The position numbers were made by a program, and so were the translations under genes. From IMG/VR virus record IMGVR_UViG_3300024255_002709, positions 1-59,056 of that record: DNA of 59,056 bases. The stretch is one strand, 5' to 3'. Of this stretch, positions 1 to 59,056 are shown piece after piece (position 1 is the stretch's first letter; every line of letters begins with the position of its first letter). This DNA is from a virus. The notes beneath the pieces were generated by a model that worked only from the letters and a program-made list of their open reading frames with translations, was not told the DNA's origin and did not search any database.

Positions 1-407
1 GATGGGTCTCCTTTGTATGGTTGAAAGTATTTACCACCTAATCGGTTTTTATCTTTCTCACCAACAACAGTTACAAATGCAGTTGTTTCTTCATCAAACT
101 TTTTAAGAATTTCTGTGGGTTTGTATGGATTTTTAACTCTATGTATTTTGGATTTTGGAATTCCAAACATAGTAGTCATAATTTTTACCTTTTCTTTGAA
201 GTTAAAAGGTGATTTAGGTAATTGTACCTTATCAGATGTACCTACATACACATTATCTTTACCAAACTTTTTTACAAGGTGCTGGTAAGTTCCATAGTGT
301 CCTTTATGCATAGGTTGAAACCTACCCACATAGATAACTACTGTTTTTTTAATAGGATTTTCATCCCCCATTATACTCTCTACGAGAAATTTGGAAAGTT
401 CATTCAT
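1..407 (-). CDS. Nucleotidyltransferase (cytidylyltransferase-like), partial at window edge
   Basis: The reading frame opens with ATG at 407 and runs off the left edge, so only about the first 135 residues are visible. Residues 22-36 carry a nucleotidyltransferase core (VVIYVGRFQPMHKGH), a form of the HxGH nucleotide-binding motif of NadM/cytidylyltransferase-like enzymes. These proteins join a nucleoside triphosphate to a small phosphorylated substrate; the substrate cannot be read here. The first 12 residues (MNELSKFLVESI) are a short amphipathic leader ahead of the core and resemble T4 capsid-targeting leaders. A TATATTTATA element lies 21 bases upstream and an AAGG precedes the start, so the gene probably heads a new transcript. 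Family assignment is good, role unknown. Confidence 0.8.
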   Translation of the reverse strand, partial: MNELSKFLVESIMGDENPIKKTVVIYVGRFQPMHKGHYGTYQHLVKKFGKDNVYVGTSDKVQLPKSPFNFKEKVKIMTTMFGIPKSKIHRVKNPYKPTEILKKFDEETTAFVTVVGEKDKNRLGGKYFQPYKGDP

Positions 408-428
408 ATCTGGTATACCTTATCAGTA

Positions 429-437
429 TATAAATAT
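429..437 (-). promoter_or_regulatory. Late-type promoter element (ATATTTATA)
   Basis: ATATTTATA in gene orientation, 21 bases before the start at 407. It belongs to the set of TATATTTATA elements found before first genes throughout the window and lies in the short gap after the 46-aa gene. Confidence 0.6.
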
Positions 438-451
438 GGAAGAAAAAATAA

Positions 452-592
452 TTAATGGTTTTTGTAGATAAACGGGTCTCGTTTACGCAATTCCTCTAAT
501 TTTTTCTTATATTGTTTTTTTAATTTTCTTCGAACATACCAACTTTTGATATAAACATAAGGAACAATAAATATTTTTTTTAAAAATGTCAT
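452..592 (-). CDS. Small basic hypothetical protein (46 aa)
   Basis: A 46-residue reading frame from ATG at 592 to TAA at 452, starting 4 bases after the stop of the E1-beta-like gene. The protein begins with a hydrophobic/aromatic segment (FLKKIFIVPYVYIKSWYV) and continues with a strongly basic stretch rich in Lys and Arg. It could be a short membrane-associated peptide or a nucleic-acid-binding one. It fills the space between the glycan operon and the next promoter and is probably its last gene. I recognise no family. The tight spacing and the correct operon strand are the main support. Confidence 0.5.
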   Translation of the reverse strand: MTFLKKIFIVPYVYIKSWYVRRKLKKQYKKKLEELRKRDPFIYKNH

Positions 593-596
593 AATT

Positions 597-1145
597 TTAA
601 TTTTTATAATACAATTCAGGATACTCTACTAATATATGTATTCCACCCTGAGATAATGCTCTTTCATATGCTGGTAAAATCTTTTCAGCACTATCTAATT
701 TTTCGATAGTACAATTCGTAACCATTTGTTTAAATGCATCTGTATAATCTGCCTTATGTTGATGACCTGGGTCTAATGGTTTATCTGAACCCTTACCAAC
801 TCTTACAATTACGTTTGGTTTCCATTCACCATCAGACATCGCTTCCAATTTATCTAAATGATTTATTAATTGATTAACTGCAAGAATTACAAAATCCCAT
901 CTTGGATAAAATGTAACAACTTGATGACCGGTCATTGCCAATCCCATTGTCATTCCCATTTGGGTTTCTTCCATTACTGGAGTTTCTATCATTCTTTCTT
1001 TTGGTAAACCTTCAATTGTTTTACTCATTGGGTTACCATAATAAACTATCTGTTGTCCGATGAATATTGTTTTTTCATCTTCCATTGTAAGTTTCATTGC
1101 TTCCGTTAACGCATCTAAATACGGTGTATATTCTGGACTACTCAT
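597..1145 (-). CDS. TPP-dependent dehydrogenase E1 beta-like, pyrimidine-binding domain only
   Basis: 182 aa, resembling the transketolase-type pyrimidine-binding domain of 2-oxoacid dehydrogenase E1 beta subunits. The conserved stretch around residues 58-85 (IETPVMEETQMGMTMGLAM) contains the acidic residues expected to contact the thiamine pyrimidine ring. Full E1 beta subunits are about 320-340 aa; this one lacks the C-terminal domain. The partner carrying the pyrophosphate-binding domain is encoded at 2125-2763, with an SDR gene between the two. No E2/E3 lipoyl components are visible. A role in building an unusual sugar by two-carbon transfer or decarboxylation, rather than central metabolism, is inferred from the context. 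It overlaps the preceding SDR gene by 8 bases. Confidence 0.75.
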   Translation of the reverse strand: MSSPEYTPYLDALTEAMKLTMEDEKTIFIGQQIVYYGNPMSKTIEGLPKERMIETPVMEETQMGMTMGLAMTGHQVVTFYPRWDFVILAVNQLINHLDKLEAMSDGEWKPNVIVRVGKGSDKPLDPGHQHKADYTDAFKQMVTNCTIEKLDSAEKILPAYERALSQGGIHILVEYPELYYKN

Positions 1146-2112
1146 TACTCATTGTTTTTTTATAATGTTCATATGTTTTTCTAATACCTTCTTCGAATCC
1201 GAGTTTTGGCAACAATCTGTGATGTGCTTGTTTACCTGTATTCATTTTTCTTTTAGGTTCTCCATTGGGTTTACTTGTATCCCAATTGATTTTAATATCT
1301 TTACCACTAACCTTACATACCGTTTCAATCATTTCTTTAATTGTTATCTCAACACCACTTCCGATATTTACAATCTCACAATGTAATCTTTGTTCAGTAG
1401 CACTTAAACACGCTTCAGCAACATCTTCGGCATATACATAATCTCGAATTGGTGTACCATCTCCCCATGCTTCAATTTCACCATCCGATTCAAATACTTT
1501 TTTAATTGTTGCAGGTATTGCCATTGCATTTTCACCAAAGTTATCATATTCTCCAAAAATATTAGAAGGTCTCAAAATAGTCCAATTTATAAAATCATAT
1601 TGTCTTTTATACGCTTCAAGTATTAATTCCGGAATTCTCTTACTCCATGCTGGATACCAATCGTGTTTTGATGGTAGTGTACTCCAAACTGTATCTTCTA
1701 CAAATTCTTCAGCTGATGCATAAACACCTACCGATGAAAGAAAATTTATATACACACTATGGTGTGCACAATTTTTTATTAAGTTTATGTTTGCAGTTAT
1801 AGATGGAACTAGAAAATCAACAGGATTAGATTCAGCTGTTTTTGGTGTTCCTTTTATTCCAAAGCAATTTATAACATCGTTTAAATTGTAAATTTCAAAT
1901 AAAGAACTTACTTTCCAATAATCAGTTAAATCTATATTATGAAATATAAAACTATCACCATATTGGGTACAATCATATGTTGGTTCTTTTATATCAACAC
2001 CAACAACCAAGTGATTCTCAGGAGAAGCTTCTATTAATTTTTTTACAACATGATATCCTACTAACCCACTACATCCAGTAACAAGTGTTGTATGTACTAT
2101 TTCTTTTTTCAT
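1138..2112 (-). CDS. NAD-dependent epimerase/dehydratase (extended SDR)
   Basis: 324 aa, normal length for an extended short-chain dehydrogenase/reductase acting on nucleotide sugars. The Rossmann motif TGCSGLVG is at residues 12-19 and the serine region (NFLSSVGVYAS) at 123-133. The usual YxxxK catalytic pair is not in register: the segment reads WYPAWSKR, with Tyr153 and Lys158 five apart and Pro at the normal Tyr position. The enzyme may use a shifted Tyr, be altered, or be inactive. It lies between the two halves of the TPP-dependent E1 pair, suggesting a shared pathway. The precise substrate cannot be assigned. Confidence 0.85.
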   Translation of the reverse strand: MKKEIVHTTLVTGCSGLVGYHVVKKLIEASPENHLVVGVDIKEPTYDCTQYGDSFIFHNIDLTDYWKVSSLFEIYNLNDVINCFGIKGTPKTAESNPVDFLVPSITANINLIKNCAHHSVYINFLSSVGVYASAEEFVEDTVWSTLPSKHDWYPAWSKRIPELILEAYKRQYDFINWTILRPSNIFGEYDNFGENAMAIPATIKKVFESDGEIEAWGDGTPIRDYVYAEDVAEACLSATEQRLHCEIVNIGSGVEITIKEMIETVCKVSGKDIKINWDTSKPNGEPKRKMNTGKQAHHRLLPKLGFEEGIRKTYEHYKKTMSNE

Positions 2113-2124
2113 TTTTTAATAATT

Positions 2125-2763
2125 TTAAAACACTACCCACTTACCTGTTCCGTAATGTGGATATTTTGATTCATACTTATAATATATTACATCTTCTGGC
2201 AATTCTCTCTGAATACCATTCCAAGTATCTAATGTTGGAGTGTTTGTACTTACACCATTATCTTCTACAATAAAATGAAGAGGTAAATCATAATTTCTTG
2301 CATACTTGTGAACTTCGTAAAAGATTCCACTTTCAAATGACATATCTCCTATAAAAACCCAAACCTTATCATTACTACCTTTAAGTTTAAGTGATTTTGC
2401 AACTCCTAATGCAATTGGTAAAGTACCAGTTACAATTGCAGATGCATAAAAATTAGATTCTTTATCTACGATAGTAATTGATTTACCATCGAGTATTTTT
2501 TGTTTTAGTTTTGATTCTTCTACACCATGTAAAAGTGCATGATAATGAGACCTCCAAGTTGAGAATACCCAATCTGTTGGAGATATTTTTTTGAACACTT
2601 CTATAAGTTGTTCTTCATTTCCATTTGATAGATGAATGGGTCCTGTAATTTCCCCACCTTCCCAATGTGAAATTATATCATCTTCAAATTGAATGAGTTC
2701 TTCTTTTGTGTAATTACCCGATTCCCATCTATCTTCGTGGTAATCTAAATTTTTAATTATCAT
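2125..2763 (-). CDS. TPP-dependent dehydrogenase E1 alpha-like subunit
   Basis: 212 aa. Residues 71-80 (RSHYHALLHG), 105-123 (FYASAIVTGTLPIALGVAK) and 139-176 follow the pattern of E1 alpha subunits of pyruvate/acetoin-type dehydrogenases. The thiamine-pyrophosphate/Mg motif is GDM at 139-141 with EDN at 167-169, in place of the usual GDG...NN. At 212 aa it is much shorter than the usual 320-370 aa. With the beta-like gene at 597-1145 it would form a minimal heteromeric enzyme. It overlaps the next upstream gene by 4 bases. Fold assignment is confident; substrate and chemistry are not. Confidence 0.78.
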   Translation of the reverse strand: MIIKNLDYHEDRWESGNYTKEELIQFEDDIISHWEGGEITGPIHLSNGNEEQLIEVFKKISPTDWVFSTWRSHYHALLHGVEESKLKQKILDGKSITIVDKESNFYASAIVTGTLPIALGVAKSLKLKGSNDKVWVFIGDMSFESGIFYEVHKYARNYDLPLHFIVEDNGVSTNTPTLDTWNGIQRELPEDVIYYKYESKYPHYGTGKWVVF

Positions 2764-3929
2764 ATAAAAATATTTTTAATATAGTCTAAATCGTTTTTTT
2801 TATTAATAATTTCACAGACTATTTTGTTATTGTTTATAAATCTATCCTTAAACATTACATAAAAATCTTTAATAACATCAGGATTATTTTTTATTAGTTC
2901 TAGTTGTTTAAATATAAGTTTCATTCGAATCAAAGGGTCTTCTTCGGAATCATATGAATGGTCTATAATATCATCAAACATATCAAATCCATATATTTTT
3001 CTTAATTCACTTAAGTGATTATGTGGTGCTACAAATATTGGCAACTGATAATAATAAAATGGTTTTAATGATTTTTCTGTAATGTGAATAACATCCTCTG
3101 AAAAATCTGTTTCAGTTACAATATTAACATAACTATTTTTAAATGTAGTAACATTTATAATAGGAGAATCAATTTCATCAAATGTAAATTTTTCATTTTC
3201 ATAAAAACTTAACTTTGAACCATTTTGTATTATTGAGTTATATGAATCAGTAAATGTTTTATATTCTGTTTCAATACTTTTTAGCAACCCATCGTTATCA
3301 TGTGATACACTAAAATCTACACACGAATAATCAACATCTTTTAATATATTAGTTTCTTTTAATAAAACAATAGTTGCCAATCTATGACTAACCATTTTAT
3401 TATTATGACACATAAACAAAAAGTTTCTATCATCATCAGATGGTTCAATAAAATTTGTTTGTAAAAGATTTGAGTGTTCTATTGATTGATAAAATGGAAA
3501 ATAAAAATTAATTTTACTTTTCATATCACTCAAATATTTTTTAATTTTATTATTGTTTACAAATAAATAAATTTTACTTGTATCAATATTATTATTTAAA
3601 CAATATTCATTAAAAGAAAATACTTCAGATTCCAAAAAACATTCATTTAAATGAAATATAAAAACCTTTAACCCTTTTTTAATATACTTCTGTAATATAT
3701 CTGAAAATATGTTTTGGTCATCAACTGTAAGATTATTTAAATTAACTATTGGATAAATTACTTCATTAAAATCATGAACATTATTTTCCGAAACAAATTC
3801 TATATCGATTCCTATTCTTTCAAATATAGTAGATACTACTTCATTTCTATGTCCCAATTCATTTTGATTAAAAAAATATTGATGGGGTAAGAAACTTGAT
3901 AATATACTATCCAATACTTTTACTTTCAT
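2760..3929 (-). CDS. Putative glycosyltransferase, TEK-motif paralogue 1
   Basis: 389 aa; one of four related proteins in the cluster (also 7158-8354, 11667-13025, 13022-14317). The shared C-terminal block reads HITEKSLKPFYYYQLPIF, followed by a conserved NH, then DDIIDHSYD. A middle block (FLFMCHNNKMVSHR) is shared in the form CxNxxxxxHR. The ES/ET...TEK...P arrangement resembles the nucleotide-sugar site of GT10 fucosyltransferases and exostosin-like enzymes, so a glycosyltransferase role is inferred. No signal peptide or membrane segment is evident. Very AT-rich, like its neighbours. The start ATG overlaps the RmlC-like gene by 4 bases. Confidence 0.6.
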   Translation of the reverse strand: MKVKVLDSILSSFLPHQYFFNQNELGHRNEVVSTIFERIGIDIEFVSENNVHDFNEVIYPIVNLNNLTVDDQNIFSDILQKYIKKGLKVFIFHLNECFLESEVFSFNEYCLNNNIDTSKIYLFVNNNKIKKYLSDMKSKINFYFPFYQSIEHSNLLQTNFIEPSDDDRNFLFMCHNNKMVSHRLATIVLLKETNILKDVDYSCVDFSVSHDNDGLLKSIETEYKTFTDSYNSIIQNGSKLSFYENEKFTFDEIDSPIINVTTFKNSYVNIVTETDFSEDVIHITEKSLKPFYYYQLPIFVAPHNHLSELRKIYGFDMFDDIIDHSYDSEEDPLIRMKLIFKQLELIKNNPDVIKDFYVMFKDRFINNNKIVCEIINKKNDLDYIKNIFI

Positions 3930-4522
3930 GGAGTATCTCTTTTAGAAAGAAGTGGGTTTTGGCATGGCCATTCTATATTGAATTTAGGGTCATTCCAAAA
4001 TATTGTACCTTGGTCTTCTACATCATTATATACACCAGGATATGCAAGTTTATAATAAAATACAGAATTATCTTCCATTACATAATGTCCATTTGCAAAA
4101 CCAGGTGGTATTAATACTTGTGTTTGTGTCTGAGGTGATATTATATAAGTTTCCCAACTACCATATTGTGGATTGGTTACAATATTTCCACCCCTCACAT
4201 CAAGTACAACTAAATATATTTTTCCTGAAATACAACTTATTAATTTCCAAGTTTTATCATCGTAATGCATTCCTCGTAAAACACCTTCTTGTGATTTAGA
4301 ATATCTATCGTGTTTAAAATCAACTCCATTTTCTCTCTCACCAACAGGTATCATTCTATCATAATAATCTTGATGATATAGTGTTGCTATTTCCCCCCTA
4401 AGTTCATGGTAAACAGCCGGTTGGATTATTTTTACTCCTCCAGTTAAAACCTTCGAGTTGTATATATGAATATCATTCCATGCTCTTTCTTTGTAGTAAA
4501 TACTTCTATTAATCGATGCCAT
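3926..4522 (-). CDS. rmlC-like: dTDP-4-dehydrorhamnose 3,5-epimerase-like protein (RmlC family)
   Basis: 198 aa, cupin fold, typical length. Visible RmlC landmarks are GVLRGMHYDD (His86, the expected catalytic base), Lys93, the VVLDVR strand at 105-110, IPPGFANGH at 138-146, the Tyr157/Tyr158 pair and the C-terminal NDPKFNIEWP. In the canonical GFAHGF motif the first His is Asn here, with a His two residues later, so activity or substrate may differ. RmlC enzymes invert C3 and/or C5 of NDP-4-keto-6-deoxy sugars. The dehydratase (8354-9361) and Fcl-like reductase (9358-10314) of the same cluster could provide the substrate and use the product. Confidence 0.88.
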   Translation of the reverse strand: MASINRSIYYKERAWNDIHIYNSKVLTGGVKIIQPAVYHELRGEIATLYHQDYYDRMIPVGERENGVDFKHDRYSKSQEGVLRGMHYDDKTWKLISCISGKIYLVVLDVRGGNIVTNPQYGSWETYIISPQTQTQVLIPPGFANGHYVMEDNSVFYYKLAYPGVYNDVEDQGTIFWNDPKFNIEWPCQNPLLSKRDTP

Positions 4523-5277
4523 TATAACTTATTTTTATTAATTATCGAAACACCTCTTTTTTGAACTACTTGAGTTGAACACTTATTTGCAAATTCAATA
4601 GATTCTTCGATGTTGTATGTATGTATATATTTAAATATTAAACCTGCTAAAAAACTATCTCCGGCACCAGCAACATCTTTAACACTAACTTCCTTTGTTG
4701 GATAATTTTTTCCTCCAAAATCACACCCATTCGGTCCTCTAGTAATAATTGTTTTGTTTTTTAACCATTCGTTATTATCTATCTTAGTTTTACTTCTAAG
4801 ATATTCATGATAATTTATTTTTATAAAGGAAATATTCTTACACCATTCTCCAAGTTTCTTTTTTGTATCCAAGAATGTTGGGCAATTACATTTCGATGAA
4901 ATTTCTAATATATCACTTTTTGATAAGAATCCTTTATTATAATCTGCAAATACCACTAAATCAAAATCATCTAGGTTTGGTAATTCTGTTAATTTAAGGG
5001 GAGAAACTTTATCATTTTCATCTATTCGTAACAAAATGTAATTATAAGAGTTATCAACATACCTTATTTTTACAACTTCTTCTGAATTACATATTAGTTG
5101 TGTATCTACATCTAGTGATTTTAAATTTAGTTCTACATTTTCTGCCATTCCTTTTGAGTAAACTTCTCTTAGTGGTTTTATGACAGGAACTGGTGCTTCT
5201 GGTGATAATCGTAAAACCTCACCATAAATAAAAACATCATCACAACTTTCTCCTATTACTAGTACCTTCATTACCAA
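4522..5277 (-). CDS. hldE-like (kinase domain): PfkB-family sugar kinase, HldE/RfaE N-terminal-like
   Basis: 251 aa. The N-terminus has DVFIYGEVLRLSPEAPVPV (residues 14-32), very close to the opening of D-glycero-beta-D-manno-heptose-7-phosphate kinase. The GMAENV segment near 43-48 matches the substrate loop, and DVAGAGDSF at 201-209 holds the catalytic Asp207 and anion hole of PfkB kinases. It is somewhat shorter than the usual ~310-aa kinase domain. In many bacteria HldE is fused to a nucleotidyltransferase; here such a protein is separate, at 19383-19796. It overlaps the upstream gene by 7 bases. Phosphorylation of a heptose or related sugar is the best guess. Confidence 0.85.
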   Translation of the reverse strand: MVMKVLVIGESCDDVFIYGEVLRLSPEAPVPVIKPLREVYSKGMAENVELNLKSLDVDTQLICNSEEVVKIRYVDNSYNYILLRIDENDKVSPLKLTELPNLDDFDLVVFADYNKGFLSKSDILEISSKCNCPTFLDTKKKLGEWCKNISFIKINYHEYLRSKTKIDNNEWLKNKTIITRGPNGCDFGGKNYPTKEVSVKDVAGAGDSFLAGLIFKYIHTYNIEESIEFANKCSTQVVQKRGVSIINKNKL

Positions 5278-5672
5278 CTAATTTTCCAATCATTAAACTC
5301 GGATGCAATACAATCTACTTTGTAATCTTTCCTACCACCATCAACTTCTTGTATTTTATTTTTTGCAGTATTTCGGATTCCATTCAATCCATGTGTTAGC
5401 ATTAATTGATTACCTACATTATCCCCACTTCTAGCATTATCTTCATTTACCCAGATATGAGTATTCATTTGAGCAAGTACAATTACTGCTCTAATAAAAT
5501 CTCCATCAATTTTTAATTGTTTTGTTGTAGTTAATATTTCTGTAATATCATGTACAATTTCTTCAATCTCTTTTTGATATTCTTTTTTGTGTTGTGGTAT
5601 TTTAACTTCTTTAAGTTGAACTATTGTTAGTCTATCTATTAGTTCCCCAAGAGTTGGTAGATATTTTCTCAT
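5271..5672 (-). CDS. Conserved hypothetical protein, DUF4254-like
   Basis: 133 aa, predicted largely helical and soluble. It opens with LGELIDRLTIVQLKE and contains QMNTHIWVNEDNARSGD in the middle, reminiscent of the N...W..ED.AR signature of DUF4254 proteins in sugar-biosynthesis loci. It lies between the DegT-like and HldE-like genes, overlapping both by a few bases, so it is probably co-translated with them. No catalytic motif can be named. The family link is tentative. Confidence 0.6.
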   Translation of the reverse strand: MRKYLPTLGELIDRLTIVQLKEVKIPQHKKEYQKEIEEIVHDITEILTTTKQLKIDGDFIRAVIVLAQMNTHIWVNEDNARSGDNVGNQLMLTHGLNGIRNTAKNKIQEVDGGRKDYKVDCIASEFNDWKISW

Positions 5673-6310
5673 ATAACATATTTGGTATAAATATTCTGTT
5701 TTCTTAAATCCCCATATTCTTCAGATGAACCACATGGTTCGTTAAATGGTTGTATTTTATCTGAATTGAATATTTTTAATCCATTATACGCTGCTTCTGG
5801 ACTCATATACATATGCCAACCCACACATTCAAACTCATCTTCTTTATATAATCTATCCTTGTGTCTACCATCATAAATCATAGGTCTTGCCCATTCATTA
5901 AAATCATCTCTGTTTGTTAATATCATTCCACCTTGTCCAATATTTAATATTTTTTTTAAATGAAATGATAAAATCATAAATTTATCTTCATATCCTCTAC
6001 CCATTCCTTCATAGAATGCAGTTGCAGAATCAATGATACTTGTATCTCCAATTGGATACAATCCTTTCCATTTTATATCTCTAAATTTAGGTCTGTTACC
6101 ACTTAAGATAATTTGGTTTGGAACGGATACATAGGTATTTGCTGGTATCTCAATATCAGTATCAACAATATCTAAATAATGTAGAACCAATCTTATTGCA
6201 TTTGAATTGGAATCACACGCAATACCATATCTGTAACCAGTATAGTTTGCAACCTCATCTTCAAATCGTGTTACCCAATCCCATGGGTCATTTATATTAT
6301 AATCTTTCAT
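5669..6310 (-). CDS. DegT/DnrJ/EryC1-type aminotransferase-like protein, short form
   Basis: 213 aa from ATG at 6310. It follows the DegT fold from NINDPWDWVTRFE through ACDSNSNAIRL to SFHLKKILNIGQGG (115-128). Lys120 is the expected PLP lysine, and the GQGG after it is typical. Full DegT enzymes are ~370 aa; this form stops before the C-terminal domain, ending in PCGSSEEYGDL-like sequence. The frame remains open upstream for 14 codons that look like the family N-terminus (LSVSYDSENETYKY). They are preceded in frame by ATG TGA, so the original start may have been lost to a nonsense change. PLP-dependent amino transfer to a keto-sugar, or a dehydratase-like role, is inferred. Confidence 0.8.
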   Translation of the reverse strand: MKDYNINDPWDWVTRFEDEVANYTGYRYGIACDSNSNAIRLVLHYLDIVDTDIEIPANTYVSVPNQIILSGNRPKFRDIKWKGLYPIGDTSIIDSATAFYEGMGRGYEDKFMILSFHLKKILNIGQGGMILTNRDDFNEWARPMIYDGRHKDRLYKEDEFECVGWHMYMSPEAAYNGLKIFNSDKIQPFNEPCGSSEEYGDLRKQNIYTKYVI

Positions 6311-6376
6311 ATATTTGTATGTTTCATTTTCACTATCATAGCTAACTGATAATCACATAGTTATACAATTTAACAT

Positions 6377-7156
6377 TTATTGTTTTTTGTATCCATAATC
6401 TTCTCCACCCTTTCCTACAAAGTGCCCATCCCAATTCTCTTCTTCATGCAATTTGTGATGCTCATACTCATTTGTTTTATAGGTACTTCTATGTGGTGGA
6501 TTATCTTTATCATATTCTGATGTTGATATATAATAGAAAAATCTAATAGCACATCTTGGTATATCATTCGGTGCATTTACTGCACTTACTCTATGATACG
6601 GACCATGTTTAATATTTTCATTAATAACCAATCGATTAAATTTTGGTGAAACGGATTCTATTAGATTTGATTTTGGATTGATATCTATATTATCATCCCA
6701 ATATTGTATATGCCCTCCCCATTCAGTTTTCCAATCTGGCGTAATGTATAATAGTGTAGTTAGTTTTCTATGTAGTCTGATTCTATCGTTCCAATTGAAA
6801 TCATAATGACAACCCAAGTCCTTTCCATTTCTAATAATAGAATAACCTCCACCAACTAAGTGAGGGTCTGGTAATAATCCTACAATACCTGTCATTTGTT
6901 CTAATTCATATAAGAACTCTCCACTATGCATTATATCATAGGTTACTCTATGTGCAGTTGGTAATGAAATTAAATCATTAAATTCTTCCATGCGAGAACC
7001 AGCACGAGTAAATACAGTCCATCCACCTTTTGGTGCATTCTTACACTCTTCATAAAGTTTATTTACAGTTTCTTCATCTAAAAAGTTATCGATTTTAGTT
7101 TTACCAAATCCATATTCTTTTTTACTGTGTTCCCAATCGTATTTTTTATTTATCAT
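6377..7156 (-). CDS. 2-oxoglutarate/Fe(II)-dependent oxygenase (prolyl-4-hydroxylase-like)
   Basis: 259 aa. The iron-binding facial triad is visible as CHYDFN (His117, Asp119) and GPYHRV (His188). Arg201 or Arg205 in IPRCAIRFFYY is placed to bind 2-oxoglutarate. WGGHIQYWDDN at 146-156 is the typical GGxL-like strand. Proteins of this type hydroxylate proteins or small molecules and are common in large marine phages. Here, inside a glycan cluster, it could oxidise a sugar or a virion protein side chain. The gene is one base from the TEK-motif paralogue upstream, with a 66-base gap after it. Confidence 0.88.
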   Translation of the reverse strand: MINKKYDWEHSKKEYGFGKTKIDNFLDEETVNKLYEECKNAPKGGWTVFTRAGSRMEEFNDLISLPTAHRVTYDIMHSGEFLYELEQMTGIVGLLPDPHLVGGGYSIIRNGKDLGCHYDFNWNDRIRLHRKLTTLLYITPDWKTEWGGHIQYWDDNIDINPKSNLIESVSPKFNRLVINENIKHGPYHRVSAVNAPNDIPRCAIRFFYYISTSEYDKDNPPHRSTYKTNEYEHHKLHEEENWDGHFVGKGGEDYGYKKQ

Positions 7157-7157
7157 A

Positions 7158-8354
7158 TCATTTACATAAAATATTTTTTATCTTCTGTACATCTTTTCTT
7201 TCTAAATTTACAAGTGTTCTAATTATTTCATGATTTTTTTCAAATCGTAATCTATTATCTACATAAAACTTAGATAGTTGGTTTTTCATTTTATACAATC
7301 TTTTAATTTCATCAAATATCATACTATATCTCTGTTGATAATCTGATTCTAAATCATAATCATGGTTTATAAAATCACGAAACACATCTAATCCATAATG
7401 TTCTTCTATAAACTTAACATGGTTTGAATTAGCAAAAAATAATGGTAATTGAAAATAATAAAATGGTATAAGTGTTTTTTCTGTAATATGCATATGCCTA
7501 TTATCAAACTCATCGAACTTAGATTCATTTACTATGTTTATATATGAAAATTTATATGGATTTTTATCATAATAAATATTGTAATCTATTACACCATTTT
7601 CATTTTCAAATTCATAACCCATTTCAAATTCACTTTTTTTAGGACAGATGGAAACTAATTTTTCATAAAATGACTCAATTGATTTAAATGTATTACCAGT
7701 TATCCGTTCATACTTTGTGCGTAATATACCATCATCTGCTCTTTCTACGGCATCTAAATAATCTGGTCTTCTTAAATGAGACCAATCGATTTCATCCACC
7801 ATTCCATGTTTTAATAAATCAACAATAACACAAGTTCTATATGCATTTACTGCTCTATTATAACATTGAAATATTTTTTTCTTAGAATCATTATCAAAAG
7901 TTGGGTCTTGGTTACTTATTACACACTTAGCACTTTCCCATAAAATTCGTTCTAGTGATTCTACCTGTATCTTATTATCATTTGTATATAACTTACCATT
8001 CCACCTATTATTGTTTATTAAAACACTATTATTTAAATCACCATCACCATCAATAATAAACGATTCAATTATATCTATGGAATTATTAAGACCCGATTCA
8101 TTATCAGATACATATAATATTTTAATATCATATTCTTTTTGTTTTTTCCATATAAGTTTATCGTATTCTGATAAATAAGTTTTCATATCTTGCCATACAT
8201 GACCTTGAAAATATTTTACATAAACATATTTTTCATTTGTAGATAGGTTATCAATGGAAGTTAAATTAGTATAGTCAATACCATAGGTATTTTTAAAATC
8301 TAACAATCTTTCGAAGAACCAAGAATCTTCTCTTATGTAAAGTAATTTTCTCAC
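7158..8354 (-). CDS. Putative glycosyltransferase, TEK-motif paralogue 2
   Basis: 398 aa; same family as 2760-3929, 11667-13025 and 13022-14317. Shared blocks are FQCYNRAVNAYRTCVIVDLL (middle) and HITEKTLIPFYYFQLPLFFA with a following NH and DFINHDYD (C-terminal third). The N-terminal 150 residues are poorly conserved between copies, as expected for an acceptor-recognition domain. No transmembrane segment is seen. The GT10/exostosin-like reading rests on the TEK block and its spacing to the small-Pro segment. Its start shares one base with the stop of the GMD-like gene. Confidence 0.6.
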   Translation of the reverse strand: MRKLLYIREDSWFFERLLDFKNTYGIDYTNLTSIDNLSTNEKYVYVKYFQGHVWQDMKTYLSEYDKLIWKKQKEYDIKILYVSDNESGLNNSIDIIESFIIDGDGDLNNSVLINNNRWNGKLYTNDNKIQVESLERILWESAKCVISNQDPTFDNDSKKKIFQCYNRAVNAYRTCVIVDLLKHGMVDEIDWSHLRRPDYLDAVERADDGILRTKYERITGNTFKSIESFYEKLVSICPKKSEFEMGYEFENENGVIDYNIYYDKNPYKFSYINIVNESKFDEFDNRHMHITEKTLIPFYYFQLPLFFANSNHVKFIEEHYGLDVFRDFINHDYDLESDYQQRYSMIFDEIKRLYKMKNQLSKFYVDNRLRFEKNHEIIRTLVNLERKDVQKIKNILCK

Positions 8355-9361
8355 TATCTATTTAAAAATTTTCTACCTTTTTTAATTTCATTTCTCCAAT
8401 ACTCTAAAAGGTCATTCATAGTTTCTTCGAAGGTGTATTTTGGTTTCCATCCTGTATGGTTTCTAAACTTTTCTGTATTTGGTACTTGTAAATCGGCATC
8501 AATAGGTCTTAACCTGTCTTCATCAACCTCTACTTTAATATTTTTAACAGTTGATTGTGAAATTAAGTAGTTTAACATATCTCCAATCTTACAAGTATAT
8601 TCACCACCAATATTGTAGTACTCTCCACCAATTGGATTTTCAGTTACCAATAAAAAATAGGCTTCTACTGCATCTCTAACATCTGCATACGTTCTAAGTG
8701 AATCTAAGTTACCAACATATATTGTGGGTTCTTGTAACCCACCTTCAATCATTGCTATTTGTTTTGCAAAAGTAGATTCTGAGAACACATCTCCTCTTCT
8801 TGGACCTGTATGTGTAAACATTCGTGTAGTCATTATTTTAATATCAAACGCTTCTGCATAATACCTACCCAACAAATCCGTTCCTACTTTTGAAATTGCA
8901 TATGGGGATGCTGGATGTACTGAACACTCCTCATCTATTGGTAATTTCTCTTTTGGTACTTTTCCAAATATTTCAGATGATGCACATACATGGACTACAA
9001 TATTATCGTTTCCATAATTACCAATTGATTCTAAAAGATTTGCAGTTCCTATGATATTTGTTTGTAAAGTTTCAAGTGGGGCTCTAAATGATGTTTTTGG
9101 GTACGATTGAGCGGCTAAATGAAATACATAATCAGGTTCAGATTCATTAATAGCGGATTGTACTGATGGCAAGTCATTTAAATCACCATTGATAAGAAAT
9201 ATTCTATCTTTTTTGTTAATTCTATCAAAATGATGTTCCAAATTATCTAATCTATCATTCCATCTGATAAATCCATAGATATTCCATTCAGTATTCTCAA
9301 TAAGGTAATCTACCAAATGAGAACCAACCATTCCTGTTATTCCTGTTATTAGTGCATTCAT
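8354..9361 (-). CDS. gmd-like: GDP-mannose 4,6-dehydratase-like SDR
   Basis: 335 aa, usual GMD length. The NAD(P)-binding TGITGMVG is at 6-13, CASSEIFG at 126-133 (active-site Ser/Glu region), and the catalytic YAISK (Tyr154, Lys158) is intact. FTHTGPRRGDVF further on matches the GMD substrate loop. The enzyme converts an NDP-hexose, typically GDP-mannose, into the 4-keto-6-deoxy derivative. It overlaps the Fcl-like gene by 4 bases, the classic pairing for GDP-fucose-type or 6-deoxyheptose-type sugars. RmlB-like specificity cannot be excluded. Confidence 0.88.
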   Translation of the reverse strand: MNALITGITGMVGSHLVDYLIENTEWNIYGFIRWNDRLDNLEHHFDRINKKDRIFLINGDLNDLPSVQSAINESEPDYVFHLAAQSYPKTSFRAPLETLQTNIIGTANLLESIGNYGNDNIVVHVCASSEIFGKVPKEKLPIDEECSVHPASPYAISKVGTDLLGRYYAEAFDIKIMTTRMFTHTGPRRGDVFSESTFAKQIAMIEGGLQEPTIYVGNLDSLRTYADVRDAVEAYFLLVTENPIGGEYYNIGGEYTCKIGDMLNYLISQSTVKNIKVEVDEDRLRPIDADLQVPNTEKFRNHTGWKPKYTFEETMNDLLEYWRNEIKKGRKFLNR

Positions 9362-10314
9362 TTATTTCTCTTAAACCATTCAATTGTTTCTTCTATACCT
9401 TTTTCAAAGGAGTAACTTGGTGTAAATCCAAGATTATTTATTTTTTCAGTATCTACCATTCTAAATGGTATGGTTGTTGGTTTGGAATTATCCCAAACTA
9501 TCTCTGGTGTAAGACCAGATACCTTCTGAATTGTGTTTACTATATCTCCTATTGTGATTGGTGCTCCATACCCAACATTATAAGGCTCCATTGGATTACC
9601 ATGTTCGATTATTGTTAATGCTCCCTTAATTACATCCTTAACATACAAGAAATCTCTTACAACATCAGGTGAACCCCATGCAGTAAATGGATTCTCTCCA
9701 CCTAACATACGATTTATGATTGCAGGTATTACATGACAAGTTTTTACATTGAAGTTATCGTTTGGTCCAAATATTGCCGAACCTCTACCTAAGAATATCT
9801 TTAATTTAGAGAAGTTTGAAGTATGTTCCATCAATTTTTCTCTATATCTTCTCATCCAACCATAACCAAAGTACGCAATGTAAGGTTCTTCATCCCAAAA
9901 CTCATCTTCCTTCACAGGATATCTTCTATCGGGATAACCAGTTGATGAATTTAGGTCAAAAAACGAATCTACTTCATTCCTAGCACACGCATCAAGTACA
10001 TTTCCAAGTAAGGTGATGTTTCCAAGTGAACCTTGTATATCAGTTCGTACTGAACCAGGATGTAAAACATGACCTGCACAATGGATTACCAAATCTGAGC
10101 CTTTTGTTAGTTTGATTGCATCATCAATATTATTCAAATCAATGTTTTCTAGTATTGTTATATCTTTTTGTATCTCTTCACTAACTTGTAGTGGTGAATT
10201 GTAAGTGTGAGTAGTAATATCTGCACCCAACTTATGTAGTTCGTTGATAAAGTGTGTTGCAAGGAAACCTGCTCCACCTGTAATCACTACATTTTTATTT
10301 TTAAAGTAACTCAT
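9358..10314 (-). CDS. fcl-like: GDP-fucose synthase-like NAD-dependent epimerase/reductase
   Basis: 318 aa extended SDR. The Rossmann motif TGGAGFLA is at 12-19 and the Ser segment LNSSTGYP at 121-128. The active-site Tyr lies in YFGYGWMRRYREK, so the usual YxxxK becomes Tyr151...Arg155, with Arg in place of the catalytic Lys. The overall pattern resembles GDP-4-keto-6-deoxy-mannose epimerase/reductases (Fcl/WcaG). Placement directly before the GMD-like gene, with a 4-base overlap, supports consecutive steps on the same sugar nucleotide. The Lys-to-Arg change makes catalytic competence uncertain. Confidence 0.8.
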   Translation of the reverse strand: MSYFKNKNVVITGGAGFLATHFINELHKLGADITTHTYNSPLQVSEEIQKDITILENIDLNNIDDAIKLTKGSDLVIHCAGHVLHPGSVRTDIQGSLGNITLLGNVLDACARNEVDSFFDLNSSTGYPDRRYPVKEDEFWDEEPYIAYFGYGWMRRYREKLMEHTSNFSKLKIFLGRGSAIFGPNDNFNVKTCHVIPAIINRMLGGENPFTAWGSPDVVRDFLYVKDVIKGALTIIEHGNPMEPYNVGYGAPITIGDIVNTIQKVSGLTPEIVWDNSKPTTIPFRMVDTEKINNLGFTPSYSFEKGIEETIEWFKRNK

Positions 10315-10315
10315 A

Positions 10316-11059
10316 TTAATAATTTATATTGTTTATACCTTGTTTCATTAGTGTTTTTAAGTATTTGTATTGAATCTTTGGTTGATGTAATCCAATTGGG
10401 TCATTATAGTATAAGTCTTCAACAGCAAATCTTTGTGCAACCTCAATTGGTGCAATCTCCTTATTGTCTAAATATTTGATAAAATAAATATCCTCTTTAA
10501 AATAAGAATCATTCGGATGTGTTTCAATGATATCAATCATTCTATTTTTGTTTCGTATAGATAGACCACCATTTCCTACATACTTTTCTTCTTTTGGTTT
10601 TAACCATGGTGCACCTACATAAGAATAATCCAAAAATTCATCAATACCTGATTTAATTAATATTGCATCTGTTTGGAATATTAAAATATTATCAGATGTT
10701 ATCATTTTCCAAAAATCAGTTGTTCTGAATAGGGTATCGTAATCATTTACTATCATATAATCATAATCTACATGATGTAGTTCTACATTATCAATACCAT
10801 CAACTATTTTTTTACAATATTCTTCATTTAGATTACCATGAAATAATTCCAATTTCCATTTTTTATTAGAATCTGATTCATTTAGAAAATACATTGTGTT
10901 TTTTATAACAGTTTCTAAATGTGGATGTTCACGAGTTTCCATTATAACAGCAGAATAGTTATCATCATATGATTTTATTTTATAATCACTTAACTTCTCT
11001 CTAAATAATTCTATATGAGTGTTCCATATGTTTTTATGTTCATTTGTTTGTATTCCCAT
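10316..11059 (-). CDS. DUF5672-family putative glycosyltransferase
   Basis: 247 aa. The central segment reads ILIFQTDAILIKSGIDEFL, then YVGAPW and VGNGGLSIRNK, the recognised pattern of DUF5672 proteins associated with capsule and LPS loci. The TDA segment may serve as the DxD-like metal/nucleotide-sugar site. It is soluble, with no membrane segment, between the SGNH hydrolase and the Fcl-like gene and touching both. Glycosyl transfer is inferred from family context. Confidence 0.75.
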   Translation of the reverse strand: MGIQTNEHKNIWNTHIELFREKLSDYKIKSYDDNYSAVIMETREHPHLETVIKNTMYFLNESDSNKKWKLELFHGNLNEEYCKKIVDGIDNVELHHVDYDYMIVNDYDTLFRTTDFWKMITSDNILIFQTDAILIKSGIDEFLDYSYVGAPWLKPKEEKYVGNGGLSIRNKNRMIDIIETHPNDSYFKEDIYFIKYLDNKEIAPIEVAQRFAVEDLYYNDPIGLHQPKIQYKYLKTLMKQGINNINY

Positions 11060-11670
11060 TATAGTAATTTTTGTATTTCATTAAACATAAAGTCTGATAT
11101 GATTTTGTATCCATTTAAGTTTGGATGATAGTCTCCCTCATAGTAGTTTTTCTCATCATTCCAAACAGATTTACTTCCATACTCCCAAACACTAGTTCCC
11201 TTTTCTAATTCTTCTACTTGTAAGATGTAAGATAATGTTCCCTTTGGATTAATATAATTTTTTGGTAATTTAATAGATATAGTATCATCTAATAATGGAT
11301 AAAACCCATTAAAATAAAATCTATTATATCCAATCAACGTATCTTCAAATTTTTTGTATAACTCAATTGGTGATAATCTATTATGCTTTTTGTATCGAAA
11401 CGGATATGTAAAAACTACGATTATAATATCATCTTTGTGTAAAAACTCTTTACATGATTCAATCTTATTAAGAATAAATTCATTTCCAAATCCACAATAT
11501 CCCATATTAATATAAGGTATCCCCAACCTCTCGGATAACCACCTTGGCCAAGAGTTTTGTTCTCTCAGTTTTTGTATAAATTCAGGTGGTGTTGCATTTT
11601 CTTTATATGTAGAATTAGTTTCCACACCATGTCCAGCTGTCCAACTATCACCAAATGCAACTAATCTCAT
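11059..11670 (-). CDS. SGNH/GDSL-type hydrolase
   Basis: 203 aa. Block I is FGDSWTAGHG (catalytic Ser9), a Gly/Asn block appears as YCGFGNEFI, and the C-terminal DYHPNLNGY (Asp180, His182) supplies the acid/base pair. This is the layout of SGNH hydrolases, which often act as carbohydrate esterases or O-acetyl transferases/deacetylases. In a glycan cluster a role in adding or removing an acyl group is plausible. There is no signal peptide, so it would act in the cytoplasm. It overlaps its neighbours by 1 and 4 bases. Confidence 0.82.
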   Translation of the reverse strand: MRLVAFGDSWTAGHGVETNSTYKENATPPEFIQKLREQNSWPRWLSERLGIPYINMGYCGFGNEFILNKIESCKEFLHKDDIIIVVFTYPFRYKKHNRLSPIELYKKFEDTLIGYNRFYFNGFYPLLDDTISIKLPKNYINPKGTLSYILQVEELEKGTSVWEYGSKSVWNDEKNYYEGDYHPNLNGYKIISDFMFNEIQKLL

Positions 11671-13025
11671 ATAATAGGAGTATTGTGTATATTTTGTTTA
11701 TACTCGTTCATTGTGTTTTTAAAAAATTGAATATCTTTAATTTTATGCTTCCTTGCAGCTTTTATTAGTATTTCTCTGTTTTTATAAAACCTATCCTTAT
11801 AACTTGAATAATTTTTTATAAATTCTGTCTTAATTTTTTCAATTCTATCTAATTCTTTACAAATTGCTTTAAACCGCAATCCATCATCTTTTATTAAGTC
11901 ATATGAGTGGTCTATAATATCATCAAATAAATCCAATCCCATCTTTCTTAATTCATTCACATGATTTGGTGATGCAAAAAATATAGGATATTGATAATAA
12001 TAGAAAGGTCTATATGATTTTTCTGTAATATGTACAACTTCAGTAAATGAATTAAATTCAGATTCAGTAACCACATTCATATAAGAATTAGAAAATGCTT
12101 CATGTAACTCAGGTACTAGATATATTGGAGCAAGGTCTTTATGAATAAACTCTCCTCCCTCACCTATCCAATTTTTACCAGCTTCATAATCATCTTCTTT
12201 GTAAAATTCCCTAAGTTCAAATATTTCTCTAGCATTATCTATTATAAACTGTGTTTCGAAGAATGGTGTTAGTTTTCTCACCAAATCTCCATAATATACG
12301 TTTCCTATACAAGAATAGTTAGTATTTTCTTCTAAATCTTTATTAGCTCTAAGAAACGCTATTAAACCCATTCTATGTGGTTTAGCTCCTTTGTTTCTAC
12401 ACATGAAAAATTTACCAGTTTTTTCTTCATTAAACTCAAATTCATATGCTTTAAAGTCATCATTTTTAAATGCCATTACTTGGTAGGATGACCATTGTAG
12501 AAAATTAAGTTTGTAAACTTTTGCTTTCGTATTAAAGTTATGTATTTTTTTTATTTTTTCAAGATTCTCATTTATATTACTATCATTATTACAAATAATT
12601 ACTTTATGGTCTATTCCAAGTCTGTTTAATTTATCAATTAGCAAACCCAATCCACCTATCCTATCGGCTTCATGTTCTCGTAAATAGACTAAGTAAAAGT
12701 TTATATTTGTTTTCAATCGTTTAATAATCTGAGCAGATAATCCTAAATTAGGCAAATCACATAAATCATGATATTCTAATCCAGGATGCGAAACCATATA
12801 AAAATAAAGGTCAGTTGGATTTATTAGAATATTTTTTAAAGGATGCTTTAATACATTAAACTTCTCATCCTCACCTAAATAATCAAAATCATTTTCGCTA
12901 TCATTTAGATATGACGAGAAAAAATTACTTGAATCAAACCATTTATTACTATTCCCATTTTTAGAACAATTTGCAAGTGGATACCCATCATCCGAAAAAT
13001 CATTATAAACAAAATTTACATTCAT
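11667..13025 (-). CDS. Putative glycosyltransferase, TEK-motif paralogue 3
   Basis: 452 aa, the longest of the four-member family. The middle block FFMCRNKGAKPHRMGLIAFL is followed by NYSCIG, and the C-terminal block is VVHITEKSYRPFYYYQYPIF with DDIIDHSYD afterwards. It is closest to the 2760-3929 copy in this part (compare HSYD and DDIIDHSYD), suggesting a duplication within the cluster. The N-terminus is unique. Glycosyltransferase function is inferred. It overlaps genes on both sides by 4 bases. Confidence 0.6.
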   Translation of the reverse strand: MNVNFVYNDFSDDGYPLANCSKNGNSNKWFDSSNFFSSYLNDSENDFDYLGEDEKFNVLKHPLKNILINPTDLYFYMVSHPGLEYHDLCDLPNLGLSAQIIKRLKTNINFYLVYLREHEADRIGGLGLLIDKLNRLGIDHKVIICNNDSNINENLEKIKKIHNFNTKAKVYKLNFLQWSSYQVMAFKNDDFKAYEFEFNEEKTGKFFMCRNKGAKPHRMGLIAFLRANKDLEENTNYSCIGNVYYGDLVRKLTPFFETQFIIDNAREIFELREFYKEDDYEAGKNWIGEGGEFIHKDLAPIYLVPELHEAFSNSYMNVVTESEFNSFTEVVHITEKSYRPFYYYQYPIFFASPNHVNELRKMGLDLFDDIIDHSYDLIKDDGLRFKAICKELDRIEKIKTEFIKNYSSYKDRFYKNREILIKAARKHKIKDIQFFKNTMNEYKQNIHNTPII

Positions 13026-14317
13026 ATTAAATTTGATTTTTGATTTATTTTAACAAAGTGGTCATATACTGATTGAAATGCATATGATATATTTTTAGTT
13101 GTATTAATTTTTATTTGATTTCTGTTGTGGACTAGTACTTCTTCCATTTCTTTAAACCAACTTAGTTTATCATCTATTGATATTATCTTTTTTAAATTAT
13201 CTATAATTTTTTCAAATCGTTCACAGTCTGATGATGTATCATATGATTCATCAATCCACTTATCAAAAGTTTTATATCCAAGTTTTTTTAATTCAGTTAA
13301 TGAGTTTTTATTACCCAATACCATAAATGGATGAGAACACATCATAACCTTGAATATTTTTTCACTTAAAAATATAGTGTTCTGTGTATCTTCATATTGT
13401 GCCTCACTAATTACGGAAAAGTAACTATCTAGGCAAACCTTATCATTAAACCTAGTTACATAGTAATTAGGGTCATGTGCTTCGTTTGATTTATCATAGA
13501 TTAAACTTGGAAGTGTTTCTTTAATTTTTTCCGTTTCTGAATGTGATAATCGATAATCACAAAATTCAACAGATTCATGAAAAGTATTCATACTAACAAG
13601 ACCATCTTTTAATAAATTATTTCTATGAAGTAGTGAATAAAAATTTATTCTATGTCTTCTTGGTTTTTTATTCAAGTTACAAAAACTAACAATATCATTA
13701 TTGTTCTTATATTTGATATGGTCATCAAATGTTGGAGGAAAGTTTTTATTTCCAGGTGGTAAATCATTTGAAAGTAAATAAGTATCAAACTCAAAATGAG
13801 AGTAGGGTACTACTTTAATGTGCTTGGGATGTGGATTATTTATTAACCAATTCTCATAACAAGTTTCTACTATTGAATTACCCGTAACGAATATTATATG
13901 AGTTGGATTTATTTTTCGTTCTTTACATTCTTTATGAAAAAATTCAAATATCCAATCATCATGATAACCTTCAAAAGAACTATCAACTAATAGTAGTGCC
14001 TTTTCGTTTTTTAAATCAGTTAAATAATCATCATCTAGTAAATCAAATAAAGATTCATAATTATCATGATTTGATGAACTACCACCTCCCCAATTATGTG
14101 GGTCATTATGAACACCAAGTGGTATTATATATTTTTCTGGTTTTGAATCTTTTGTAAAAGTATTTACTTTGAATAAATTGTGATTTATATTTCCACTAGA
14201 AATTCGCATAGCATTAAAAATAGGTGCAAGGGTAAATCTATTACCACCCAAGCTATTTTTAAATGTACCACCATCCATTACAATGTGATTTTCAGTATCA
14301 CTTATAACAAAGTTCAT
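13022..14317 (-). CDS. Putative glycosyltransferase, TEK-motif paralogue 4 (divergent)
   Basis: 431 aa if started at the ATG at 14317, beside the upstream stop. A longer start at 14341 (ATG) or 14347 (TTG) would overlap the radical SAM gene by 23-29 bases and adds little. The block VSFCNLNKKPRRHRINFYSL corresponds to the CxN...HR block of the other copies. The TEK block is altered to FLSEKIFKVMMCSHPFMVLG, with SEK for TEK. It ends with FDKWIDESYD, matching the DDIIDHSYD element. It is the most diverged member, and its acceptor may differ. Confidence 0.6.
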   Translation of the reverse strand: MNFVISDTENHIVMDGGTFKNSLGGNRFTLAPIFNAMRISSGNINHNLFKVNTFTKDSKPEKYIIPLGVHNDPHNWGGGSSSNHDNYESLFDLLDDDYLTDLKNEKALLLVDSSFEGYHDDWIFEFFHKECKERKINPTHIIFVTGNSIVETCYENWLINNPHPKHIKVVPYSHFEFDTYLLSNDLPPGNKNFPPTFDDHIKYKNNNDIVSFCNLNKKPRRHRINFYSLLHRNNLLKDGLVSMNTFHESVEFCDYRLSHSETEKIKETLPSLIYDKSNEAHDPNYYVTRFNDKVCLDSYFSVISEAQYEDTQNTIFLSEKIFKVMMCSHPFMVLGNKNSLTELKKLGYKTFDKWIDESYDTSSDCERFEKIIDNLKKIISIDDKLSWFKEMEEVLVHNRNQIKINTTKNISYAFQSVYDHFVKINQKSNLI

Positions 14318-14318
14318 A

Positions 14319-15776
14319 TTAGTTTGGATTGTATTCGCCATCTTCAAAATGTGTTATATCACCCGGTCTTATTTCTACATCTGGTATTGTTTTATCAACA
14401 TCTATGTTTTGATACCAAACAGCAAGTTCTGGAAACGTTTTACAAAAATCCTTTCCTCTTCTTTTATCATATTGTTCGTAGAATGATTTGAAATCATGAA
14501 ATTGGATTTCATCCTCTCCCTCAGTAGTAACATGACCCGTTTTAACAACTTCTATATAATCAATTAATCTTTCTATCTGTGCAATTTCTCCTTCACTAAA
14601 TAATTCGTAGAAATCACTTTCTTTCTTTTGTACCTCAAACCAATTATTTAGTTTTTTGTGTAAAAACATTTTTACATCATTGGGTAAAGCTAATGGTGAC
14701 ATAAATGCTGGCCATCTGAGTATATTAAAATCCACATTAGGTCTATTAGAACCATACTTCTTTTTTAATACAATCATATCATCTAAAAATTCAGTAATAG
14801 AAAATAAACATAATGAATTAATTGTCATCATGACTGTTAGTGAACGAAATATTTTTTGATTTACTCCTTCAAGAAAGGCAACCATATGACTTCTCCATTC
14901 AGGATAAATTAAACCATCTCTAATATATTCAGCATGAGGACCAAATGATTCGTTTGATGTATATAAATCAAACTCCTTAATTGGCAACTCATACGATGCA
15001 TCGATTAATCGTTGAATTCTTTTAAAATTACCACCAAGATTTGAATTTACAGCAAATCTAAGTTTATCAGATTTATGTCCTTTCATCTTTTCTAAGAAAC
15101 TCCAAAAGTTTGGAGATGCACATGGTTCACCACCTGTAATTCTTATTTCTTCTAATCCACCTTCAATTAAATCAGGCCACCATTTTAAAAATGCTTCTAC
15201 ATAAGGATTTTGGTCATTATATTTACCATTTGCATCTGCCCAAGAACCATTGTTTTGATATGCACCAGCTGATACTGATTTAAACTTTTGATATGGTCCA
15301 AATTTATCAATATCCTTACCCCAAGTTGTAGAGTAACCAGCATTACAATATGAACATCCAAAATTACAAGTTCTATCAAAAGAAGCTTCAATTGTTTTTG
15401 GTATAATATCAGCATCCCATGGTACATCTTTAATTGCAGCGATATCTTCTTCTTTATAAATCTTAGATTTGTAAATTCTATCTGCTATATTATCTCTACC
15501 AATATCTTCAATCTTCCAACAATAAGAACACTCAGCAGGTCGTTTACCTTCTAACATCATCTTTCTTTGTTTTTTAGAAAAATCAGTATTATGTAATTCA
15601 GATGGTCTATCTTTTAATTTATCTACATCAATTGGATGAGGTAGTGGTAAGTGACATGAGTTTTTAAAACCATGCCCTAGATGCAATGATACATTGTACC
15701 ATTTTGCTGCACAAAAACTTGGTGATATACTATTGAGATTATCATCTCTCCATTTTCTTAAATTTTCTGTTGACAT
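14319..15776 (-). CDS. Twitch-type radical SAM protein 1
   Basis: 485 aa. The radical SAM cluster motif is in RTCNFGCSYCNAGYSTTW (CxxxCxxC), which binds the [4Fe-4S] cluster that cleaves S-adenosylmethionine. ITGGEP further on is the typical GGE motif. The N-terminal third holds extra Cys/His pairs (CHLPLPHP and CSYCWKIED) that could bind a further metal. The C-terminal YDKRRGKDF...FPEL segment is shared with the second copy at 16523-17941. Such proteins recur in marine phages and SPS loci; their substrate is unknown. It lies beside a LamG-like protein and the GT7-LamG genes. Confidence 0.85.
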   Translation of the reverse strand: MSTENLRKWRDDNLNSISPSFCAAKWYNVSLHLGHGFKNSCHLPLPHPIDVDKLKDRPSELHNTDFSKKQRKMMLEGKRPAECSYCWKIEDIGRDNIADRIYKSKIYKEEDIAAIKDVPWDADIIPKTIEASFDRTCNFGCSYCNAGYSTTWGKDIDKFGPYQKFKSVSAGAYQNNGSWADANGKYNDQNPYVEAFLKWWPDLIEGGLEEIRITGGEPCASPNFWSFLEKMKGHKSDKLRFAVNSNLGGNFKRIQRLIDASYELPIKEFDLYTSNESFGPHAEYIRDGLIYPEWRSHMVAFLEGVNQKIFRSLTVMMTINSLCLFSITEFLDDMIVLKKKYGSNRPNVDFNILRWPAFMSPLALPNDVKMFLHKKLNNWFEVQKKESDFYELFSEGEIAQIERLIDYIEVVKTGHVTTEGEDEIQFHDFKSFYEQYDKRRGKDFCKTFPELAVWYQNIDVDKTIPDVEIRPGDITHFEDGEYNPN

Positions 15777-15779
15777 ATA

Positions 15780-16526
15780 TTATTTTATAAATTCTGTTGG
15801 TACTTTTTCCACAAAGTATGTATTTTTTGAATTATCATATATAATTCCTTGATTATTTACTGTATTAAAGTCATAGTTAAATATTACTTTATTATATTCA
15901 TCGATTTTGTTTAAGTTATTGATATCAGTTTTATATATTTTTTTAATTGTTTCTATATCTGTAATATCTTCTACAAAGAGTAAATTATCTATATCTACTG
16001 AACCATGGTAACGATGCTCAGGTACTTCAGTACCAGGATTACCAGTTCCTAGATACAATCCTTCTGTTCTATAATCATCTATTAGATTTTTATCGAAATC
16101 AATTTCACCTACTTTTTCAAAGTTTTTATAAATTATAAACTCATCATTTTTTCTAACTATGGTAATTACAATACCATTTGAAATTTCATCATAATTTACT
16201 CCATGAAATGGTAGGTAATGAAACTCATCATCTGCAACTTTAGTTGTTGCTTCCGTCCAAAATTCTAAAGCTAATGTATCCGCTTCATGATTATATGTTA
16301 AACCAAAGTTTTTACCAGGTTTCCCAAATATACAAAATATATTATCAGATTCTAAATCTTTATCTAATTTAAATTCAATATTAATCGAGTATTCTAATTG
16401 ATGAAACAAATTAGATATTTTTTCAGATTCACTTTTATTAAACTCAGTAACGTACTGATGGTCTTTATGTTCATTTAAATCCCATTCATATTTAATCCAA
16501 TATGGTTCTTTATAATTTATTATCAT
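15780..16526 (-). CDS. Stand-alone LamG-like (concanavalin A fold) protein
   Basis: 248 aa. It reads as a beta-rich jelly-roll: alternating hydrophobic strands, LALEFWTEATTK, GLYLGTGNPGTEVPEHRYHGSVD near 175-198, and a final segment with IFNYDFNTVNNQGIIYDNS. The last motifs recall the LamG halves of the adjacent GT7 fusions (GTG..., a short xGxI strand, and the closing NYDF/HYDC plus DxSxN). It could be a free carbohydrate-binding module. It sits between the two radical SAM genes with overlaps or a 3-base gap, so it may work with them. The family call rests on pattern similarity only. Confidence 0.55.
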   Translation of the reverse strand: MIINYKEPYWIKYEWDLNEHKDHQYVTEFNKSESEKISNLFHQLEYSINIEFKLDKDLESDNIFCIFGKPGKNFGLTYNHEADTLALEFWTEATTKVADDEFHYLPFHGVNYDEISNGIVITIVRKNDEFIIYKNFEKVGEIDFDKNLIDDYRTEGLYLGTGNPGTEVPEHRYHGSVDIDNLLFVEDITDIETIKKIYKTDINNLNKIDEYNKVIFNYDFNTVNNQGIIYDNSKNTYFVEKVPTEFIK

Positions 16527-17941
16527 TTTATATCATTTATAAATTCACTCATTTCAGGATAAGTTTCTTCACAATCCAATCCTCTTCTTTGTTTATAATC
16601 TTTAATGTAATGTTTAAATTTCTTTTTACCCAATGAGAAGTCAACATCAGATTTCGCATCTTCCAAAAACATATCCTTTATTCTTGTTATTTTTTCAATT
16701 TCTTTTAATGTGAATCCACTATCAGTTGGTTCTTGTAATTGATATGAATTTAAACTTCTATATGATGAGAAAAACTTCATATATTTTTCTAATTTTTCAA
16801 AATACGAAATATCTAAATATCCTTTTAATAATCTAAAACTTAAAAAGTCAGGATATCTTAAATAAGATGTATCTATTATTAGTGGAGAATTCCAATATCG
16901 TTTTGTATTAAAATGTTTAACTTTAAAATCATATATTTTTCTTAAAAGTTTTTCATAACTAAATGGTGAAAATATATTAAAGGTAGACATTACAACAATT
17001 GTTAATTCAGGTATCTCCGTAAGTATTTTATCTATATTATCAAATAGTTGATTAAAGTTTAATCCAAATCTAATATATTCGGCTTGGTCTCCAAATGCAT
17101 CTACTGAAGTGTATAATATAAATTCTTTTACTCGTTTCTCCTTAATTATTAATTTAGCTTTTTCTATGAACTTATCTATTAGTTTATCTTCTACACAAAG
17201 ATTACTATTTATAGAAAGTTTTAAATTCTTATTAGGAGTATCTGTTTCTATAATTTCATCCAATACCTTAAATGTATCTTTAGAAAGTAAAGGTTCTCCT
17301 CCTGTTATTCTAAATGTATCCATACTTTTATAAAGTTCTGGCCACCATTTCCAAAAAGCTTCTATGTAAGGATTGTGTTCTGATTTTTTATAGGGAATCA
17401 TATCTTCATTCTCTAATGTTTTCAATGAATTAAATCCATCTCCTGTTGAAAACTCTCCATGTTTTCTCATCTCCTCTACCCATTTAGAAGAATAAGATGG
17501 TCCACAATACCCACATTTAAAATTACAAGTATTAGAAAAAGATACCTCTACATACTTTGGTAAAAAATTATCCCTCCATTGAGAATCTTTTATTTGTTCA
17601 AAAAATGGTTTTGACCAAGATTCCTCTGATTTAAAAATTCTATCTGAGTATGAATTTGAATTATCTTCTACTTTCCAACAATAACCACATTCCTTTGGTC
17701 GTTTGTTTTCCAACATTTCTTTTCTAGCTTTCTTCTTTTGAGAACTATTATGTAATGCAGTATGGTCTTTTTGTATTTCTCTTAATGAAATTTTGTGAGG
17801 TGCAGGATGATGACAAGAGTGAGTAGTTCCATCATGTAAATGCATTGTAACTTGTGTCCATTTAGCTAAACAAAACCCACATCCAACAGAATCTAACTTC
17901 TGTTTCATTTGTTCAAAGTTGTTACCTATAACTTTACTCAT
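16523..17941 (-). CDS. Twitch-type radical SAM protein 2
   Basis: 472 aa, paralogue of 14319-15776. The cluster motif is NTCNFKCGYCGPSYSSKW, followed by RITGGEPLLS. The N-terminal FCLAKWTQVTMHLHDG and SCHHPAPHK match FCAAKWYNVSLHLGHG and SCHLPLPHP of copy 1, and ECGYCWKVED matches CSYCWKIED. The C-terminal YKQRRGLDCEETYPEM is also shared. A tandem pair split by a LamG-like gene suggests a duplicated module with different targets. The substrate cannot be read from the sequence. It overlaps the GT7-LamG gene upstream by 4 bases. Confidence 0.85.
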   Translation of the reverse strand: MSKVIGNNFEQMKQKLDSVGCGFCLAKWTQVTMHLHDGTTHSCHHPAPHKISLREIQKDHTALHNSSQKKKARKEMLENKRPKECGYCWKVEDNSNSYSDRIFKSEESWSKPFFEQIKDSQWRDNFLPKYVEVSFSNTCNFKCGYCGPSYSSKWVEEMRKHGEFSTGDGFNSLKTLENEDMIPYKKSEHNPYIEAFWKWWPELYKSMDTFRITGGEPLLSKDTFKVLDEIIETDTPNKNLKLSINSNLCVEDKLIDKFIEKAKLIIKEKRVKEFILYTSVDAFGDQAEYIRFGLNFNQLFDNIDKILTEIPELTIVVMSTFNIFSPFSYEKLLRKIYDFKVKHFNTKRYWNSPLIIDTSYLRYPDFLSFRLLKGYLDISYFEKLEKYMKFFSSYRSLNSYQLQEPTDSGFTLKEIEKITRIKDMFLEDAKSDVDFSLGKKKFKHYIKDYKQRRGLDCEETYPEMSEFINDIK

Positions 17942-19386
17942 AATTTTATGTTTATAAATTTAGCATTTGGTGTTATTTCTTCAACACTTACTAATTCATA
18001 TTTTAAGGAATTCATTCCATCTGATTTGTAATCCCATGTACCTTGTTGCATTTGATGGACAAATCTTTTTTCATTTGCAGCAGTTGTTTCACCCTTAGCC
18101 CAAACTTCCTTACCATCACTATTTTTGACCAATCCCTCATCCTTATGTGGTAAACAATACATTTTACCAGGTACTCTATGTGGTACGGTTGTGTATGGTA
18201 TTTTTACAACATCTTTTTTGAATGTACAATCATGTACAATTGCATTGTTATCATTGTTAGTTTTATCCATCATTAACCCATCTTTACAATCGTAATGTAG
18301 GACTAAACCATCATCTTCAACTTCGTTATGAATATTAGATACCTCATCCTTAGTTAACGCTCTGTTCCACATTCTCACATCTGCAATATCACCTCTAAAC
18401 CATTTTGATGGTTCTGTATCTGCAACTGATGTAGTTGTTCCAAGATAATAACTTGTATTACCATATCGTTTTAACATTCCCTCAAATGATTGTGGTGAAG
18501 GTGTTCCTGTTCCCCATCTTGCATCAGATTCCTTTCCATTCATATAAAAATGAATATCATTTCCATCAACTACTAAGGTAATCCAAGACCATCTATCTTC
18601 ATAGTTTTTCATCCATTGATAGATGTGTTCTCTTTGGTTGTTCCAAAGAGTTGCGGTATATGTTCTTGAGTTATTGTAACTAAATCCATAGTCATATCCT
18701 GGTCTACGAAGAATTGGATATTCACAAAATCTCCTATCCATATCACCAACTAACCAAATTGGAACTTTTTCCTCTTGTTGATGTGCTCTTACTAATACTG
18801 AAATAGTATGTGAACGAGATGTTAAATTTCGTAATTGTCTAGTACATGGTATTTCTGCATAAGATTTATATCCATCAAATGAAATAAAATCTTGTGGAGT
18901 TTTATCGAAATCCATATATTCATAATTAGCATATCCCTCTAAAACACATCTCCAAAACAAATCATCATCTTCCATTCCCCAATCCCAATAATCATTTGAA
19001 TAACCATTAGTTCTTTCAACTTGTTCTTTAGAAAATAAAATTGCACCACCAAAATACTCTTCATATTTTAGTTCATAGTTCATTTGTGAGATTTGAGTTG
19101 CAATATGTCTAGGTTTATCTTTTGGAAAAGAATAATCAGCACCTCCATCTTCTTCAGGAATCATATCAATATCATGATATACAACATAATCACATCCTTC
19201 TTTGAACGCCCACTCAGCAGCGATGTTTTTAGTTGCTCCTCTGTTGAACAACTTATCATCTACTTGATGACCAAAATAAATTTGATAATCAATTCCCCTA
19301 TCCTTAAGGTATTTACCAATCTTTGGTATAAATTCTTTTAGATGTGATTCTCTGTTTCTATATGGTACACAAACTCCTAACTTCAT
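17938..19386 (-). CDS. GT7 (beta-1,4-galactosyltransferase-like) enzyme fused to LamG-like domain, copy 1
   Basis: 482 aa. The N-terminal ~200 residues follow the beta4-galactosyltransferase plan: VCVPYRNRESHL, FNRGATKN (47-54), HDIDMIP (71-77, the DxD metal site), YFGGAILFS and NGYSNDYWDWGMEDDDLF (127-144), where the catalytic Asp is expected. The C-terminal part (about 225-400) is LamG-like, with IHFYMNGKE, YYLGTTTS, FRGDIADVRMWNRALTKDE and LHYDCKD. The fusion would tie sugar transfer to carbohydrate or protein binding. Two more copies follow the same architecture (19793-21247, 22046-23503). No membrane anchor is seen, unlike animal homologues. Confidence 0.83.
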   Translation of the reverse strand: MKLGVCVPYRNRESHLKEFIPKIGKYLKDRGIDYQIYFGHQVDDKLFNRGATKNIAAEWAFKEGCDYVVYHDIDMIPEEDGGADYSFPKDKPRHIATQISQMNYELKYEEYFGGAILFSKEQVERTNGYSNDYWDWGMEDDDLFWRCVLEGYANYEYMDFDKTPQDFISFDGYKSYAEIPCTRQLRNLTSRSHTISVLVRAHQQEEKVPIWLVGDMDRRFCEYPILRRPGYDYGFSYNNSRTYTATLWNNQREHIYQWMKNYEDRWSWITLVVDGNDIHFYMNGKESDARWGTGTPSPQSFEGMLKRYGNTSYYLGTTTSVADTEPSKWFRGDIADVRMWNRALTKDEVSNIHNEVEDDGLVLHYDCKDGLMMDKTNNDNNAIVHDCTFKKDVVKIPYTTVPHRVPGKMYCLPHKDEGLVKNSDGKEVWAKGETTAANEKRFVHQMQQGTWDYKSDGMNSLKYELVSVEEITPNAKFINIKL

Positions 19387-19796
19387 AGTGTATCCGCTAT
19401 TAACTTTTTAAACTTAGTTGTACTCCAACCATGGTCTCTATTTAAATAATGAACTGGTACATCTAATTCGAAACCTGTGTATGTTTTACCACGATAATCA
19501 TCTCCTAAAAATCTGATATCTGGATTTAATCTGTATATTAAATCTACCAATTCTTTTTCGTAAGTATAATACGCAATTCCATTTATAAATTTTATTGAGG
19601 TTAAAATTTCTGTTCTTTCTTGTTTAGTAAGAATTGGTTTTAGTTTCTCTGGTCTTTCTATTGATGGGTCTATGTGTAAAAGAATTATAAGTTGTTTACA
19701 ATAAGTTTTACACTCTTTAAACATCTTAATATAACCTGGATGTATTACATCGAAGTTACCGGCAATCACTCCCATATTATATTTATTATCCATCAT
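19383..19796 (-). CDS. Cytidylyltransferase/adenylyltransferase (HldE C-terminal/TagD-like)
   Basis: 137 aa. GVIAGNFDVIHPGYIKMF at the start is the nucleotidyltransferase signature, with HPGY in place of HxGH, so the second His is Tyr. RFLGDDYRGKTYTGFE and RDHGWSTTKFKKLI are the following substrate and ribose/phosphate motifs, the latter corresponding to the RTxGISTT-like signature. Size fits a single domain. It may activate a sugar phosphate or polyol phosphate and complement the stand-alone HldE-like kinase at 4522-5277. It overlaps both flanking GT7-LamG genes by 4 bases. Confidence 0.83.
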   Translation of the reverse strand: MMDNKYNMGVIAGNFDVIHPGYIKMFKECKTYCKQLIILLHIDPSIERPEKLKPILTKQERTEILTSIKFINGIAYYTYEKELVDLIYRLNPDIRFLGDDYRGKTYTGFELDVPVHYLNRDHGWSTTKFKKLIADTL

Positions 19797-21247
19797 AACT
19801 CTATTGATATTTTACTTATTATTCCGTTTTCTTCTTTTTTTACTTCTTTAAATCTAAGTGTATTGATTCCATCAATTCTAAAATCATCTATGTTAGTTCT
19901 AACTTGATTATAATATTTTAATTGATTTTTTCTTGTTTCGTTATGTACCCACTTATTTCCAATAGAAGAATTGCTTTTATGTTTTAATGACTTAAAACGA
20001 GATTCTCTACGATGTGGTTTTGGTAGAAAAGTTTTAAAGGATTCACTAGACTTATATAAATATATATTGTTTAAATAAACATCATATTTTCCACCCAAAT
20101 CGATTGATGTAGTTGATGTTGATATTTCTGGTAATATTTGTGTATGTAAAAATTCACTTGATTTAAAGTTTCCAAAATTTCTAAGTTTTGGTTTAGTTGG
20201 GTTTTGTGATATCTCAAAAACTTCATCATCATTAAGAGCAATATCATATATCTCGATACTCGATATTAATCCATAAAAGAAATCTTTATTTGATGGCTTA
20301 CCATTTCCAATACCAATAAAAATTTCATCAGATGATAATTGTAATATTTCATTATTCATTTTTTCCGTACCAACAAGTTTACCATTCATGTATAATTTTA
20401 TTGTATCTGAATTTTCATATACCATGGTTAGATGAACCCATCTCTCACCAACAACATCGGTTGAAACCGAATATGGTTTTTTATCCAAATCATATGATTG
20501 ACAGAAAAATCTTCTAAATGAATTATAAAATAAACCCGTATTGTAACCAGGTATTGATAGTATAGGAAATTCATCATATTCTTTATTTTCACTTAAAGGT
20601 ATATCTTCTGGCTTTACCATAACAGAAATAGTAAACTCATCTTCAAGTAAATGTAATTTTTTAGTAGAAAAACACTTTATAAAAGAATTCGTCCCATTAA
20701 ACTTAAATGATTCTATTTCTTTAATAGTTTCATTACCGAAAGATTCAGTATCAATTTCTAAATCTGATTCGATACATCTAATTAATAAATCATCATCTTC
20801 GAATCCCCATCCCCAATAATCATTTGAGAATCCATTAATAGTTTTGAAATCTTCTTTTGTAAACATTGTTACTCCACCGAAGTAATCAAAGAATGTAGTT
20901 TCGTAATCGTGTTCTTGTAGGTGTGTTGCTAAATGAAGTGGTTTATCTGAATAAGAATAATCCACATCTTCAGGTAACATATCGACATCATGAAATACAA
21001 AATAATCGCACCCCTTATCCAAGGCATACTTATATCCTGCATTCAGAAGTTTACCTCTGTTAAAAGGTTTATCATCTGATTGTTCAATGATGAAGATTTC
21101 GTAATCAATATCCTTAATATAATCTTTCATATGAGATAAGAACCTTTTCAGTTGTTGTTCTCTATCTCTATATGGAACTATTATACCAAGTTTATGATTT
21201 ACTCTCTTCTCCTTGAGTTTCTGTGTTCTCTTGGATTCTCTCAGCAT
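19793..21247 (-). CDS. GT7 (beta-1,4-galactosyltransferase-like) enzyme fused to LamG-like domain, copy 2
   Basis: 484 aa from ATG at 21247, which overlaps the 89-aa gene by 56 bases. The conserved domain begins only at residue ~18 (KLGIIVPYRDRE). An AAGGAG lies just before that point but no ATG, GTG or TTG follows it, so the true start is uncertain. This copy has the most canonical GT7 motifs: FNRGKLLNAGY (62-72), HDVDMLP (86-92), FGGVTMFT and INGFSNDYWGWGFEDDDL (137-154), close to the animal beta4GalT signature. The LamG-like region at about 205-360 includes IKLYMNGKLVG, EIFIGIGNG and FYGLISSIEIYDIALNDDE. A galactose or related sugar donor is inferred. Confidence 0.83.
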   Translation of the reverse strand: MLRESKRTQKLKEKRVNHKLGIIVPYRDREQQLKRFLSHMKDYIKDIDYEIFIIEQSDDKPFNRGKLLNAGYKYALDKGCDYFVFHDVDMLPEDVDYSYSDKPLHLATHLQEHDYETTFFDYFGGVTMFTKEDFKTINGFSNDYWGWGFEDDDLLIRCIESDLEIDTESFGNETIKEIESFKFNGTNSFIKCFSTKKLHLLEDEFTISVMVKPEDIPLSENKEYDEFPILSIPGYNTGLFYNSFRRFFCQSYDLDKKPYSVSTDVVGERWVHLTMVYENSDTIKLYMNGKLVGTEKMNNEILQLSSDEIFIGIGNGKPSNKDFFYGLISSIEIYDIALNDDEVFEISQNPTKPKLRNFGNFKSSEFLHTQILPEISTSTTSIDLGGKYDVYLNNIYLYKSSESFKTFLPKPHRRESRFKSLKHKSNSSIGNKWVHNETRKNQLKYYNQVRTNIDDFRIDGINTLRFKEVKKEENGIISKISIEL

Positions 21248-21461
21248 CTCTTGATGGTCTATTTGATGTTCCTACTGTTTTTGATTTTGCAATTTGATAA
21301 AATTCGTTTAGATACCATTCAAATCTTTCTTGCCACATATCTGCATCCAAGTCATATATCCAATCGTTAATTTCACCAATTGATTTACCAATTGATTCAA
21401 GAGCTTTTACACCTCTTTCCTCCAAGTTATCGTTACTTGTTGTTTTCGTTGTCTTTGCCAT
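21192..21461 (-). CDS. Hypothetical acidic protein (89 aa)
   Basis: 89 aa, largely charged, with a helical centre (VKALESIGKSIGEINDWIYD) and disordered, Glu/Ser/Thr-rich ends. It overlaps genes on both sides (29 and 56 bases). The N-terminal helix is faintly like the start of the next gene (VRTLEHIDNSLQDI), so the two may be related. It lies between two GT7-LamG genes, with no recognisable family. A good ATG and continuity of the operon support it as real. Confidence 0.5.
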   Translation of the reverse strand: MAKTTKTTSNDNLEERGVKALESIGKSIGEINDWIYDLDADMWQERFEWYLNEFYQIAKSKTVGTSNRPSRDAERIQENTETQGEESKS

Positions 21462-22071
21462 AATTGTAATTTAGTTTTTTATTTTCTACTAATTCTGTTA
21501 ATAATTTTTTAAACATCCATCCTTCGTGTGATTTAAAATCAATAGAGAACGATGCTTCTTCTATATAATCTTTAAGTTTTACTGGTTTCCATTTTAATTT
21601 TTCCAATTCTGATTCTAGTTTTGGAATATCCCACTTTACTTCTTCTAAGTAGTCTTTTATCTTTTTTGGCTCCCACTTTAACTTTTCAATCTTTGCTTTG
21701 AGTTCTTCTATCTTCCACTCTAATTCTTCTATTTCGTTATTTTTATCATCTAATTCAAATTCAAGTTTTTCCATTTCTGCAGTTTTTACAACTACATTTG
21801 TATTTGCTTCATCTAACCTAAAAGTTTTTTGTTTTATTTCTTCCTCGGTTTCATCTATTCTTGGTTGATTATCCCAATACCTTTCAAAGTATTCACCAAT
21901 ATGAGAATTATTATGTTTAGAAGTTTTAAGTAAAGTTTCTAAAATCATAATAATTTTTAAAAATATAGCATTATCCTTAACACCTGGTTCAATAATATCT
22001 TGTAGACTATTATCTATGTGCTCAAGGGTTCGTACTACCTTTTCGTTATGTAACAATTCTAATAAGTTCAT
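21433..22071 (-). CDS. Coiled-coil protein with internal repeat
   Basis: 212 aa. Residues ~72-175 are a long charged helix with heptad-like spacing (EEIEELEWKIEELKAKIEKL-type sequence). Within it a ~19-residue unit occurs twice: EKLKWEPKKIKDYLEEVKW at 129-147 and EKLKWKPVKLKDYIEEASF at 157-175, separated by a similar KWDIPKLESEL spacer. It has no membrane segment or signal. It could be a scaffold holding glycosyltransferases together or a trimerising virion component; both are guesses. It overlaps the flanking genes by 26 and 29 bases. Confidence 0.6.
   Translation of the reverse strand: MNLLELLHNEKVVRTLEHIDNSLQDIIEPGVKDNAIFLKIIMILETLLKTSKHNNSHIGEYFERYWDNQPRIDETEEEIKQKTFRLDEANTNVVVKTAEMEKLEFELDDKNNEIEELEWKIEELKAKIEKLKWEPKKIKDYLEEVKWDIPKLESELEKLKWKPVKLKDYIEEASFSIDFKSHEGWMFKKLLTELVENKKLNYNYGKDNENNK
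21547..21687 (-). repeat. Internal duplicated 19-residue unit in coiled-coil gene
   Basis: Two copies of a KLKWxPxKxKDYxEE coding unit (residues 129-147 and 157-175 of the 212-aa protein) lie 84 bases apart. The DNA copies are also similar, suggesting a recent slippage-type duplication. Confidence 0.6.
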
Positions 22072-23503
22072 AATCTTCTTTATCTTGTTTATCTAATATT
22101 TTATAAGTTAATGATGATAGTCCAATAGTGGTATAATCTAATTTATCTGTTAGTACCTCATGAAAAAATATATCAGCATTTTCTTCAATATCAGGATTAT
22201 ATTTATAATATTTTTTTATTATCTCAGTATCATCCTCATGTACTAATGATTTATATTCTCCTTGCAATCTTATTGGTAAATATATTGGAGTTGTTACATC
22301 TAAAGTAATTTCCTCTACATCAAATGGTCCTTCCAATTTTAAGTGATTTAAATTTTTACCCTTATCTAATAATAATCTATTTTTATAAAAAGTTTTAAAG
22401 TCATATATACTACAAATATTAAACCCAAATTTATTTTTCAAATTATTAAATGAACTTTCTCCATCGTAAAATAAAGCAGATACTATTTCTTCATTAATTT
22501 TTGTATTTGAAGTTAATATTGATGAGATTTTAATATCACTTTGTGTATCTGAAATTTTAACTGTATGTTTTGTATAATCAAATAAATCGAAATTTTCTTT
22601 TAGTTTAAGAGTTTCTAATTTATTATTGAGGTACATAAAGATACCATTGTTATTTTTACCAAATATAACATGATTCCATTTTTCTTTTTTATAATCATGA
22701 GATACCTCATAGTGTATTTCATCTTTATCCCATATCTGACCTAGTACATGCTTTCCATGTGATAAGAATACACCAGTATCACACCCTTCAAATGAAAATA
22801 AGTTTTTTACTTCTTCTGTATTCTTTGAATCTTTGAACCAAAATGAAATAAAAAAATCTCCATTTATTAATTCATTTGTCATATGATTTATATTTCCATA
22901 AAATCTACTTTCAGCACCAAGTGATATTGTATTTATTTTATGGTTTCTTTTATCTGTACCTATTTCTACATTTTCTATCCTATATGGTAACACATCAGTA
23001 ATATCATATCTTTCATATGTTTGATTTATATCATAAAACTTTTCTAAATACGCTCCACTTCTTTCTAATCTATAAAGTAAGTCTAAATCATGAAAACCAT
23101 AACCCCAATACTCATTTGAGTATCCGTTTGCATTTTCAAAATCTTCTCTACTGATAACATTAACTCCACCAAAATATTGTGGATATGGCATCTTGTTATC
23201 ATGTGCTTCAACATTAGTTGCTAAGTGAGTTGGTGATTCGGGATAAGTATAATCACACTCATCATTCATTGGTAACATATCTATATCATGAAAAGCAAAG
23301 TAAGTGTATTCTTTACCAACTTCTTTACTAACAACATTACATAATTTACCATAATTGAAAGGTCTATTATCTGTTTGTTCTGCAATAAAAATAGTGTAAT
23401 CGATTCCCTTATCTTTAAGAAACTCTTGCATATGAGGTATGAACACATCTAAGTGGTCTTGCCTATCTCTATAAGGAACAATAATTGCTAACTTATCTAT
23501 CAT
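22046..23503 (-). CDS. GT7-like protein fused to LamG-like domain, copy 3 (degenerate active site)
   Basis: 485 aa, same architecture as the other two. AIIVPYRDRQDHL, HDIDMLP (72-78) and YFGGVNVIS are kept. FNRG is FNYG (49-52), and the WGWGxEDDD motif reads WGYGFHDLDL (133-142). The residue matching the catalytic Asp of beta4GalT remains, but the preceding Glu is His and the following Asp is Leu. It may accept a different sugar or be a binding-only copy. The LamG-like part (about 205-360) has GIFMYLNNKLETLK and a CDTGVFLSHGKH strand. It overlaps the coiled-coil gene by 26 bases and the next upstream gene by 4. Confidence 0.78.
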   Translation of the reverse strand: MIDKLAIIVPYRDRQDHLDVFIPHMQEFLKDKGIDYTIFIAEQTDNRPFNYGKLCNVVSKEVGKEYTYFAFHDIDMLPMNDECDYTYPESPTHLATNVEAHDNKMPYPQYFGGVNVISREDFENANGYSNEYWGYGFHDLDLLYRLERSGAYLEKFYDINQTYERYDITDVLPYRIENVEIGTDKRNHKINTISLGAESRFYGNINHMTNELINGDFFISFWFKDSKNTEEVKNLFSFEGCDTGVFLSHGKHVLGQIWDKDEIHYEVSHDYKKEKWNHVIFGKNNNGIFMYLNNKLETLKLKENFDLFDYTKHTVKISDTQSDIKISSILTSNTKINEEIVSALFYDGESSFNNLKNKFGFNICSIYDFKTFYKNRLLLDKGKNLNHLKLEGPFDVEEITLDVTTPIYLPIRLQGEYKSLVHEDDTEIIKKYYKYNPDIEENADIFFHEVLTDKLDYTTIGLSSLTYKILDKQDKEDYELIRIVT

Positions 23504-24342
23504 ACTTTTATTATAACATTTGAAAGTTCATTCCACTTTGTATAATCAAAGTAAGAATTATCTTCCATTTTTTCAAACATAAATTCAGGATTATTTATAT
23601 CGATTTTCCAATCATTAATCTGAATTCCTCTGTACATTTTTTTATATTCCTGCCAATAGGAATAATCTTTTTTTGTTTCTGATACTTCTTTTAATCTTTC
23701 AAGAACGGTTGAATCCCATTTAAAATGATGCACTTGTACAATCCCATTTTCTATTGGATATCTTTTAGGATGATTCCATCCTCGTTCTCTCCAAGTATCA
23801 GTATCACCGATTACTGCAAAATGTTGTCCATGTGTTACATCTACTGAACCTTTCATTACACAACATTTGTTTGGCATCGCTCCACTCATAGGATATCTAA
23901 AAAATCCTGCAAGTGGAAACGATTTCCAAATATTAGTTTCTTTTGTTACCAAAGGAAACTCTCCTCCCTCTCCTATCCTATCGAGGAATCCTCCTGTAAT
24001 AAACTCCCATCCGTTTTCATCACACTCTGAAATCATTTCTCTGATATCAGTTGGATAAACATGAAGTTCATCATCATCCGAAACCACCCACCATTCGTTT
24101 GGTTTGGTTTGTTTAACTTCGTTATATAATTGAGTTACTCTTTCCCAATTAAATTTTTCTTCGGTAACTATTTTGTAGGGTTTGATACCGAGATTTATTA
24201 CATCTTCTAAAATACCATCTAAGGTATGTTGTCTATAAACTACTACATAAATTTCATCTACAATATCTTTGTAGTGATTTATCATATGTGGTAGGATTGT
24301 TGTATTGTGGCCAACTACTGTGACCAAGTTTACTTTTGGCAT
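23500..24342 (-). CDS. Glycosyltransferase, GT2/GT92-like
   Basis: 280 aa. It starts with VNLVTVVGHNTTILPHMINHY, the N-terminal pattern of small glycosyltransferases that read 'talk of a distant event', and has WWVVSDDDELHVYP at 84-97, a clear DxD-type metal/nucleotide-sugar site. GGFLDRIGEGG and VHHFKWD further on match the acceptor/leaving-group region of GT92/Glyco_tranf_2_4-like proteins. No membrane segment. It overlaps the methyltransferase gene by 13 bases. The donor sugar is unknown. Confidence 0.8.
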   Translation of the reverse strand: MPKVNLVTVVGHNTTILPHMINHYKDIVDEIYVVVYRQHTLDGILEDVINLGIKPYKIVTEEKFNWERVTQLYNEVKQTKPNEWWVVSDDDELHVYPTDIREMISECDENGWEFITGGFLDRIGEGGEFPLVTKETNIWKSFPLAGFFRYPMSGAMPNKCCVMKGSVDVTHGQHFAVIGDTDTWRERGWNHPKRYPIENGIVQVHHFKWDSTVLERLKEVSETKKDYSYWQEYKKMYRGIQINDWKIDINNPEFMFEKMEDNSYFDYTKWNELSNVIIKV

Positions 24343-25112
24343 TTCTGAAGAATTGTTAGACCCGTAGAAGATGGTCTAGTTTTAAATATACCATTATTGA
24401 AAAAGTTAAAAATTTCCCAATCACTATCATCACTCAGTTCTTTTACTAATTTAGATGGTCCGTTTGTTATATTATCTTGATGATTTTGACTCTTAACATC
24501 TTCTGTAACTATTAAATCTTTTTCGAATGATTCATCTGTATCATGTATTGATATAATTCCATTTGGAGAAAGTATTTTAGAGTATAACTCGAAGTCTTGT
24601 TTTACATCTTCATAGGAATGACCTGCATCAATATGTAAATAATCAATTTTAATATCTTCTTTTACAAAAAAGTTATAATATGCGTTTTCTGTTGTTTCTA
24701 ATATAATTCTTGGAAAAAAGTTTTTTCTTAGAAAAGAATCCCCATTCTTCCAATCTACGTTTCCACCAATTCCATTTGCAGCATCAACAAGATATGTACT
24801 TCCTATATCACCCCAATTAAAATCTCGGTTTCCTTCAAAGATTTGTGAATCATACAAATCAACTCTTGCTTGTGTCATTATTCTAGGAATGAATCCACCC
24901 CCACTACCCAAACAAACACAAACTTTTGCTCTCATATAATGAATTATAGAGTAAATTAATAAACCATCACCTAAAGTTAAATCAGTAGCACCATGTGTCC
25001 AACGATATGGAACAGGAATATGCTCATGAAATTCCTTTCCATTTACATCTAATTTTGGTTTTTGATTATTTGTTAAATATTCTCGAAGATAATCAAGATT
25101 TAGTAATGTCAT
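24330..25112 (-). CDS. Class I SAM-dependent methyltransferase (Methyltransf_24-like)
   Basis: 260 aa. VCVCLGSGGGFIP near 64-76 is the SAM-binding glycine loop, IDYLHIDAGHSYEDVKQDF the acidic post-motif region, and GIISIHDTDES the closing strand. The IDAGHSYE...HDT pattern is typical of Methyltransf_24 proteins in sugar and LPS loci. It probably methylates a sugar residue. It is the first gene after two tandem TATATTTATA elements and so the likely head of the long glycan operon running down to about 452. Confidence 0.82.
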   Translation of the reverse strand: MTLLNLDYLREYLTNNQKPKLDVNGKEFHEHIPVPYRWTHGATDLTLGDGLLIYSIIHYMRAKVCVCLGSGGGFIPRIMTQARVDLYDSQIFEGNRDFNWGDIGSTYLVDAANGIGGNVDWKNGDSFLRKNFFPRIILETTENAYYNFFVKEDIKIDYLHIDAGHSYEDVKQDFELYSKILSPNGIISIHDTDESFEKDLIVTEDVKSQNHQDNITNGPSKLVKELSDDSDWEIFNFFNNGIFKTRPSSTGLTILQKCQK

Positions 25113-25130
25113 AACTTTCTTATTGTCTTA

Positions 25131-25140
25131 TATAAATATA
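25131..25140 (-). promoter_or_regulatory. Late-type promoter element TATATTTATA
   Basis: Exact TATATTTATA in gene orientation, 18 bases before the methyltransferase start. It is the likely start site for the glycan operon. Confidence 0.65.
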
Positions 25141-25159
25141 ATAAAAAATAATAAATGTA

Positions 25160-25169
25160 TATAAATATA
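25160..25169 (-). promoter_or_regulatory. Second tandem TATATTTATA element
   Basis: A second exact copy 20 bases upstream of the first, just after the stop of the GT4-like gene. The pair would give two closely spaced starts, or one may be inactive. Confidence 0.5.
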
Positions 25170-25171
25170 TA

Positions 25172-26164
25172 TTAGTTAAATAGATTTACAACATCAGCTG
25201 TCCATCTTGATTTATCATCATATTTTTTTAAATATTCTTTTAATTTATAAAATTCATTTGTATGAACTGATTCACTATCGGATAAAATTAATTCATATAT
25301 TTTTTTAAACTCATTTTTTGATGATGCTCTATATCGATAATCAACATCTCCCCAATCAGAATGTATGATAGGTAATTTACCATAATCAACTGATTGGAAT
25401 ATAGAATAACCAAATGGTTCTTTAGTATGACATGAATGTGAAATACTCCATTTAAGGTTCATAAAAGAGTTTAGTATATCGATACTCCATTTAAAATATT
25501 TAGTTCGTTTAAAATCATAATATCCACTTTCATTTATATTTTTCCAATCATAATATCCACTTAAAACATATGATGGAAGTGAATCTAAATAATGTACATT
25601 TTTCCTTGATTCTATTCTTGATGCAAATCCTATTTTATTATTTATTTTACCAAGTTCTATATTATGCTTAAATTCGTAAAAGTTTGTTATAGTTTCTGTT
25701 TCGAAATCATTAAATATTTCAGATGGATTATTTCCAATCCAAATTCTTTTTTTACAATAAGTAAGTAATTCTATTACATCATCCTCTACTACATTTGTAC
25801 TAAACTGTCTAAGAGAATCTCCATATTGTAACATATCAGGTAGATATGCTTGTACAAAAATAGTTCCCCACTTATCTTTATATTTCCATAGATGGTCTCG
25901 TTTGTGATAATTTGCATGCAAAAAATGTATTTCACTACACATTTTTAAAATAAAATCTGTCTTTTTTGCATCTTCTAAGTGAAAGTGAAGTTTTCCTAGT
26001 TTTTCAAGATTGTAAGTATCTCTCCATCCAATTGGTTTTTTAGAATCTACCAAAATATAATATTCAGAAAGATGAGGTAAAACTAATTCTATAAAATTAT
26101 TAGTCCACATATCAGCACCACCTTGAATGATGTTACCACAACCTGTTGTTACAAAAACCTTCAT
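25172..26164 (-). CDS. Glycosyltransferase, GT4-like (GT-B fold)
   Basis: 330 aa. The N-terminus VFVTTGCGNIIQGGADMW resembles the acceptor-domain start of GT4 enzymes. IGFASRIESRKNVHYL near 195-210 matches the donor-domain opening, and EPFGYSIFQSVDYGKLPII the E(x7)E-like nucleotide-sugar region, with the second Glu replaced. Shorter than the usual ~370 aa. It follows the giant fibre gene by 10 bases and is probably co-transcribed with it, which hints that it glycosylates the fibre. Confidence 0.75.
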   Translation of the reverse strand: MKVFVTTGCGNIIQGGADMWTNNFIELVLPHLSEYYILVDSKKPIGWRDTYNLEKLGKLHFHLEDAKKTDFILKMCSEIHFLHANYHKRDHLWKYKDKWGTIFVQAYLPDMLQYGDSLRQFSTNVVEDDVIELLTYCKKRIWIGNNPSEIFNDFETETITNFYEFKHNIELGKINNKIGFASRIESRKNVHYLDSLPSYVLSGYYDWKNINESGYYDFKRTKYFKWSIDILNSFMNLKWSISHSCHTKEPFGYSIFQSVDYGKLPIIHSDWGDVDYRYRASSKNEFKKIYELILSDSESVHTNEFYKLKEYLKKYDDKSRWTADVVNLFN

Positions 26165-26174
26165 TAATTATTTT

Positions 26175-29100
26175 TTATCCACAATATAGATATCCGTACA
26201 CGCCTTCCATTTTACCATTAGAATCCCACGAAGATGATTCCATAGATTTTGCTACTGTATAAGAACATTGTGATTGTCTTTCTTCGTAAATTGGAGTAGA
26301 ATCTCCATTAAATCCTGTTACTACCCATTCAGATGGTTGTTTCATTAAATAACCAGGAGTATCTGAAGAACAAAGTAAATCACCAGGTACAACATCACCA
26401 CCTTGATTACACATTTTAAATCCTGTTAAACTAAAGTAAGAACCGGATACATTCCATTCAATACTATCCCCAAGAGATGCTACTCTCCATATTTCTTTTG
26501 AACCAGTTTCATTATTTGGTAAATAATTACCAAATGAATCTAAATATGATGCGGATACCATTTCTTCTGATGCTGTATAAGGAGTGTATCCATCCTCTAC
26601 GGAACCAGTTATTAGGTTTGTTATTTTTAATTCATATTTTTCCCAAAGAATACCAACCACCGATGTATCTTTTGCTGATGATACTTTTATAAGTTCATTA
26701 TTTGAATCTACTTTTACTAAATCACCTCTTGAAATATTTTCCGATATTCTCTTTTTATATGCGTGTCCTAATGTTACAACTTGGTCTAATTTTGCAGACA
26801 TATTATGTGAAAGTATTCCATCTGAAATATAATTATGCACTACATCTAATTCATAATTCCAAACCTCAACTTCTTCATCAAAAGTTTCTATACTTTTTAT
26901 TTTATCAATAATTAATCTTCCATCATCATAAACATACAACTCACCACCAACTCCGAGTTTATCAACAGAAATTTCACAATTAGGATAATCAGGATGATAT
27001 AGTAAATGTGAATTAGAACATTTTAACTTTTTACCTAATTCTGTTTCTATCTTACTCCATCCTTGTACTTTATTAGTAATAATTTCATCAATAGATGACC
27101 ATCCCCATTCTTTGGTTTCAAAGTTAAATATTTTGATTACATCATCTTCTTTTGTATCTTCTACATTTATCTCACCTCTTTTAGAAATTATTTTAGTACC
27201 AGGTAATACACAAGAAACGGAATCTCTAACATCAATCCTGGTAAAGTTACTACTAATAGTAGTAAATCGACTCCCGATTCCAGTTGATGAAGTACCGATA
27301 CCAATATCGTCCCTTATTCTAAGAGTACCCTCTGAAGAAAATGAAAATGCACTTCCAAAAGTAGAGCGGCTAGTTCCACTACCAATTTTTGCAGCTGTCC
27401 TTATAACCAGTCCATCATCATCAACATCAAATATATCACCAAATGGTCGAATATTACTACCACCCTTTAATTTAGATTTTGTTGTATCTTGTACAAAGTT
27501 ACCAGATGTATCAATATAGAAACCAGCTGCAGATATAAAACCACTACTTCCAATTGTTATACTACCTGCTGATGTAAAGTCTCCACTACTTCCTTTATCA
27601 CCACTATATAACGAATCTGAATCAATCTTCCATGCACCCACAGTACCAGCAGTTGCTGTAACTCTATTTACATCTAATGTAGAAGAACTATGGTCCCAAG
27701 TTAATGCACCATTAGTACCTCCAAGATAAAAATCTCCATTATTAGCCATGTAACTTTTAAACTCACTACCATCGTGGTATCCCATGTAGGCAGATGTTAA
27801 ATTTAACCCTGCTGCTGCAGTATTAGTTGCTAATGTAAACCCATTACCACCAAATGAATAACTTGATGGGTTTGGGTCTCCCGCTGACCAAGCAGCTGAA
27901 TTGTTACTAATGGTTTGGTTGGCAGCATCGGCAGCATCTTTTGCAGCTGATGCGGAAAGAGCAGCATTTCCTGATGCCGTAGTTGCAAAACTTTCAGCAT
28001 TTTGTTGAGCGGCAGAAGCGGAAGCGGCGGCTCCTGCTCCAAAATCTTCTAAAGTAGTTGAACCTGCTGCAATTGTCATAGTACCAGTCATTGATAAGTC
28101 ACCATTTGAATCAAATGATAATTTATCTCCAAGTGAAAATTGCCCATCACTATCAATATAAAGTTGAGTGTTTGAGTTTCCAAAATCTCCTGCTCCTGTT
28201 CCTGTTCCTGTTACTACTTTGAATGCAGTACTTGTTACAGATACAGGTCCAATTGTTGCTGAGTTCATTACAGCATCTCCACTCATGTTTACACTAAATG
28301 GAGCATCACTAAATGTAGCATCACCTAATTGAATACCACTAGTACCTGCTTTGAATATATCATCACCAGTACCAATAGTTACTGAACCACCAAATGTACC
28401 TGTTGCTGCTGATATATCACCACTAAATGAAGCATTACCATCGGATTCGATTTTAAATTGTTGAGCATGAATCGAACCAGAATCTAAATTAATTGCCATA
28501 CCTGCTGCAGCATAACCAGTTGTATCTGAAATTCCATTAGTTGTACCAGAAGCTGAATCATTCCAATTTGTAGATATAATCCTACCAGTTGAAATATTAT
28601 CTCCATGGATTGCCGTTGTACCAGTAGTTCCAAATGATAATGCATTTCCACTACCATTTGAAACCGAATCATCTGCGGTAAACGTTACTAAACCAGTAAA
28701 TCCAATTGCTTGTTGAGCATCACCAAAGGTTGGTGTACCTGTTCCACCTCCAGCAGTTGTTTCAACAACAGAATAGGTTGAGTACCAATATTTATTATCA
28801 TTACCACCTGAATATGTTGGTGCACCCAATCCCCAATCAGCGGTTAAACTAGTAAATGTACCATTAGAAAAAGTATATGAAGTTGCACTTGGTGTAGCTG
28901 GTTGAGTTGAACCAGTTTCTTGATAATGAATCATTCCAGTTGCAGTTCTCTTACCATCAGCACCAGTTATTGATTCACCTTGAACTGCAACTCCTACATT
29001 GACTGTAATTGTTTTACCTGTAAGTGTAGTTCCTTCTGAATTGGTGTAACTTAGTGTTACAACGGAAGTTGTACCATCACCATTACTTGGTTTAGTTGGT

Positions 29101-32100
29101 GTAATCGTTCCATTATTATTATTTGTTCCATTTGTTACACCAGTAATTCTAAATTGTTCTTTGGCTATTGGGCTACCAGGAAAATAATAGTCATAATCAG
29201 AACCACCTTGATTTACAATAATACTTACTGCAGATGGAGTACCAACTGTACTAAAATTCGCATTTGAATCCACCGTTTGTGCTTGTGGATTTGCAGATAT
29301 TAGTACAGTTGGTGTTGCACTTAGAGATTTAGATAAAGTAAATTTAATAGTTGTTGTATCAGCAGTTCCTTCGTTATCTTTAAATGCAATACTAGCAGTA
29401 CCAGTTGCAGAATCTCCTGTAAATCCTGTAACATCTATTGTAGATGTACTTGGAGTTGTATCTGCAACAGTTACACCAGTTACATTAGTTATTTTATATT
29501 GACCTGCAGTAAGTGTTCCTTGATTATATGTTAAAGCAGTATTACCATCAAACCCATCTATCCTTACATCGGTAATACTACTATTTAAACTACCAACCGA
29601 ATCTGCATCAATTGTTTGAGCTGCTGGTGTTACTGAGAAATTTGTATTTGGTTGAGCTACCCTAACTCGTGATACGGTTGCTTCAATTGTTTTAGTACCA
29701 CTAGTTCCCTCACCATCTGTAAAGTTTACTGGTATTGATGCAGTTCCTGTATCTGATGTCATATCAGATGCATCTGAAGTAAATGTGAAAAGTTTAGTTG
29801 AATCATCACCACTTCCAGTAAGTCCTCCAGTAAAGGAAATTGTACCAAATGATGTAAATCTATTTGTACCACCTTCTCTTGCATCAATCTTTAATGAACT
29901 TGGTACATCCGAACCACTACCAACTGAATTTGCGTTAATTGTTTGTGCTTGAGGTGTTACAAAAACTTCCACATTTGGAACGGCAGCAGTTGCTTTTGAA
30001 AAACTAAATTTAACTTCTTGTGTTCCAAGTGTTCCTTCAAAATCTTTAAAAGAAATAGAAGCTATACCTATTGCAGAATTTCCACTAAATGAAGTTACAT
30101 CTATTGTAGATGTACTTGGAGTTGTATCTGCAACAGTTACACCAGTTACATCAGTTATTTTAAATTCACCTGCAGCAAGAGTTCCTTGATTATATGTTAA
30201 CTCTGTATTACCATCTGCACCCTTTATAGTTATATCAGTAATATTACTATTTAAACTACCCAATGAATCTGCATCTATTGTTTGTGCTTGTGGGTCTGCT
30301 TTAAAGTTTGAACTTGGTTGTGCCTTTCTTACTCGTGTAACAACCACCTGTACATCTTTTTGACCAAGTGTTCCTTCTCCATCTGTAAATTTTACAGGAA
30401 TTAGAATAGTACCTGTATCATCAGTCATATCAGATGCAGTTGATGTAATAGATAATGTGTTTGAAGATATAGAACCCGTTAACCCATTACTAAATGTTGG
30501 AGTGTGTATTGAAGTAAATCTATCCGTACCTCCTTCAGTTGCTTTAACTAAAATATTTTGTGGAGTTGCTGAACCACTACCTAGTGAGTTAGCTTCTATT
30601 GTTTGTGCCAATGGTCTACCAGAAACTTCTACGTTTGGTTGACCAACTCTTGTTCTTGAAATAGTAGATACAATAGTTTTAGTACCTTGAGTACCTTCAC
30701 TATCAGTAAAGATTACAGGTATTGTTATTGTTTCAGTATCCGATGTCATATCAGATGCAGAATCTGTAATCACAATAGTATTTGTAGATATAGAACCCGT
30801 TAATCCCCCACTATATGTTGGATTACCAATTGAATCAAATCGTGAAGTACCACCCTCGGTTGCACTTAATGTTAAGTTAGTTGGTGTTGCTGAACCAGAA
30901 CCTCTTGAGTTTCCAGCAATTGTTTGTGCAATAGGAGAAACAGCAAGTTCTATATTTGGTACAGAATTTTTAGCTTTAGTATAGGATACTATTTTTTGAA
31001 ATGATTGAGATGTTGCATTATCACCTGCAAGATATTCAATATTTAATGTTAAAGAACCACTATCCTTAGTGTTTGAAAACGCAGATATTCCATATGAATT
31101 TGAAGTTGGTGATGTACTGATAGGAGTTACATTAGTACCACTAACACTTGTTATATCAAATGTATTTTTTGCTCTACCATCTCCTACATCATCATGTGTT
31201 ATTTGTGAAGAACCAATATTCATTTGAACAGTTCCTACCGATGATGCCAAACCACCAATTACAACACCAGTTGATTTTGCTGGAAATGTTGTGGATTCGT
31301 TTGATAGTACAAGTGAAACTGCATCAAAGTTAATTACTTTAGATAATGTGATTTCATCCGATTGTTTATTACCAAAAACATCAGAACCTGTAAATGAATA
31401 TGTTACCTCATCAAAGTTATTTGATGCAAATGATGCAGAGAACTGATTAGATGTTATACTATATGAATCAATACCATTTACAGTTTCTACAAAATTAAGT
31501 GGTGGTCTATTACTTCCACTATTTACTTCAATTGGTGTTATCAATGAAGCTAAGTTTTTTCTTTGTGCTCTTACAGTTATACTTTGTCCACTTGGTTTTG
31601 AAGAAAGAGTTGTTGGTTCATATGTAAATTGATTTGCATTAGAAGTTACAATAAGTTGAGGTGCATTATCACCATCTTCTAATCTATATACAGTTTCGAA
31701 TTCTTGTTCACTTTCCAAAGAAGCAGTATAAACAACAGAACCTACAAATGGTTCATATAATCCATCTGTTCTTGAACCAGTAAAGTTGTTAATAGTAATA
31801 ATACCACCTGCAGGATTTACACTTGTTAGTAAACCTGGATATTGTGTATAATCACTAGGATTTAAATAGTTACCATCCGTATCAAATGCAGATGATTCAA
31901 ATAAAGTAGAACCTGTTAAGTTGTTCTGTGTTAGTTTAAATTGTATTTGTTGTCCTTTTGGATTTTGTACTGAACCACTTGAGAATCTAAATGCGTTTCT
32001 ATCAGATTCAAATGTTAGTAACTTAGCACTCGTTGGAAAGTCATTACCACCATCAAATACACCAACTGCTAATACATCAACAGGTATGTAATTATTATTT

Positions 32101-33650
32101 ATATCATAAAACTCAAATTTAAAATCAAAAGTTTCTGATATTGTTTTTCTTGGTATATCTTGTATTAAAGTAAACTCATCTGGTGAAAATGATGTATCTT
32201 GTGCATTTCTTAAAGATGCATTTGAAATATACCAATCATCTCCTTGTACTTCAAATACTAATTTTGCATCACCTGTATTTTCTGATATTATATTTTGAGA
32301 TACCGATTGTCTTGCTCTATAAATTGCAGAACCATCGATTGTTAAAAAGTTTTGTGTAAAATTAGATGAACTAAAATATGCAGTAATACTCTTATCGGTA
32401 TCATCGAGAGCCCCACTTAATATTGTTTTAAAGTTAAGTGTATATTCTACATCTTTAGATACTGAAAGTGATTGTGATGTTATTAATTTTTGAACTCCAC
32501 CAGCAGTAGTATTATAATCGAATTTTAATGCTTGAGATAATGTATCTGAATCTACACTTACTACATGGTCGTTTGAAGAAGTAATCCAATAATTTGAAAG
32601 GTTACTTTCATCAAATCTACCATATGATAATTCAGTATCAGAGTTTGTTGTAATATCTCTAAGTAATTCGGATGATTCTAATTTTGATTCTTGAACGAAT
32701 TGGAAATCACCAACTGCATTTCTTGATTTTCTAAATACCTTAACACGAGCAACATCACCTACAAAAGTTTTAAGTTTTGAAAAATCAATTTTTGCAAAAG
32801 AACCAGTTAATGAAGTTTCTCCAATTACTTGATTTTGAAAATCAGTATAACTTACAGAATAAGAACCAGATTCAAACTCTTCTACGATGTTATTTACAGT
32901 ATATGGTACATCAACAAGAACTTGTTTAGAATTTAATACTTCTATAATTCTAGGAGAATAGTTTAAACCGGCAAGATTAATTACATTTTCATCTACATCA
33001 ACATCCCAAGAACCACTTGTTCTTTCTAAACCATATGATACTCCCGCTCTCCATGTAGATAAATCAGAACCAACATCTGGTACTAGTGCAAATCCATGTA
33101 CATGACCAGTTTCAGTTACGGTTGGAATACTTTTTGAAAATATAGGTTTTATTAACTCTGTAATTTCAACAGTAGGTCTTTTATAGAATCTTACAATACT
33201 TTCGTTTGATAGATTTTTGTTTACTTGAAATGTTTTTTCCCACTTAACATTATAAACACCCTTCCATTCATTTGGTACATCTACTAGAGCTCCAAAAGAA
33301 TCTCTATATTTTTTTAATTCACCAAGTATGGTTATTTTTCCTGCTCCAATTGGAGTATCATCATAGATATGAACTGATATTAATTTAGATGTACCTTCAT
33401 AATATTCTGGTACACCATTACCAGGTTCAAAGTATATAGGATTTCCTTCTACATCGAGTAACTCTATTTTAACTTCAGAACTTTCTTTTAATTCAGGACA
33501 ACCTTCTATAAGAAATCCATTTTTTCCACCTGTTAATGTTTCCCTAAGTTCAGTAATTTTGAAATATTCCGAATTTGGGTTATCATCATTAACAAATGTT
33601 GAAAAATTAGTAAGATTTTGAAAAGGTGAGAATTTTTTAATAATTGCCAT
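26175..33650 (-). CDS. Giant fibre-like virion protein with Ig-like repeats and a Hint domain
   Basis: 2491 aa, the longest protein here. The N-terminal ~900 residues are beta-rich, Ser/Thr/Asn-rich structural sequence. Six tandem units of ~105-113 residues occupy about 897-1555 (each begins like QPNVEV...PxAQTI and ends ...FTDGEGT...), Ig/cadherin-like in pattern. Then follow Gly/Ser/Thr-rich repeats, including ATAGTVGAWKIDSDSLYSG-type fibre motifs, and a Hint domain at 2147-2283. The C-terminal ~200 residues contain GDLLCSSDTPGYLMKQ, a motif seen in tail-fibre tips and intramolecular-chaperone-type domains. A host-recognition appendage is the likely role. It has its own late-type promoter and an AGGAAA before the start. 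Confidence 0.85.
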   Translation of the reverse strand: MAIIKKFSPFQNLTNFSTFVNDDNPNSEYFKITELRETLTGGKNGFLIEGCPELKESSEVKIELLDVEGNPIYFEPGNGVPEYYEGTSKLISVHIYDDTPIGAGKITILGELKKYRDSFGALVDVPNEWKGVYNVKWEKTFQVNKNLSNESIVRFYKRPTVEITELIKPIFSKSIPTVTETGHVHGFALVPDVGSDLSTWRAGVSYGLERTSGSWDVDVDENVINLAGLNYSPRIIEVLNSKQVLVDVPYTVNNIVEEFESGSYSVSYTDFQNQVIGETSLTGSFAKIDFSKLKTFVGDVARVKVFRKSRNAVGDFQFVQESKLESSELLRDITTNSDTELSYGRFDESNLSNYWITSSNDHVVSVDSDTLSQALKFDYNTTAGGVQKLITSQSLSVSKDVEYTLNFKTILSGALDDTDKSITAYFSSSNFTQNFLTIDGSAIYRARQSVSQNIISENTGDAKLVFEVQGDDWYISNASLRNAQDTSFSPDEFTLIQDIPRKTISETFDFKFEFYDINNNYIPVDVLAVGVFDGGNDFPTSAKLLTFESDRNAFRFSSGSVQNPKGQQIQFKLTQNNLTGSTLFESSAFDTDGNYLNPSDYTQYPGLLTSVNPAGGIITINNFTGSRTDGLYEPFVGSVVYTASLESEQEFETVYRLEDGDNAPQLIVTSNANQFTYEPTTLSSKPSGQSITVRAQRKNLASLITPIEVNSGSNRPPLNFVETVNGIDSYSITSNQFSASFASNNFDEVTYSFTGSDVFGNKQSDEITLSKVINFDAVSLVLSNESTTFPAKSTGVVIGGLASSVGTVQMNIGSSQITHDDVGDGRAKNTFDITSVSGTNVTPISTSPTSNSYGISAFSNTKDSGSLTLNIEYLAGDNATSQSFQKIVSYTKAKNSVPNIELAVSPIAQTIAGNSRGSGSATPTNLTLSATEGGTSRFDSIGNPTYSGGLTGSISTNTIVITDSASDMTSDTETITIPVIFTDSEGTQGTKTIVSTISRTRVGQPNVEVSGRPLAQTIEANSLGSGSATPQNILVKATEGGTDRFTSIHTPTFSNGLTGSISSNTLSITSTASDMTDDTGTILIPVKFTDGEGTLGQKDVQVVVTRVRKAQPSSNFKADPQAQTIDADSLGSLNSNITDITIKGADGNTELTYNQGTLAAGEFKITDVTGVTVADTTPSTSTIDVTSFSGNSAIGIASISFKDFEGTLGTQEVKFSFSKATAAVPNVEVFVTPQAQTINANSVGSGSDVPSSLKIDAREGGTNRFTSFGTISFTGGLTGSGDDSTKLFTFTSDASDMTSDTGTASIPVNFTDGEGTSGTKTIEATVSRVRVAQPNTNFSVTPAAQTIDADSVGSLNSSITDVRIDGFDGNTALTYNQGTLTAGQYKITNVTGVTVADTTPSTSTIDVTGFTGDSATGTASIAFKDNEGTADTTTIKFTLSKSLSATPTVLISANPQAQTVDSNANFSTVGTPSAVSIIVNQGGSDYDYYFPGSPIAKEQFRITGVTNGTNNNNGTITPTKPSNGDGTTSVVTLSYTNSEGTTLTGKTITVNVGVAVQGESITGADGKRTATGMIHYQETGSTQPATPSATSYTFSNGTFTSLTADWGLGAPTYSGGNDNKYWYSTYSVVETTAGGGTGTPTFGDAQQAIGFTGLVTFTADDSVSNGSGNALSFGTTGTTAIHGDNISTGRIISTNWNDSASGTTNGISDTTGYAAAGMAINLDSGSIHAQQFKIESDGNASFSGDISAATGTFGGSVTIGTGDDIFKAGTSGIQLGDATFSDAPFSVNMSGDAVMNSATIGPVSVTSTAFKVVTGTGTGAGDFGNSNTQLYIDSDGQFSLGDKLSFDSNGDLSMTGTMTIAAGSTTLEDFGAGAAASASAAQQNAESFATTASGNAALSASAAKDAADAANQTISNNSAAWSAGDPNPSSYSFGGNGFTLATNTAAAGLNLTSAYMGYHDGSEFKSYMANNGDFYLGGTNGALTWDHSSSTLDVNRVTATAGTVGAWKIDSDSLYSGDKGSSGDFTSAGSITIGSSGFISAAGFYIDTSGNFVQDTTKSKLKGGSNIRPFGDIFDVDDDGLVIRTAAKIGSGTSRSTFGSAFSFSSEGTLRIRDDIGIGTSSTGIGSRFTTISSNFTRIDVRDSVSCVLPGTKIISKRGEINVEDTKEDDVIKIFNFETKEWGWSSIDEIITNKVQGWSKIETELGKKLKCSNSHLLYHPDYPNCEISVDKLGVGGELYVYDDGRLIIDKIKSIETFDEEVEVWNYELDVVHNYISDGILSHNMSAKLDQVVTLGHAYKKRISENISRGDLVKVDSNNELIKVSSAKDTSVVGILWEKYELKITNLITGSVEDGYTPYTASEEMVSASYLDSFGNYLPNNETGSKEIWRVASLGDSIEWNVSGSYFSLTGFKMCNQGGDVVPGDLLCSSDTPGYLMKQPSEWVVTGFNGDSTPIYEERQSQCSYTVAKSMESSSWDSNGKMEGVYGYLYCG
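26802..27212 (-). other. Hint (intein-like/BIL-type) domain within the fibre gene
   Basis: Codes for residues Cys2147 to Asn2283. The first block is CVLPGTKIISKRGEINVED, the penultimate-type His block is NSHLLYHPDYP, and the C-terminal block is VVHNYISDGILSHN. There is no room for a homing endonuclease. The residue after Asn is Met, not Cys/Ser/Thr, with Ser one further on. This fits a bacterial intein-like domain that cleaves or splices poorly rather than a standard intein. Confidence 0.82.
28985..30962 (-). repeat. Six tandem ~110-residue Ig-like units, two alternating subtypes
   Basis: Units start near residues 897, 1003, 1113, 1226, 1333 and 1446 of the fibre. Units 1, 2 and 4 share EGGTxRF and SDASDM-like segments; units 3 and 5 share YNQGTL and VTVADTTPSTSTIDVT almost exactly. 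The alternating order suggests duplication of a two-unit block. Confidence 0.8.
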
Positions 33651-33673
33651 ATATAATTTCCTATTATTCTTAC

Positions 33674-33683
33674 TATAAATATA
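33674..33683 (-). promoter_or_regulatory. Late-type promoter element TATATTTATA
   Basis: Exact TATATTTATA in gene orientation, 23 bases before the fibre start, in the divergent gap between the fibre gene and the plus-strand gene. Confidence 0.65.
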
Positions 33684-33690
33684 TTTAAAT

Positions 33691-33700
33691 TATATTTACT
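33691..33700 (+). promoter_or_regulatory. Possible promoter -7 element (TATATTTACT) for the plus-strand gene
   Basis: TATATTTACT on the plus strand, 29 bases before the ATG at 33730. It equals the -7 box of the promoter before the 55-aa gene (38258-38265) but has no TTG box at the matching distance. Confidence 0.35.
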
Positions 33701-33729
33701 AATATATATTCAATAGAAATCTATACACT

Positions 33730-33903
33730 ATGGGAAAATACACTACAATACAAGTAAAACGAGAACTATATAAGGAATTACATAATTACTGTTGTGAGAA
33801 TGGTTATTCTAAAAGTGGGTTAATTGAAAGATTAATAAAACAAAGAATCAATCAACCCAATCAACCAAAGCCTACAAATGCTTTAAGAGTTTCTAAAACT
33901 TAA
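33730..33903 (+). CDS. Small ribbon-helix-helix-like DNA-binding protein
   Basis: 57 aa and the only convincing plus-strand gene in the window. It opens with a short strand (YTTIQVKRELYKELHNYC) and continues with GYSKSGLIERLIKQRI, the strand-helix-helix layout and GxSxSxLIxxLI turn of Arc/MetJ-type regulators. The C-terminal tail is Pro/Asn/Gln-rich. RHH proteins bind operators as dimers; a regulator of phage transcription is a plausible role. Its last 11 bases overlap the end of the SbcD-SbcC gene on the opposite strand, and it diverges from the fibre gene. The start follows from the fold beginning a few residues after the ATG. Confidence 0.72.
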   Translation: MGKYTTIQVKRELYKELHNYCCENGYSKSGLIERLIKQRINQPNQPKPTNALRVSKT

Positions 33904-36900
33904 CGTTTGAGAATCCTTTTTCTTTTTTAATTGTAATCAAGTCATCTACTACATCTCTCATAGAATCTATGTGTGAGATAATCATTACGAAATCAAATTG
34001 AGTTTTAAGGTATGTAAACAACATAAATAAAGATTGTAAGTTCTCACTATCTAAAGTACCAAATCCTTCATCTATAACGAGGAAATTAGGTCTAGGAAGG
34101 TTACATACATTTATAAGTGCAACTCGAATTGCCAATCCACTAATGAATCTTTCCATTCCACTACACATTTCTAAACTCCATCTCTGGTCTCCATACACTA
34201 AATACGCATTAATGTTTTTACCATCCATTTCAAGTTGCATTCCAAATTCAACGATTTGAGCCAAGATATTGTTTACCTCACCTTCAATCATTGGTAATGC
34301 CTTTTCAATTAATTCATAAGAAACACCATCTTTAGAAAGAGCATTTAAGTAGAAATCAAATAACCTACTCTGAGTTTCCATTTCTTTAACCTCGTTGATT
34401 CTATCTTCAATAGTTTCCTTTTGGTTCTGTAATGCCGATACTTTACCATTTAATTTAAGAACTTCTGTATTTACTTTTCTTAAATCATCTTTAGTAACAT
34501 TCAGTTTTTCTCTAACCGATTGTATTTCAGTTCGTATCTCTTTATTCTTTATAATCTGCTTTTCATTCTTATAATATTCCTTTATAAGTTGTTCCTGTTG
34601 ACTAATTTGTTGTTTATTTCGTAATTCTTCAGTTTCAATTGTTGATAACTTGTTGATAAGTTGTGATATCTCTCTATCAATTTTATCTTCTTTATCTTTT
34701 GCATCTAAATAGTTATTCCACTCATCAGCATATCCTTTTAAAGAATCAATCACCAACATCAATTGCAATCGTGTCTTATCATTATCTGTAAATAACTCTT
34801 GATAATGAGATATATCAGCTTCTACCTTTTCTTTTTGTTGTAGAATAGTTTCAGAGTTTTCCATACAAATATTACACTCTTCATTATATTTGTGTTTATC
34901 TAAGTGGTCTTTTCTTTCATATAAAGAATCTTTTTTAATATTGATTTTATCAATTGTAGATTCAATATCTCTTAGTTTATCCTTCGAATCTTTTAATTTA
35001 CCAATACCATCTTCTAATTCTTCTTCATCAAATTTATCAACGATTTCATCTAAAGTGATTTGTAATTCTTCTCTATGGGTAATTCTATCTTGTGTAGATT
35101 TTTTATCCGATTCAATTGTATCTCGTTTGGTTTCGAGTAATTTAAATCTTTTTTCAAGTTCTTCAATAGCTACACCACTATCTGCGTTTAATTTTACAAC
35201 CTTCTCATTTAGAGATATAATCTTTTTATTTAAAACATCTTCCTCATCTTTAAGAGATTTTTGATTCATCTCATAAAGTTTATACTCGTTTTTATTTGAT
35301 TTTAAATCAGTGTCAATTCCCGCTAATTTTGTGGTAAAATCATCACTCTTAAATTTTCTGATAAGTGTTGCATTATCTCGGTTCTCATCAGATGCTTTCT
35401 GATGGAGTTTATCAAAGATGTTGACTCCAATAAATTGGGAAAGTATTTCTTTTCTTTCACTTTGTGATTTATCTATAAAGAGTGCATTGTTTCCTTGTAA
35501 GGATAGTGCAGTTAGAACAAAATCTTCGAATTTACCCAAATACTTCTCTATCTCCTTATTAGTATCTTTTCGTTGTTCACCATTAAGTGATTCAATAACT
35601 CCGTTGTTATCTCTCCAAAAATCTACATCTACTTTTACCGATGTTGCTTTTCTAACATATTTGGCTCTTCTTTCAATATAGTAGTTAATACCATCTATCT
35701 CGAAGTTGAACTTACAATAGAAGTTTGTCTTACGGTTATTAATGATGTTTTTAGAGATGTTTGTACGAGAAGTCTTATCGTAGATACAAAAAGATAATGC
35801 ATCGAACAGAGAGGATTTACCAGAAGCATTTGGAGCAAAGATACCAACGATACCTTGAGCTTTATCAAACCTTACTTTATTATCCTCACCATACGAGAAC
35901 ATATTAGAAAACTGAAACTCTTTAGGTGTCCATAAAATATTACCCATCATATCTGATTCATCAATATGTGAATTCAATTCTGAGTTTATTTCTGCTATCT
36001 TATCTAATTCATCATCTTCTAAAAGATATTGTCTTTCTAAGTAATCTCTAATGAGTTGGTTTTGGAATGTTTCATTCTTAACATCACCAACAATATTTTT
36101 GTTTACCTTTTGATTTGTTTTTAATTGTCCGATTGTATCGGTTCTTGTTACAGTAACTTCAGCAACTTTGAATAACTTCTTTAATTCAGTTATTCTTCTT
36201 TTCATATCAGAAGCTTCTGTCTTTGTAAACCTTAATCTCAATCGTGGATACCTTGGTAGTTTAGTATCAATTTCATCATATACCCATTGAGGTATCTTAC
36301 CATTAACCACATCAACTGTAAGAAATCCATAATCATTATGTAAGTGATGTTCTGTGAAAGTTCTTGTAGGAATATCCCAAAGTAAGTAACCATGATTTTC
36401 TAGCAACTCCCCATGATTCTGTTGAACCATAGAACCTGCATAAGCAATGTGTTCATATCCAGGTCCAAATGTTTGTCGTTTGTGGATATCACCCAACATA
36501 GCCATATCGAATCCATCGAACATATCCACTTGGAATGAGTTAGAGGAAACGGTATAGCCAATATCTGTTTGAGCTTTGTTTACTGGTCCATGAAAAAGAC
36601 AGATTGTATTTTCTCCATCAACGGTATTTCCTTTAGGCCAATTTTCCTTGTTATCCAATATAGAATAAACAACAAAAGTAAGATTGTGAATAGGGTAAAC
36701 ACCAGTATCACGAAGATAATGAATTCTATCATTTCCAAGATTTTCGATAATAGGTGTGAGTACATCAAGTCTGTGGGAATTATTTAAATTACAATCGTGG
36801 TTACCTGTGATTAACACAGTTTCTCTTAACTTCGCACACTCGGTGAGAAACCAAGATATTTCGTGTACGAGTTCAGGTGACATCTCTGTTTTAGCATGAG

Positions 36901-37051
36901 CAATATCACCAGCAATATAAATGAGGGAATCCTCAATTTTATCTTCTTTAACTTTTTTTAGGAATTTTTTGAATACTATTCTATATTCTTTGTGCCTTTG
37001 GAGATTTCTAATGTGTAAATCTGCAAGGTGGTAAACCTTATTTATTATCAT
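33893..37051 (-). CDS. sbcDC-like (46/47 fusion): Fused SbcD-SbcC (Mre11-Rad50, T4 gp47-gp46) recombination nuclease
   Basis: 1052 aa. Residues 1-~340 are a calcineurin-like phosphoesterase (Mre11/SbcD) with ADLH (10-13), GDIAH (48-52), GNHD (83-86), His154 and GDIH (187-190). Residues ~375-1052 are a Rad50/SbcC-type SMC ATPase: Walker A APNASGKS (406-413, Ala in place of the first Gly), coiled coils, zinc hook CNIC (~726-729), signature CSGMERFISG near 944 and Walker B FLVIDEGFGTLD near 985-996. It resects DNA ends for recombination-dependent replication. In T4 the two activities are separate genes; here they are one polypeptide. It overlaps the primase gene by 4 bases. Confidence 0.93.
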   Translation of the reverse strand: MIINKVYHLADLHIRNLQRHKEYRIVFKKFLKKVKEDKIEDSLIYIAGDIAHAKTEMSPELVHEISWFLTECAKLRETVLITGNHDCNLNNSHRLDVLTPIIENLGNDRIHYLRDTGVYPIHNLTFVVYSILDNKENWPKGNTVDGENTICLFHGPVNKAQTDIGYTVSSNSFQVDMFDGFDMAMLGDIHKRQTFGPGYEHIAYAGSMVQQNHGELLENHGYLLWDIPTRTFTEHHLHNDYGFLTVDVVNGKIPQWVYDEIDTKLPRYPRLRLRFTKTEASDMKRRITELKKLFKVAEVTVTRTDTIGQLKTNQKVNKNIVGDVKNETFQNQLIRDYLERQYLLEDDELDKIAEINSELNSHIDESDMMGNILWTPKEFQFSNMFSYGEDNKVRFDKAQGIVGIFAPNASGKSSLFDALSFCIYDKTSRTNISKNIINNRKTNFYCKFNFEIDGINYYIERRAKYVRKATSVKVDVDFWRDNNGVIESLNGEQRKDTNKEIEKYLGKFEDFVLTALSLQGNNALFIDKSQSERKEILSQFIGVNIFDKLHQKASDENRDNATLIRKFKSDDFTTKLAGIDTDLKSNKNEYKLYEMNQKSLKDEEDVLNKKIISLNEKVVKLNADSGVAIEELEKRFKLLETKRDTIESDKKSTQDRITHREELQITLDEIVDKFDEEELEDGIGKLKDSKDKLRDIESTIDKINIKKDSLYERKDHLDKHKYNEECNICMENSETILQQKEKVEADISHYQELFTDNDKTRLQLMLVIDSLKGYADEWNNYLDAKDKEDKIDREISQLINKLSTIETEELRNKQQISQQEQLIKEYYKNEKQIIKNKEIRTEIQSVREKLNVTKDDLRKVNTEVLKLNGKVSALQNQKETIEDRINEVKEMETQSRLFDFYLNALSKDGVSYELIEKALPMIEGEVNNILAQIVEFGMQLEMDGKNINAYLVYGDQRWSLEMCSGMERFISGLAIRVALINVCNLPRPNFLVIDEGFGTLDSENLQSLFMLFTYLKTQFDFVMIISHIDSMRDVVDDLITIKKEKGFSNVKF

Positions 37052-37992
37052 AAACCTTTTAATTTTTGTGATATAATATCACCGAATCCTGTTTGTTTGG
37101 ATTCTTTTAATTTATTATTTACTTCTGTGAATCCCATATCAGATGCATCTTTATCTGTGGGTTTAATATTTTTTGTAGTGATTCCTTGATTTTGGAATTG
37201 CATAGTATAACGCAATGCTTGTTGTTGAGCATCTTCATCTAATAAGATGTTAATACTTTTTACTTCGTTTTTATAAATAGCTTCATTTAATTTAGTAGGA
37301 ATAAATTTACCTAAAATTGGAATACAATTTCTCTTAACAGCCATTGCATCAAATACACCTTCTACTAATGTTATTGGTTCATTCCAATTTATTTGATTTT
37401 CAAACATGATAACATTCTTCGAAACTGGTGGATTTTTATATTTAAACTTTTCCTCAGGATGTACAGACCTTGCGATGAAGTAATTGAGTCTATTGTCCAA
37501 ATCATAGGAAGGAATGATAATACGATTGGAATACATACCACCATCACAATAACCGATATTGTACTTTGTAATATCTTCTTTAGTAATGCCTCTATCTTCA
37601 GCATACTTAAGAGCCTTTCTGTACACAGGATTTACGTTACCCTCTGGTACTTTTAGAAGTGATTTAAATTCAATTGGTAATCGTAACTCTACTTTTTCTT
37701 CTTCAGTATCTTTTGAGTAAACTATATAATCATCTCCATAGATTTCAAATAACTTTTTTAATCTACGAGCATCTACATGAAGTCTTTTTAATAACCTCTG
37801 TATCTTTCTTCCTTTTGCATCACATACCCAACAATGCCAATATTGTGTTTTTAAGTTAACCTGTAACTTTTTCTTGTGGTGGTGACAGAATGGACAATGA
37901 TGCGCTTGTTCATCATTTTTCATTGGTGTACCAACACCCAATACATCATTTAATATGTTTATAACTTCTTGTCTTTCGTGGTGTGAAAGCAT
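37048..37992 (-). CDS. DnaG-type DNA primase (T4 gp61-like)
   Basis: 314 aa. The N-terminal zinc-binding domain has CPFC (33-36) and CWVC (54-57). The TOPRIM core has LVEGVFDAMAV (Glu211) and ILLDEDAQ (Asp252, Asp254), followed by KDASDMG, giving the acidic metal site that makes RNA primers. The C-terminal helicase-interaction domain is short. It is the first gene of a two-gene unit with the fused nuclease and is preceded by a host-like promoter, pointing to earlier expression than the virion genes. Confidence 0.92.
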   Translation of the reverse strand: MLSHHERQEVINILNDVLGVGTPMKNDEQAHHCPFCHHHKKKLQVNLKTQYWHCWVCDAKGRKIQRLLKRLHVDARRLKKLFEIYGDDYIVYSKDTEEEKVELRLPIEFKSLLKVPEGNVNPVYRKALKYAEDRGITKEDITKYNIGYCDGGMYSNRIIIPSYDLDNRLNYFIARSVHPEEKFKYKNPPVSKNVIMFENQINWNEPITLVEGVFDAMAVKRNCIPILGKFIPTKLNEAIYKNEVKSINILLDEDAQQQALRYTMQFQNQGITTKNIKPTDKDASDMGFTEVNNKLKESKQTGFGDIISQKLKGL

Positions 37993-38012
37993 ATTTACAC
38001 TTTTTATTGATA

Positions 38013-38043
38013 CAAATATACGAAATTAAATTCACATATCCAA
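38013..38043 (-). promoter_or_regulatory. Bacteroidota-type promoter before the primase
   Basis: In gene orientation a TTG box (38041-38043) is separated by exactly 20 bases from TATATTTG (38013-38020), a full match to TAnnTTTG. The leader to the ATG is about 20 bases. The flanks AGAAAAGACTTGGA and TTTCGTATATTT are shared with the promoter at 38258-38288. Confidence 0.72.
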
Positions 38044-38061
38044 GTCTTTTCTTGATTATTT

Positions 38062-38229
38062 TTACATCCAAACTGGCATATTATGATTATCACAAATCCA
38101 TACGCTATCTTTACCCCATAAAGGAATTTGTTTATCTACACTTTTCTGTGCTACTGAGTAATCATCAGTATCCGTTATATGGATGTATGTACCACTTTTA
38201 GGTGTTACTACTTTTACTGTGTATCGCAT
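38062..38229 (-). CDS. Small hypothetical protein (55 aa)
   Basis: 55 aa from ATG at 38229 to TAA at 38062. The start reads MRYTVKVVTPKSGTYIHITD, then DDYSVAQKSVDKQIPLWGKD, and the end is rich in Trp, Asn and His. A small mixed alpha/beta fold is suggested; no family recognised. It has its own host-like promoter 28 bases upstream and lies just before the primase promoter, so it is probably an early or middle gene. The well-placed promoter is the main support. Confidence 0.62.
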   Translation of the reverse strand: MRYTVKVVTPKSGTYIHITDTDDYSVAQKSVDKQIPLWGKDSVWICDNHNMPVWM

Positions 38230-38257
38230 AATTTTACGTTTTAAGTTATTTACATAG

Positions 38258-38288
38258 TAAATATACGAAAAATATTTTAATTTTCCAA
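38258..38288 (-). promoter_or_regulatory. Bacteroidota-type promoter before the 55-aa gene
   Basis: A TTG box (38286-38288) stands 20 bases from TATATTTA (38258-38265). It shares AGAAAAGACTTGGA and TTTCGTATATTT with the primase promoter at identical spacing. The TTG box falls inside the last codons of the GIY-YIG gene. Confidence 0.68.
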
Positions 38289-38723
38289 GTCTTTTCTAAA
38301 AAACTTTCCTAATAAGTTATCATTAAGTGATAACTCATCTCCTAATACGTTGTGTGAGAACTGTTCTTGTAGTTCATAATAGGTTAAAGCTTTCTTTCCT
38401 TTACAAAATCTAAGTATTTCTAACTTTAGTGTATCGTTTATCTCTCCCCTCGGTTCTTCTTGTAGTGCCATCTCGTTTGAATGAAACCAAAGTTGTACTG
38501 AAGCATTTGATGAACGATAATCTAACCACTTAGATTCTTTTACTACTTTTCTTTTTCGTTTATAACCTTTTAATGGCGGTAATGTTCTGTGTGAATATAG
38601 GGATTTTTTCCCAATATAATATTGACCAGTTTCTCCGTTGGTTATTTTGTATATGAATCCGATAGTACCTTCTGGCATATCTGATATCTCTGTTATACAT
38701 TTTCCTTTATATGTCCATCCCAT
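38277..38723 (-). CDS. GIY-YIG nuclease-like protein
   Basis: 148 aa when started at the ATG at 38723 (MGWTYKGK...). An earlier ATG at 38744 would add seven residues but overlap the sulfotransferase gene by 38 bases. GFIYKITNGETGQYYIGKKS near 21-40 matches the GIY-YIG core with its two short strands, and the basic stretch after it (LKGYKRKRKVV) would contact DNA. T4-like phages commonly carry a similar protein that is not inside an intron. A DNA-processing or host-DNA-directed role is inferred; homing activity is not suggested by the context. Its last codons hold the -33 box of the next promoter. Confidence 0.75.
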   Translation of the reverse strand: MGWTYKGKCITEISDMPEGTIGFIYKITNGETGQYYIGKKSLYSHRTLPPLKGYKRKRKVVKESKWLDYRSSNASVQLWFHSNEMALQEEPRGEINDTLKLEILRFCKGKKALTYYELQEQFSHNVLGDELSLNDNLLGKFFRKDLEN

Positions 38724-39279
38724 AGTTAAAAATCTTGAAATCATTATAATACCTCTCTCTAACCCACTCTTTCATCCACTCTTCAGAATACAAATATTTG
38801 TAGTATTTATGTTGATTTAAGTTAGGGTGTTTTTCGTAAATTGGATTACGGTTTATATGAGGAATATCTTCTTTTATATTTAATTTATTAAAAACATAAT
38901 CAGTATCTTCTTTAAAGTTTTCATATCTACCAATAAAGGTCATTTCTTTATCATTGGAATCTATCTGATGTGTGTAGTATGATTGGTTCAAAAACCACAA
39001 ATCATATGCATTTGCATTTTTTAAAAAATGCTCAAAACTCATATGTTGTGTTTTTCTAGTTTCATGAAAGTATGCTGATGCTATTCTTGTGAATGGATTT
39101 CTCACAAAAGTAAATTTAAAATATTCCACCATGTTATACTCTAATATTCTTAGAGAATCGTGACCGGCAGGATTAGTAGTATTTGGTTGAACTCTTAATA
39201 CCTGAGAAATACTTGTACCACCTGTTTTAGGAATATGAACATATGCCCATTTATCCTTCGAGTTAATGTATAAACCCAA
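38707..39279 (-). CDS. Sulfotransferase family protein
   Basis: 190 aa. The 5'-phosphosulfate loop is HIPKTGGTSI (15-24), and the 3'-phosphate motif is TFVRNPFTRIASAYF (57-71), so PAPS binding is well supported. FIGRYENFKED at about 125-135 is typical of carbohydrate sulfotransferases. It would transfer sulfate to a hydroxyl group, probably of a glycan. It lies between two structural-type genes and the GIY-YIG gene, about 13 kb from the main glycan cluster. It follows the small gene at 39291-39470 by 11 bases and probably shares its late-type promoter. Confidence 0.88.
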   Translation of the reverse strand: MGLYINSKDKWAYVHIPKTGGTSISQVLRVQPNTTNPAGHDSLRILEYNMVEYFKFTFVRNPFTRIASAYFHETRKTQHMSFEHFLKNANAYDLWFLNQSYYTHQIDSNDKEMTFIGRYENFKEDTDYVFNKLNIKEDIPHINRNPIYEKHPNLNQHKYYKYLYSEEWMKEWVRERYYNDFKIFNYGMDI

Positions 39280-39290
39280 AATCTAAGGTT

Positions 39291-39470
39291 TTAGCGTGAA
39301 ACAGAATCGGAGTATTTTTTCTCGTTGAGTTTTCCACCCCTAGCTTTAGCTAAGTTTTCTTCATTTGATAAATCTTTACCACCATCCAAGTCGATTGGTG
39401 TTTTATCATTTTTAGATTTGCCTACTTTTGCGAATTCTGATTTGTTGTATAGTTCTTCTATTGATGCCAT
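39291..39470 (-). CDS. Small hydrophilic hypothetical protein (59 aa)
   Basis: 59 aa from ATG at 39470 to TAA at 39291. It is highly charged and probably disordered, with a helical start (ASIEELYNKSEFAKVG) and a Lys/Glu/Asn-rich tail. A strong AAAGGAG stands 9-15 bases before the start and a TATATTTATA element 23 bases before it, so it is well expressed, probably late. No family recognised. A minor virion or assembly role is only suggested by its neighbours. Confidence 0.65.
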   Translation of the reverse strand: MASIEELYNKSEFAKVGKSKNDKTPIDLDGGKDLSNEENLAKARGGKLNEKKYSDSVSR

Positions 39471-39493
39471 AATTTAGTATCTCCTTTGTATAA

Positions 39494-39503
39494 TATAAAT
39501 ATA
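39494..39503 (-). promoter_or_regulatory. Late-type promoter element TATATTTATA
   Basis: Exact TATATTTATA in gene orientation, 23 bases before the ATG at 39470, followed by AAAGGAG. Confidence 0.65.
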
Positions 39504-39505
39504 GA

Positions 39506-40639
39506 TTAAGTATCGAAACGAACAATAAAGTTCATATCCATATCTGGTAAATTCTTAATTGGTGTTGGTAATTTTGCTACTGCAACCATATCTCCATCAT
39601 CATCGTATAATGCAATAGTTGTAATAAATGGTGCTAGATAAGAACCAGTTGGGTCGGTTTGTCTATATGTATCATAATCATCCCAACTACCAGTTGAAGT
39701 TCCTATTGAACCATAGAACTCACTTTTTTTACTAATATCCAACACTTGTTTTATTTTTATACTACCATCTCGTGAATGTGTACCTGTTCGAGTAATCTCA
39801 TGAAACTCAGGTGTAGCAAATAACTGAACATCCACTGCTGATGGATTTTGTGAGGTATTAAACTCACCTGCCTTAACACTAACAAGTACTTCAGTTTCAT
39901 GTATTGTTTTAGTACTTCGATATCCCATAGTATAATTATCAATAGGATAATCCCATACAACAAGTGTTCCATCTGAATAGAATACATTACCATATCTTGC
40001 TTCATCGATTTCTAATCCATCGAAATCCATTGGTAATGCAGTAGTAATTGATGAATTGGTTAAATCTAATATACCTACACTTATTTGGTCTGTATCACCA
40101 TTAAAAGTCATTGTACTAACACCCGTATCAAAATCCATTCCTAAAACACTACCTGAAAATAATTCGTTATCCGCATCTTTTAAAAGAATATCACCTGTTT
40201 CAAAATCAATTGATTCTAGTCCATAGAGAGGTACAGATGATACAATATTTCCTTGCCCATCATCAGCAAAATCTATACTATTAGTAGGGTCTTTTAATGT
40301 AAGTGAATTCCTTTTTATTGCTTCACCATACTTTTCTTGGTCTATTGAAATAATATATGCAGTAGAACCAGTAACTCGGAATCTATCAATTTGACCGATA
40401 TCAGGAACTTCACCAAATAAAGTAAATGGATTTGTATCAGGATGATAATACTTAGAAGTTATAGATTTTAATAAGGGATGTGTAAATATCGTTCCTTGTT
40501 TATTAAATGAACCAGTATCAAAATCCCCTACCTCAAGTGAACCAGAAATTACTTCACTATCCTCTTTGGTTAGGGTGAATTTCTTGTACACAGGAAAACT
40601 CTTCCTCCATACCGCTGATTTAGGTATATTCTTTATCAT
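39506..40639 (-). CDS. Virion structural protein with shared C-terminal domain
   Basis: 377 aa, beta-rich, with no catalytic motif. The last ~45 residues (TTIALYDDDGDMVAVAKL, then PIKNLPDMDMNFIVRFD) match the end of the protein at 41353-42582 (STIGLFNDSNEILAVAKT, PVPKSFDKEVLIKVKLD), so the two share a C-terminal domain. It has its own late-type promoter and a strong AGAGGAG ribosome site. A tail or neck component is likely; I cannot name the T4 counterpart. Confidence 0.75.
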   Translation of the reverse strand: MIKNIPKSAVWRKSFPVYKKFTLTKEDSEVISGSLEVGDFDTGSFNKQGTIFTHPLLKSITSKYYHPDTNPFTLFGEVPDIGQIDRFRVTGSTAYIISIDQEKYGEAIKRNSLTLKDPTNSIDFADDGQGNIVSSVPLYGLESIDFETGDILLKDADNELFSGSVLGMDFDTGVSTMTFNGDTDQISVGILDLTNSSITTALPMDFDGLEIDEARYGNVFYSDGTLVVWDYPIDNYTMGYRSTKTIHETEVLVSVKAGEFNTSQNPSAVDVQLFATPEFHEITRTGTHSRDGSIKIKQVLDISKKSEFYGSIGTSTGSWDDYDTYRQTDPTGSYLAPFITTIALYDDDGDMVAVAKLPTPIKNLPDMDMNFIVRFDT

Positions 40640-40657
40640 AGTATTATTACTCCTCTA

Positions 40658-40666
40658 TATAAATAT
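40658..40666 (-). promoter_or_regulatory. Late-type promoter element (ATATTTATA)
   Basis: CATATTTATATAGAGGAG in gene orientation; the element ends 18 bases before the ATG at 40639 and runs directly into the ribosome-binding site. Confidence 0.6.
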
Positions 40667-40679
40667 GATGAAATTAAAA

Positions 40680-41273
40680 TCATAGAAGTTCTTTGGATAT
40701 TTGATAATCTAACAAAGAAGTTATATCAGAATCAGGAGCTCCCGGTCGTTGAGTAAAGTATTCATCACTCAAACTTTCTTCTCTTAGATAACCAGTATCT
40801 TTTATAATATGCCACATATCATCCAGTCCTTTTATTAATCCACCTTTTTTATCTACACATTTTATTAGCTTTTTAGCTCCTGCAGGCCAAACTACATAAC
40901 AAAGTATAGATGGTTGTTTAGGCATTAACCAAAACACATCCAAATCTTTTTTTACGATATCTTCAAATTTAAAATCAATAGGTTTTATTATTTCAGTATC
41001 ATCTTCAAATATAATGTAAGGGATATTATCTGATATACATTGTTTTAACATTAAGATATGTGATTTATTTGCACATACTAATGATGGTATGTGTATTTTA
41101 TAATGAGCATATATGTTACCATCAATCCAATTAGTATCGTATTCAGATAAGGTGTAATTTTTACCATCTAATCCATAAAAATATTCATATTGAAAATCAG
41201 AAAATCTTGAATCAAAGAGTTCTCTTCTATCGTTTCTTCTTTTTAATGATAATACTTTTATTTTATAACTCAT
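40680..41273 (-). CDS. GT25-family (LPS-type) glycosyltransferase
   Basis: 197 aa from ATG at 41273 (a TTG four codons earlier lies in the terminator and is unlikely). YKIKVLSLKRRNDRRELF at the start, CANKSHILMLKQCI in the middle and YIIFEDDTEI are the three landmarks of GT25 transferases; the EDD is the metal/donor site. It lies directly after a terminator and has no promoter element of its own, so expression probably depends on read-through. This looks like a gene inserted between structural units. The acceptor is unknown; a virion protein or host LPS are options. Confidence 0.83.
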   Translation of the reverse strand: MSYKIKVLSLKRRNDRRELFDSRFSDFQYEYFYGLDGKNYTLSEYDTNWIDGNIYAHYKIHIPSLVCANKSHILMLKQCISDNIPYIIFEDDTEIIKPIDFKFEDIVKKDLDVFWLMPKQPSILCYVVWPAGAKKLIKCVDKKGGLIKGLDDMWHIIKDTGYLREESLSDEYFTQRPGAPDSDITSLLDYQISKELL

Positions 41274-41283
41274 GGGTAACAAC

Positions 41284-41310
41284 AAAAAACCCCACTCGTG
41301 GTGGGGTTAT
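41284..41310 (-). terminator. Rho-independent terminator
   Basis: In the minus direction CCCCAC, a five-base CACGA loop and GTGGGG form a perfect six-pair stem followed by TTTTTT. It closes the unit containing 42612-43265 and 41353-42582. Confidence 0.82.
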
Positions 41311-41352
41311 ATTCGTGAACGTTATGTTTGCAACCACAACAATTCGTGTTTA

Positions 41353-42582
41353 TTAAAAGTCAAGTTTTACTTTGATTAATACTTCCTTATCAAATGATTT
41401 AGGAACAGGTTGTGATGTTTTAGCTACTGCTAATATTTCATTTGAATCATTAAATAATCCAATTGTTGAAATAAAAGTTTTAGGGTCTGTTTCAAAAGTT
41501 GATTCAGCAAATGAACCATCTGAACCAGTTACAAATGTAGGATTGTTTGAGAAGTTAAATTCTCTGTTTGTTGCTCTTATGAAGTAATGTGAAGTAGAAA
41601 CATTTTCTGTTCTTCTTGCTTCAAAATCATTACCACCTCGAATTGCTTCATGCAATAAGAAATGATTTTTACCTTCATATGCTTGTGATGTTGAAATACT
41701 TTTACCACCATTTGAACCACTATCGATTGATGTTCCAATTATACTATGTACTGCTGATGGATTAAGTATTACTAATCCTTGGTCAGGATAAAATAAACCT
41801 AAACCTTGACCAGTTGAAGCAGTAAGTGTATTTACAGTTGCTTCATTTTCAGTTCCTAAGTTAAGTGAACCACTACATACATTAAATACTCTACCTGATT
41901 TTCCAACACTATCTGAGAATTTCTTTCCACTATCATCAATAAAGGTTGAAATTCCATTAGAACCACTTAATTTTAATGACCAGTTTCCTGCATCCATTTT
42001 CTCTTTGTAACGGGCACGAGCTACATTGATTACATAGATATCATCGGAATCATGGATTCCTGCTGCTGATGAAGAAAAGAAAGTAAATTTAGTATCATCG
42101 TTATCTAATAAGATTGAACGATATTGTGCATAAGTTGCTTTTGATGCTAAAGTTGATGTATCTGAGTTTGCTAACGAGATTGAACCACTACCTAGTATCT
42201 CACCATATGCAACTGCATATTGTACAGCTGCTGATGTATCAGTTGATGGATTCTTATCATATACATTTATATAATAATTTGAACTTCCTTGTCCAACTTC
42301 AGTTGATGAAGTAAAGAATGAAGTTAAACTTCCAGTATCACCACTCCAAAGTCCAGTTGTAACAACTTCTACTTTACCAGTAATTTGGTCAAATTCACCA
42401 AATCGTTTATAGATACCTTGTGCAATTGCTCCACCACTTGCACCCAATTTATCACCACCAGTTAAATACTGATTTACGATAGATGCTAATTGTTCAGAAG
42501 TAAGTGTACCTTGATTATCTGCCAAATAGGTAGATAACTCCGTTGTTAAATTTACTCCAGCTTGTCCTGATATTTGTGCCAT
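41353..42582 (-). CDS. Virion structural protein
   Basis: 409 aa. An N-terminal helical part (AGVNLTTELSTYLADNQGTL) is followed by a Ser/Gly-rich beta region and the C-terminal domain shared with 39506-40639 (STIGLFNDSNEILAVAKT). It has an AAAGGAAA ribosome site and follows the 217-aa structural gene, with a terminator after it. High Ser/Gly/Thr content and position suit an abundant tail or sheath-like component. It could be a major tail protein, but nothing proves this. Confidence 0.7.
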   Translation of the reverse strand: MAQISGQAGVNLTTELSTYLADNQGTLTSEQLASIVNQYLTGGDKLGASGGAIAQGIYKRFGEFDQITGKVEVVTTGLWSGDTGSLTSFFTSSTEVGQGSSNYYINVYDKNPSTDTSAAVQYAVAYGEILGSGSISLANSDTSTLASKATYAQYRSILLDNDDTKFTFFSSSAAGIHDSDDIYVINVARARYKEKMDAGNWSLKLSGSNGISTFIDDSGKKFSDSVGKSGRVFNVCSGSLNLGTENEATVNTLTASTGQGLGLFYPDQGLVILNPSAVHSIIGTSIDSGSNGGKSISTSQAYEGKNHFLLHEAIRGGNDFEARRTENVSTSHYFIRATNREFNFSNNPTFVTGSDGSFAESTFETDPKTFISTIGLFNDSNEILAVAKTSQPVPKSFDKEVLIKVKLDF

Positions 42583-42611
42583 TTTTTATTTTCCTTTGTT
42601 TTACTTTATTA

Positions 42612-43265
42612 TTAACCTATTCTGACCGCGTTTCTTACTAACTGTCGTAAATCTGTTACGGTTACTGGAATAGTTTGTGAACCACCCGTTTCGTTTCCAT
42701 AAACAGTTATAGTTGTTTTAACTGAACCTCTTAAACTTGGGTTTGGTATGAATTGGAATGTTAATCCGGTTTCAATAGCTGCAGTTGCAGTTATTTCATC
42801 TCCTAAGAATGATGGTGTAGTTGCTGCTCCAGCTGCTAAACCACTACCAACGATAGTACCTGCATTTTTATTAGCTAGTATTACGGTATATCCACTTTGT
42901 GTATTACCACTTGGTGAAGTTGTTGGTGATAACTGTACTTGTCCAGAATCTGAATTTACTGATATCGAAGGGATACCAAATTCTACTTTTGGAATTTTTG
43001 TAGTACCTTTTGGTAAGGTAACTAATTTATGTCTCAATACTTGAGTTTCATCTGGTGAAGCTTCTGTAATTGGAATAGCTTTAATTGCTGCATCATAATA
43101 TGCACTTCCTTTTGGATGTGCGGGTTCGTAAAGGGTATAATCTATTTCATCATCACCCAAAGCGAACTTTGTGATGTTTAAACCATCACCAGCTGCTAAT
43201 TTCTCTCTACCCTTCTTCGTGAGAATCGCATCTACTGTGATTTCTGTATTATTTAAATAAGCCAT
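42612..43265 (-). CDS. Virion structural protein (217 aa)
   Basis: 217 aa. The start LNNTEITVDAILTKKGREKL followed by KFALGDDEIDYTLY is a pattern found in structural proteins of marine T4-like phages. The rest is beta-rich (TVILANKNAGTIVG, VKTTITVYGNE). It has a late-type promoter 31 bases upstream and AAGGAA before the start. It pairs with the gene at 41353-42582 in one transcript. Confidence 0.7.
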   Translation of the reverse strand: MAYLNNTEITVDAILTKKGREKLAAGDGLNITKFALGDDEIDYTLYEPAHPKGSAYYDAAIKAIPITEASPDETQVLRHKLVTLPKGTTKIPKVEFGIPSISVNSDSGQVQLSPTTSPSGNTQSGYTVILANKNAGTIVGSGLAAGAATTPSFLGDEITATAAIETGLTFQFIPNPSLRGSVKTTITVYGNETGGSQTIPVTVTDLRQLVRNAVRIG

Positions 43266-43296
43266 AATTTAAATTCCTTGTTATTGTTGTTCAATA

Positions 43297-43306
43297 TATA
43301 AATATA
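43297..43306 (-). promoter_or_regulatory. Late-type promoter element TATATTTATA
   Basis: Exact TATATTTATA in gene orientation, 31 bases before the ATG at 43265, the longest leader in the set. Confidence 0.6.
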
Positions 43307-43335
43307 AGTATTTTAAAAATTAGATAATATTTCTA

Positions 43336-46300
43336 CTAATCTACTTCTAAAATTGGTTCTCCACTTCCCCTTCCACTATCAGATACCTTAAGAGTATTAG
43401 GATTAGTAGTAAATGTAACAATTGGCGAACCACCATCTAAAGTAGTTGCCGCAGTTTGTTTAGAGCCATTAAAAAATGAATTTTCCAATCCACTTGTTAA
43501 ATCTCCAACGTTTCTATAATGTGTTGGGAAATATCCATTTAATGGAGTAACACCAACAACATCCCCACTTACAGTTGGGTCTACTGATTCATTTCCATCT
43601 GAACCAGTAAATGGTAAAATATTTACAACTTCTTTAAATTTAGTTGTAGTTACAAATCGTGTACCTTGTGATGAATCTTGAGTTATGTTCTCAGGAATAT
43701 CAACTGTATATGATTTTTTTAGTAAAAATACTTTTACTCTTTCTTTTACAAGTTGTTTACTAGAATCAAATCTAGTTCTGATAGCGTTTCCACCATTTCC
43801 AAATAATCCAAATCCTGCTACTGAAAGAGAATCTGGTCCTGTTCCTATCTGTGTGAACATATCAGACTCAAATTCACCACTAAGTGATTGGCCAACTTCT
43901 GTATTATTAATCGAAAGTGATAACCCAATATTTTCACCAGATAAAACGGTATTATCTTGAGTTAATATAGTACTATCTATTCCTATATTATCTGCAGATA
44001 ATTCTCCAGATGTATCTAATGGTATAACTCCAGTGAAATCCTTAGATTCTGCCGAAAGATTGGTACTATTTTTAGTATCTATTACAGTTAGGTAATTTTT
44101 AGTTTCACCACTTGGTACTAAATCATTTACATTAATATTAGTTTTGTAATCTTTTTTAACCGCAGTTGCTGGTTTCCATTCTGTTTTACTTCTTTCAAGA
44201 ATATGTGGTTCAATTAATAAACCTTCACTTGTTTGTGCTCTAACAGGTATTAAAGATAATATAATCTTAAATAATGATTGGTCAATATATCTAACCAATT
44301 GTATATATTCGTAAATATTTAAAGTATATCGGTCAAAGTAGTAGTTTCTTAATTGATTAAGTCTATTGTATGTTGGTTTATAATCATCAGATGGGTCTCC
44401 AATATAATCATCTATATTAAACTCACCAAGTGAACGAATTATATCCATATTTATCTCTTTTGTTGGAGAGAAAAATAATCCTAATCTGTTTGAATCAACA
44501 GGAGATTGGTCAAATGATTTTTTAGTAGCTCTACTTCTATAATTTAAATCCGATACTAATGTTTGTGTTTCAAATCTAACTTTATTTCCAAGACTATTAC
44601 CCGTTGATGGTACAACTGCAGTTACTTCTCTATCATATGATTTATATTGAAATGGATATGAACTAATATCTGTAAAATTAGAAGCAATCGATTCAGTAAC
44701 ATATGTTTGTATTATTGATACGTTTTTAATAGAGGTACTTGAGTATCTGTTTTTAGGATACTCATAATCATTTCTAAATAATAAATCAGTAGATGATGCA
44801 GATATATGATTTCCATCTACTGCATCTGGTAATAATGTATGATTATCAATTCTTGATTGTGATAATGGAGTTCTCCATAATCTATACTCATCAACCGAAG
44901 CAGTTAAGTTAGTACCACCTAACGTTAGTAAACTACCACTCTTCCATGAATTTGTTCCTGAACGTATTTCTAAACTTGAACTAAGTTTAGTTCTAATTCT
45001 TCCTTGAAATGATTCCTGTGCATATACATCAAATACATCAAATGAACCAGATACTACTTTTTGTACTACTATTTGAGTATATTCATCATTAAATAAAGAA
45101 CCAGTTCCAGTTGAAGATGAAAGTATAGTATTACTTCCACTAATTTTAAATTGTACTTCTGCAAGAGAACCTGTATTTGCGATTAAATTCAATGACCACC
45201 CATCGGTACTCACTATCTCTTGGTCTTGTCTTTGTTCCGAGTTTATTCTTAGTTCAACTGCATTAGGATAATCATCACTAAATACTGATGTGTGTTCTTT
45301 CCAAGGTAAAGTAATAGCTGCAGAACCACTTAGTAATATTGAAGCAGTTCTATCATCATATGTGAATTTGGTTGGAGTATCTCCATCCGGGTCACTAGGT
45401 CCTCCAAATTCCATCACAGTCAGTAATGAAGCAGGAACACCATAACAACTTAACGCTGCGGATATTGCTCGTTTTGTACCTTTATGTTTATACAAATATG
45501 GTAGATTGTTTAATAATCTTCTCCATATTTCATTTTGTCTATCCTTACCACTTAAGGAAGTTGTTTTATTACCATCCTTATCTTTACCAAATGCATATTC
45601 CCAAAGTGCTTGTCCAGAAACACCCATATCGGCATTCCATCCCAAGGATTCTAACATATGATATAACATAGTATCATCTATACCATATTCATGGGTATTT
45701 TCAATTCTATTACTTTTAGATATTGCTTTGATATGTGTGTATATAACATCAAAGTGTTGTCCAATCATATCAGAGAATAAAATGAAATCAGAATTGTTTT
45801 CATCATCTTTAATATGTTTTGGTAAATTAAATGATAATCGAGATGTGTTATTATAATCAAATGATTGAGCTGAATTTAATATTCCAGCAAACCAACTTAT
45901 AGTAGATGAGTCATCTGATGATGAAAGTGTATTCTCTCCCGCTCCAGGATACGTTAATGAACCTGATTCGTTATATAGATATTTTTCAAAAGAATCAAAT
46001 CCCCTTCTTACTTCACCTATTTTAAATTGTATATTTTTAGCTTCTTGAGTTGTTGCAATTGATGAAGTTAGTGAATTTACAATATCATATTTAGATTGAT
46101 ATGATTCTAATAATTTTACTTTATAGTAAAAATTTTGAACTCTCTCATCTGCAGATGAATATTTAATAAACTCTTTCCAATTATAATCTTCATCACCAGT
46201 TTGTTCTAATATTAGTCCAGTACCAACTTCATTTATTATTGAAGATTGACTTACAAATTCTATATTTAAATTATCTAATGAAAAATTACTAGATGATACA

Positions 46301-48954
46301 AATTGATTTACAACATCGGTAGATGAGGTAGAACCACTTGTTATTAAATCATCCATTATTTGATATCCAATTGTATCAGTAACATCTAATTCAAAGTTAG
46401 GAGTTAATGGAGTACAGTTGTTAACTATATCATCTGTAATTGTTATTCTATCAATTAATGGAATTGATTGTATTTTGGATATCCAAATTTTATCATTAGG
46501 ATTTATATTTCGTGGTAATGGGTCATATAGTTTTAAAACTAATGATTTCTGTACCTCACCATATAATTCTTTTTTGTTAGTTGCTGGATTAATTCTAAAA
46601 TCTGAAAATGTTGTTTCATCGATTCCCCATGTACCAATTAACCTATTATCACCATTACCTAGGTGCAAATAGTGTGTTAAAAATGGAGATGTATGTTCAT
46701 CAAGTCCTTTATCTTCAAATTCACCAACAAATGCATTTCTTATATCACCAACAACTCTTCCTCTACGAAGTGTTAAATCTCCCTTATCAAAAGTAATATT
46801 TATTGATTCAACTTTACCTTTTGTTTTAGAATCACCTTCTGTATTATAAGGAATTAGTAATATTTTAAATTGTAATAAATCTCTATTATTTCTTAAAGTT
46901 TGAAATCTTCTACCTTTTCTAATAATATCTTGTATATTAAGTTGAGAAACTCCTTGTGGTTCGAATTTACCTAAGAAAGATTCTCTTCTTGGAGTATCAA
47001 GATATATTTCAACATAGTTCGTATTAATAGATTGCCAAGATATATTAAAATCTGCATCATATCCTTTAAAATCCGCTCCTTTAATTAGTTGTGGATAGTT
47101 TATATGAGTAATATCTGGACCAGGTAAATATGCTTTACTTTCTACTGCAATTACTACCTTTTGAGTTTCACCACTTCCTCCTCGTTTTGAAACAGGCTGA
47201 ACGTATAATGTATAATTTCCTGCACCATTGGGGAAATCACTAGGTGATAATGAAATAGTACCTCGTAATGGTATTGTTTTTTTGTTCTTACCAAGGATAT
47301 ATAATAAACTATCTGCATCAATTGACTCGTATGATATCTTAACAGAGTTTCTATCCGCTAGATTTAACTTAACACTACTTCTATTTAATTTAACTGCTGG
47401 TTGTGTAGGTACACTTGCAATAGGATTTTTAAATACTTGAACTTGTATATCGGTTTGACCACCTACAAGTTGAATTGTTGTTTCCAATCCCTTTCTTGAA
47501 GTAACTTTTTTACCATTAGATGAATATTGAAATTCTCCCCTATGTGTAAAATCAGTTATACCATTTGCATAAAATGAAATACTTGGTATAGGGTCTCCCT
47601 CTTGTCTTTCAATTTTAAATGTTACAATATCATCATCATCTAATACACCCCCAACTTGTCCATAATTAGTTTTCCAAAGAATGGTATCATCCGTTGGTAC
47701 ATCACCAATTATGCTAACTGAATAGCTTTCTTCAATGATAGGTGGTTCTATAATTTCAACAGATGATTTTCTTAAACTAAATCCACATCGTAGTGCGTGT
47801 GATTTAGGTCTTATAGATACATCTGCAATTTTAGCATTTGAATTCGGTTGTTGTACCCATTTACCATTTATTTTTCTCTCTAATACAATTTCGAAATAAT
47901 TAAATCCAACTTTACCTAATGATAGTTTTGGTGGTGCTGGTTTTGGTAAAGACTTTCCCTTAACAGGCGAACCTAGTGGCTCAATACCAAGATAATTGTT
48001 AAAATTAATTTTTGGAGATGATGGTTTAGAAGCTCTTCTATTAAAGGCATTAAAACTGGGATTAATTCGTCCCGCTCTTGTTTCAAAGGAATTGTTTCCT
48101 CCGAAGTTGATATTTCCTCTTCCTCTACCAAATTGTTCAGTTATTGGGTCAAGGAAGTCCACATCCATATAATCTCTAAACTGACCACTACCATCAGTAG
48201 TTGCAGTGATTGTAGGAGTGTTATTTCTTACATTACCTCTAGTTGGTTGTGGGTTAGTACGAATTGGTGGTGGTAAATCAGGTCGTACAATATCAATAAC
48301 TGGTTTTACATCTTTATATAAAGTTTTTTGTTTAGAAGATATTCTCCACTCATCTCTTGATGTAAATCCTGATTTTTCTACTGTTATTGTCTTTCTACTA
48401 AGTAATTCTTTTTCTGTAAAATTTAAAACTTTGGTATGAAAATCACCTGAACCATTTGTTGTACCCACAGATTTACCATTTACTTTAACTTCAGCTGGTC
48501 CTCTATCACTAGCTATGGTCACAGTAACTGGTGCATTTTTATCTTTTACCACAGGTTTAATCTCTGGTTTTGGATATCTACATTTACCATTATCGTAAGT
48601 TGCTCTTCTATCAAAGTTAGTTGCCTTCGAATCCATACACCCACCTTTTACAAACACACGAGGTGGTATTTTTATTGGGATAATTGGATTTGGTGGCAAA
48701 TCAGGTTTTATTGGTGCTGGTGTTGGAAGTATCGGTTTTACGAAACGAGGTTTACTTATTTCTGGCACAGGACGTTTTGGTACAATTATAGGTGGAGTAG
48801 GTCTTGATACTCTACCTCCGCCTCCACCTCCACCGTTACCAATAGGACGAAGTACCTCTGGTTCATATCCGAAAGGATTTTCCCCATTAGCTCTTCCAAA
48901 GTTATCCTCGTAACCTCTGAAATCATCGTAATTAAATTCTCTTCTGTTTCTCAT
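43336..48954 (-). CDS. Large baseplate/tail structural protein with Pro-rich N-terminus
   Basis: 1872 aa. Residues ~48-105 are a Pro-rich linker, followed by one Cys repeat (GCMDSKATNFDRRATYDNGK) and a PEGA-like beta segment (VTIASDRGPAEVKVNGKSVG) at about 133-210. The middle is beta-rich. Near residue 1158 LLNNLPYLYKHKGTKRAISA resembles the KGT region of P2 I-type tail proteins that link baseplate and fibres. A LamG-like domain lies at about 1240-1365 (VDEYRLWRTPLSQSRIDNHT). The C-terminal part is Ser/Thr-rich. It is probably a baseplate wedge or fibre-attachment protein, with its own late-type promoter. Confidence 0.78.
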   Translation of the reverse strand: MRNRREFNYDDFRGYEDNFGRANGENPFGYEPEVLRPIGNGGGGGGGRVSRPTPPIIVPKRPVPEISKPRFVKPILPTPAPIKPDLPPNPIIPIKIPPRVFVKGGCMDSKATNFDRRATYDNGKCRYPKPEIKPVVKDKNAPVTVTIASDRGPAEVKVNGKSVGTTNGSGDFHTKVLNFTEKELLSRKTITVEKSGFTSRDEWRISSKQKTLYKDVKPVIDIVRPDLPPPIRTNPQPTRGNVRNNTPTITATTDGSGQFRDYMDVDFLDPITEQFGRGRGNINFGGNNSFETRAGRINPSFNAFNRRASKPSSPKINFNNYLGIEPLGSPVKGKSLPKPAPPKLSLGKVGFNYFEIVLERKINGKWVQQPNSNAKIADVSIRPKSHALRCGFSLRKSSVEIIEPPIIEESYSVSIIGDVPTDDTILWKTNYGQVGGVLDDDDIVTFKIERQEGDPIPSISFYANGITDFTHRGEFQYSSNGKKVTSRKGLETTIQLVGGQTDIQVQVFKNPIASVPTQPAVKLNRSSVKLNLADRNSVKISYESIDADSLLYILGKNKKTIPLRGTISLSPSDFPNGAGNYTLYVQPVSKRGGSGETQKVVIAVESKAYLPGPDITHINYPQLIKGADFKGYDADFNISWQSINTNYVEIYLDTPRRESFLGKFEPQGVSQLNIQDIIRKGRRFQTLRNNRDLLQFKILLIPYNTEGDSKTKGKVESINITFDKGDLTLRRGRVVGDIRNAFVGEFEDKGLDEHTSPFLTHYLHLGNGDNRLIGTWGIDETTFSDFRINPATNKKELYGEVQKSLVLKLYDPLPRNINPNDKIWISKIQSIPLIDRITITDDIVNNCTPLTPNFELDVTDTIGYQIMDDLITSGSTSSTDVVNQFVSSSNFSLDNLNIEFVSQSSIINEVGTGLILEQTGDEDYNWKEFIKYSSADERVQNFYYKVKLLESYQSKYDIVNSLTSSIATTQEAKNIQFKIGEVRRGFDSFEKYLYNESGSLTYPGAGENTLSSSDDSSTISWFAGILNSAQSFDYNNTSRLSFNLPKHIKDDENNSDFILFSDMIGQHFDVIYTHIKAISKSNRIENTHEYGIDDTMLYHMLESLGWNADMGVSGQALWEYAFGKDKDGNKTTSLSGKDRQNEIWRRLLNNLPYLYKHKGTKRAISAALSCYGVPASLLTVMEFGGPSDPDGDTPTKFTYDDRTASILLSGSAAITLPWKEHTSVFSDDYPNAVELRINSEQRQDQEIVSTDGWSLNLIANTGSLAEVQFKISGSNTILSSSTGTGSLFNDEYTQIVVQKVVSGSFDVFDVYAQESFQGRIRTKLSSSLEIRSGTNSWKSGSLLTLGGTNLTASVDEYRLWRTPLSQSRIDNHTLLPDAVDGNHISASSTDLLFRNDYEYPKNRYSSTSIKNVSIIQTYVTESIASNFTDISSYPFQYKSYDREVTAVVPSTGNSLGNKVRFETQTLVSDLNYRSRATKKSFDQSPVDSNRLGLFFSPTKEINMDIIRSLGEFNIDDYIGDPSDDYKPTYNRLNQLRNYYFDRYTLNIYEYIQLVRYIDQSLFKIILSLIPVRAQTSEGLLIEPHILERSKTEWKPATAVKKDYKTNINVNDLVPSGETKNYLTVIDTKNSTNLSAESKDFTGVIPLDTSGELSADNIGIDSTILTQDNTVLSGENIGLSLSINNTEVGQSLSGEFESDMFTQIGTGPDSLSVAGFGLFGNGGNAIRTRFDSSKQLVKERVKVFLLKKSYTVDIPENITQDSSQGTRFVTTTKFKEVVNILPFTGSDGNESVDPTVSGDVVGVTPLNGYFPTHYRNVGDLTSGLENSFFNGSKQTAATTLDGGSPIVTFTTNPNTLKVSDSGRGSGEPILEVD

Positions 48955-48977
48955 GTATATCCCAACAATATTTCTAC

Positions 48978-48987
48978 TATAAATATA
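48978..48987 (-). promoter_or_regulatory. Late-type promoter element TATATTTATA
   Basis: Exact TATATTTATA in gene orientation, 23 bases before the ATG at 48954. Confidence 0.65.
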
Positions 48988-49012
48988 TAGTTATTATCTT
49001 CTCCTGTATCTT

Positions 49013-51247
49013 TTAGAGAAGGCGATTAAACCCACCCATTCTCAACATTGAATTATTTCTGTTATTAAATTCAATATCTCCATTAAAATCTCCGCCCATT
49101 GCATTTAATATCTCCTGAACTTCTCTTGAACCACCACCTCCACCACCGCGGCTGCCTCCAGAATTTCCACCAGTGATTCTAGGTGGTGTATTTCGAACTA
49201 TTTGAATTGGTTTATCCACAACATCAACAAAAATTGGATAAGTACAAGTCCCATATTGCCGATAATTATCTGCATTTGGGTCAAGACACCTTTTTCGTGG
49301 TGGTGGAGGTGGTGGAGGTGGTGGTATTATTGGGTCAACTGGTTTTGGTGCATATTTACACACACCAACTTCACCAAAGTTTATCGCTCGTGAATTATTA
49401 CATTTATATTTTGGTTTAGGTACGGTAATTACTTGTGGATATGTTCCTCCACAGGTTCCTACTCGTGTTACTTTAAGACCAGGTACACTTGATATTGAAT
49501 TTTCAACTGCACATATTATTAACGAATCATTTGGTTCTATTGTAGAACTTGTTTTTTGTTGATTTAACTTATTCTTATAAGAAAAAGATAAAGAAGAACC
49601 CACAAATATTTCTTCAAACTCTTCAATTACATTTGGATACTTTTGTAAACGGTTGTTACGTCTGTTATATCCTTCTCTATCACCAAATGGGTGAATATCA
49701 TTAAATCTCTTTCTTTCTAAAAATTCTGGTCTTTGTCTTGTTACCCTACTTTGGTTCTGAACTCTATATTCAACAACAAGTGGTGGTGTAATTTTTATTT
49801 TTGGTATTTCTCTTACATCATTAACAAACTTCGGAGGTCCATCATCTCTAAAAGTTATTTTTAGAGCATCGTATTCAATACCAGATGATACAACCTTTCC
49901 TCCAGTTCTATCGGTATAATTTATTGAACCGGTTTCTGACCAAACATAGTATATTTTTGTTGTATATTTGTACACTGGTTTTGGTGGTGGAGGTGGTGGA
50001 GGGTCAACTACAACCTCTGTATCGGTATCAAGTCCTCCTCCTAAATCAGCAAAATCTTCAACCACTTCTTGATATTTACAACTACCATCATCTTTATTTG
50101 CATACTGATTATAGTTTACTGCACTCTTATCAGTACAACCCTCTACAACAGCAGCTGCTAATTCTGTTTCTTTATATCTACAACTACCATCGTTTTCTTT
50201 TGCTCGTGGATTATAGTTAAGTGCTTCTTTATCTGTACAACCTCTAACTACACCTCCTACTTCAGATGGTATGGTACTTGGAAATTTTTGATTTGCTTTA
50301 ATAGTTTTTAATATTTTCTTAACCTTATCAAACGTAATTTGTTCATCTGCGGTTAATTCAATACTATTTTGTATTTTACGTTTTGGTAAATAATACTCAA
50401 CCGAATTTCGTATAGCAGTTTCTGCTACTCTTTTTATTTTTGAAATTGTTAATTCTAATAAATCAGGATTATTAATTGATTTACCATAAGTGTTTGATGT
50501 GATATCCCAATCTTTTCCAACTATGAAATAATCCATAGACTCAAGATATCTAGCTTTTATATCATTTAACAAATTATCAAATGAACCTACTTTAAATTCT
50601 TGTTGAACTAGTTTTTGATATCGTCTTCCATCACGAATTCTACCCTTACTTCTTATAAATCTATCAACAACCTTAAAGATATCAATACTATCAATAAAGT
50701 TTCTAACATAATAAATGGTATCATCTCTAAAGTTTCCTTCATCGGTGAATAACCCATACCTTCTTAGTAAATCTTCATTGGGTTTATTTGTATTTTTTAA
50801 AGGAACAACTCTTATTTCGGTTCGTGTTGGTGATATTTCATGTATCCATAATTTATCAGTTTCTCCTTCTTCTGAACCGATTCTTCTGTTTAGTAATGTT
50901 ATTTGAGTCTTGAATATACCATTAGAATATCCAGCTTCTCTAATTAATCTTTCTAAATCAATTATAAACTCAGCTGCATCATTTGTCTTTTTAGTTTCTG
51001 CATTTCTTGTTATTAAAAAATAATCATTAATGTTTTTATCATCTATATGAATATATCTAACAAGTTTTGCATCCTCTCCTTGTGGTAGTTGATTATCATT
51101 TGAATCATATAAAATGAATTCAATCATATCAGACACACCTAGTCCGAAGTTAGATTTCTTAATTTCCTTTTCGAAAATTTTTCTATCTTCATTTTCTACG
51201 AGATATCCTTTTCTCTCTACTATTTCTTTAAATGTTTCTAAAGCCAT
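49013..51247 (-). CDS. Structural protein with GCTD-type cysteine repeats and polyproline linkers
   Basis: 744 aa. The first ~330 residues are mixed alpha/beta. Two full repeats follow at 336 and 370 (GCTDKEALNYNPRAKENDGS and GCTDKSAVNYNQYANKDDGS, each ending CxY), then shorter variants (CNNSRAINFGEVGVCKY; CLDPNADNYRQYGTCTY). Polyproline runs (PPPPPPP near 415; PPPPPPPP near 645) and a Gly-rich tail separate them. Such Cys repeats are typical of Bacteroidota extracellular proteins, where they may bind Ca or be disulfide-bonded. A tail or baseplate component is probable from position. It has no promoter of its own and is 6 bases from the upstream gene. Confidence 0.75.
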   Translation of the reverse strand: MALETFKEIVERKGYLVENEDRKIFEKEIKKSNFGLGVSDMIEFILYDSNDNQLPQGEDAKLVRYIHIDDKNINDYFLITRNAETKKTNDAAEFIIDLERLIREAGYSNGIFKTQITLLNRRIGSEEGETDKLWIHEISPTRTEIRVVPLKNTNKPNEDLLRRYGLFTDEGNFRDDTIYYVRNFIDSIDIFKVVDRFIRSKGRIRDGRRYQKLVQQEFKVGSFDNLLNDIKARYLESMDYFIVGKDWDITSNTYGKSINNPDLLELTISKIKRVAETAIRNSVEYYLPKRKIQNSIELTADEQITFDKVKKILKTIKANQKFPSTIPSEVGGVVRGCTDKEALNYNPRAKENDGSCRYKETELAAAVVEGCTDKSAVNYNQYANKDDGSCKYQEVVEDFADLGGGLDTDTEVVVDPPPPPPPKPVYKYTTKIYYVWSETGSINYTDRTGGKVVSSGIEYDALKITFRDDGPPKFVNDVREIPKIKITPPLVVEYRVQNQSRVTRQRPEFLERKRFNDIHPFGDREGYNRRNNRLQKYPNVIEEFEEIFVGSSLSFSYKNKLNQQKTSSTIEPNDSLIICAVENSISSVPGLKVTRVGTCGGTYPQVITVPKPKYKCNNSRAINFGEVGVCKYAPKPVDPIIPPPPPPPPPRKRCLDPNADNYRQYGTCTYPIFVDVVDKPIQIVRNTPPRITGGNSGGSRGGGGGGSREVQEILNAMGGDFNGDIEFNNRNNSMLRMGGFNRLL
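50069..50242 (-). repeat. Two tandem GCTDxxAxNYN...DGSCxY repeats
   Basis: Protein-level repeat units at residues 336 and 370 of the 744-aa protein, 34 residues apart; the first reads GCTDKEALNYN, the second GCTDKSAVNYN, both closing with DGSC and Tyr. Confidence 0.8.
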
Positions 51248-51253
51248 AATCTA

Positions 51254-52549
51254 TTAGGTTTTTCTCCTACGTCTTGCTTGCCAATAACGAGTTTTCATTT
51301 TAAATTTCTCATTAGTGGTTGTGTTTGTCCATTCTATTTCTGTTTCATAAGTTCCCTTACCAATACTTCCCCTACCAAAAGTAACTGTTTTCTTACCAGG
51401 TGTTGAACCACCATCAGGACTTGCAGGAATAGTAAGTGAACTAGGAACACCTGTTAACCATTTTTTGTTGTTAATTACAGTTTCCGTTACGCTAAGTGTG
51501 ATTGCTTCTTCACCTAAGTTATACCAATCATATTTAAGACCAGTTAATCTTCCCCTATCACCTTTCTTTCTATCATCCCATCTAGCAGCTTGTTCTGTTT
51601 TTCTATTTTTACTTGATGGATGAAGTGCCCAACCAACTGTACCCTTAACTTGGAATTGTCCTTTATCCTCAACTAACCCCAATAAACTTGTTTGTTTAGC
51701 TGCCTCAACTTGTTGTTCCGCTGCTTCTTGTTGTTGTTCGGCAACTTGTTGTTGTATCACTTGTTGATTTTGTAACGATTTTACAATATCTTGTTGTGAT
51801 GCTAATTGTGCTTGTAAGGTTTCTTTTTGTGCTTGTAACCCTTGAGCTTGTGCAGATAAAGATGCTCGTTCAATACCTTCCTTTGTACCCTTTATTAAAG
51901 AAGTCTGAAAATCTTTTAGTAAATCACTATATCTATCGGTTGCTTTTTCGGTTTCTATAATCTGTGCATCAAGTTGAGCTTGGCATGAATCAAGTTGTGA
52001 TTGTAAAGATGATATCTCCCCCTCAAGTGAAGCAATACTAGATAACGCATTATCTCGTTGTGAGGTTATTGTCTTTATTTGTTTTTGTGCATCTTCATAC
52101 TTTTTTTCTAAACTAGTATATCTTGGTTTAGGAACAAAATCACCTCTTTGAACTTTTTTGGGTTTTATTAACTCATCAACTTTTACATCAATTGCCTTTT
52201 TAAGTTCACTTTCATCATAATTAGGTTTTTCAATGAAACCAGATGTTTCTCCCCCAAATGATTTTTGAGCTTCTAAATCCGCAAGACTCTTTAGTGGAGG
52301 CAATGTATCTACAAAATCAGCTTTGAATTTTTTTGTATCGTTTGGAGATTTGATTGGCTTTTTTCCATATGGTATAAATTTCTCTGGTAATTGAACTGGA
52401 TGTTTAGAACCCTCTTTGAAAAAGTATCCCGGTGGTAAAGGTTTACCATCTCTTTTGCGCACTCGGATTCCACCTCGTTCATCACGAGGAATTGCTTTAG
52501 AACCTCTTTTAACAAGTTCATCAATTCGAAATCTATCTTTTAACCCCAT
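51254..52549 (-). CDS. Gln-rich coiled-coil structural protein
   Basis: 431 aa. The N-terminal ~110 residues are basic and Pro-rich (KRDGKPLPPGYFFKEGSKHP). Residues ~140-290 form a long coiled coil with many Gln (QKETLQAQLASQQDIVKSLQ). The final ~130 residues are a beta domain (VTFGRGSIGKGTYETEIEWT) ending in a basic tail. It is suggestive of a fibrous virion part such as a whisker, or a tape-like component. The family is not recognised. It lies 1 and 6 bases from its neighbours in the baseplate operon. Confidence 0.65.
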   Translation of the reverse strand: MGLKDRFRIDELVKRGSKAIPRDERGGIRVRKRDGKPLPPGYFFKEGSKHPVQLPEKFIPYGKKPIKSPNDTKKFKADFVDTLPPLKSLADLEAQKSFGGETSGFIEKPNYDESELKKAIDVKVDELIKPKKVQRGDFVPKPRYTSLEKKYEDAQKQIKTITSQRDNALSSIASLEGEISSLQSQLDSCQAQLDAQIIETEKATDRYSDLLKDFQTSLIKGTKEGIERASLSAQAQGLQAQKETLQAQLASQQDIVKSLQNQQVIQQQVAEQQQEAAEQQVEAAKQTSLLGLVEDKGQFQVKGTVGWALHPSSKNRKTEQAARWDDRKKGDRGRLTGLKYDWYNLGEEAITLSVTETVINNKKWLTGVPSSLTIPASPDGGSTPGKKTVTFGRGSIGKGTYETEIEWTNTTTNEKFKMKTRYWQARRRRKT

Positions 52550-52550
52550 G

Positions 52551-53618
52551 TTATTTCTCTACGGTAAATGTTAAATCTTTATCACTAAAATATTCTACTA
52601 CACCACTTCTTATTGTTTTTATTTCAATATAGTAATCTCTATTATATTCAAAGTTAGATAAATCTAATTTAAAATAATTACCATTGGTATCACAACTAAC
52701 TTTTGTATAGTTATCATTGAATGGTATTATTACATCACCAGTTACTATATCTTTAATTTGATAATAAGTTGTTGATGGTAAATATTTTACATCTGTATAA
52801 GCATATGTGTTTGTATATGTTTTAAGAGGATATTTTTCTCTACCAAAAACTCTAATCATTGGTGTACTCCCTACCTTATATCTTACTTTTAATCTTTTAA
52901 ACGTTACATTAATTTCTTCAGAAGTTAATTCTGTTAATGAACCTGTTGTAAATACCGAATCATCCCAACCAATTCTAATTTTAGGTTGGTATATTGTTGC
53001 AGTTTCTTTACCGAAGAATTTTAATTCTCCATAATCAACTGTATCTGCTTCTTTTGCATCCGAATGTTTTACTATAAATCCTTCATTTGGTAGTGTACCA
53101 CCAATCCAACTATTCATTGAACTGAGTACATTCATTTCTATATCACTCGATTGATATGAAAAATCTTGTGAACCAGCCGAACCAGTGTACCATGTACCAC
53201 CCTTTCCGTTAAAAGAACCACTCGTACCACTCGCATATCCACCATCTCCTAACCAACTTTCTGTGGATGTTCCTCTGTTTTCCCAACTTACACCATCGGT
53301 TGATATATCATCAAATCGTGTTCCAATACCCATATCCCATGATTGTGATATAGGATATGCATAAATTGTGTAATCCATAGGAATCTCATTTGCATCAGAT
53401 TCTTTTAATAATAAATGAGCAGAACTCATTGTGATATCTCCACTAGCAATTGATTGTGATAATGGAGTAGTATCAAATTTTATTAATGCTCTTGCATTAT
53501 CTTTAAGATTACCATAGAAAGTTTTAGATACCTCAATTATCTCATCCAATCCAGTGTTTTGACTTGGTTGTTGTAAATAAATTGTTGAATCTTTGGATGA
53601 TGTTACGAAATGATACAT
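52551..53618 (-). CDS. Structural protein with DNRLRE-like beta domain
   Basis: 355 aa. The start STIYLQQPSQNTGLDEIIEV then ARALIKFDTTPLSQSI resembles the DNRLRE domain (repeated-strand virion or surface domain with RxLIKFD). Trp/Gly-rich segments follow (SWENRG, GGTWYTGSAGSQDF), then C-terminal fibronectin-like strands (YYQIKDIVTGDVIIPFNDNY). No enzymatic motif. Immediately after the gp6-like gene, so it is likely part of the baseplate or an attached fibre. Confidence 0.65.
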   Translation of the reverse strand: MYHFVTSSKDSTIYLQQPSQNTGLDEIIEVSKTFYGNLKDNARALIKFDTTPLSQSIASGDITMSSAHLLLKESDANEIPMDYTIYAYPISQSWDMGIGTRFDDISTDGVSWENRGTSTESWLGDGGYASGTSGSFNGKGGTWYTGSAGSQDFSYQSSDIEMNVLSSMNSWIGGTLPNEGFIVKHSDAKEADTVDYGELKFFGKETATIYQPKIRIGWDDSVFTTGSLTELTSEEINVTFKRLKVRYKVGSTPMIRVFGREKYPLKTYTNTYAYTDVKYLPSTTYYQIKDIVTGDVIIPFNDNYTKVSCDTNGNYFKLDLSNFEYNRDYYIEIKTIRSGVVEYFSDKDLTFTVEK

Positions 53619-55630
53619 TATACTACTCTCCCTTTTAAATCTTTATTTGGAAACTTAACCTCAAATACAGAAGGGTCTACTGATGGATACACCATTTTAC
53701 CCTTTGTTGCTGCTTGTATATCATATGAATGTTCTGAGTATTTTCCTAAACATTTATTTACTATCTCACACTTTGGTACGGATTGAACTCCCTCAATACT
53801 TGCTAGTAAAATTTCTATTGCAGATATATTAATTGGCATATTAAACGTCCAATTATCTATATTAAAATATTGCGTTAATTCTGATATACATTTTGCAAGT
53901 ACTTCTCTTTTATTATATCCACCATAAACTCTTATTTCAAAATCAAGTCCTATGTTTATAACATACCCATCAATAATATTAATTCCATCTGTTAACATTC
54001 TATATTCTCCAATATATGTTTTCAGATTTTCTTTAACTGCTCTATTCAATATAGATAAATTTTTATCTGAGTTATATCCAAGAATATATAAGTTAATTGC
54101 AAATGGATTATTTTTTTCACCAGGACTACCCTTTTTACTTTTTAATAATCTTTTAACTTCTTCTCGTGTTTCTGCATCTGATAGGTTTTGGTCTTTAACC
54201 ATGTTAACCACACCCATTAGTTCTTCAATTGAATCAGTATCTTTTAATAATGAACCAGGTGAGTTATTATCCAATTGACCATCTGGTGAACAATATGCCT
54301 TTGCGATTCCACCATATTTAGGAGGCAATGCCAATGCTCTAACTTGATAATCTTTTCTTGTTACTGCTCTACCTTGTGAACCAAAGTTAGCTAATGCGTT
54401 TTCTCTAATCTCATCAATAGTTTCTTCACCCCTACCACCAGTTGCTGGAGTTTCATTATCAACTGCTACCGAAGCTTTCATTTTATTATATAAAGTAGAT
54501 TCGTTTTGTGAAAATGTTTTTACATCATCATCGAATTCAATTCTTTTTATTGATGTTAGTTCTCCCTTAGAAACATTAGAAGATACACCACCACCCACTA
54601 GATAAGAAATTGTAAGAGTTGTATTTGAAGGTGCTTGTCCATAAGATGATGTTCTTAAGAAATTAGCAGGGTCAAACGTAGAACTCATTTTATCTATGGA
54701 TGAATTTAATCCCAATCCAACATTTTTTGTACTTGGTATTAATACTTCATCATTTGTTGAATTACCACCACCAAATACTAGTGTAGTTGTATTATCTTGA
54801 TTAATCTTAGTTACATATCTTTTTGAAGTTTTCAATACTTTTAATATATTTGATACAGAATCTTTAAATTGAGCTAAATCTTTATCAGTTTGCTCTGAAA
54901 CTGGATAATCAACATATACCATTTCTTGTGCTAAGTATGGAACTTGATACCACTTACCACCATTTGCATCTCGTACATCAAATACATCAATTACATTTTT
55001 ATCTGCAAGATTTATTTTAGAAAATTGTTGAGGTGAACTAAATGTTTTAGTTACGGTTTTTAATGTAGCTGAAATTGCTTTTACATATTTTTTAATAAGG
55101 TATTGTGTTGCTTCTCCAGCTGAATCAGTATAAACCGTAATTTCTCTATCAGTTGCATCATTAAAATCAACAAGTTCGGTTGTTCTAAACTGAACATTTG
55201 TTTTAGCTGCTTCTACAACCATACCTTCTCGTATTCTTAAGTAATAATCAGAATCTGGTCTGTTATCTTCTCCACTACCAATAGAAGGTGCTAATTGATA
55301 CACCGCAATTGTTACGATTGCAGGTGAAGTAACTTTTGGTTTATATCCCAAGTAGTTTGAAAGAGCAATTACATTTTGCTTATCTTCTGCATATAACATT
55401 AATGATTCTTTCAATGAATCATCTGTATAGTATGACAATATATCTCCAAGATAAGATGCCATTTCTATAAACATCATACCAGGAGAAGCTTCGTTAAAAT
55501 CAGAATATGTTTTAGGAAAATAAGTTTTAGAGTATTCAATTAAGTTACTTCTAAAAGACGCAAAATCTTTACTTAGATATTTTATATCTCTTCCATTGTT
55601 ACTTTTAAAATTAGCTGAGTTTAATGCCAT
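53618..55630 (-). CDS. Baseplate wedge protein, gp6/J-like
   Basis: 670 aa. The N-terminus DFASFRSNLIEYSKTYFPKT, SPGMMFIEMASYLGDILSYY and ALSNYLGYKPKVTSPA follow T4 gp6 and the Baseplate_J family, the wedge subunit that forms the inner baseplate ring. Typical internal features (TIDEIRENALANFGSQGRAV then YQVRALAL) match J-like proteins near residues 400-430. gp25-like protein is encoded next to it, the usual partner. It overlaps the downstream gene by 1 base and is 4 bases from gp25. Confidence 0.9.
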   Translation of the reverse strand: MALNSANFKSNNGRDIKYLSKDFASFRSNLIEYSKTYFPKTYSDFNEASPGMMFIEMASYLGDILSYYTDDSLKESLMLYAEDKQNVIALSNYLGYKPKVTSPAIVTIAVYQLAPSIGSGEDNRPDSDYYLRIREGMVVEAAKTNVQFRTTELVDFNDATDREITVYTDSAGEATQYLIKKYVKAISATLKTVTKTFSSPQQFSKINLADKNVIDVFDVRDANGGKWYQVPYLAQEMVYVDYPVSEQTDKDLAQFKDSVSNILKVLKTSKRYVTKINQDNTTTLVFGGGNSTNDEVLIPSTKNVGLGLNSSIDKMSSTFDPANFLRTSSYGQAPSNTTLTISYLVGGGVSSNVSKGELTSIKRIEFDDDVKTFSQNESTLYNKMKASVAVDNETPATGGRGEETIDEIRENALANFGSQGRAVTRKDYQVRALALPPKYGGIAKAYCSPDGQLDNNSPGSLLKDTDSIEELMGVVNMVKDQNLSDAETREEVKRLLKSKKGSPGEKNNPFAINLYILGYNSDKNLSILNRAVKENLKTYIGEYRMLTDGINIIDGYVINIGLDFEIRVYGGYNKREVLAKCISELTQYFNIDNWTFNMPINISAIEILLASIEGVQSVPKCEIVNKCLGKYSEHSYDIQAATKGKMVYPSVDPSVFEVKFPNKDLKGRVV

Positions 55631-55634
55631 AATA

Positions 55635-56069
55635 TTATTCCTGTACTACCAATGTTATTTCTTGTAAATCAATATCGTTTCCAACTGTAAATTGTAAATT
55701 TAAATTTACTTGATTTTTATCTTTTAATTCACTTGCCATATCTACATCAATTGCTTCTATTCTAATGTAAGGTAACCAATACTCTACACTTTTTAAAATA
55801 GTTTGTTGGATGTTTTTTTTAAATTCAGTATCATCCATTTGTTCGAATAATAATGACCTTAGTCCTGAACCAAAGTCTGGCTGCATTATTCTTTCACCCT
55901 TTGCAGTTAATAACAAATTTTTAAGATTAGCTTTTGCTTGCTCAAGTGATGTAAATGCTTGTGCAAAAAATCCTGTATTACCACCTTGTATTGGTAGTGT
56001 AATTCCATATGCATAAGAATCAAATTCTTCGGAATCTTTAAGTGTTTTTTTACCAAGTATAAATGCCAT
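55635..56069 (-). CDS. Baseplate wedge protein, gp25-like
   Basis: 144 aa, standard gp25/GpW-lysozyme-like length. LLLTAKGERIMQPDFGSGLR followed by LLFEQMD is the diagnostic segment, and EYWLPYIRIEAIDVD the second. gp25 sits at the sheath-baseplate junction and initiates sheath assembly. Adjacent to the gp6-like gene in the conserved order. Confidence 0.93.
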   Translation of the reverse strand: MAFILGKKTLKDSEEFDSYAYGITLPIQGGNTGFFAQAFTSLEQAKANLKNLLLTAKGERIMQPDFGSGLRSLLFEQMDDTEFKKNIQQTILKSVEYWLPYIRIEAIDVDMASELKDKNQVNLNLQFTVGNDIDLQEITLVVQE

Positions 56070-56086
56070 TACTCACTCCCCTTATC

Positions 56087-56674
56087 TTATTTTTTAAATT
56101 TCCTAACCAATGCAGAATTATCTCTGTTTAGTATTTTATCAAGACCGGCTAAACCTGTCTTAACTCCAAGACCAGTTTTACTTGGTCCTCGTGATACATC
56201 TCCATACCCCATTTTTTGTGCCATCTGTGTTCTCATTCCCTCAACTCCAGCTCCTGCTCCTTGAGATGTAAATGATACGGTTTTATCCATACTCTCTTGA
56301 ATTGGTTCTTGTTGTGGTAGAGTATCTAATACTGATTTGCCTCCACCGGGTGTTCCTCCACTTGCTCTTTGTGCTTTTGTAAAGGGAGTTGTCATATTTA
56401 AAACCTCGTTTATAGATTTGTTTTTAGAATATGTTTTCTTTGGTGTTGCTCGTTCTTGTTCTAACGCAAGTTCTACTTGTTGGAAAGGGTCTATCTCTTC
56501 ACTAACGACTTGCGTTGAGGGAACGGCTACACCCCCCTTCACCTCTGCTAATCTTCTACTTACTTCCTCTTCCAATATCTTTGGAAAAGTTTTCGATAAA
56601 AAACGTTCTTGTTGTTTGGCAGTTTCTACCTCAACAAGAGTTCTTATTACTTTTATTAATTGTTTGTTGTTCAT
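56087..56674 (-). CDS. Hypothetical protein of the baseplate operon (195 aa)
   Basis: 195 aa. The N-terminal ~45 residues are a charged helix (KQQERFLSKTFPKILEEEVS). The rest is Gly/Ser/Gln/Lys-rich and probably disordered, with a basic C-terminus (NRDNSALVRKFKK). It could be an assembly chaperone or minor virion protein. It is the first gene after a TATATTTATA element and precedes gp25. Family not recognised. Confidence 0.6.
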   Translation of the reverse strand: MNNKQLIKVIRTLVEVETAKQQERFLSKTFPKILEEEVSRRLAEVKGGVAVPSTQVVSEEIDPFQQVELALEQERATPKKTYSKNKSINEVLNMTTPFTKAQRASGGTPGGGKSVLDTLPQQEPIQESMDKTVSFTSQGAGAGVEGMRTQMAQKMGYGDVSRGPSKTGLGVKTGLAGLDKILNRDNSALVRKFKK

Positions 56675-56694
56675 TTTGATTCTGTTTATCTTAA

Positions 56695-56704
56695 TATAAA
56701 TATA
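56695..56704 (-). promoter_or_regulatory. Late-type promoter element TATATTTATA
   Basis: Exact TATATTTATA in gene orientation, 20 bases before the ATG at 56674. Confidence 0.65.
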
Positions 56705-56725
56705 TTACTATTAATTTTATGGTTA

Positions 56726-57289
56726 TTAACCTGGTACTAAGTATGCTGGATGTATCAAAACACCAGGTGCTACGGGTGGTGGTGCACCAGGATAAATGGA
56801 TATTGTTGAATACATAAATACGGTTGTTGTTAGATGGGTTTGCATACCAGCTGCAAGTAGTGATAAAAAAGTACTTGTTTCATTGGTATTTGATAAAGGA
56901 CCGATTGGAGACCAAGCACCTGGATTCATACACACCGCTGCAGTTGTTGTTATGTTTTGAATTGCTCCAGTTGCTGGTATTATAGGAGGAATTCCAACTG
57001 TAAGTGTAGCACCTGTCCAAAACGCAACTACTCCCTTACCAATATCATCTGCAAATGTATGCAATCCATCACTTTTTGATAAAGCAGTTGCACACGCTAT
57101 AACTACCAACGCTTCCATTCCTGCAGTATTTCCCGCAGATAATGGAATCATGTTTGTATCTTGAAACCCTCTCAAAATACACATATTATATTCTTGAGTA
57201 ATCTTTTTAGCAAAATCAGTAAATGCACCTATACCACCTTGGTTGGTCATATAGTTTTCCATATTTGCTTTAAATGTATTGAATGACAT
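56726..57289 (-). CDS. Hypothetical protein, Ala/Gly/Pro-rich (187 aa)
   Basis: 187 aa, unusually hydrophobic for this region: MEALVVIACATALSKSDG and VAFWTGATLTVGIPPIIPAT are apolar stretches, and the C-terminus is Pro-rich (ISIYPGAPPPVAPGVLIHPA). The apolar segments could be membrane-spanning or buried helices of a virion protein. It lies between the hub/spike gene and the next promoter. The family is not recognised; a baseplate-hub role is only positional. Confidence 0.6.
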   Translation of the reverse strand: MSFNTFKANMENYMTNQGGIGAFTDFAKKITQEYNMCILRGFQDTNMIPLSAGNTAGMEALVVIACATALSKSDGLHTFADDIGKGVVAFWTGATLTVGIPPIIPATGAIQNITTTAAVCMNPGAWSPIGPLSNTNETSTFLSLLAAGMQTHLTTTVFMYSTISIYPGAPPPVAPGVLIHPAYLVPG

Positions 57290-57293
57290 ATTA

Positions 57294-58526
57294 TTACTCC
57301 GTATAATTTAAAGTAGATAAAAATGTATTCAATTTTGATTTAATCTGATTAAAGGTAGGTTTGTTAGTTGGACCAGGTGCAGTTGGACCACATGGAGTTT
57401 GAAATACTTGTACATTTATGGCATCAATTAACTCTTCCATTAATCCAAGTAGAGTTTCACCTCTTACCAAAGGTTCTGTTGTTTCTTCGGTATTTAAATA
57501 TATTTCACCACTACCACCTAAAAAATACATATTATTATCATTAGTAGTTGTTCTATATTCTCCATTTAAATCTATTTCAGCACCATCTAATCCATTATCG
57601 ATTGTAAGCTTACCATCAGAAATAAATGAATAATCTCCTTTAGAAAAGAATATCATTTCTGAATCTTTAGAAGATAGTATTATTCTACCACTATTAATTA
57701 AAATTTGGTCTGTTGCCTTTAGTTCTTCAGGTGGGGTATGATATATAGGTTCAGTTTCAAATGGAACATCAGCAGTACCAGGAGTAAATGCTAACTCATA
57801 ATCTCCACTAGTTATAGCGATAGTAGAACCATCTTCTACAACATCCTCTTCTGTTATTTCAAACTCTTTTAAATCTTCAATAGATTTATCATTTTGCCTA
57901 TTTCTTATTAGTATAGTTGGAGCAAAAACATTTTCTTCATTGTTATATCCACTAAAACGAATTGATTGTCCAAATCTCGATTGTATTACCTTATCACCTT
58001 CATAATATACAAGTGGATTGATTTGTGTTGGTTCAAAATATTCTCCAAGTTTATTACTTCTATCACCATCACCTCCTGAGTTTGGAGTTCCTGTTTGAGA
58101 TGTTTCTGAATATCCGGATGAATTTGAATCTGAGTTTTCTACTGGCAATCCTTGTAGTTGTGCATCCTCAACTGCATTACCTGCATTGATATCTATATTA
58201 TGAATTCTTTTGTAATGTGAATTACCACCCACTTTAATTAATTCAACTACCTCACCAAGTAATGGAAGTCCTTCATCAATATTAAATGGTGGGTAATCAT
58301 TTAAATCATCGAAATCATATGAAGTATCTCCCTTTTCAACAATTTTAGCAAATCCAAGTACTGAATCTAAATCCGATACATCTGAAGTTATATCATCTGG
58401 TATTGTTATTGATTCAAACTCTGTATCATTAATATGAACATATACTACGGTACCTGTAACTAACTTTTGTTTATTATTTTGATTGTTAGTTAAAAAACTA
58501 GAATTAGATTTTTGTATTCTTTGCAT
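57294..58526 (-). CDS. Baseplate hub/central spike protein, gp5-like without lysozyme domain
   Basis: 410 aa. Residues ~20-110 look like an OB-fold (VTGTVVYVHINDTEF, GLPLLGEVVELIKVGGN). ~165-215 contains YYEGDKVIQSRFGQSIRFSG, a segment found in phage hub/spike proteins. ~230-340 has repeating beta-strand units (INSGRIILSSKDSEMIFFSK) suited to a spike beta-helix. GETLLGLMEELIDAINVQVF near 355 is a usual terminal helix. No lysozyme domain like that of T4 gp5 is visible. It starts the tail-tip unit after the 136-aa gene. Confidence 0.75.
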   Translation of the reverse strand: MQRIQKSNSSFLTNNQNNKQKLVTGTVVYVHINDTEFESITIPDDITSDVSDLDSVLGFAKIVEKGDTSYDFDDLNDYPPFNIDEGLPLLGEVVELIKVGGNSHYKRIHNIDINAGNAVEDAQLQGLPVENSDSNSSGYSETSQTGTPNSGGDGDRSNKLGEYFEPTQINPLVYYEGDKVIQSRFGQSIRFSGYNNEENVFAPTILIRNRQNDKSIEDLKEFEITEEDVVEDGSTIAITSGDYELAFTPGTADVPFETEPIYHTPPEELKATDQILINSGRIILSSKDSEMIFFSKGDYSFISDGKLTIDNGLDGAEIDLNGEYRTTTNDNNMYFLGGSGEIYLNTEETTEPLVRGETLLGLMEELIDAINVQVFQTPCGPTAPGPTNKPTFNQIKSKLNTFLSTLNYTE

Positions 58527-58936
58527 TACTTTCCAACCTTTTGTTTAAGTTCTTCTATTTCGTTAGTAAGTTCATCAACCTTAACATCTTGTTCATCTGC
58601 TACTTGTAAAATAGTTTCATCTAATTGTCTTAGTAGTTGTTCTTTTTCAATATCAGAAAGAAAACCAGTATCTCCTTCCGATTTTTGTGCTGCACCTATA
58701 ATTCTTTGTGCAATTGCACTCATCTTAATTAATGATTCATCGTTTCTGATTGATGAATCAATTAAGTCTTTTAGGATTGGTCCTATTACTGCCATATCCC
58801 CAGCATGTCTGATTACATTTCTCATTTCTGAAATCAGTTCTGATATTCTTTGTTTCTTGTTTTGTTGATTATCATAGATATCTTTAAACAATCCACTAAG
58901 GTTTTTTCCAGGAAATAATTCAAATTCTATACTCAT
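58526..58936 (-). CDS. Helical hypothetical protein (136 aa)
   Basis: 136 aa, almost wholly helical, with an N-terminal aromatic strand (IEFELFPGK) and a C-terminal coiled coil (DVKVDELTNEIEELKQKVGK). First gene of a unit: late-type promoter 21 bases upstream and a terminator of the previous unit before that. It overlaps the hub/spike gene by 1 base. A small baseplate assembly factor is possible; no family recognised. Confidence 0.62.
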   Translation of the reverse strand: MSIEFELFPGKNLSGLFKDIYDNQQNKKQRISELISEMRNVIRHAGDMAVIGPILKDLIDSSIRNDESLIKMSAIAQRIIGAAQKSEGDTGFLSDIEKEQLLRQLDETILQVADEQDVKVDELTNEIEELKQKVGK

Positions 58937-58957
58937 GATTATACCATATTAGTTGTA

Positions 58958-58967
58958 TATAAATATA
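58958..58967 (-). promoter_or_regulatory. Late-type promoter element TATATTTATA
   Basis: Exact TATATTTATA in gene orientation, 21 bases before the ATG at 58936 and a few bases after the terminator T-run. Confidence 0.65.
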
Positions 58968-58974
58968 GTAAACG

Positions 58975-58999
58975 AAAAAACCCCACTTTTAGTGTGAGG
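58975..58999 (-). terminator. Rho-independent terminator of the preceding unit
   Basis: In the minus direction CCTCAC pairs with GTGGGG (one U-G wobble) around a seven-base loop, followed by TTTTTT. The wobble pairs only in the minus-strand RNA, which fixes the orientation. It ends the transcript of a gene lying beyond the right edge of the window. Confidence 0.78.
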
Positions 59000-59056
59000 T
59001 TTAATCTTAAACGCGTTGTTAGAATTACTTCTAATCCTTACTTCTTAATAATGTGG

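Follow-up and report, generated by a model that had tools for sequence, protein, structure and literature searches.

The locus studied here raises the question of what galactosyltransferase-like enzymes joined to LamG-like domains do in a phage, i.e., which sugar they transfer, onto which acceptor, and what the LamG domain contributes. Three such genes were found in the window, the whole stretch of 59,056 nucleotides of viral DNA that was analysed. By its baseplate wedge, primase, and SbcC/SbcD-like genes, the window is that of a T4-like phage. In the ORF at 33893-37051, a metallophosphoesterase and an SbcC-like AAA domain occur together, resembling a fusion of both subunits of the recombination nuclease.

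The three genes lie on the minus strand at 17938..19386 (GT1, copy 1, 482 aa), 19793..21247 (GT2 copy, copy 2, 484 aa), and 22046..23503 (GT3, copy 3, 485 aa). All were searched against Pfam and PDB, GT1 by phmmer and by alignment to B4GalT1 without its LamG. The GT2 copy and GT3 were also studied with AlphaFold and Foldseek, with residue counts added for GT3. Glyco_transf_7N (E 1e-16 to 1e-23) and Glyco_transf_7C (E 5e-16 to 5e-21) were above the Pfam cut-off in every copy, and the best solved structures in the PDB sequence search were B4GalT1 and B4GalT7 (E 2e-30 to 5e-34). The AlphaFold models reached pLDDT 81.6 and pTM 0.75 for the GT2 copy, and pLDDT 92 and pTM 0.82 for GT3. Their top Foldseek matches were B4GalT1 and B4GalT7, followed by jelly rolls, i.e., 4dqa, the LamG of PAPP-A, and other LamG-like domains. 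Matches to botulinum binding domains in the same lists reflect the shared jelly-roll fold only. The first-pass annotation had staked its reading on a GT-A fold together with a jelly roll, and it was not refuted on this point, as structure prediction with Foldseek supported both in copies 2 and 3.

The ORFs, the Pfam domains, and the B4GalT1/B4GalT7 matches agree with the three GT7 proteins annotated at 17938-23503, which belong to the GT7 family beyond reasonable doubt. A transmembrane stretch was absent from all three copies (highest 19-residue Kyte-Doolittle average 0.36-0.57), as the annotation had noted. As part of the whole functional reading, the proteins are on balance regarded as inverting GT-A enzymes with the GT7 (beta-1,4-galactosyltransferase) fold, soluble and located in the cytosol. 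The view of GT7 as an animal trait was not upheld, as the 7C domain was above the cut-off in five of 14 control genomes, all five prokaryotic. An animal origin of the genes is not supported by these prokaryotes or by the LamG-free relatives in bacteria.

The LamG_3 domain (Laminin_G_3, PF13385) was recognized above the cut-off in copy 1 (3.7e-14) and copy 2 (6.8e-18), and below it in copy 3 (0.05). A chance match in copy 3 was ruled out by its model and by its relatives, since LamG_3 was matched in 32/34 members of its alignment with them. LamG is present in all copies, as had been annotated, but it is inserted in the catalytic domain and not placed at the C-terminus. A C-terminal fusion was rejected because the GT7 C-core is located after LamG, and the final ~75 residues of each copy are the usual GT7 C-terminus.

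The GT1 protein is laid out as an N-core (aa 1-153), LamG with a linker (~aa 165-397), and a C-core (~aa 397-482) with the lid histidine and SDGMNSLKYEL. Without LamG, GT1 aligned to human B4GalT1 as a single continuous domain, query 2-222 to chain 52-256 (221 query residues), and its score rose from 109 to 118 bits. The junction left by the removal, ...VLEGY followed by VPHRVPGKMYCLPHKDEG, faces VFRGMSISRPNAVVGRCRMIRHSRDK of B4GalT1. Cutting LamG out of the GT2 copy likewise raised its score, from 121 to 127 bits. In copies 1 and 3, phmmer weakly matched the B4GalT1 SDGLNSLTYQVLDV strand to residues 451-475. When profiles of each domain were searched in all fetched ORFs, the order in phage copies was N-core, LamG, and C-core. 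In the phage copies the median spacing from N-core to C-core was 245 aa, whereas the ten bacterial GT7s without LamG had 3-8 aa at this place. The GT N-core and LamG were matched to separate targets by Foldseek, and the C-core was located by sequence profile rather than by superposition.

Counted back from His343, the insertion point corresponds to about residues 326-331 of human B4GalT1, between the Trp loop and the lid. The Trp loop of B4GalT1 is 309-318 and the lid is 338-365, including Met340 and His343; lid closure brings these two residues into the metal site and makes the acceptor-contacting helix (PMC6198961). For the architecture alone, it is nearly certain that LamG is nested in the catalytic domain of GT7, after the Trp loop (WGWGxEDDD) and ahead of the lid bearing the Mn2+ histidine. 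With the catalytic domain interrupted by LamG directly ahead of the lid, the insert could as well influence the choice of acceptor or control the lid as simply tether the enzyme.

A search for the GT7 and LamG architecture, proposed in the first-pass annotation, found LamG in 167 of 170 non-redundant viral GT7 copies and none of this architecture among 50,697 deposited phage records. The three viral exceptions are a fragment (L080), a copy with an insert of similar length and no LamG match (L086), and a LamG-free GT7 of 228 aa on a viral contig (L013:5134-5817), possibly an uninserted relative. In tblastn at 1e-5, the GT2 copy gave no match in deposited phages. With E up to 10, GT1 gave mostly weak matches of the LamG region in structural proteins of deposited phages, and its GT part was without significant match. 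No clear combination of GT7 and LamG was found among the top viral structure models listed, where F2Y2P4 (rank 3) covered 297 columns with high rmsd, and none was found among the solved-structure matches. No description of GT7 or LamG with phage glycosylation was found in the literature searched, most subscription papers being outside its scope. The GT7 fold is known, but the nested-LamG form and its conserved phage setting are new.

Related stretches numbered 408 in the viral collection, and two or three GT7-LamG copies per locus were found in uncultured aquatic phages. The copy types were named by gene position, i.e., first (GT3), middle (GT2 copy), and last (GT1). In a tree of N-core plus C-core with LamG omitted, the first, middle, and last copies formed separate old clades following gene position; some forks were weakly supported and some branches long, and the deep order is unsure. 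Loci with two copies mostly have the middle and last types. These old position-based clades rule out a recent tandem duplication. The annotated number of three copies was confirmed, but other genes interrupt the row: copy 3 is separated from copy 2 by two ORFs (21192-21461 and 21433-22071), and copy 2 from copy 1 by a nucleotidyltransferase gene (19383-19796).

The annotated motifs were recovered in part. The DxD metal motif is present in all three copies (HDID, HDVD, and HDID in copies 1, 2, and 3), and by pattern the majority of the 170 viral copies have it as well. The Trp loop is WDWGMEDDD in GT1 and WGWGFEDDD in the GT2 copy, both of the WGWGxEDDD type, but it is WGYGFHDLD in GT3, which has FNYG in place of FNRG. 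Alignments and profile placed the lid histidine and the C-terminal DGLNSLxY strand of the copies beyond the LamG insert. The key residues of the GT2 copy are D87/D89 of DxD, Y122, D151, and H423.

In the last type, the equivalents of W310, E313, D315, and D316 were kept in 63/63 copies and the lid histidine in 67/67. The middle type, a few of whose counts take in first-type copies where a locus has two copies, keeps W310 in 52/55, E313 in 53/55, D315 in 49/55, D316 in 55/55, and the lid histidine in 65/67. The first type, with mostly FNYG, keeps W310 in 11/24, E313 in 12/24, D315 in 0/24, and the lid histidine in 19/27 by pattern. The three copies thus differ as enzymes, since several residues of the catalytic loops are missing from the type of copy 3. 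The altered Trp loop and the absence of the D315 equivalent in 24/24 of its type indicate that GT3 is a diverged GT7 homologue of uncertain activity. Enzymes of the first type may have weak activity, a new specialisation, or a regulatory role. Tyr285 is tied to donor choice in B4GalT1 (PMC6198961), and pattern matching gave a tyrosine opposite it in 158 of the 170 viral copies. This tyrosine is the one observation that supports UDP-Gal as a probable donor and a putative beta-1,4 linkage.

The GT7 genes belong to a cassette whose order is conserved over 81 viral loci: (330-aa protein) - methyltransferase - GT2-like - GT7 (- GT7) - GT7 - twitch radical SAM - LamG. All its genes in the window are on the minus strand, and the short overlaps between most of them suggest a single operon with coupled translation. 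The 330-aa protein (25172..26164; relatives in 45/81 loci) had no family match and is perhaps a glycosyltransferase. It is followed by the methyltransferase (24330..25112; Methyltransf_24, Pfam 5e-11; 66/81 loci) and the GT2-family-like glycosyltransferase (23500..24342; Pfam Glyco_tranf_2_4 7e-5, below cut-off; 70/81 loci). The twitch-domain radical SAM gene (16523..17941; NF033640 E 3.6e-96; 77/81 loci) overlaps GT1 by 4 bp, and a second one was found at 14319..15776 (E 2.5e-82). With 322.7 and 277.1 bits, both exceed the curated cut-off of 170 for N_Twi_rSAM (NF033640). Four or five twitch radical-SAM genes stand in a row by the GT7 copies in L019, L020, L021, and L023, which suggests strong diversification. 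The nucleotidyltransferase gene at 19383..19796 is cytidylyltransferase-like or heptose-1-phosphate adenylyltransferase-like (Pfam 1.9e-9, PHROG 7878 1.6e-31; TIGR02199 3.5e-16, below cut-off) and has relatives in only 12/81 loci.

Ten bp upstream of the cassette ends a gene for a Ser/Thr-rich, repetitive, fibre-like protein of 2491 aa (26175..33650, minus strand), which is a candidate acceptor. Its relatives adjoin the cassette in 14 loci. A Hint/intein-like domain near its C-terminus (aa ~2146-2283, CVLPGTKI...SHN; bacterial intein-like match 2.5e-4) may cut or splice this fibre. The nearest long ORF upstream of the cassette has at least 17% Ser+Thr in 42/54 loci, compared with a mean of 10.7% and a maximum of 14.3% in cassette ORFs. 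In about a fifth of the loci with a long upstream ORF, that ORF was not Ser/Thr-rich, and in several loci two to four further ORFs separate the fibre gene from the cassette. The chaperone of endosialidase is typical of tail fibres. It was found in 17 of 40 upstream ORFs scanned and LamG_3 in three of 40, and others have collagen repeats or Hint. A further ORF of ~1600-2200 aa with weak LamG_3 (1e-5 to 1e-6, below cut-off) was observed away from the cassette in many of the related viral genomes, e.g., in the records to which L015, L022, L025, and L026 belong, and may correspond to ORF 43336-48954 of the window.

The functional reading as a whole, i.e., lectin-assisted stepwise transfer of a hexose, probably galactose, onto a virion fibre, is slightly favoured. 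The guided, perhaps stepwise glycosylation of a repetitive virion protein that the annotation had suggested is consistent with the cassette, the old paralogue clades, the Ser/Thr-rich fibres, and the nucleotide-sugar genes described below, but its fusion picture is incorrect in detail and the acceptor is a candidate only. The GT2-copy and GT1 types would probably work in sequence during infection, extending a glycan with Gal or a similar hexose taken from a UDP-sugar. The GT3 type would probably assist them, either weakly active or changed in specificity. Placed between two mobile elements of the catalytic cycle, the Trp loop and the lid, the LamG insert would most likely bind the acceptor, be it the part of the glycan already built or its carrier protein. 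It would thereby favour productive lid closure and be, in effect, an in-built acceptor-specifier, the part that alpha-lactalbumin plays for B4GalT1. As acceptor, the long tail-fibre or virion fibre rich in Ser/Thr that is usually encoded close upstream is the most likely, and the products of the radical SAM, methyltransferase, and standalone LamG genes may build, modify, or bind the same glycan.

Downstream of the cassette, Pfam recognized nucleotide-sugar biosynthesis genes (597..11059, minus strand), i.e., dTDP-4-dehydrorhamnose 3,5-epimerase, GDP-mannose dehydratase-like, epimerases, a DegT aminotransferase fragment, 2OG oxygenase, PfkB kinase, and split TPP-enzyme subunits. A sulfotransferase-family gene at 38707-39279 (Pfam 1.8e-19) could serve in glycan sulfation. 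The nucleotide-sugar and heptose-type genes resemble a supply for envelope polysaccharide, and a sugar cluster of such size would fit an alteration of the host surface polysaccharide in infection, e.g., to block superinfection or receptor re-binding, in which LamG would bind the polysaccharide acceptor. Serotype-changing phage glycosyltransferases are known, as far as they are cited in PMC12619734. However, the GT7 proteins have no membrane anchor, the scan of cassette genes yielded no flippase or polymerase, fibre genes usually lie upstream of the cassette, and the remaining window genes are those of a T4-like lytic phage. Host envelope modification is the main rival to fibre glycosylation and is considered unlikely.

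The LamG-only gene that had been annotated at 15780-16526 was confirmed. This standalone LamG-like protein (15780..16526, minus strand, 248 aa) had no Pfam match; in small searches it matched the insert HMM (1.3e-14) and the standalone-LamG HMM (1.4e-22), from which it is judged homologous to the GT7 inserts. In both inserts and standalone forms, e.g., L064:12031-12687, a GLxLHYDF...DLSGNxNxG segment comes after the LamG core. Elsewhere a segment of the GLxLHYDF...DLSGN type usually comes before it. This order is perhaps a circular permutation of LamG, and a profile search of solved structures for it gave nothing useful. The mean identity of the inserts is 26% versus 52% for the N-core, with a Spearman correlation of 0.68 between them, as expected if LamG was mostly inherited with the enzyme while diverging faster.

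LamG-like folds can have proteins as well as sugars as ligands, and LamG might guide the enzyme by protein contact, docking either on fibre domains of LamG or Ig-like type or on the standalone LamG as adaptor. The conservation of the homologous standalone gene in the cassette, the LamG_3 domains of the upstream structural ORFs, and the faster divergence of the inserts, as expected for a changing partner, agree with such docking, but the fast divergence suits glycan recognition equally, and protein contact is judged rather improbable. T4 glucosylates its own DNA. Glycosylation of phage DNA bases with LamG as a structural spacer would accord with this and with the genome hypermodification by phage glycosyltransferases documented in reference 46, as far as cited in PMC12619734, but it is very improbable given that the known homologues B4GalT1 and B4GalT7 take glycan acceptors, the neighbours are glycan genes, and no base-hydroxymethylating enzyme was found among the scanned ORFs, which are part of the genome.

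Beyond fibre glycosylation in this window, it is tentatively proposed that large T4-like aquatic phages share an undescribed, widespread system, in which nested-lectin GT7s would read the tail-fibre glycan and extend it stepwise, giving a mucin-like or host-mimicking coat with radical-SAM chemistry. If this is true, the best studied inverting glycosyltransferase family has a natural, built-in acceptor specifier, which would be useful for enzyme engineering. Fibre glycosylation would then be common in uncultured aquatic phages and bear on adsorption and host range.

The nearest known enzymes are B4GalT1 and B4GalT7 (CAZy GT7; PDB 6FWT, 4IRP). The phage copies share with them the GT-A N-core, DxD, Trp loop, and lid histidine in order, the tyrosine at the donor-selecting position, and the DGLNSLxY C-terminus. 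They differ in having no anchor or stem, in the LamG between Trp loop and lid, and in the diverged catalytic loops of copy 3. The LamG-free bacterial GT7s (e.g., L101 of Simkania; L099 and L102 of Planctomycetota) have an N-core up to about 50% identical to that of the phage copies, but the same C-core follows it directly, without insertion. The polypeptide GalNAc-transferases (GT27) are GT-A enzymes with an in-cis ricin-type lectin that can guide follow-up glycosylation. They belong to another GT family, and their lectin is C-terminal and ricin-type, whereas the phage LamG is inserted in the catalytic domain. Virion proteins of mycobacteriophages are glycosylated (Freeman 2023, as cited in PMC12619734), but these are other phages, and the targets named in that citation are capsid and tail tube subunits. 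The binding partner alpha-lactalbumin changes the acceptor choice of B4GalT1, forming lactose synthase (PMC6198961); it is a separate protein, whereas the phage LamG is a covalent insert near the lid with a putative role of this kind.

Follow-up and report, generated by a model that had tools for sequence, protein, structure and literature searches.

The window, that is, the whole 59,056-nucleotide stretch of IMG/VR record IMGVR_UViG_3300024255_002709 that was analysed, comes from a myovirus-like genome (baseplate wedge, primase and SbcC-like genes) and carries a giant gene for a presumed tail fibre, in which a Hint domain lies between a shaft and a C-terminal tip (Table 1). In profile searches the 2,491-residue product gave no Pfam or PHROG match outside the Hint, and its fibre role is predicted from collagen-like relatives (L005 and L032) and from an annotated T7-like tail fibre whose end is homologous to the tip. 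The shaft is 58% identical in protein sequence to that of L001 (59% in the C-terminal region before the Hint), and the weaker relatives of this C-terminal region at 27 further loci carry other tips at their ends, among them several with S74 or Hint. The fibre has eight cysteines, seven of which lie in the Hint (three) or the tip (four), at 26178-27212 on the minus strand; several of the tip cysteines are conserved and could form disulphides or bind metal. Opposite-strand ORFs across the Hint (27112-27519 on the plus strand, and others) had no supporting evidence and were set aside. Downstream of the fibre gene there is an unusual cluster of sugar-handling genes: two of them (17941-19386 and 19796-21247, both minus) encode fusions of a LamG/ConA-like lectin domain with a family-7 (beta-1,4-galactosyltransferase-like) glycosyltransferase, 22049-23503 holds a third GT7-like gene, and two Radical SAM proteins (14322-15776 and 16526-17941, both minus) are encoded in the same cluster.

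Table 1. Features of the presumed fibre gene and its Hint domain in the window
Feature	Position	Strand	Remarks
Giant presumed tail-fibre gene, 2,491 aa	26175..33650	-	ORF open throughout; fibre role predicted
Shaft C-terminal region directly before the Hint, with a variable linker at its end	27213..27680	-	Relatives in L001 and 27 further loci
Hint domain, residues 2147-2283, 137 aa	26802..27212	-	Pfam, NCBIfam and PDB matches; family alignment
Cys1 (Cys2147), N-terminal nucleophile	27210..27212	-	Invariant in 9/9 distinct homologues; DNA homology begins here
Block B S-N-S-H, residues 2212-2215	27006..27017	-	S, N and H invariant in 9/9
Block F H-N-Y, residues 2272-2274	26829..26837	-	Invariant in 9/9
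Terminal His2282-Asn2283, C-terminal cleavage motif	26802..26807	-	Kept in 9/9; Asn2283 = 26804-26802
+1 residue Met2284, no nucleophile	26799..26801	-	Variable across the family
+4 residue Lys2287, possible alternative nucleophile	26790..26792	-	Lys in 9/9
C-terminal tip domain, 208 aa	26178..26801	-	Joined to the Hint in two phage types; Hint-less homologues known

The initial annotation had placed a 137-residue Hint domain from Cys2147 to Asn2283, with Met as the next residue and a C-terminal part of 208 residues, and codons, motifs and profile matches all agree with this. In outline the segment reads C1-VLPGTKI ... SNSH ... VWNYELDVVHNYISDGILSHN, then Met, then the C-terminal part. The cut-out domain matches Pfam Intein_splicing with an E-value of 3.5e-7 and 30.6 bits, under the curated cutoff of 35.8, and NCBIfam intein_Nterm and intein_Cterm with 1e-4 and 0.034, both just under cutoff; for the latter two models the best family members reach 2.9e-8 and 5e-4. 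In the PDB it matches the BIL domain 2lwy (E 5e-6) and the Spl DnaX mini-intein 7cfv, and the latter is the best match of the family profile (E 2e-6); since 2lwy scores from 5e-6 to 7e-5 and 7cfv equally well, the PDB scores do not split inteins from BILs. Sequence profiles fit the domain to intein models better than to PT-HINT. A profile made only from homologues of a different phage type gives the window domain 198 bits, against a maximum of 16 bits for 2,000 shuffles. AlphaFold models of Hint plus tip and of the tip (pLDDT 44 and 45, respectively) were too poor for active-site geometry and were left out of the fold searches. An internal translation start at Met2284 was ruled out, as relatives have T, A or G at this position, and no Shine-Dalgarno sequence was seen.

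Scans of IMG/VR found the Hint together with the tip in long fibre-like ORFs of L001/L003 (98%), L002, L004-L007 and L005. In L016, L017, L018 and L034, which have a different gene context and phage type, both sit in a short protein, its length about 495 aa in L017 and L018. The family thus set consists of nine distinct Hints, window included, in two lineages, and in the alignment all nine keep C1, S-N-x-H, H-N-Y and His-Asn. The residues outside the domain are far less constant: position -1 is S, F, A or T with no N-flank residue kept, and position +1 is M, M, V, T, T, A, G, A and A across the family, Thr being confined to L004-L007. Control phage inteins, ordinary inteins taken from RNR, TerL, portal and gyrase matches in phage records, have T, S, C, T and T at +1 (all five with a readable His-Asn junction). 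The alignment marks the missing +1 nucleophile as characteristic of the family and not as an accident. The earlier view that standard splicing is disfavoured thus gains from the variability of +1 throughout the family (M, V, T, A, G), albeit not for the Thr+1 clade, which is compatible with ordinary splicing. In a scan of bacterial genomes, matches in Alistipes were due to chance (M64-type peptidase, octamer HLIYHPDY).

Sequence divergence indicates that the domain is maintained. For most within-lineage pairs the Hint has a dN of 0.03-0.11, a dS of 0.23-1.8 and a dN/dS of approximately 0.03-0.31, obtained by a simple method (NG86) with some pairs saturated and the ratio stated where dS is measurable; in comparisons across the two lineages, dS has reached saturation or nearly so. 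By these estimates, the catalytic residues of the Hint are under purifying selection. Between the window and L001, protein identity is 99% in the Hint and 98% in the tip, and DNA identity, which is 56-73% before the Cys1 codon, reaches 100% there. This border recurs in comparisons of the window with L002 and with L005. Because DNA identity jumps at the Cys1 codon, Hint and tip are, on this sequence record, one cassette that moves between phages, and their joint travel suggests that fibres are cut or rejoined after synthesis. Between the window and L002, dS is lowest in the Hint (0.28), higher in the tip (0.65) and highest in the shaft (1.06), and the low Hint dS in the window lineage fits recent exchange centred on the Hint. 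For the phiCbK TerL a comparable remark has been made, namely that the intein could be a source of DNA for recombination (PMC3556154).

The tip forms a family of its own that ends fibres both with and without a Hint. Hint-less homologues occur in L032, L035, L037-L040 and the T7-like tail fibre of Vibrio phage 1.204.O, the last of which matches the tip profile with E 1.4e-17 (against that single protein); in L032 a tip 53-55% identical ends a collagen-like fibre with a different shaft. As the tip is found at fibre ends of both kinds, the Hint is an optional part directly before it. About a third of the tip columns are invariant. Pfam has no name for the tip, and sequence profiles gave no S74 match in 16 tip homologues, though the two may be distantly related; the position of the tip suggests a role in receptor binding. 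Among the loci scanned, none proved to be a Hint-less allele that was otherwise identical in shaft and tip, and looking for Hint-less forms of the short protein gave only Hint-bearing relatives. In the record behind L032, another open frame of 677 aa has a weak Hint-like match (G004:C1:14695-14838, minus) and is possibly an intein in another gene.

We consider it probable that the Hint is an autoprocessing domain resembling A-type BILs, located at a flexible junction of shaft and tip, and that it acts by autocleavage, possibly with partial ligation. BIL domains have no +1 nucleophile and in most cases cut at both of their ends (PMC7664689; PMC7765530), and A-type BILs end in His-Asn and are located in hypervariable, non-conserved proteins (PMC7765530). 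The window family has the features of this class, namely a Hint fold with Cys1 and block-B Thr/Ser-x-x-His, a terminal His-Asn and no conserved +1 nucleophile, and it also resembles 2lwy and its relatives in size and in its location in variable modular proteins. Furthermore, the block-F Asp of three compared phage inteins is Asn in the window family (W-N-Y), as it is in 2lwy. It differs from A-type BILs in being part of a presumed phage fibre and not of a bacterial protein, in always standing beside one tip family and in its low sequence identity to them. Autocleavage is favoured because the lost +1 nucleophile is the hallmark of BIL domains, whose usual reaction is this two-ended cleavage. 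In the proposed mechanism, Cys1 would make the N-terminal thioester and His-Asn would cleave the C-terminal bond via Asn cyclisation. As +1 is not a conserved nucleophile, cleavage of the precursor would be expected at either border of the Hint or at both, and some direct ligation of shaft to tip may occur without a +1 side chain. Both border reactions would be selected, because Cys1 and the terminal His-Asn are both retained, whereas N-cleavage alone (Hog, B-type BIL) or C-cleavage alone would not require both; the Hedgehog (Hog) Hint, which performs N-cleavage only, has no C-terminal His-Asn, unlike the window family, which keeps it throughout. The Hint would at the same time provide a fixed, self-contained border for the exchange of shafts and tips. 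We infer activity and dominant product from sequence, and a released tip that serves as chaperone or decoy would be a biological guess.

The same residues could be read as those of an ordinary mini-intein, which would be excised nearly completely and join shaft to tip, through Thr+1 in the clade that has it and through direct attack by an amine in the others, leaving the mature fibre uncut. Both splice-junction residues are kept in every family member, the family profile matches a mini-intein best among PDB entries, L004-L007 have Thr at +1, and BIL domains are reported to splice without a +1 nucleophile (by the title of Aranko 2013, cited in PMC7664689). Phage mini-inteins of TerL, RNR, portal and gyrase share the Hint fold and blocks A, B, F and G with the window Hint, but they reside in conserved enzymes or the portal and have C, S or T at +1, whereas the window Hint lies in a variable fibre linker and most of its family has M, V, A or G at +1. 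Class 1 inteins carry Cys, Ser or Thr at +1, where the window has Met, and occupy a conserved host site with intein-free alleles, where the Hints of the window family are flanked by variable linkers. In addition, there is no homing endonuclease within the 137-residue domain. Taken together, these points make ordinary splicing unlikely, albeit the foremost of the alternatives.

Less probable still is an inactive Hint, retained only as a structural spacer or, at the DNA level, as a conserved stretch for recombination between fibres. The sharp Cys1 border of Hint-plus-tip exchange is in line with it, as is the dS of the window lineage, which in the Hint falls below that of tip or shaft and suggests frequent exchange. 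Against it, the whole catalytic set, beyond the fold, persists in members so diverged that their synonymous sites are saturated.

Isopeptide splicing, in which Lys+4 would attack the Cys1 thioester, so that the shaft end becomes joined to the side chain of a tip lysine and the Hint leaves by Asn cyclisation, is the most doubtful of the alternatives: although 9/9 members have Lys+4, its spacing from Asn constant despite variation at +1 to +3 and in the distance to the tip, there are only two lineages, one invariant residue is weak evidence where about a third of the tip columns are invariant, and the other fibre Hints described below, both Ser1 and jumbo-phage, lack Lys+4. The precedent is BIL2 of Tetrahymena BUBL1 (6y75, 6tmm), a PDB match of the window family (E 4e-5) that likewise has no standard +1 nucleophile and forms an isopeptide bond to lysine (PMC8616854). 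BUBL1 BIL2 differs in its eukaryotic polyubiquitin-like locus and in that its acceptor lysine, shown experimentally, lies in a downstream ubiquitin-like domain. It is correspondingly improbable that environmental phage fibres carry a shaft-tip isopeptide bond via Lys+4, which would give a covalently branched fibre and a protein-level point of tip exchange.

Hint domains are linked to other fibres as well. Relatives of the shaft in L071/L074, L078 and L083/L084 contain another Hint that begins with Ser1 and has Pro, Pro or Ala at +1. These Hints sit between two conserved beta-rich regions, followed in L071/L074 and L078 by an S74 chaperone; the flanking blocks co-occur only in Hint-bearing fibres, and no empty site was found there. 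The Ser1 profile gives the window Hint 56 bits, and the window-family profile gives L071 43, L083 38 and L078 32 bits, against 31 bits for the best phage intein. L069/L070 end in a further Hint type. Hints also end tail proteins of jumbo phages (Erwinia Y3, Alexandra and Yoloswag, Dickeya AD1, Yersinia fHe-Yen9-02) and of phage NCTB, with 3-10 residues after them and T, V, A or K at +1; some of these proteins are annotated as 'putative phage tail protein, contains intein domain'. These terminal Hints share with the window Hint a collagen-like or fibre-like host protein and the terminal HN, but stand at the very C-terminus and are closer to PT-HINT. A TxxH-type block-B motif occurs in the Ser1 Hints and in most of the jumbo-phage Hints. 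In phage NCTB (L092, 5960-13219) there are three separate Hint-bearing tail-region proteins, one of which is a stand-alone Hint-like protein of 153 aa without an obvious Cys1.

A single family for all fibre Hints was ruled out, as the window Hint scores no higher with the jumbo-phage profile than shuffled sequences do. Because the jumbo-phage Hints are not detectably closer to the window Hint than expected by chance, fibre-linked Hints probably arose more than once, to judge from the profiles. A cleavable tip on a long fibre had been considered unusual; the Ser1 shafts and the jumbo-phage tail proteins indicate that fibre-linked Hints are not unique to the window family, and tip release cannot be their general role because the terminal jumbo-phage Hints have no tip. 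The peptidase S74 chaperones of phage fibres are comparable in that autoproteolysis takes place between the fibre and a C-terminal domain. They differ in fold and chemistry, and the window tip has no S74 match, yet the Ser1-Hint fibres also carry S74. In the open-access literature searched, we found no paper analysing a Hint in a tail fibre.

The usual description of Hint domains in phages is that of selfish inteins residing in genes for replication and packaging. The domain described here could yield a compact cleaving or ligating domain for biotechnology. For the phages, our results suggest that presumed fibres contain, as a conserved functional element, a Hint that lacks the splicing nucleophile and sits at the junction where tips are swapped. 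If it is active, long phage fibres would be processed after synthesis by a BIL-like reaction, a maturation route other than that of the S74 chaperones.

Follow-up and report, generated by a model that had tools for sequence, protein, structure and literature searches.

Two near-identical candidate early promoters of a very large phage, probably of Bacteroidota, one of them at a recombination joint inside a GIY-YIG gene

In the promoter/stem-loop (PeSL) mobile regulatory cassettes of T4-type phages, small genes are gained and lost at early promoter sequences, which form the joints. The T4 early promoters have been described as 'uber' UP/-35/TGn/-10 promoters (PMC2988021). The promoters of Bacteroidota hosts have a weak -33 element and variable spacing (PMC6847099, PMC7366714), and the -7 consensus TAHHTTTG has been derived from F. 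johnsoniae RNA-seq (PMC6847099).

The window analyzed here is a 59-kb virus record, IMGVR_UViG_3300024255_002709 (59,056 nucleotides). The sequence AGAAAAGACTTGGA-N13-TTTCGTATATTT was found twice on its minus strand, once upstream of a primase gene (copy A, 38052-38014, with the 14-base box at 38052-38039 and TTTCGTATATTT at 38025-38014) and once upstream of a 55-aa gene (copy B, 38297-38259, with the box at 38297-38284 and TTTCGTATATTT at 38270-38259). Both copies are 39 nt long in total, their boxes are separated by 13 nt, and both read TTG-N20-TATATTTR, exactly as the initial annotation had claimed for two near-identical promoters with a fixed 20-base spacing; the span it gave for them, 38013-38288, holds real copies but ends short of copy B, which reaches 38297. 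The gene downstream of copy A encodes a DnaG-type DNA primase (37048..37992, minus strand; PHROG 47, Pfam DNAG_N), and no family was found for the 55-aa ORF (38062..38229, minus strand). Upstream of the latter lies the gene of a SegE-like GIY-YIG protein (38277..38744, minus strand; Pfam PF19835, E 2e-22), the end of which reads ..FF-RKDLEN-stop. Copy B lies inside this end, as had been noticed from the sequence, and its 14-base box (38284..38297, minus strand) doubles as codons for RKDL(E). No third box with one mismatch or less was present in the window, the best other match having two mismatches (40952-40939). Copies A and B were also the only credible members of the early motif described below, the lower-scoring matches falling within genes.

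The elements of the two copies were numbered with the final base of TATATTTG as -5, following F. johnsoniae (PMC6847099), and the start site of promoter A was set by the -7-to-start distance in that species together with the purine peak of a sequence logo of related sites. Promoter A is predicted to consist of two UP-element-like A-tracts, AAAAATAA and AGAAAA (38047..38063, minus strand), which have counterparts in the 130-site logo and in the chromosomal copies from Bacteroidota; the 14-base box, which by sequence and logo comprises the proximal A-tract and the -33 element CTTGGA (38039..38052, minus strand); and TTTCG followed by the -7 element TATATTTG (38013..38025, minus strand). Its predicted +1 is at about 38008, leaving a leader of 16 nt to the primase ATG (37992). 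In promoter B, TTTCG and the -7 element TATATTTA (38258..38270, minus strand) are followed by a predicted +1 at about 38253 and a predicted 24-nt leader to the 55-aa ORF (start 38229). The -7 element of A fits TAnnTTTG (TAHHTTTG), and that of B fits save for one mismatch at the last base. TTG stands at -33, N20 from the -7 element, in A, in B and in nearly all of the sites found genome-wide, and the Bacteroidota-type TTG/TAnnTTTG reading made at the outset was thus upheld by the -7 fit, the spacing and the genome-wide copies. A scan of the region for sigma-70-type promoters gave matches no more numerous than in shuffled sequence.

Searches with the primase and with an SbcC-type protein recovered about 80 related loci each, and some of the records are 276-289 kb long; one strand of the window bears nearly all genes. 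The window is a piece of a phage of about 280 kb. The initial annotation had called for a search of the genome and of related phages for further copies of the box, and this search yielded dozens of copies per relative genome, in early-type regions, the opposite of the absence that it had named as a refutation. With a threshold score of at least 15 of 18, the near-full-length relatives G001-G003 contained 33, 49, and 47 sites on the coding strand versus 0, 1, and 3 on the opposite strand, and G004 contained 22 versus 0. In the three long relatives a TTGGA-like box stood exactly 13 nt upstream of 86 of the 96 sense -7 boxes that had one mismatch or less; such pairs were nearly absent from the opposite strand and from a reversed control, and no second spacing recurred. 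A pattern scan of viral contigs that allowed gaps of 8-14 nt returned 41 contigs, all with a gap of exactly 13. At 82% of the sites the predicted start had an ORF-opening ATG no more than 60 nt away, compared with 35% of random positions, and the leader from site to start codon was usually 13-35 nt. The sites crowd regions of small genes and are sparse in regions of long genes. Since copy B is coding, the repeat might have been a coincidence, with the coding constraint on RKDLE producing one copy and chance or a recent duplication the other; the dozens of independent copies per genome, together with the rigid 13-nt spacing in 41 contigs and 86/96 boxes, contradict this reading and leave it exceedingly improbable. 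A subclass of promoters with TATRTTAG at -7 and the common leader GCTTTGTAATAAGAGATAAA was also seen in G002 and G003 (loci L208-L237).

Beyond the positions used for selection, the logo contained about 14 bits of information, located in the A-tracts, the AT before TTGGA, the spacer, and the start region. Two A-tracts, spanning roughly -54 to -49 and -42 to -39, come first in it, followed by ATTTGGA (-37 to -31), a spacer rich in A and T, TTTCG (-17 to -13), and TATMTTTG (-12 to -5); 87% of the sites have a purine at +1. The A-tract positions are those of UP elements, as known from binding of the alpha-CTD. With sigma-ABfr promoters (TTTG at -33, TAnnTTTG at -7) the phage sites share the TTG-N20-TATMTTTG core, a predicted start about 5 nt past the -7 element, and a high AT content around -18 and -28, as F. 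johnsoniae promoters have (PMC6847099); unlike those promoters, they hardly vary in TTTGGA, in TTTCG, in spacer length, or in the pair of A-tracts farther upstream. The resemblance to T4 early promoters lies in an extended consensus that fits the contacts of the host polymerase, UP elements included, in the many copies upstream of early genes, and in the fact that no RNA polymerase of the phage's own was detected. The differences are that the core elements suit another sigma factor and that one phage copy is conserved inside the GIY-YIG gene. UP-type A-tracts and a near-consensus core, in many copies preceding early-type genes, were found here also, and we infer that A and B may function as Bacteroidota counterparts of the T4 early promoters.

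We consider it highly probable that A and B are phage early-class promoters that would be read by unmodified host RNA polymerase carrying the Bacteroidota primary sigma factor, sigma-ABfr. Each would represent a 'super-consensus' host promoter: the -33 element is TTTGGA and the -7 element TATMTTTG, the 20-nt spacer between them is constrained and closes with TTTCG, transcription would begin at a purine, and the two A-tracts at UP positions would offer contacts for the alpha C-terminal domains. Such promoters would let the early genes compete for polymerase once the DNA enters. The host is predicted to be a member of the Bacteroidota, and transcription, timing, sigma and alpha-CTD contacts, and promoter strength are likewise predictions from sequence, the early timing being read from the gene neighborhood alone.

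A search of genome contigs (84,980 genomes of bacteria and archaea) with the exact extended core gave 63 matches, nearly all in Bacteroidota. The Bacteroidota copies, some of them possibly on phage or plasmid contigs, repeated the A-tracts at positions that had not been selected. Because these rare exact chromosomal copies have the same A-tracts, the host holoenzyme is the simplest reader, and the evidence favors the ordinary holoenzyme over a phage activator as the likely partner of these sites. In six host genomes, the counts of the extended motif at up to three mismatches were not above those of the reversed control; the extended motif is not the usual host promoter, and because the host counts do not exceed the control, there is room for a phage factor that prefers the motif. 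Profile searches of four phage records, which divergent proteins can escape, gave no match to sigma70 region 2 or RNAP beta.

The initial annotation had suggested that the 14-base box, being longer than a host -33 element, is an operator or activator site. In line with this, a phage activator or repressor, either MotA-like or the 57-aa RHH-like protein, might bind the box and place A and B in a middle or otherwise regulated class that is not directly read by the host enzyme. The gene of the 57-aa protein (33730..33903, plus strand; RHH_1, E 6.5e-4, just under its cut-off) opposes all of its neighbors, and the same place and counter-orientation are kept in related loci. Its conservation at a fixed place would suit such a binder, as would a motif that is tighter than host promoters, fixed in spacing, and rare in host chromosomes. 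A short inverted repeat that surrounds the start site, TTTAC-N3-GTAAA or a variant of it, points the same way, with 16 exact occurrences versus 3 in shuffles among the 128 sites of G001-G003; in 323 nonredundant sites, however, just the innermost pairs exceeded expectation, and because this larger set raises the innermost pairs alone, the repeat stays a weak lead. When 121-130 sites were compared, what proved conserved was TTTGGA together with two A-tracts at UP-element distances. This conserved part coincides with the -33, -7, and UP elements, and the same A-tracts recur in the chromosomal copies from Bacteroidota. The host-type -33 sequence TTTGG is present as the most conserved part of the box, that is, it is not replaced as in a T4 MotA box. 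The additional bases of the box in copy B are codons for RKDLE, a nearly invariant motif of the GIY-YIG C-terminus. Orthologous primase promoters that do not share this coding role read AAAATAAATTTGGA or AAAAATAATTTGGA, among others, with an upstream part that is just A-rich, and the nine bases upstream of TTGGA differ among relatives where they are noncoding. Comparison of related loci revealed no link between the 57-aa gene and the box, and a search for MotA found no match in the phages, although it was equally silent in every control genome and so lacked a positive control. The operator reading was not supported; the box is best read as a -33 element plus an A-tract with no separate operator, and binding by a dedicated phage protein appears unlikely.

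The early promoters are ordinary in kind, being host-type, and unusual in degree: super-consensus, genome-wide, rigid, embedded in coding sequence, and recombining. The collected sites amount to a sequence-level map of the early program in a widespread, uncultured group of very large Bacteroidota phages, and they provide candidates for very strong promoters for use in Bacteroidota.

The recombining character was examined at copy B. Up to promoter B the window and L004 were 98-100% identical; the cassette carrying the 55-aa gene, which follows in the window, is missing from L004. Compared with L051, the identity was about 57-79% upstream of the joint and 61% in the spacer of promoter B, before rising to 99-100% at the TTTCGTATATTT core and throughout the cassette. 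Because the identity to L004 ends and that to L051 begins there, the left joint of the cassette lies inside promoter B, and copy B is a recombination joint at which an L004-like backbone meets an L051-like cassette; the right joint falls within the first part of the primase gene. The 55-aa protein had 100% amino acid matches only in L038/L182 and L051/L187 and was absent from the nearest relatives, L004-L006. With promoter B in the last GIY-YIG codons and promoter A before the primase, the sequence common to both would form a joint for the gain and loss of accessory genes, and the promoters would serve in this second capacity as well. As in PeSL cassettes, the joint is a phage early promoter sequence at which small genes come and go; unlike them, it has no established conserved stem-loop, and its left copy is within coding sequence. 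A hairpin upstream of B had a z score of -2.2 and by inspection was not obviously kept in relatives, and the region contained no terminator-like site.

Among 66 distinct loci, the promoter was located 38-62 nt upstream of the primase in 62 and overlapped the GIY-YIG 3' end in 59, and the gap between the two genes was below 60 nt in 31, 60-200 nt in 18, and larger in 17. Among the inserts found between them are genes for 2OG-Fe(II) oxygenases and for a GDSL-like hydrolase (a weak match), besides genes of unknown type; the idea that the cassettes are homing endonucleases was rejected, as those identified were the oxygenases and the hydrolase. The repeat could also be chiefly a recombination site or the end of a mobile cassette, its likeness to a promoter being secondary, given that a cassette boundary falls inside it and that relatives have varied genes between the two copies. 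Most copies genome-wide are nevertheless single, oriented with a gene and just upstream of its start codon, and only a promoter explains the spacing and the purine at +1, which makes this alternative very improbable. The interval from GIY-YIG to primase is an accessory-gene hotspot, often flanked by early promoters (L008, L036, L040, L049, L054-L056, L078).

A second motif class was found in these genomes. TATATTTATA was enriched in the long-gene regions, and ATATTTATA occurred 51/6, 48/4, 34/5, 37/4, and 28/3 times in sense/antisense orientation in five records and 12 times versus once in the window, where its minus-strand sites include 58966, 56703, 48986, 43305, 40666, 39502, 33682, 25168, 25139, and 437. 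It stands about 20 nt upstream of ORFs of large or structural genes, such as those for the 1872-aa and 2491-aa proteins, the latter (26175-33650, minus strand) with a weak intein-splicing match (E 5e-4, below cut-off). T4-type late promoters have the sequence TATAAATA, which the phage ATATTTATA resembles. By this likeness and its position, ATATTTATA would constitute a late promoter class, with late timing as a further prediction.

The two classes differed in their Shine-Dalgarno (SD) signals, scored as GGAG or AGGA at -16 to -4 in G001-G004 and G006 (loci L194-L237 and L436-L453). The results showed that an SD preceded 71 of 161 late-motif genes (44%) versus 5 of 133 early-motif genes (4%; Fisher p ~4e-17). 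The first three genomes gave 47/97 late versus 2/105 early, with positions peaking at -14 to -11, and the smaller G004 and G006 had the same direction, each alone being non-significant. The baselines were 20/335 in Bacteroidota loci, 3/211 in Tenacibaculum phage PTm1, and 3.4% in antisense ORFs. No earlier report of an early/late SD split was found in the literature covered, which left out most subscription papers. PTm1, a cultured phage with a known Bacteroidota host, had looser early sites, ten in coding-strand orientation and one in the opposite orientation, just four of which combined 13-nt spacing with a good -7 box; because of these few sites and because it has neither bS21 nor SD signals, it served as a control and not as a close model.

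Bacteroidota ribosomes ignore SD sequences, since bS21, bS18, and bS6 hold the anti-SD and Tyr54 of bS21 stacks on it, and Y54A or truncated bS21 increases the translation of SD messages (PMC9976891). A bS21 gene was present in 8 of 16 related records, including all four longer than 200 kb, and absent from the window fragment. The phage proteins (loci L423-L428, L454, and L455) have basic C-terminal tails and are closer to E. coli bS21, with Lys at position 54, than to that of F. johnsoniae. Position 54 of the alignment was Tyr in 7/7 host copies and Arg in 8/8 phage copies; when host bS21 was aligned with F. johnsoniae 7JIL, the Tyr54 positions coincided. It is quite possible, although we would not call it probable, that these features form a coupled switch from host-type early promoters with SD-less leaders to late ATATTTATA promoters with SD leaders and phage bS21. 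The early leaders would suit Bacteroidota ribosomes, in which Tyr54 helps to conceal the anti-SD, and Arg54 of the phage protein would free the anti-SD and direct ribosomes to the SD-bearing late messages. The SD split, together with a phage bS21 devoid of the blocking Tyr, offers a testable answer to the question of why phages encode bS21. Compared by features, the bS21-encoding Bacteroidetes phages (PMC9723584) and the moraphages (PMC12619734, a paper that makes no mention of bS21) are likewise very large aquatic phages of Bacteroidota. The former also have bS21 near late genes, but all of their bS21 proteins have an aromatic residue at position 54, where the relatives of the window have Arg.
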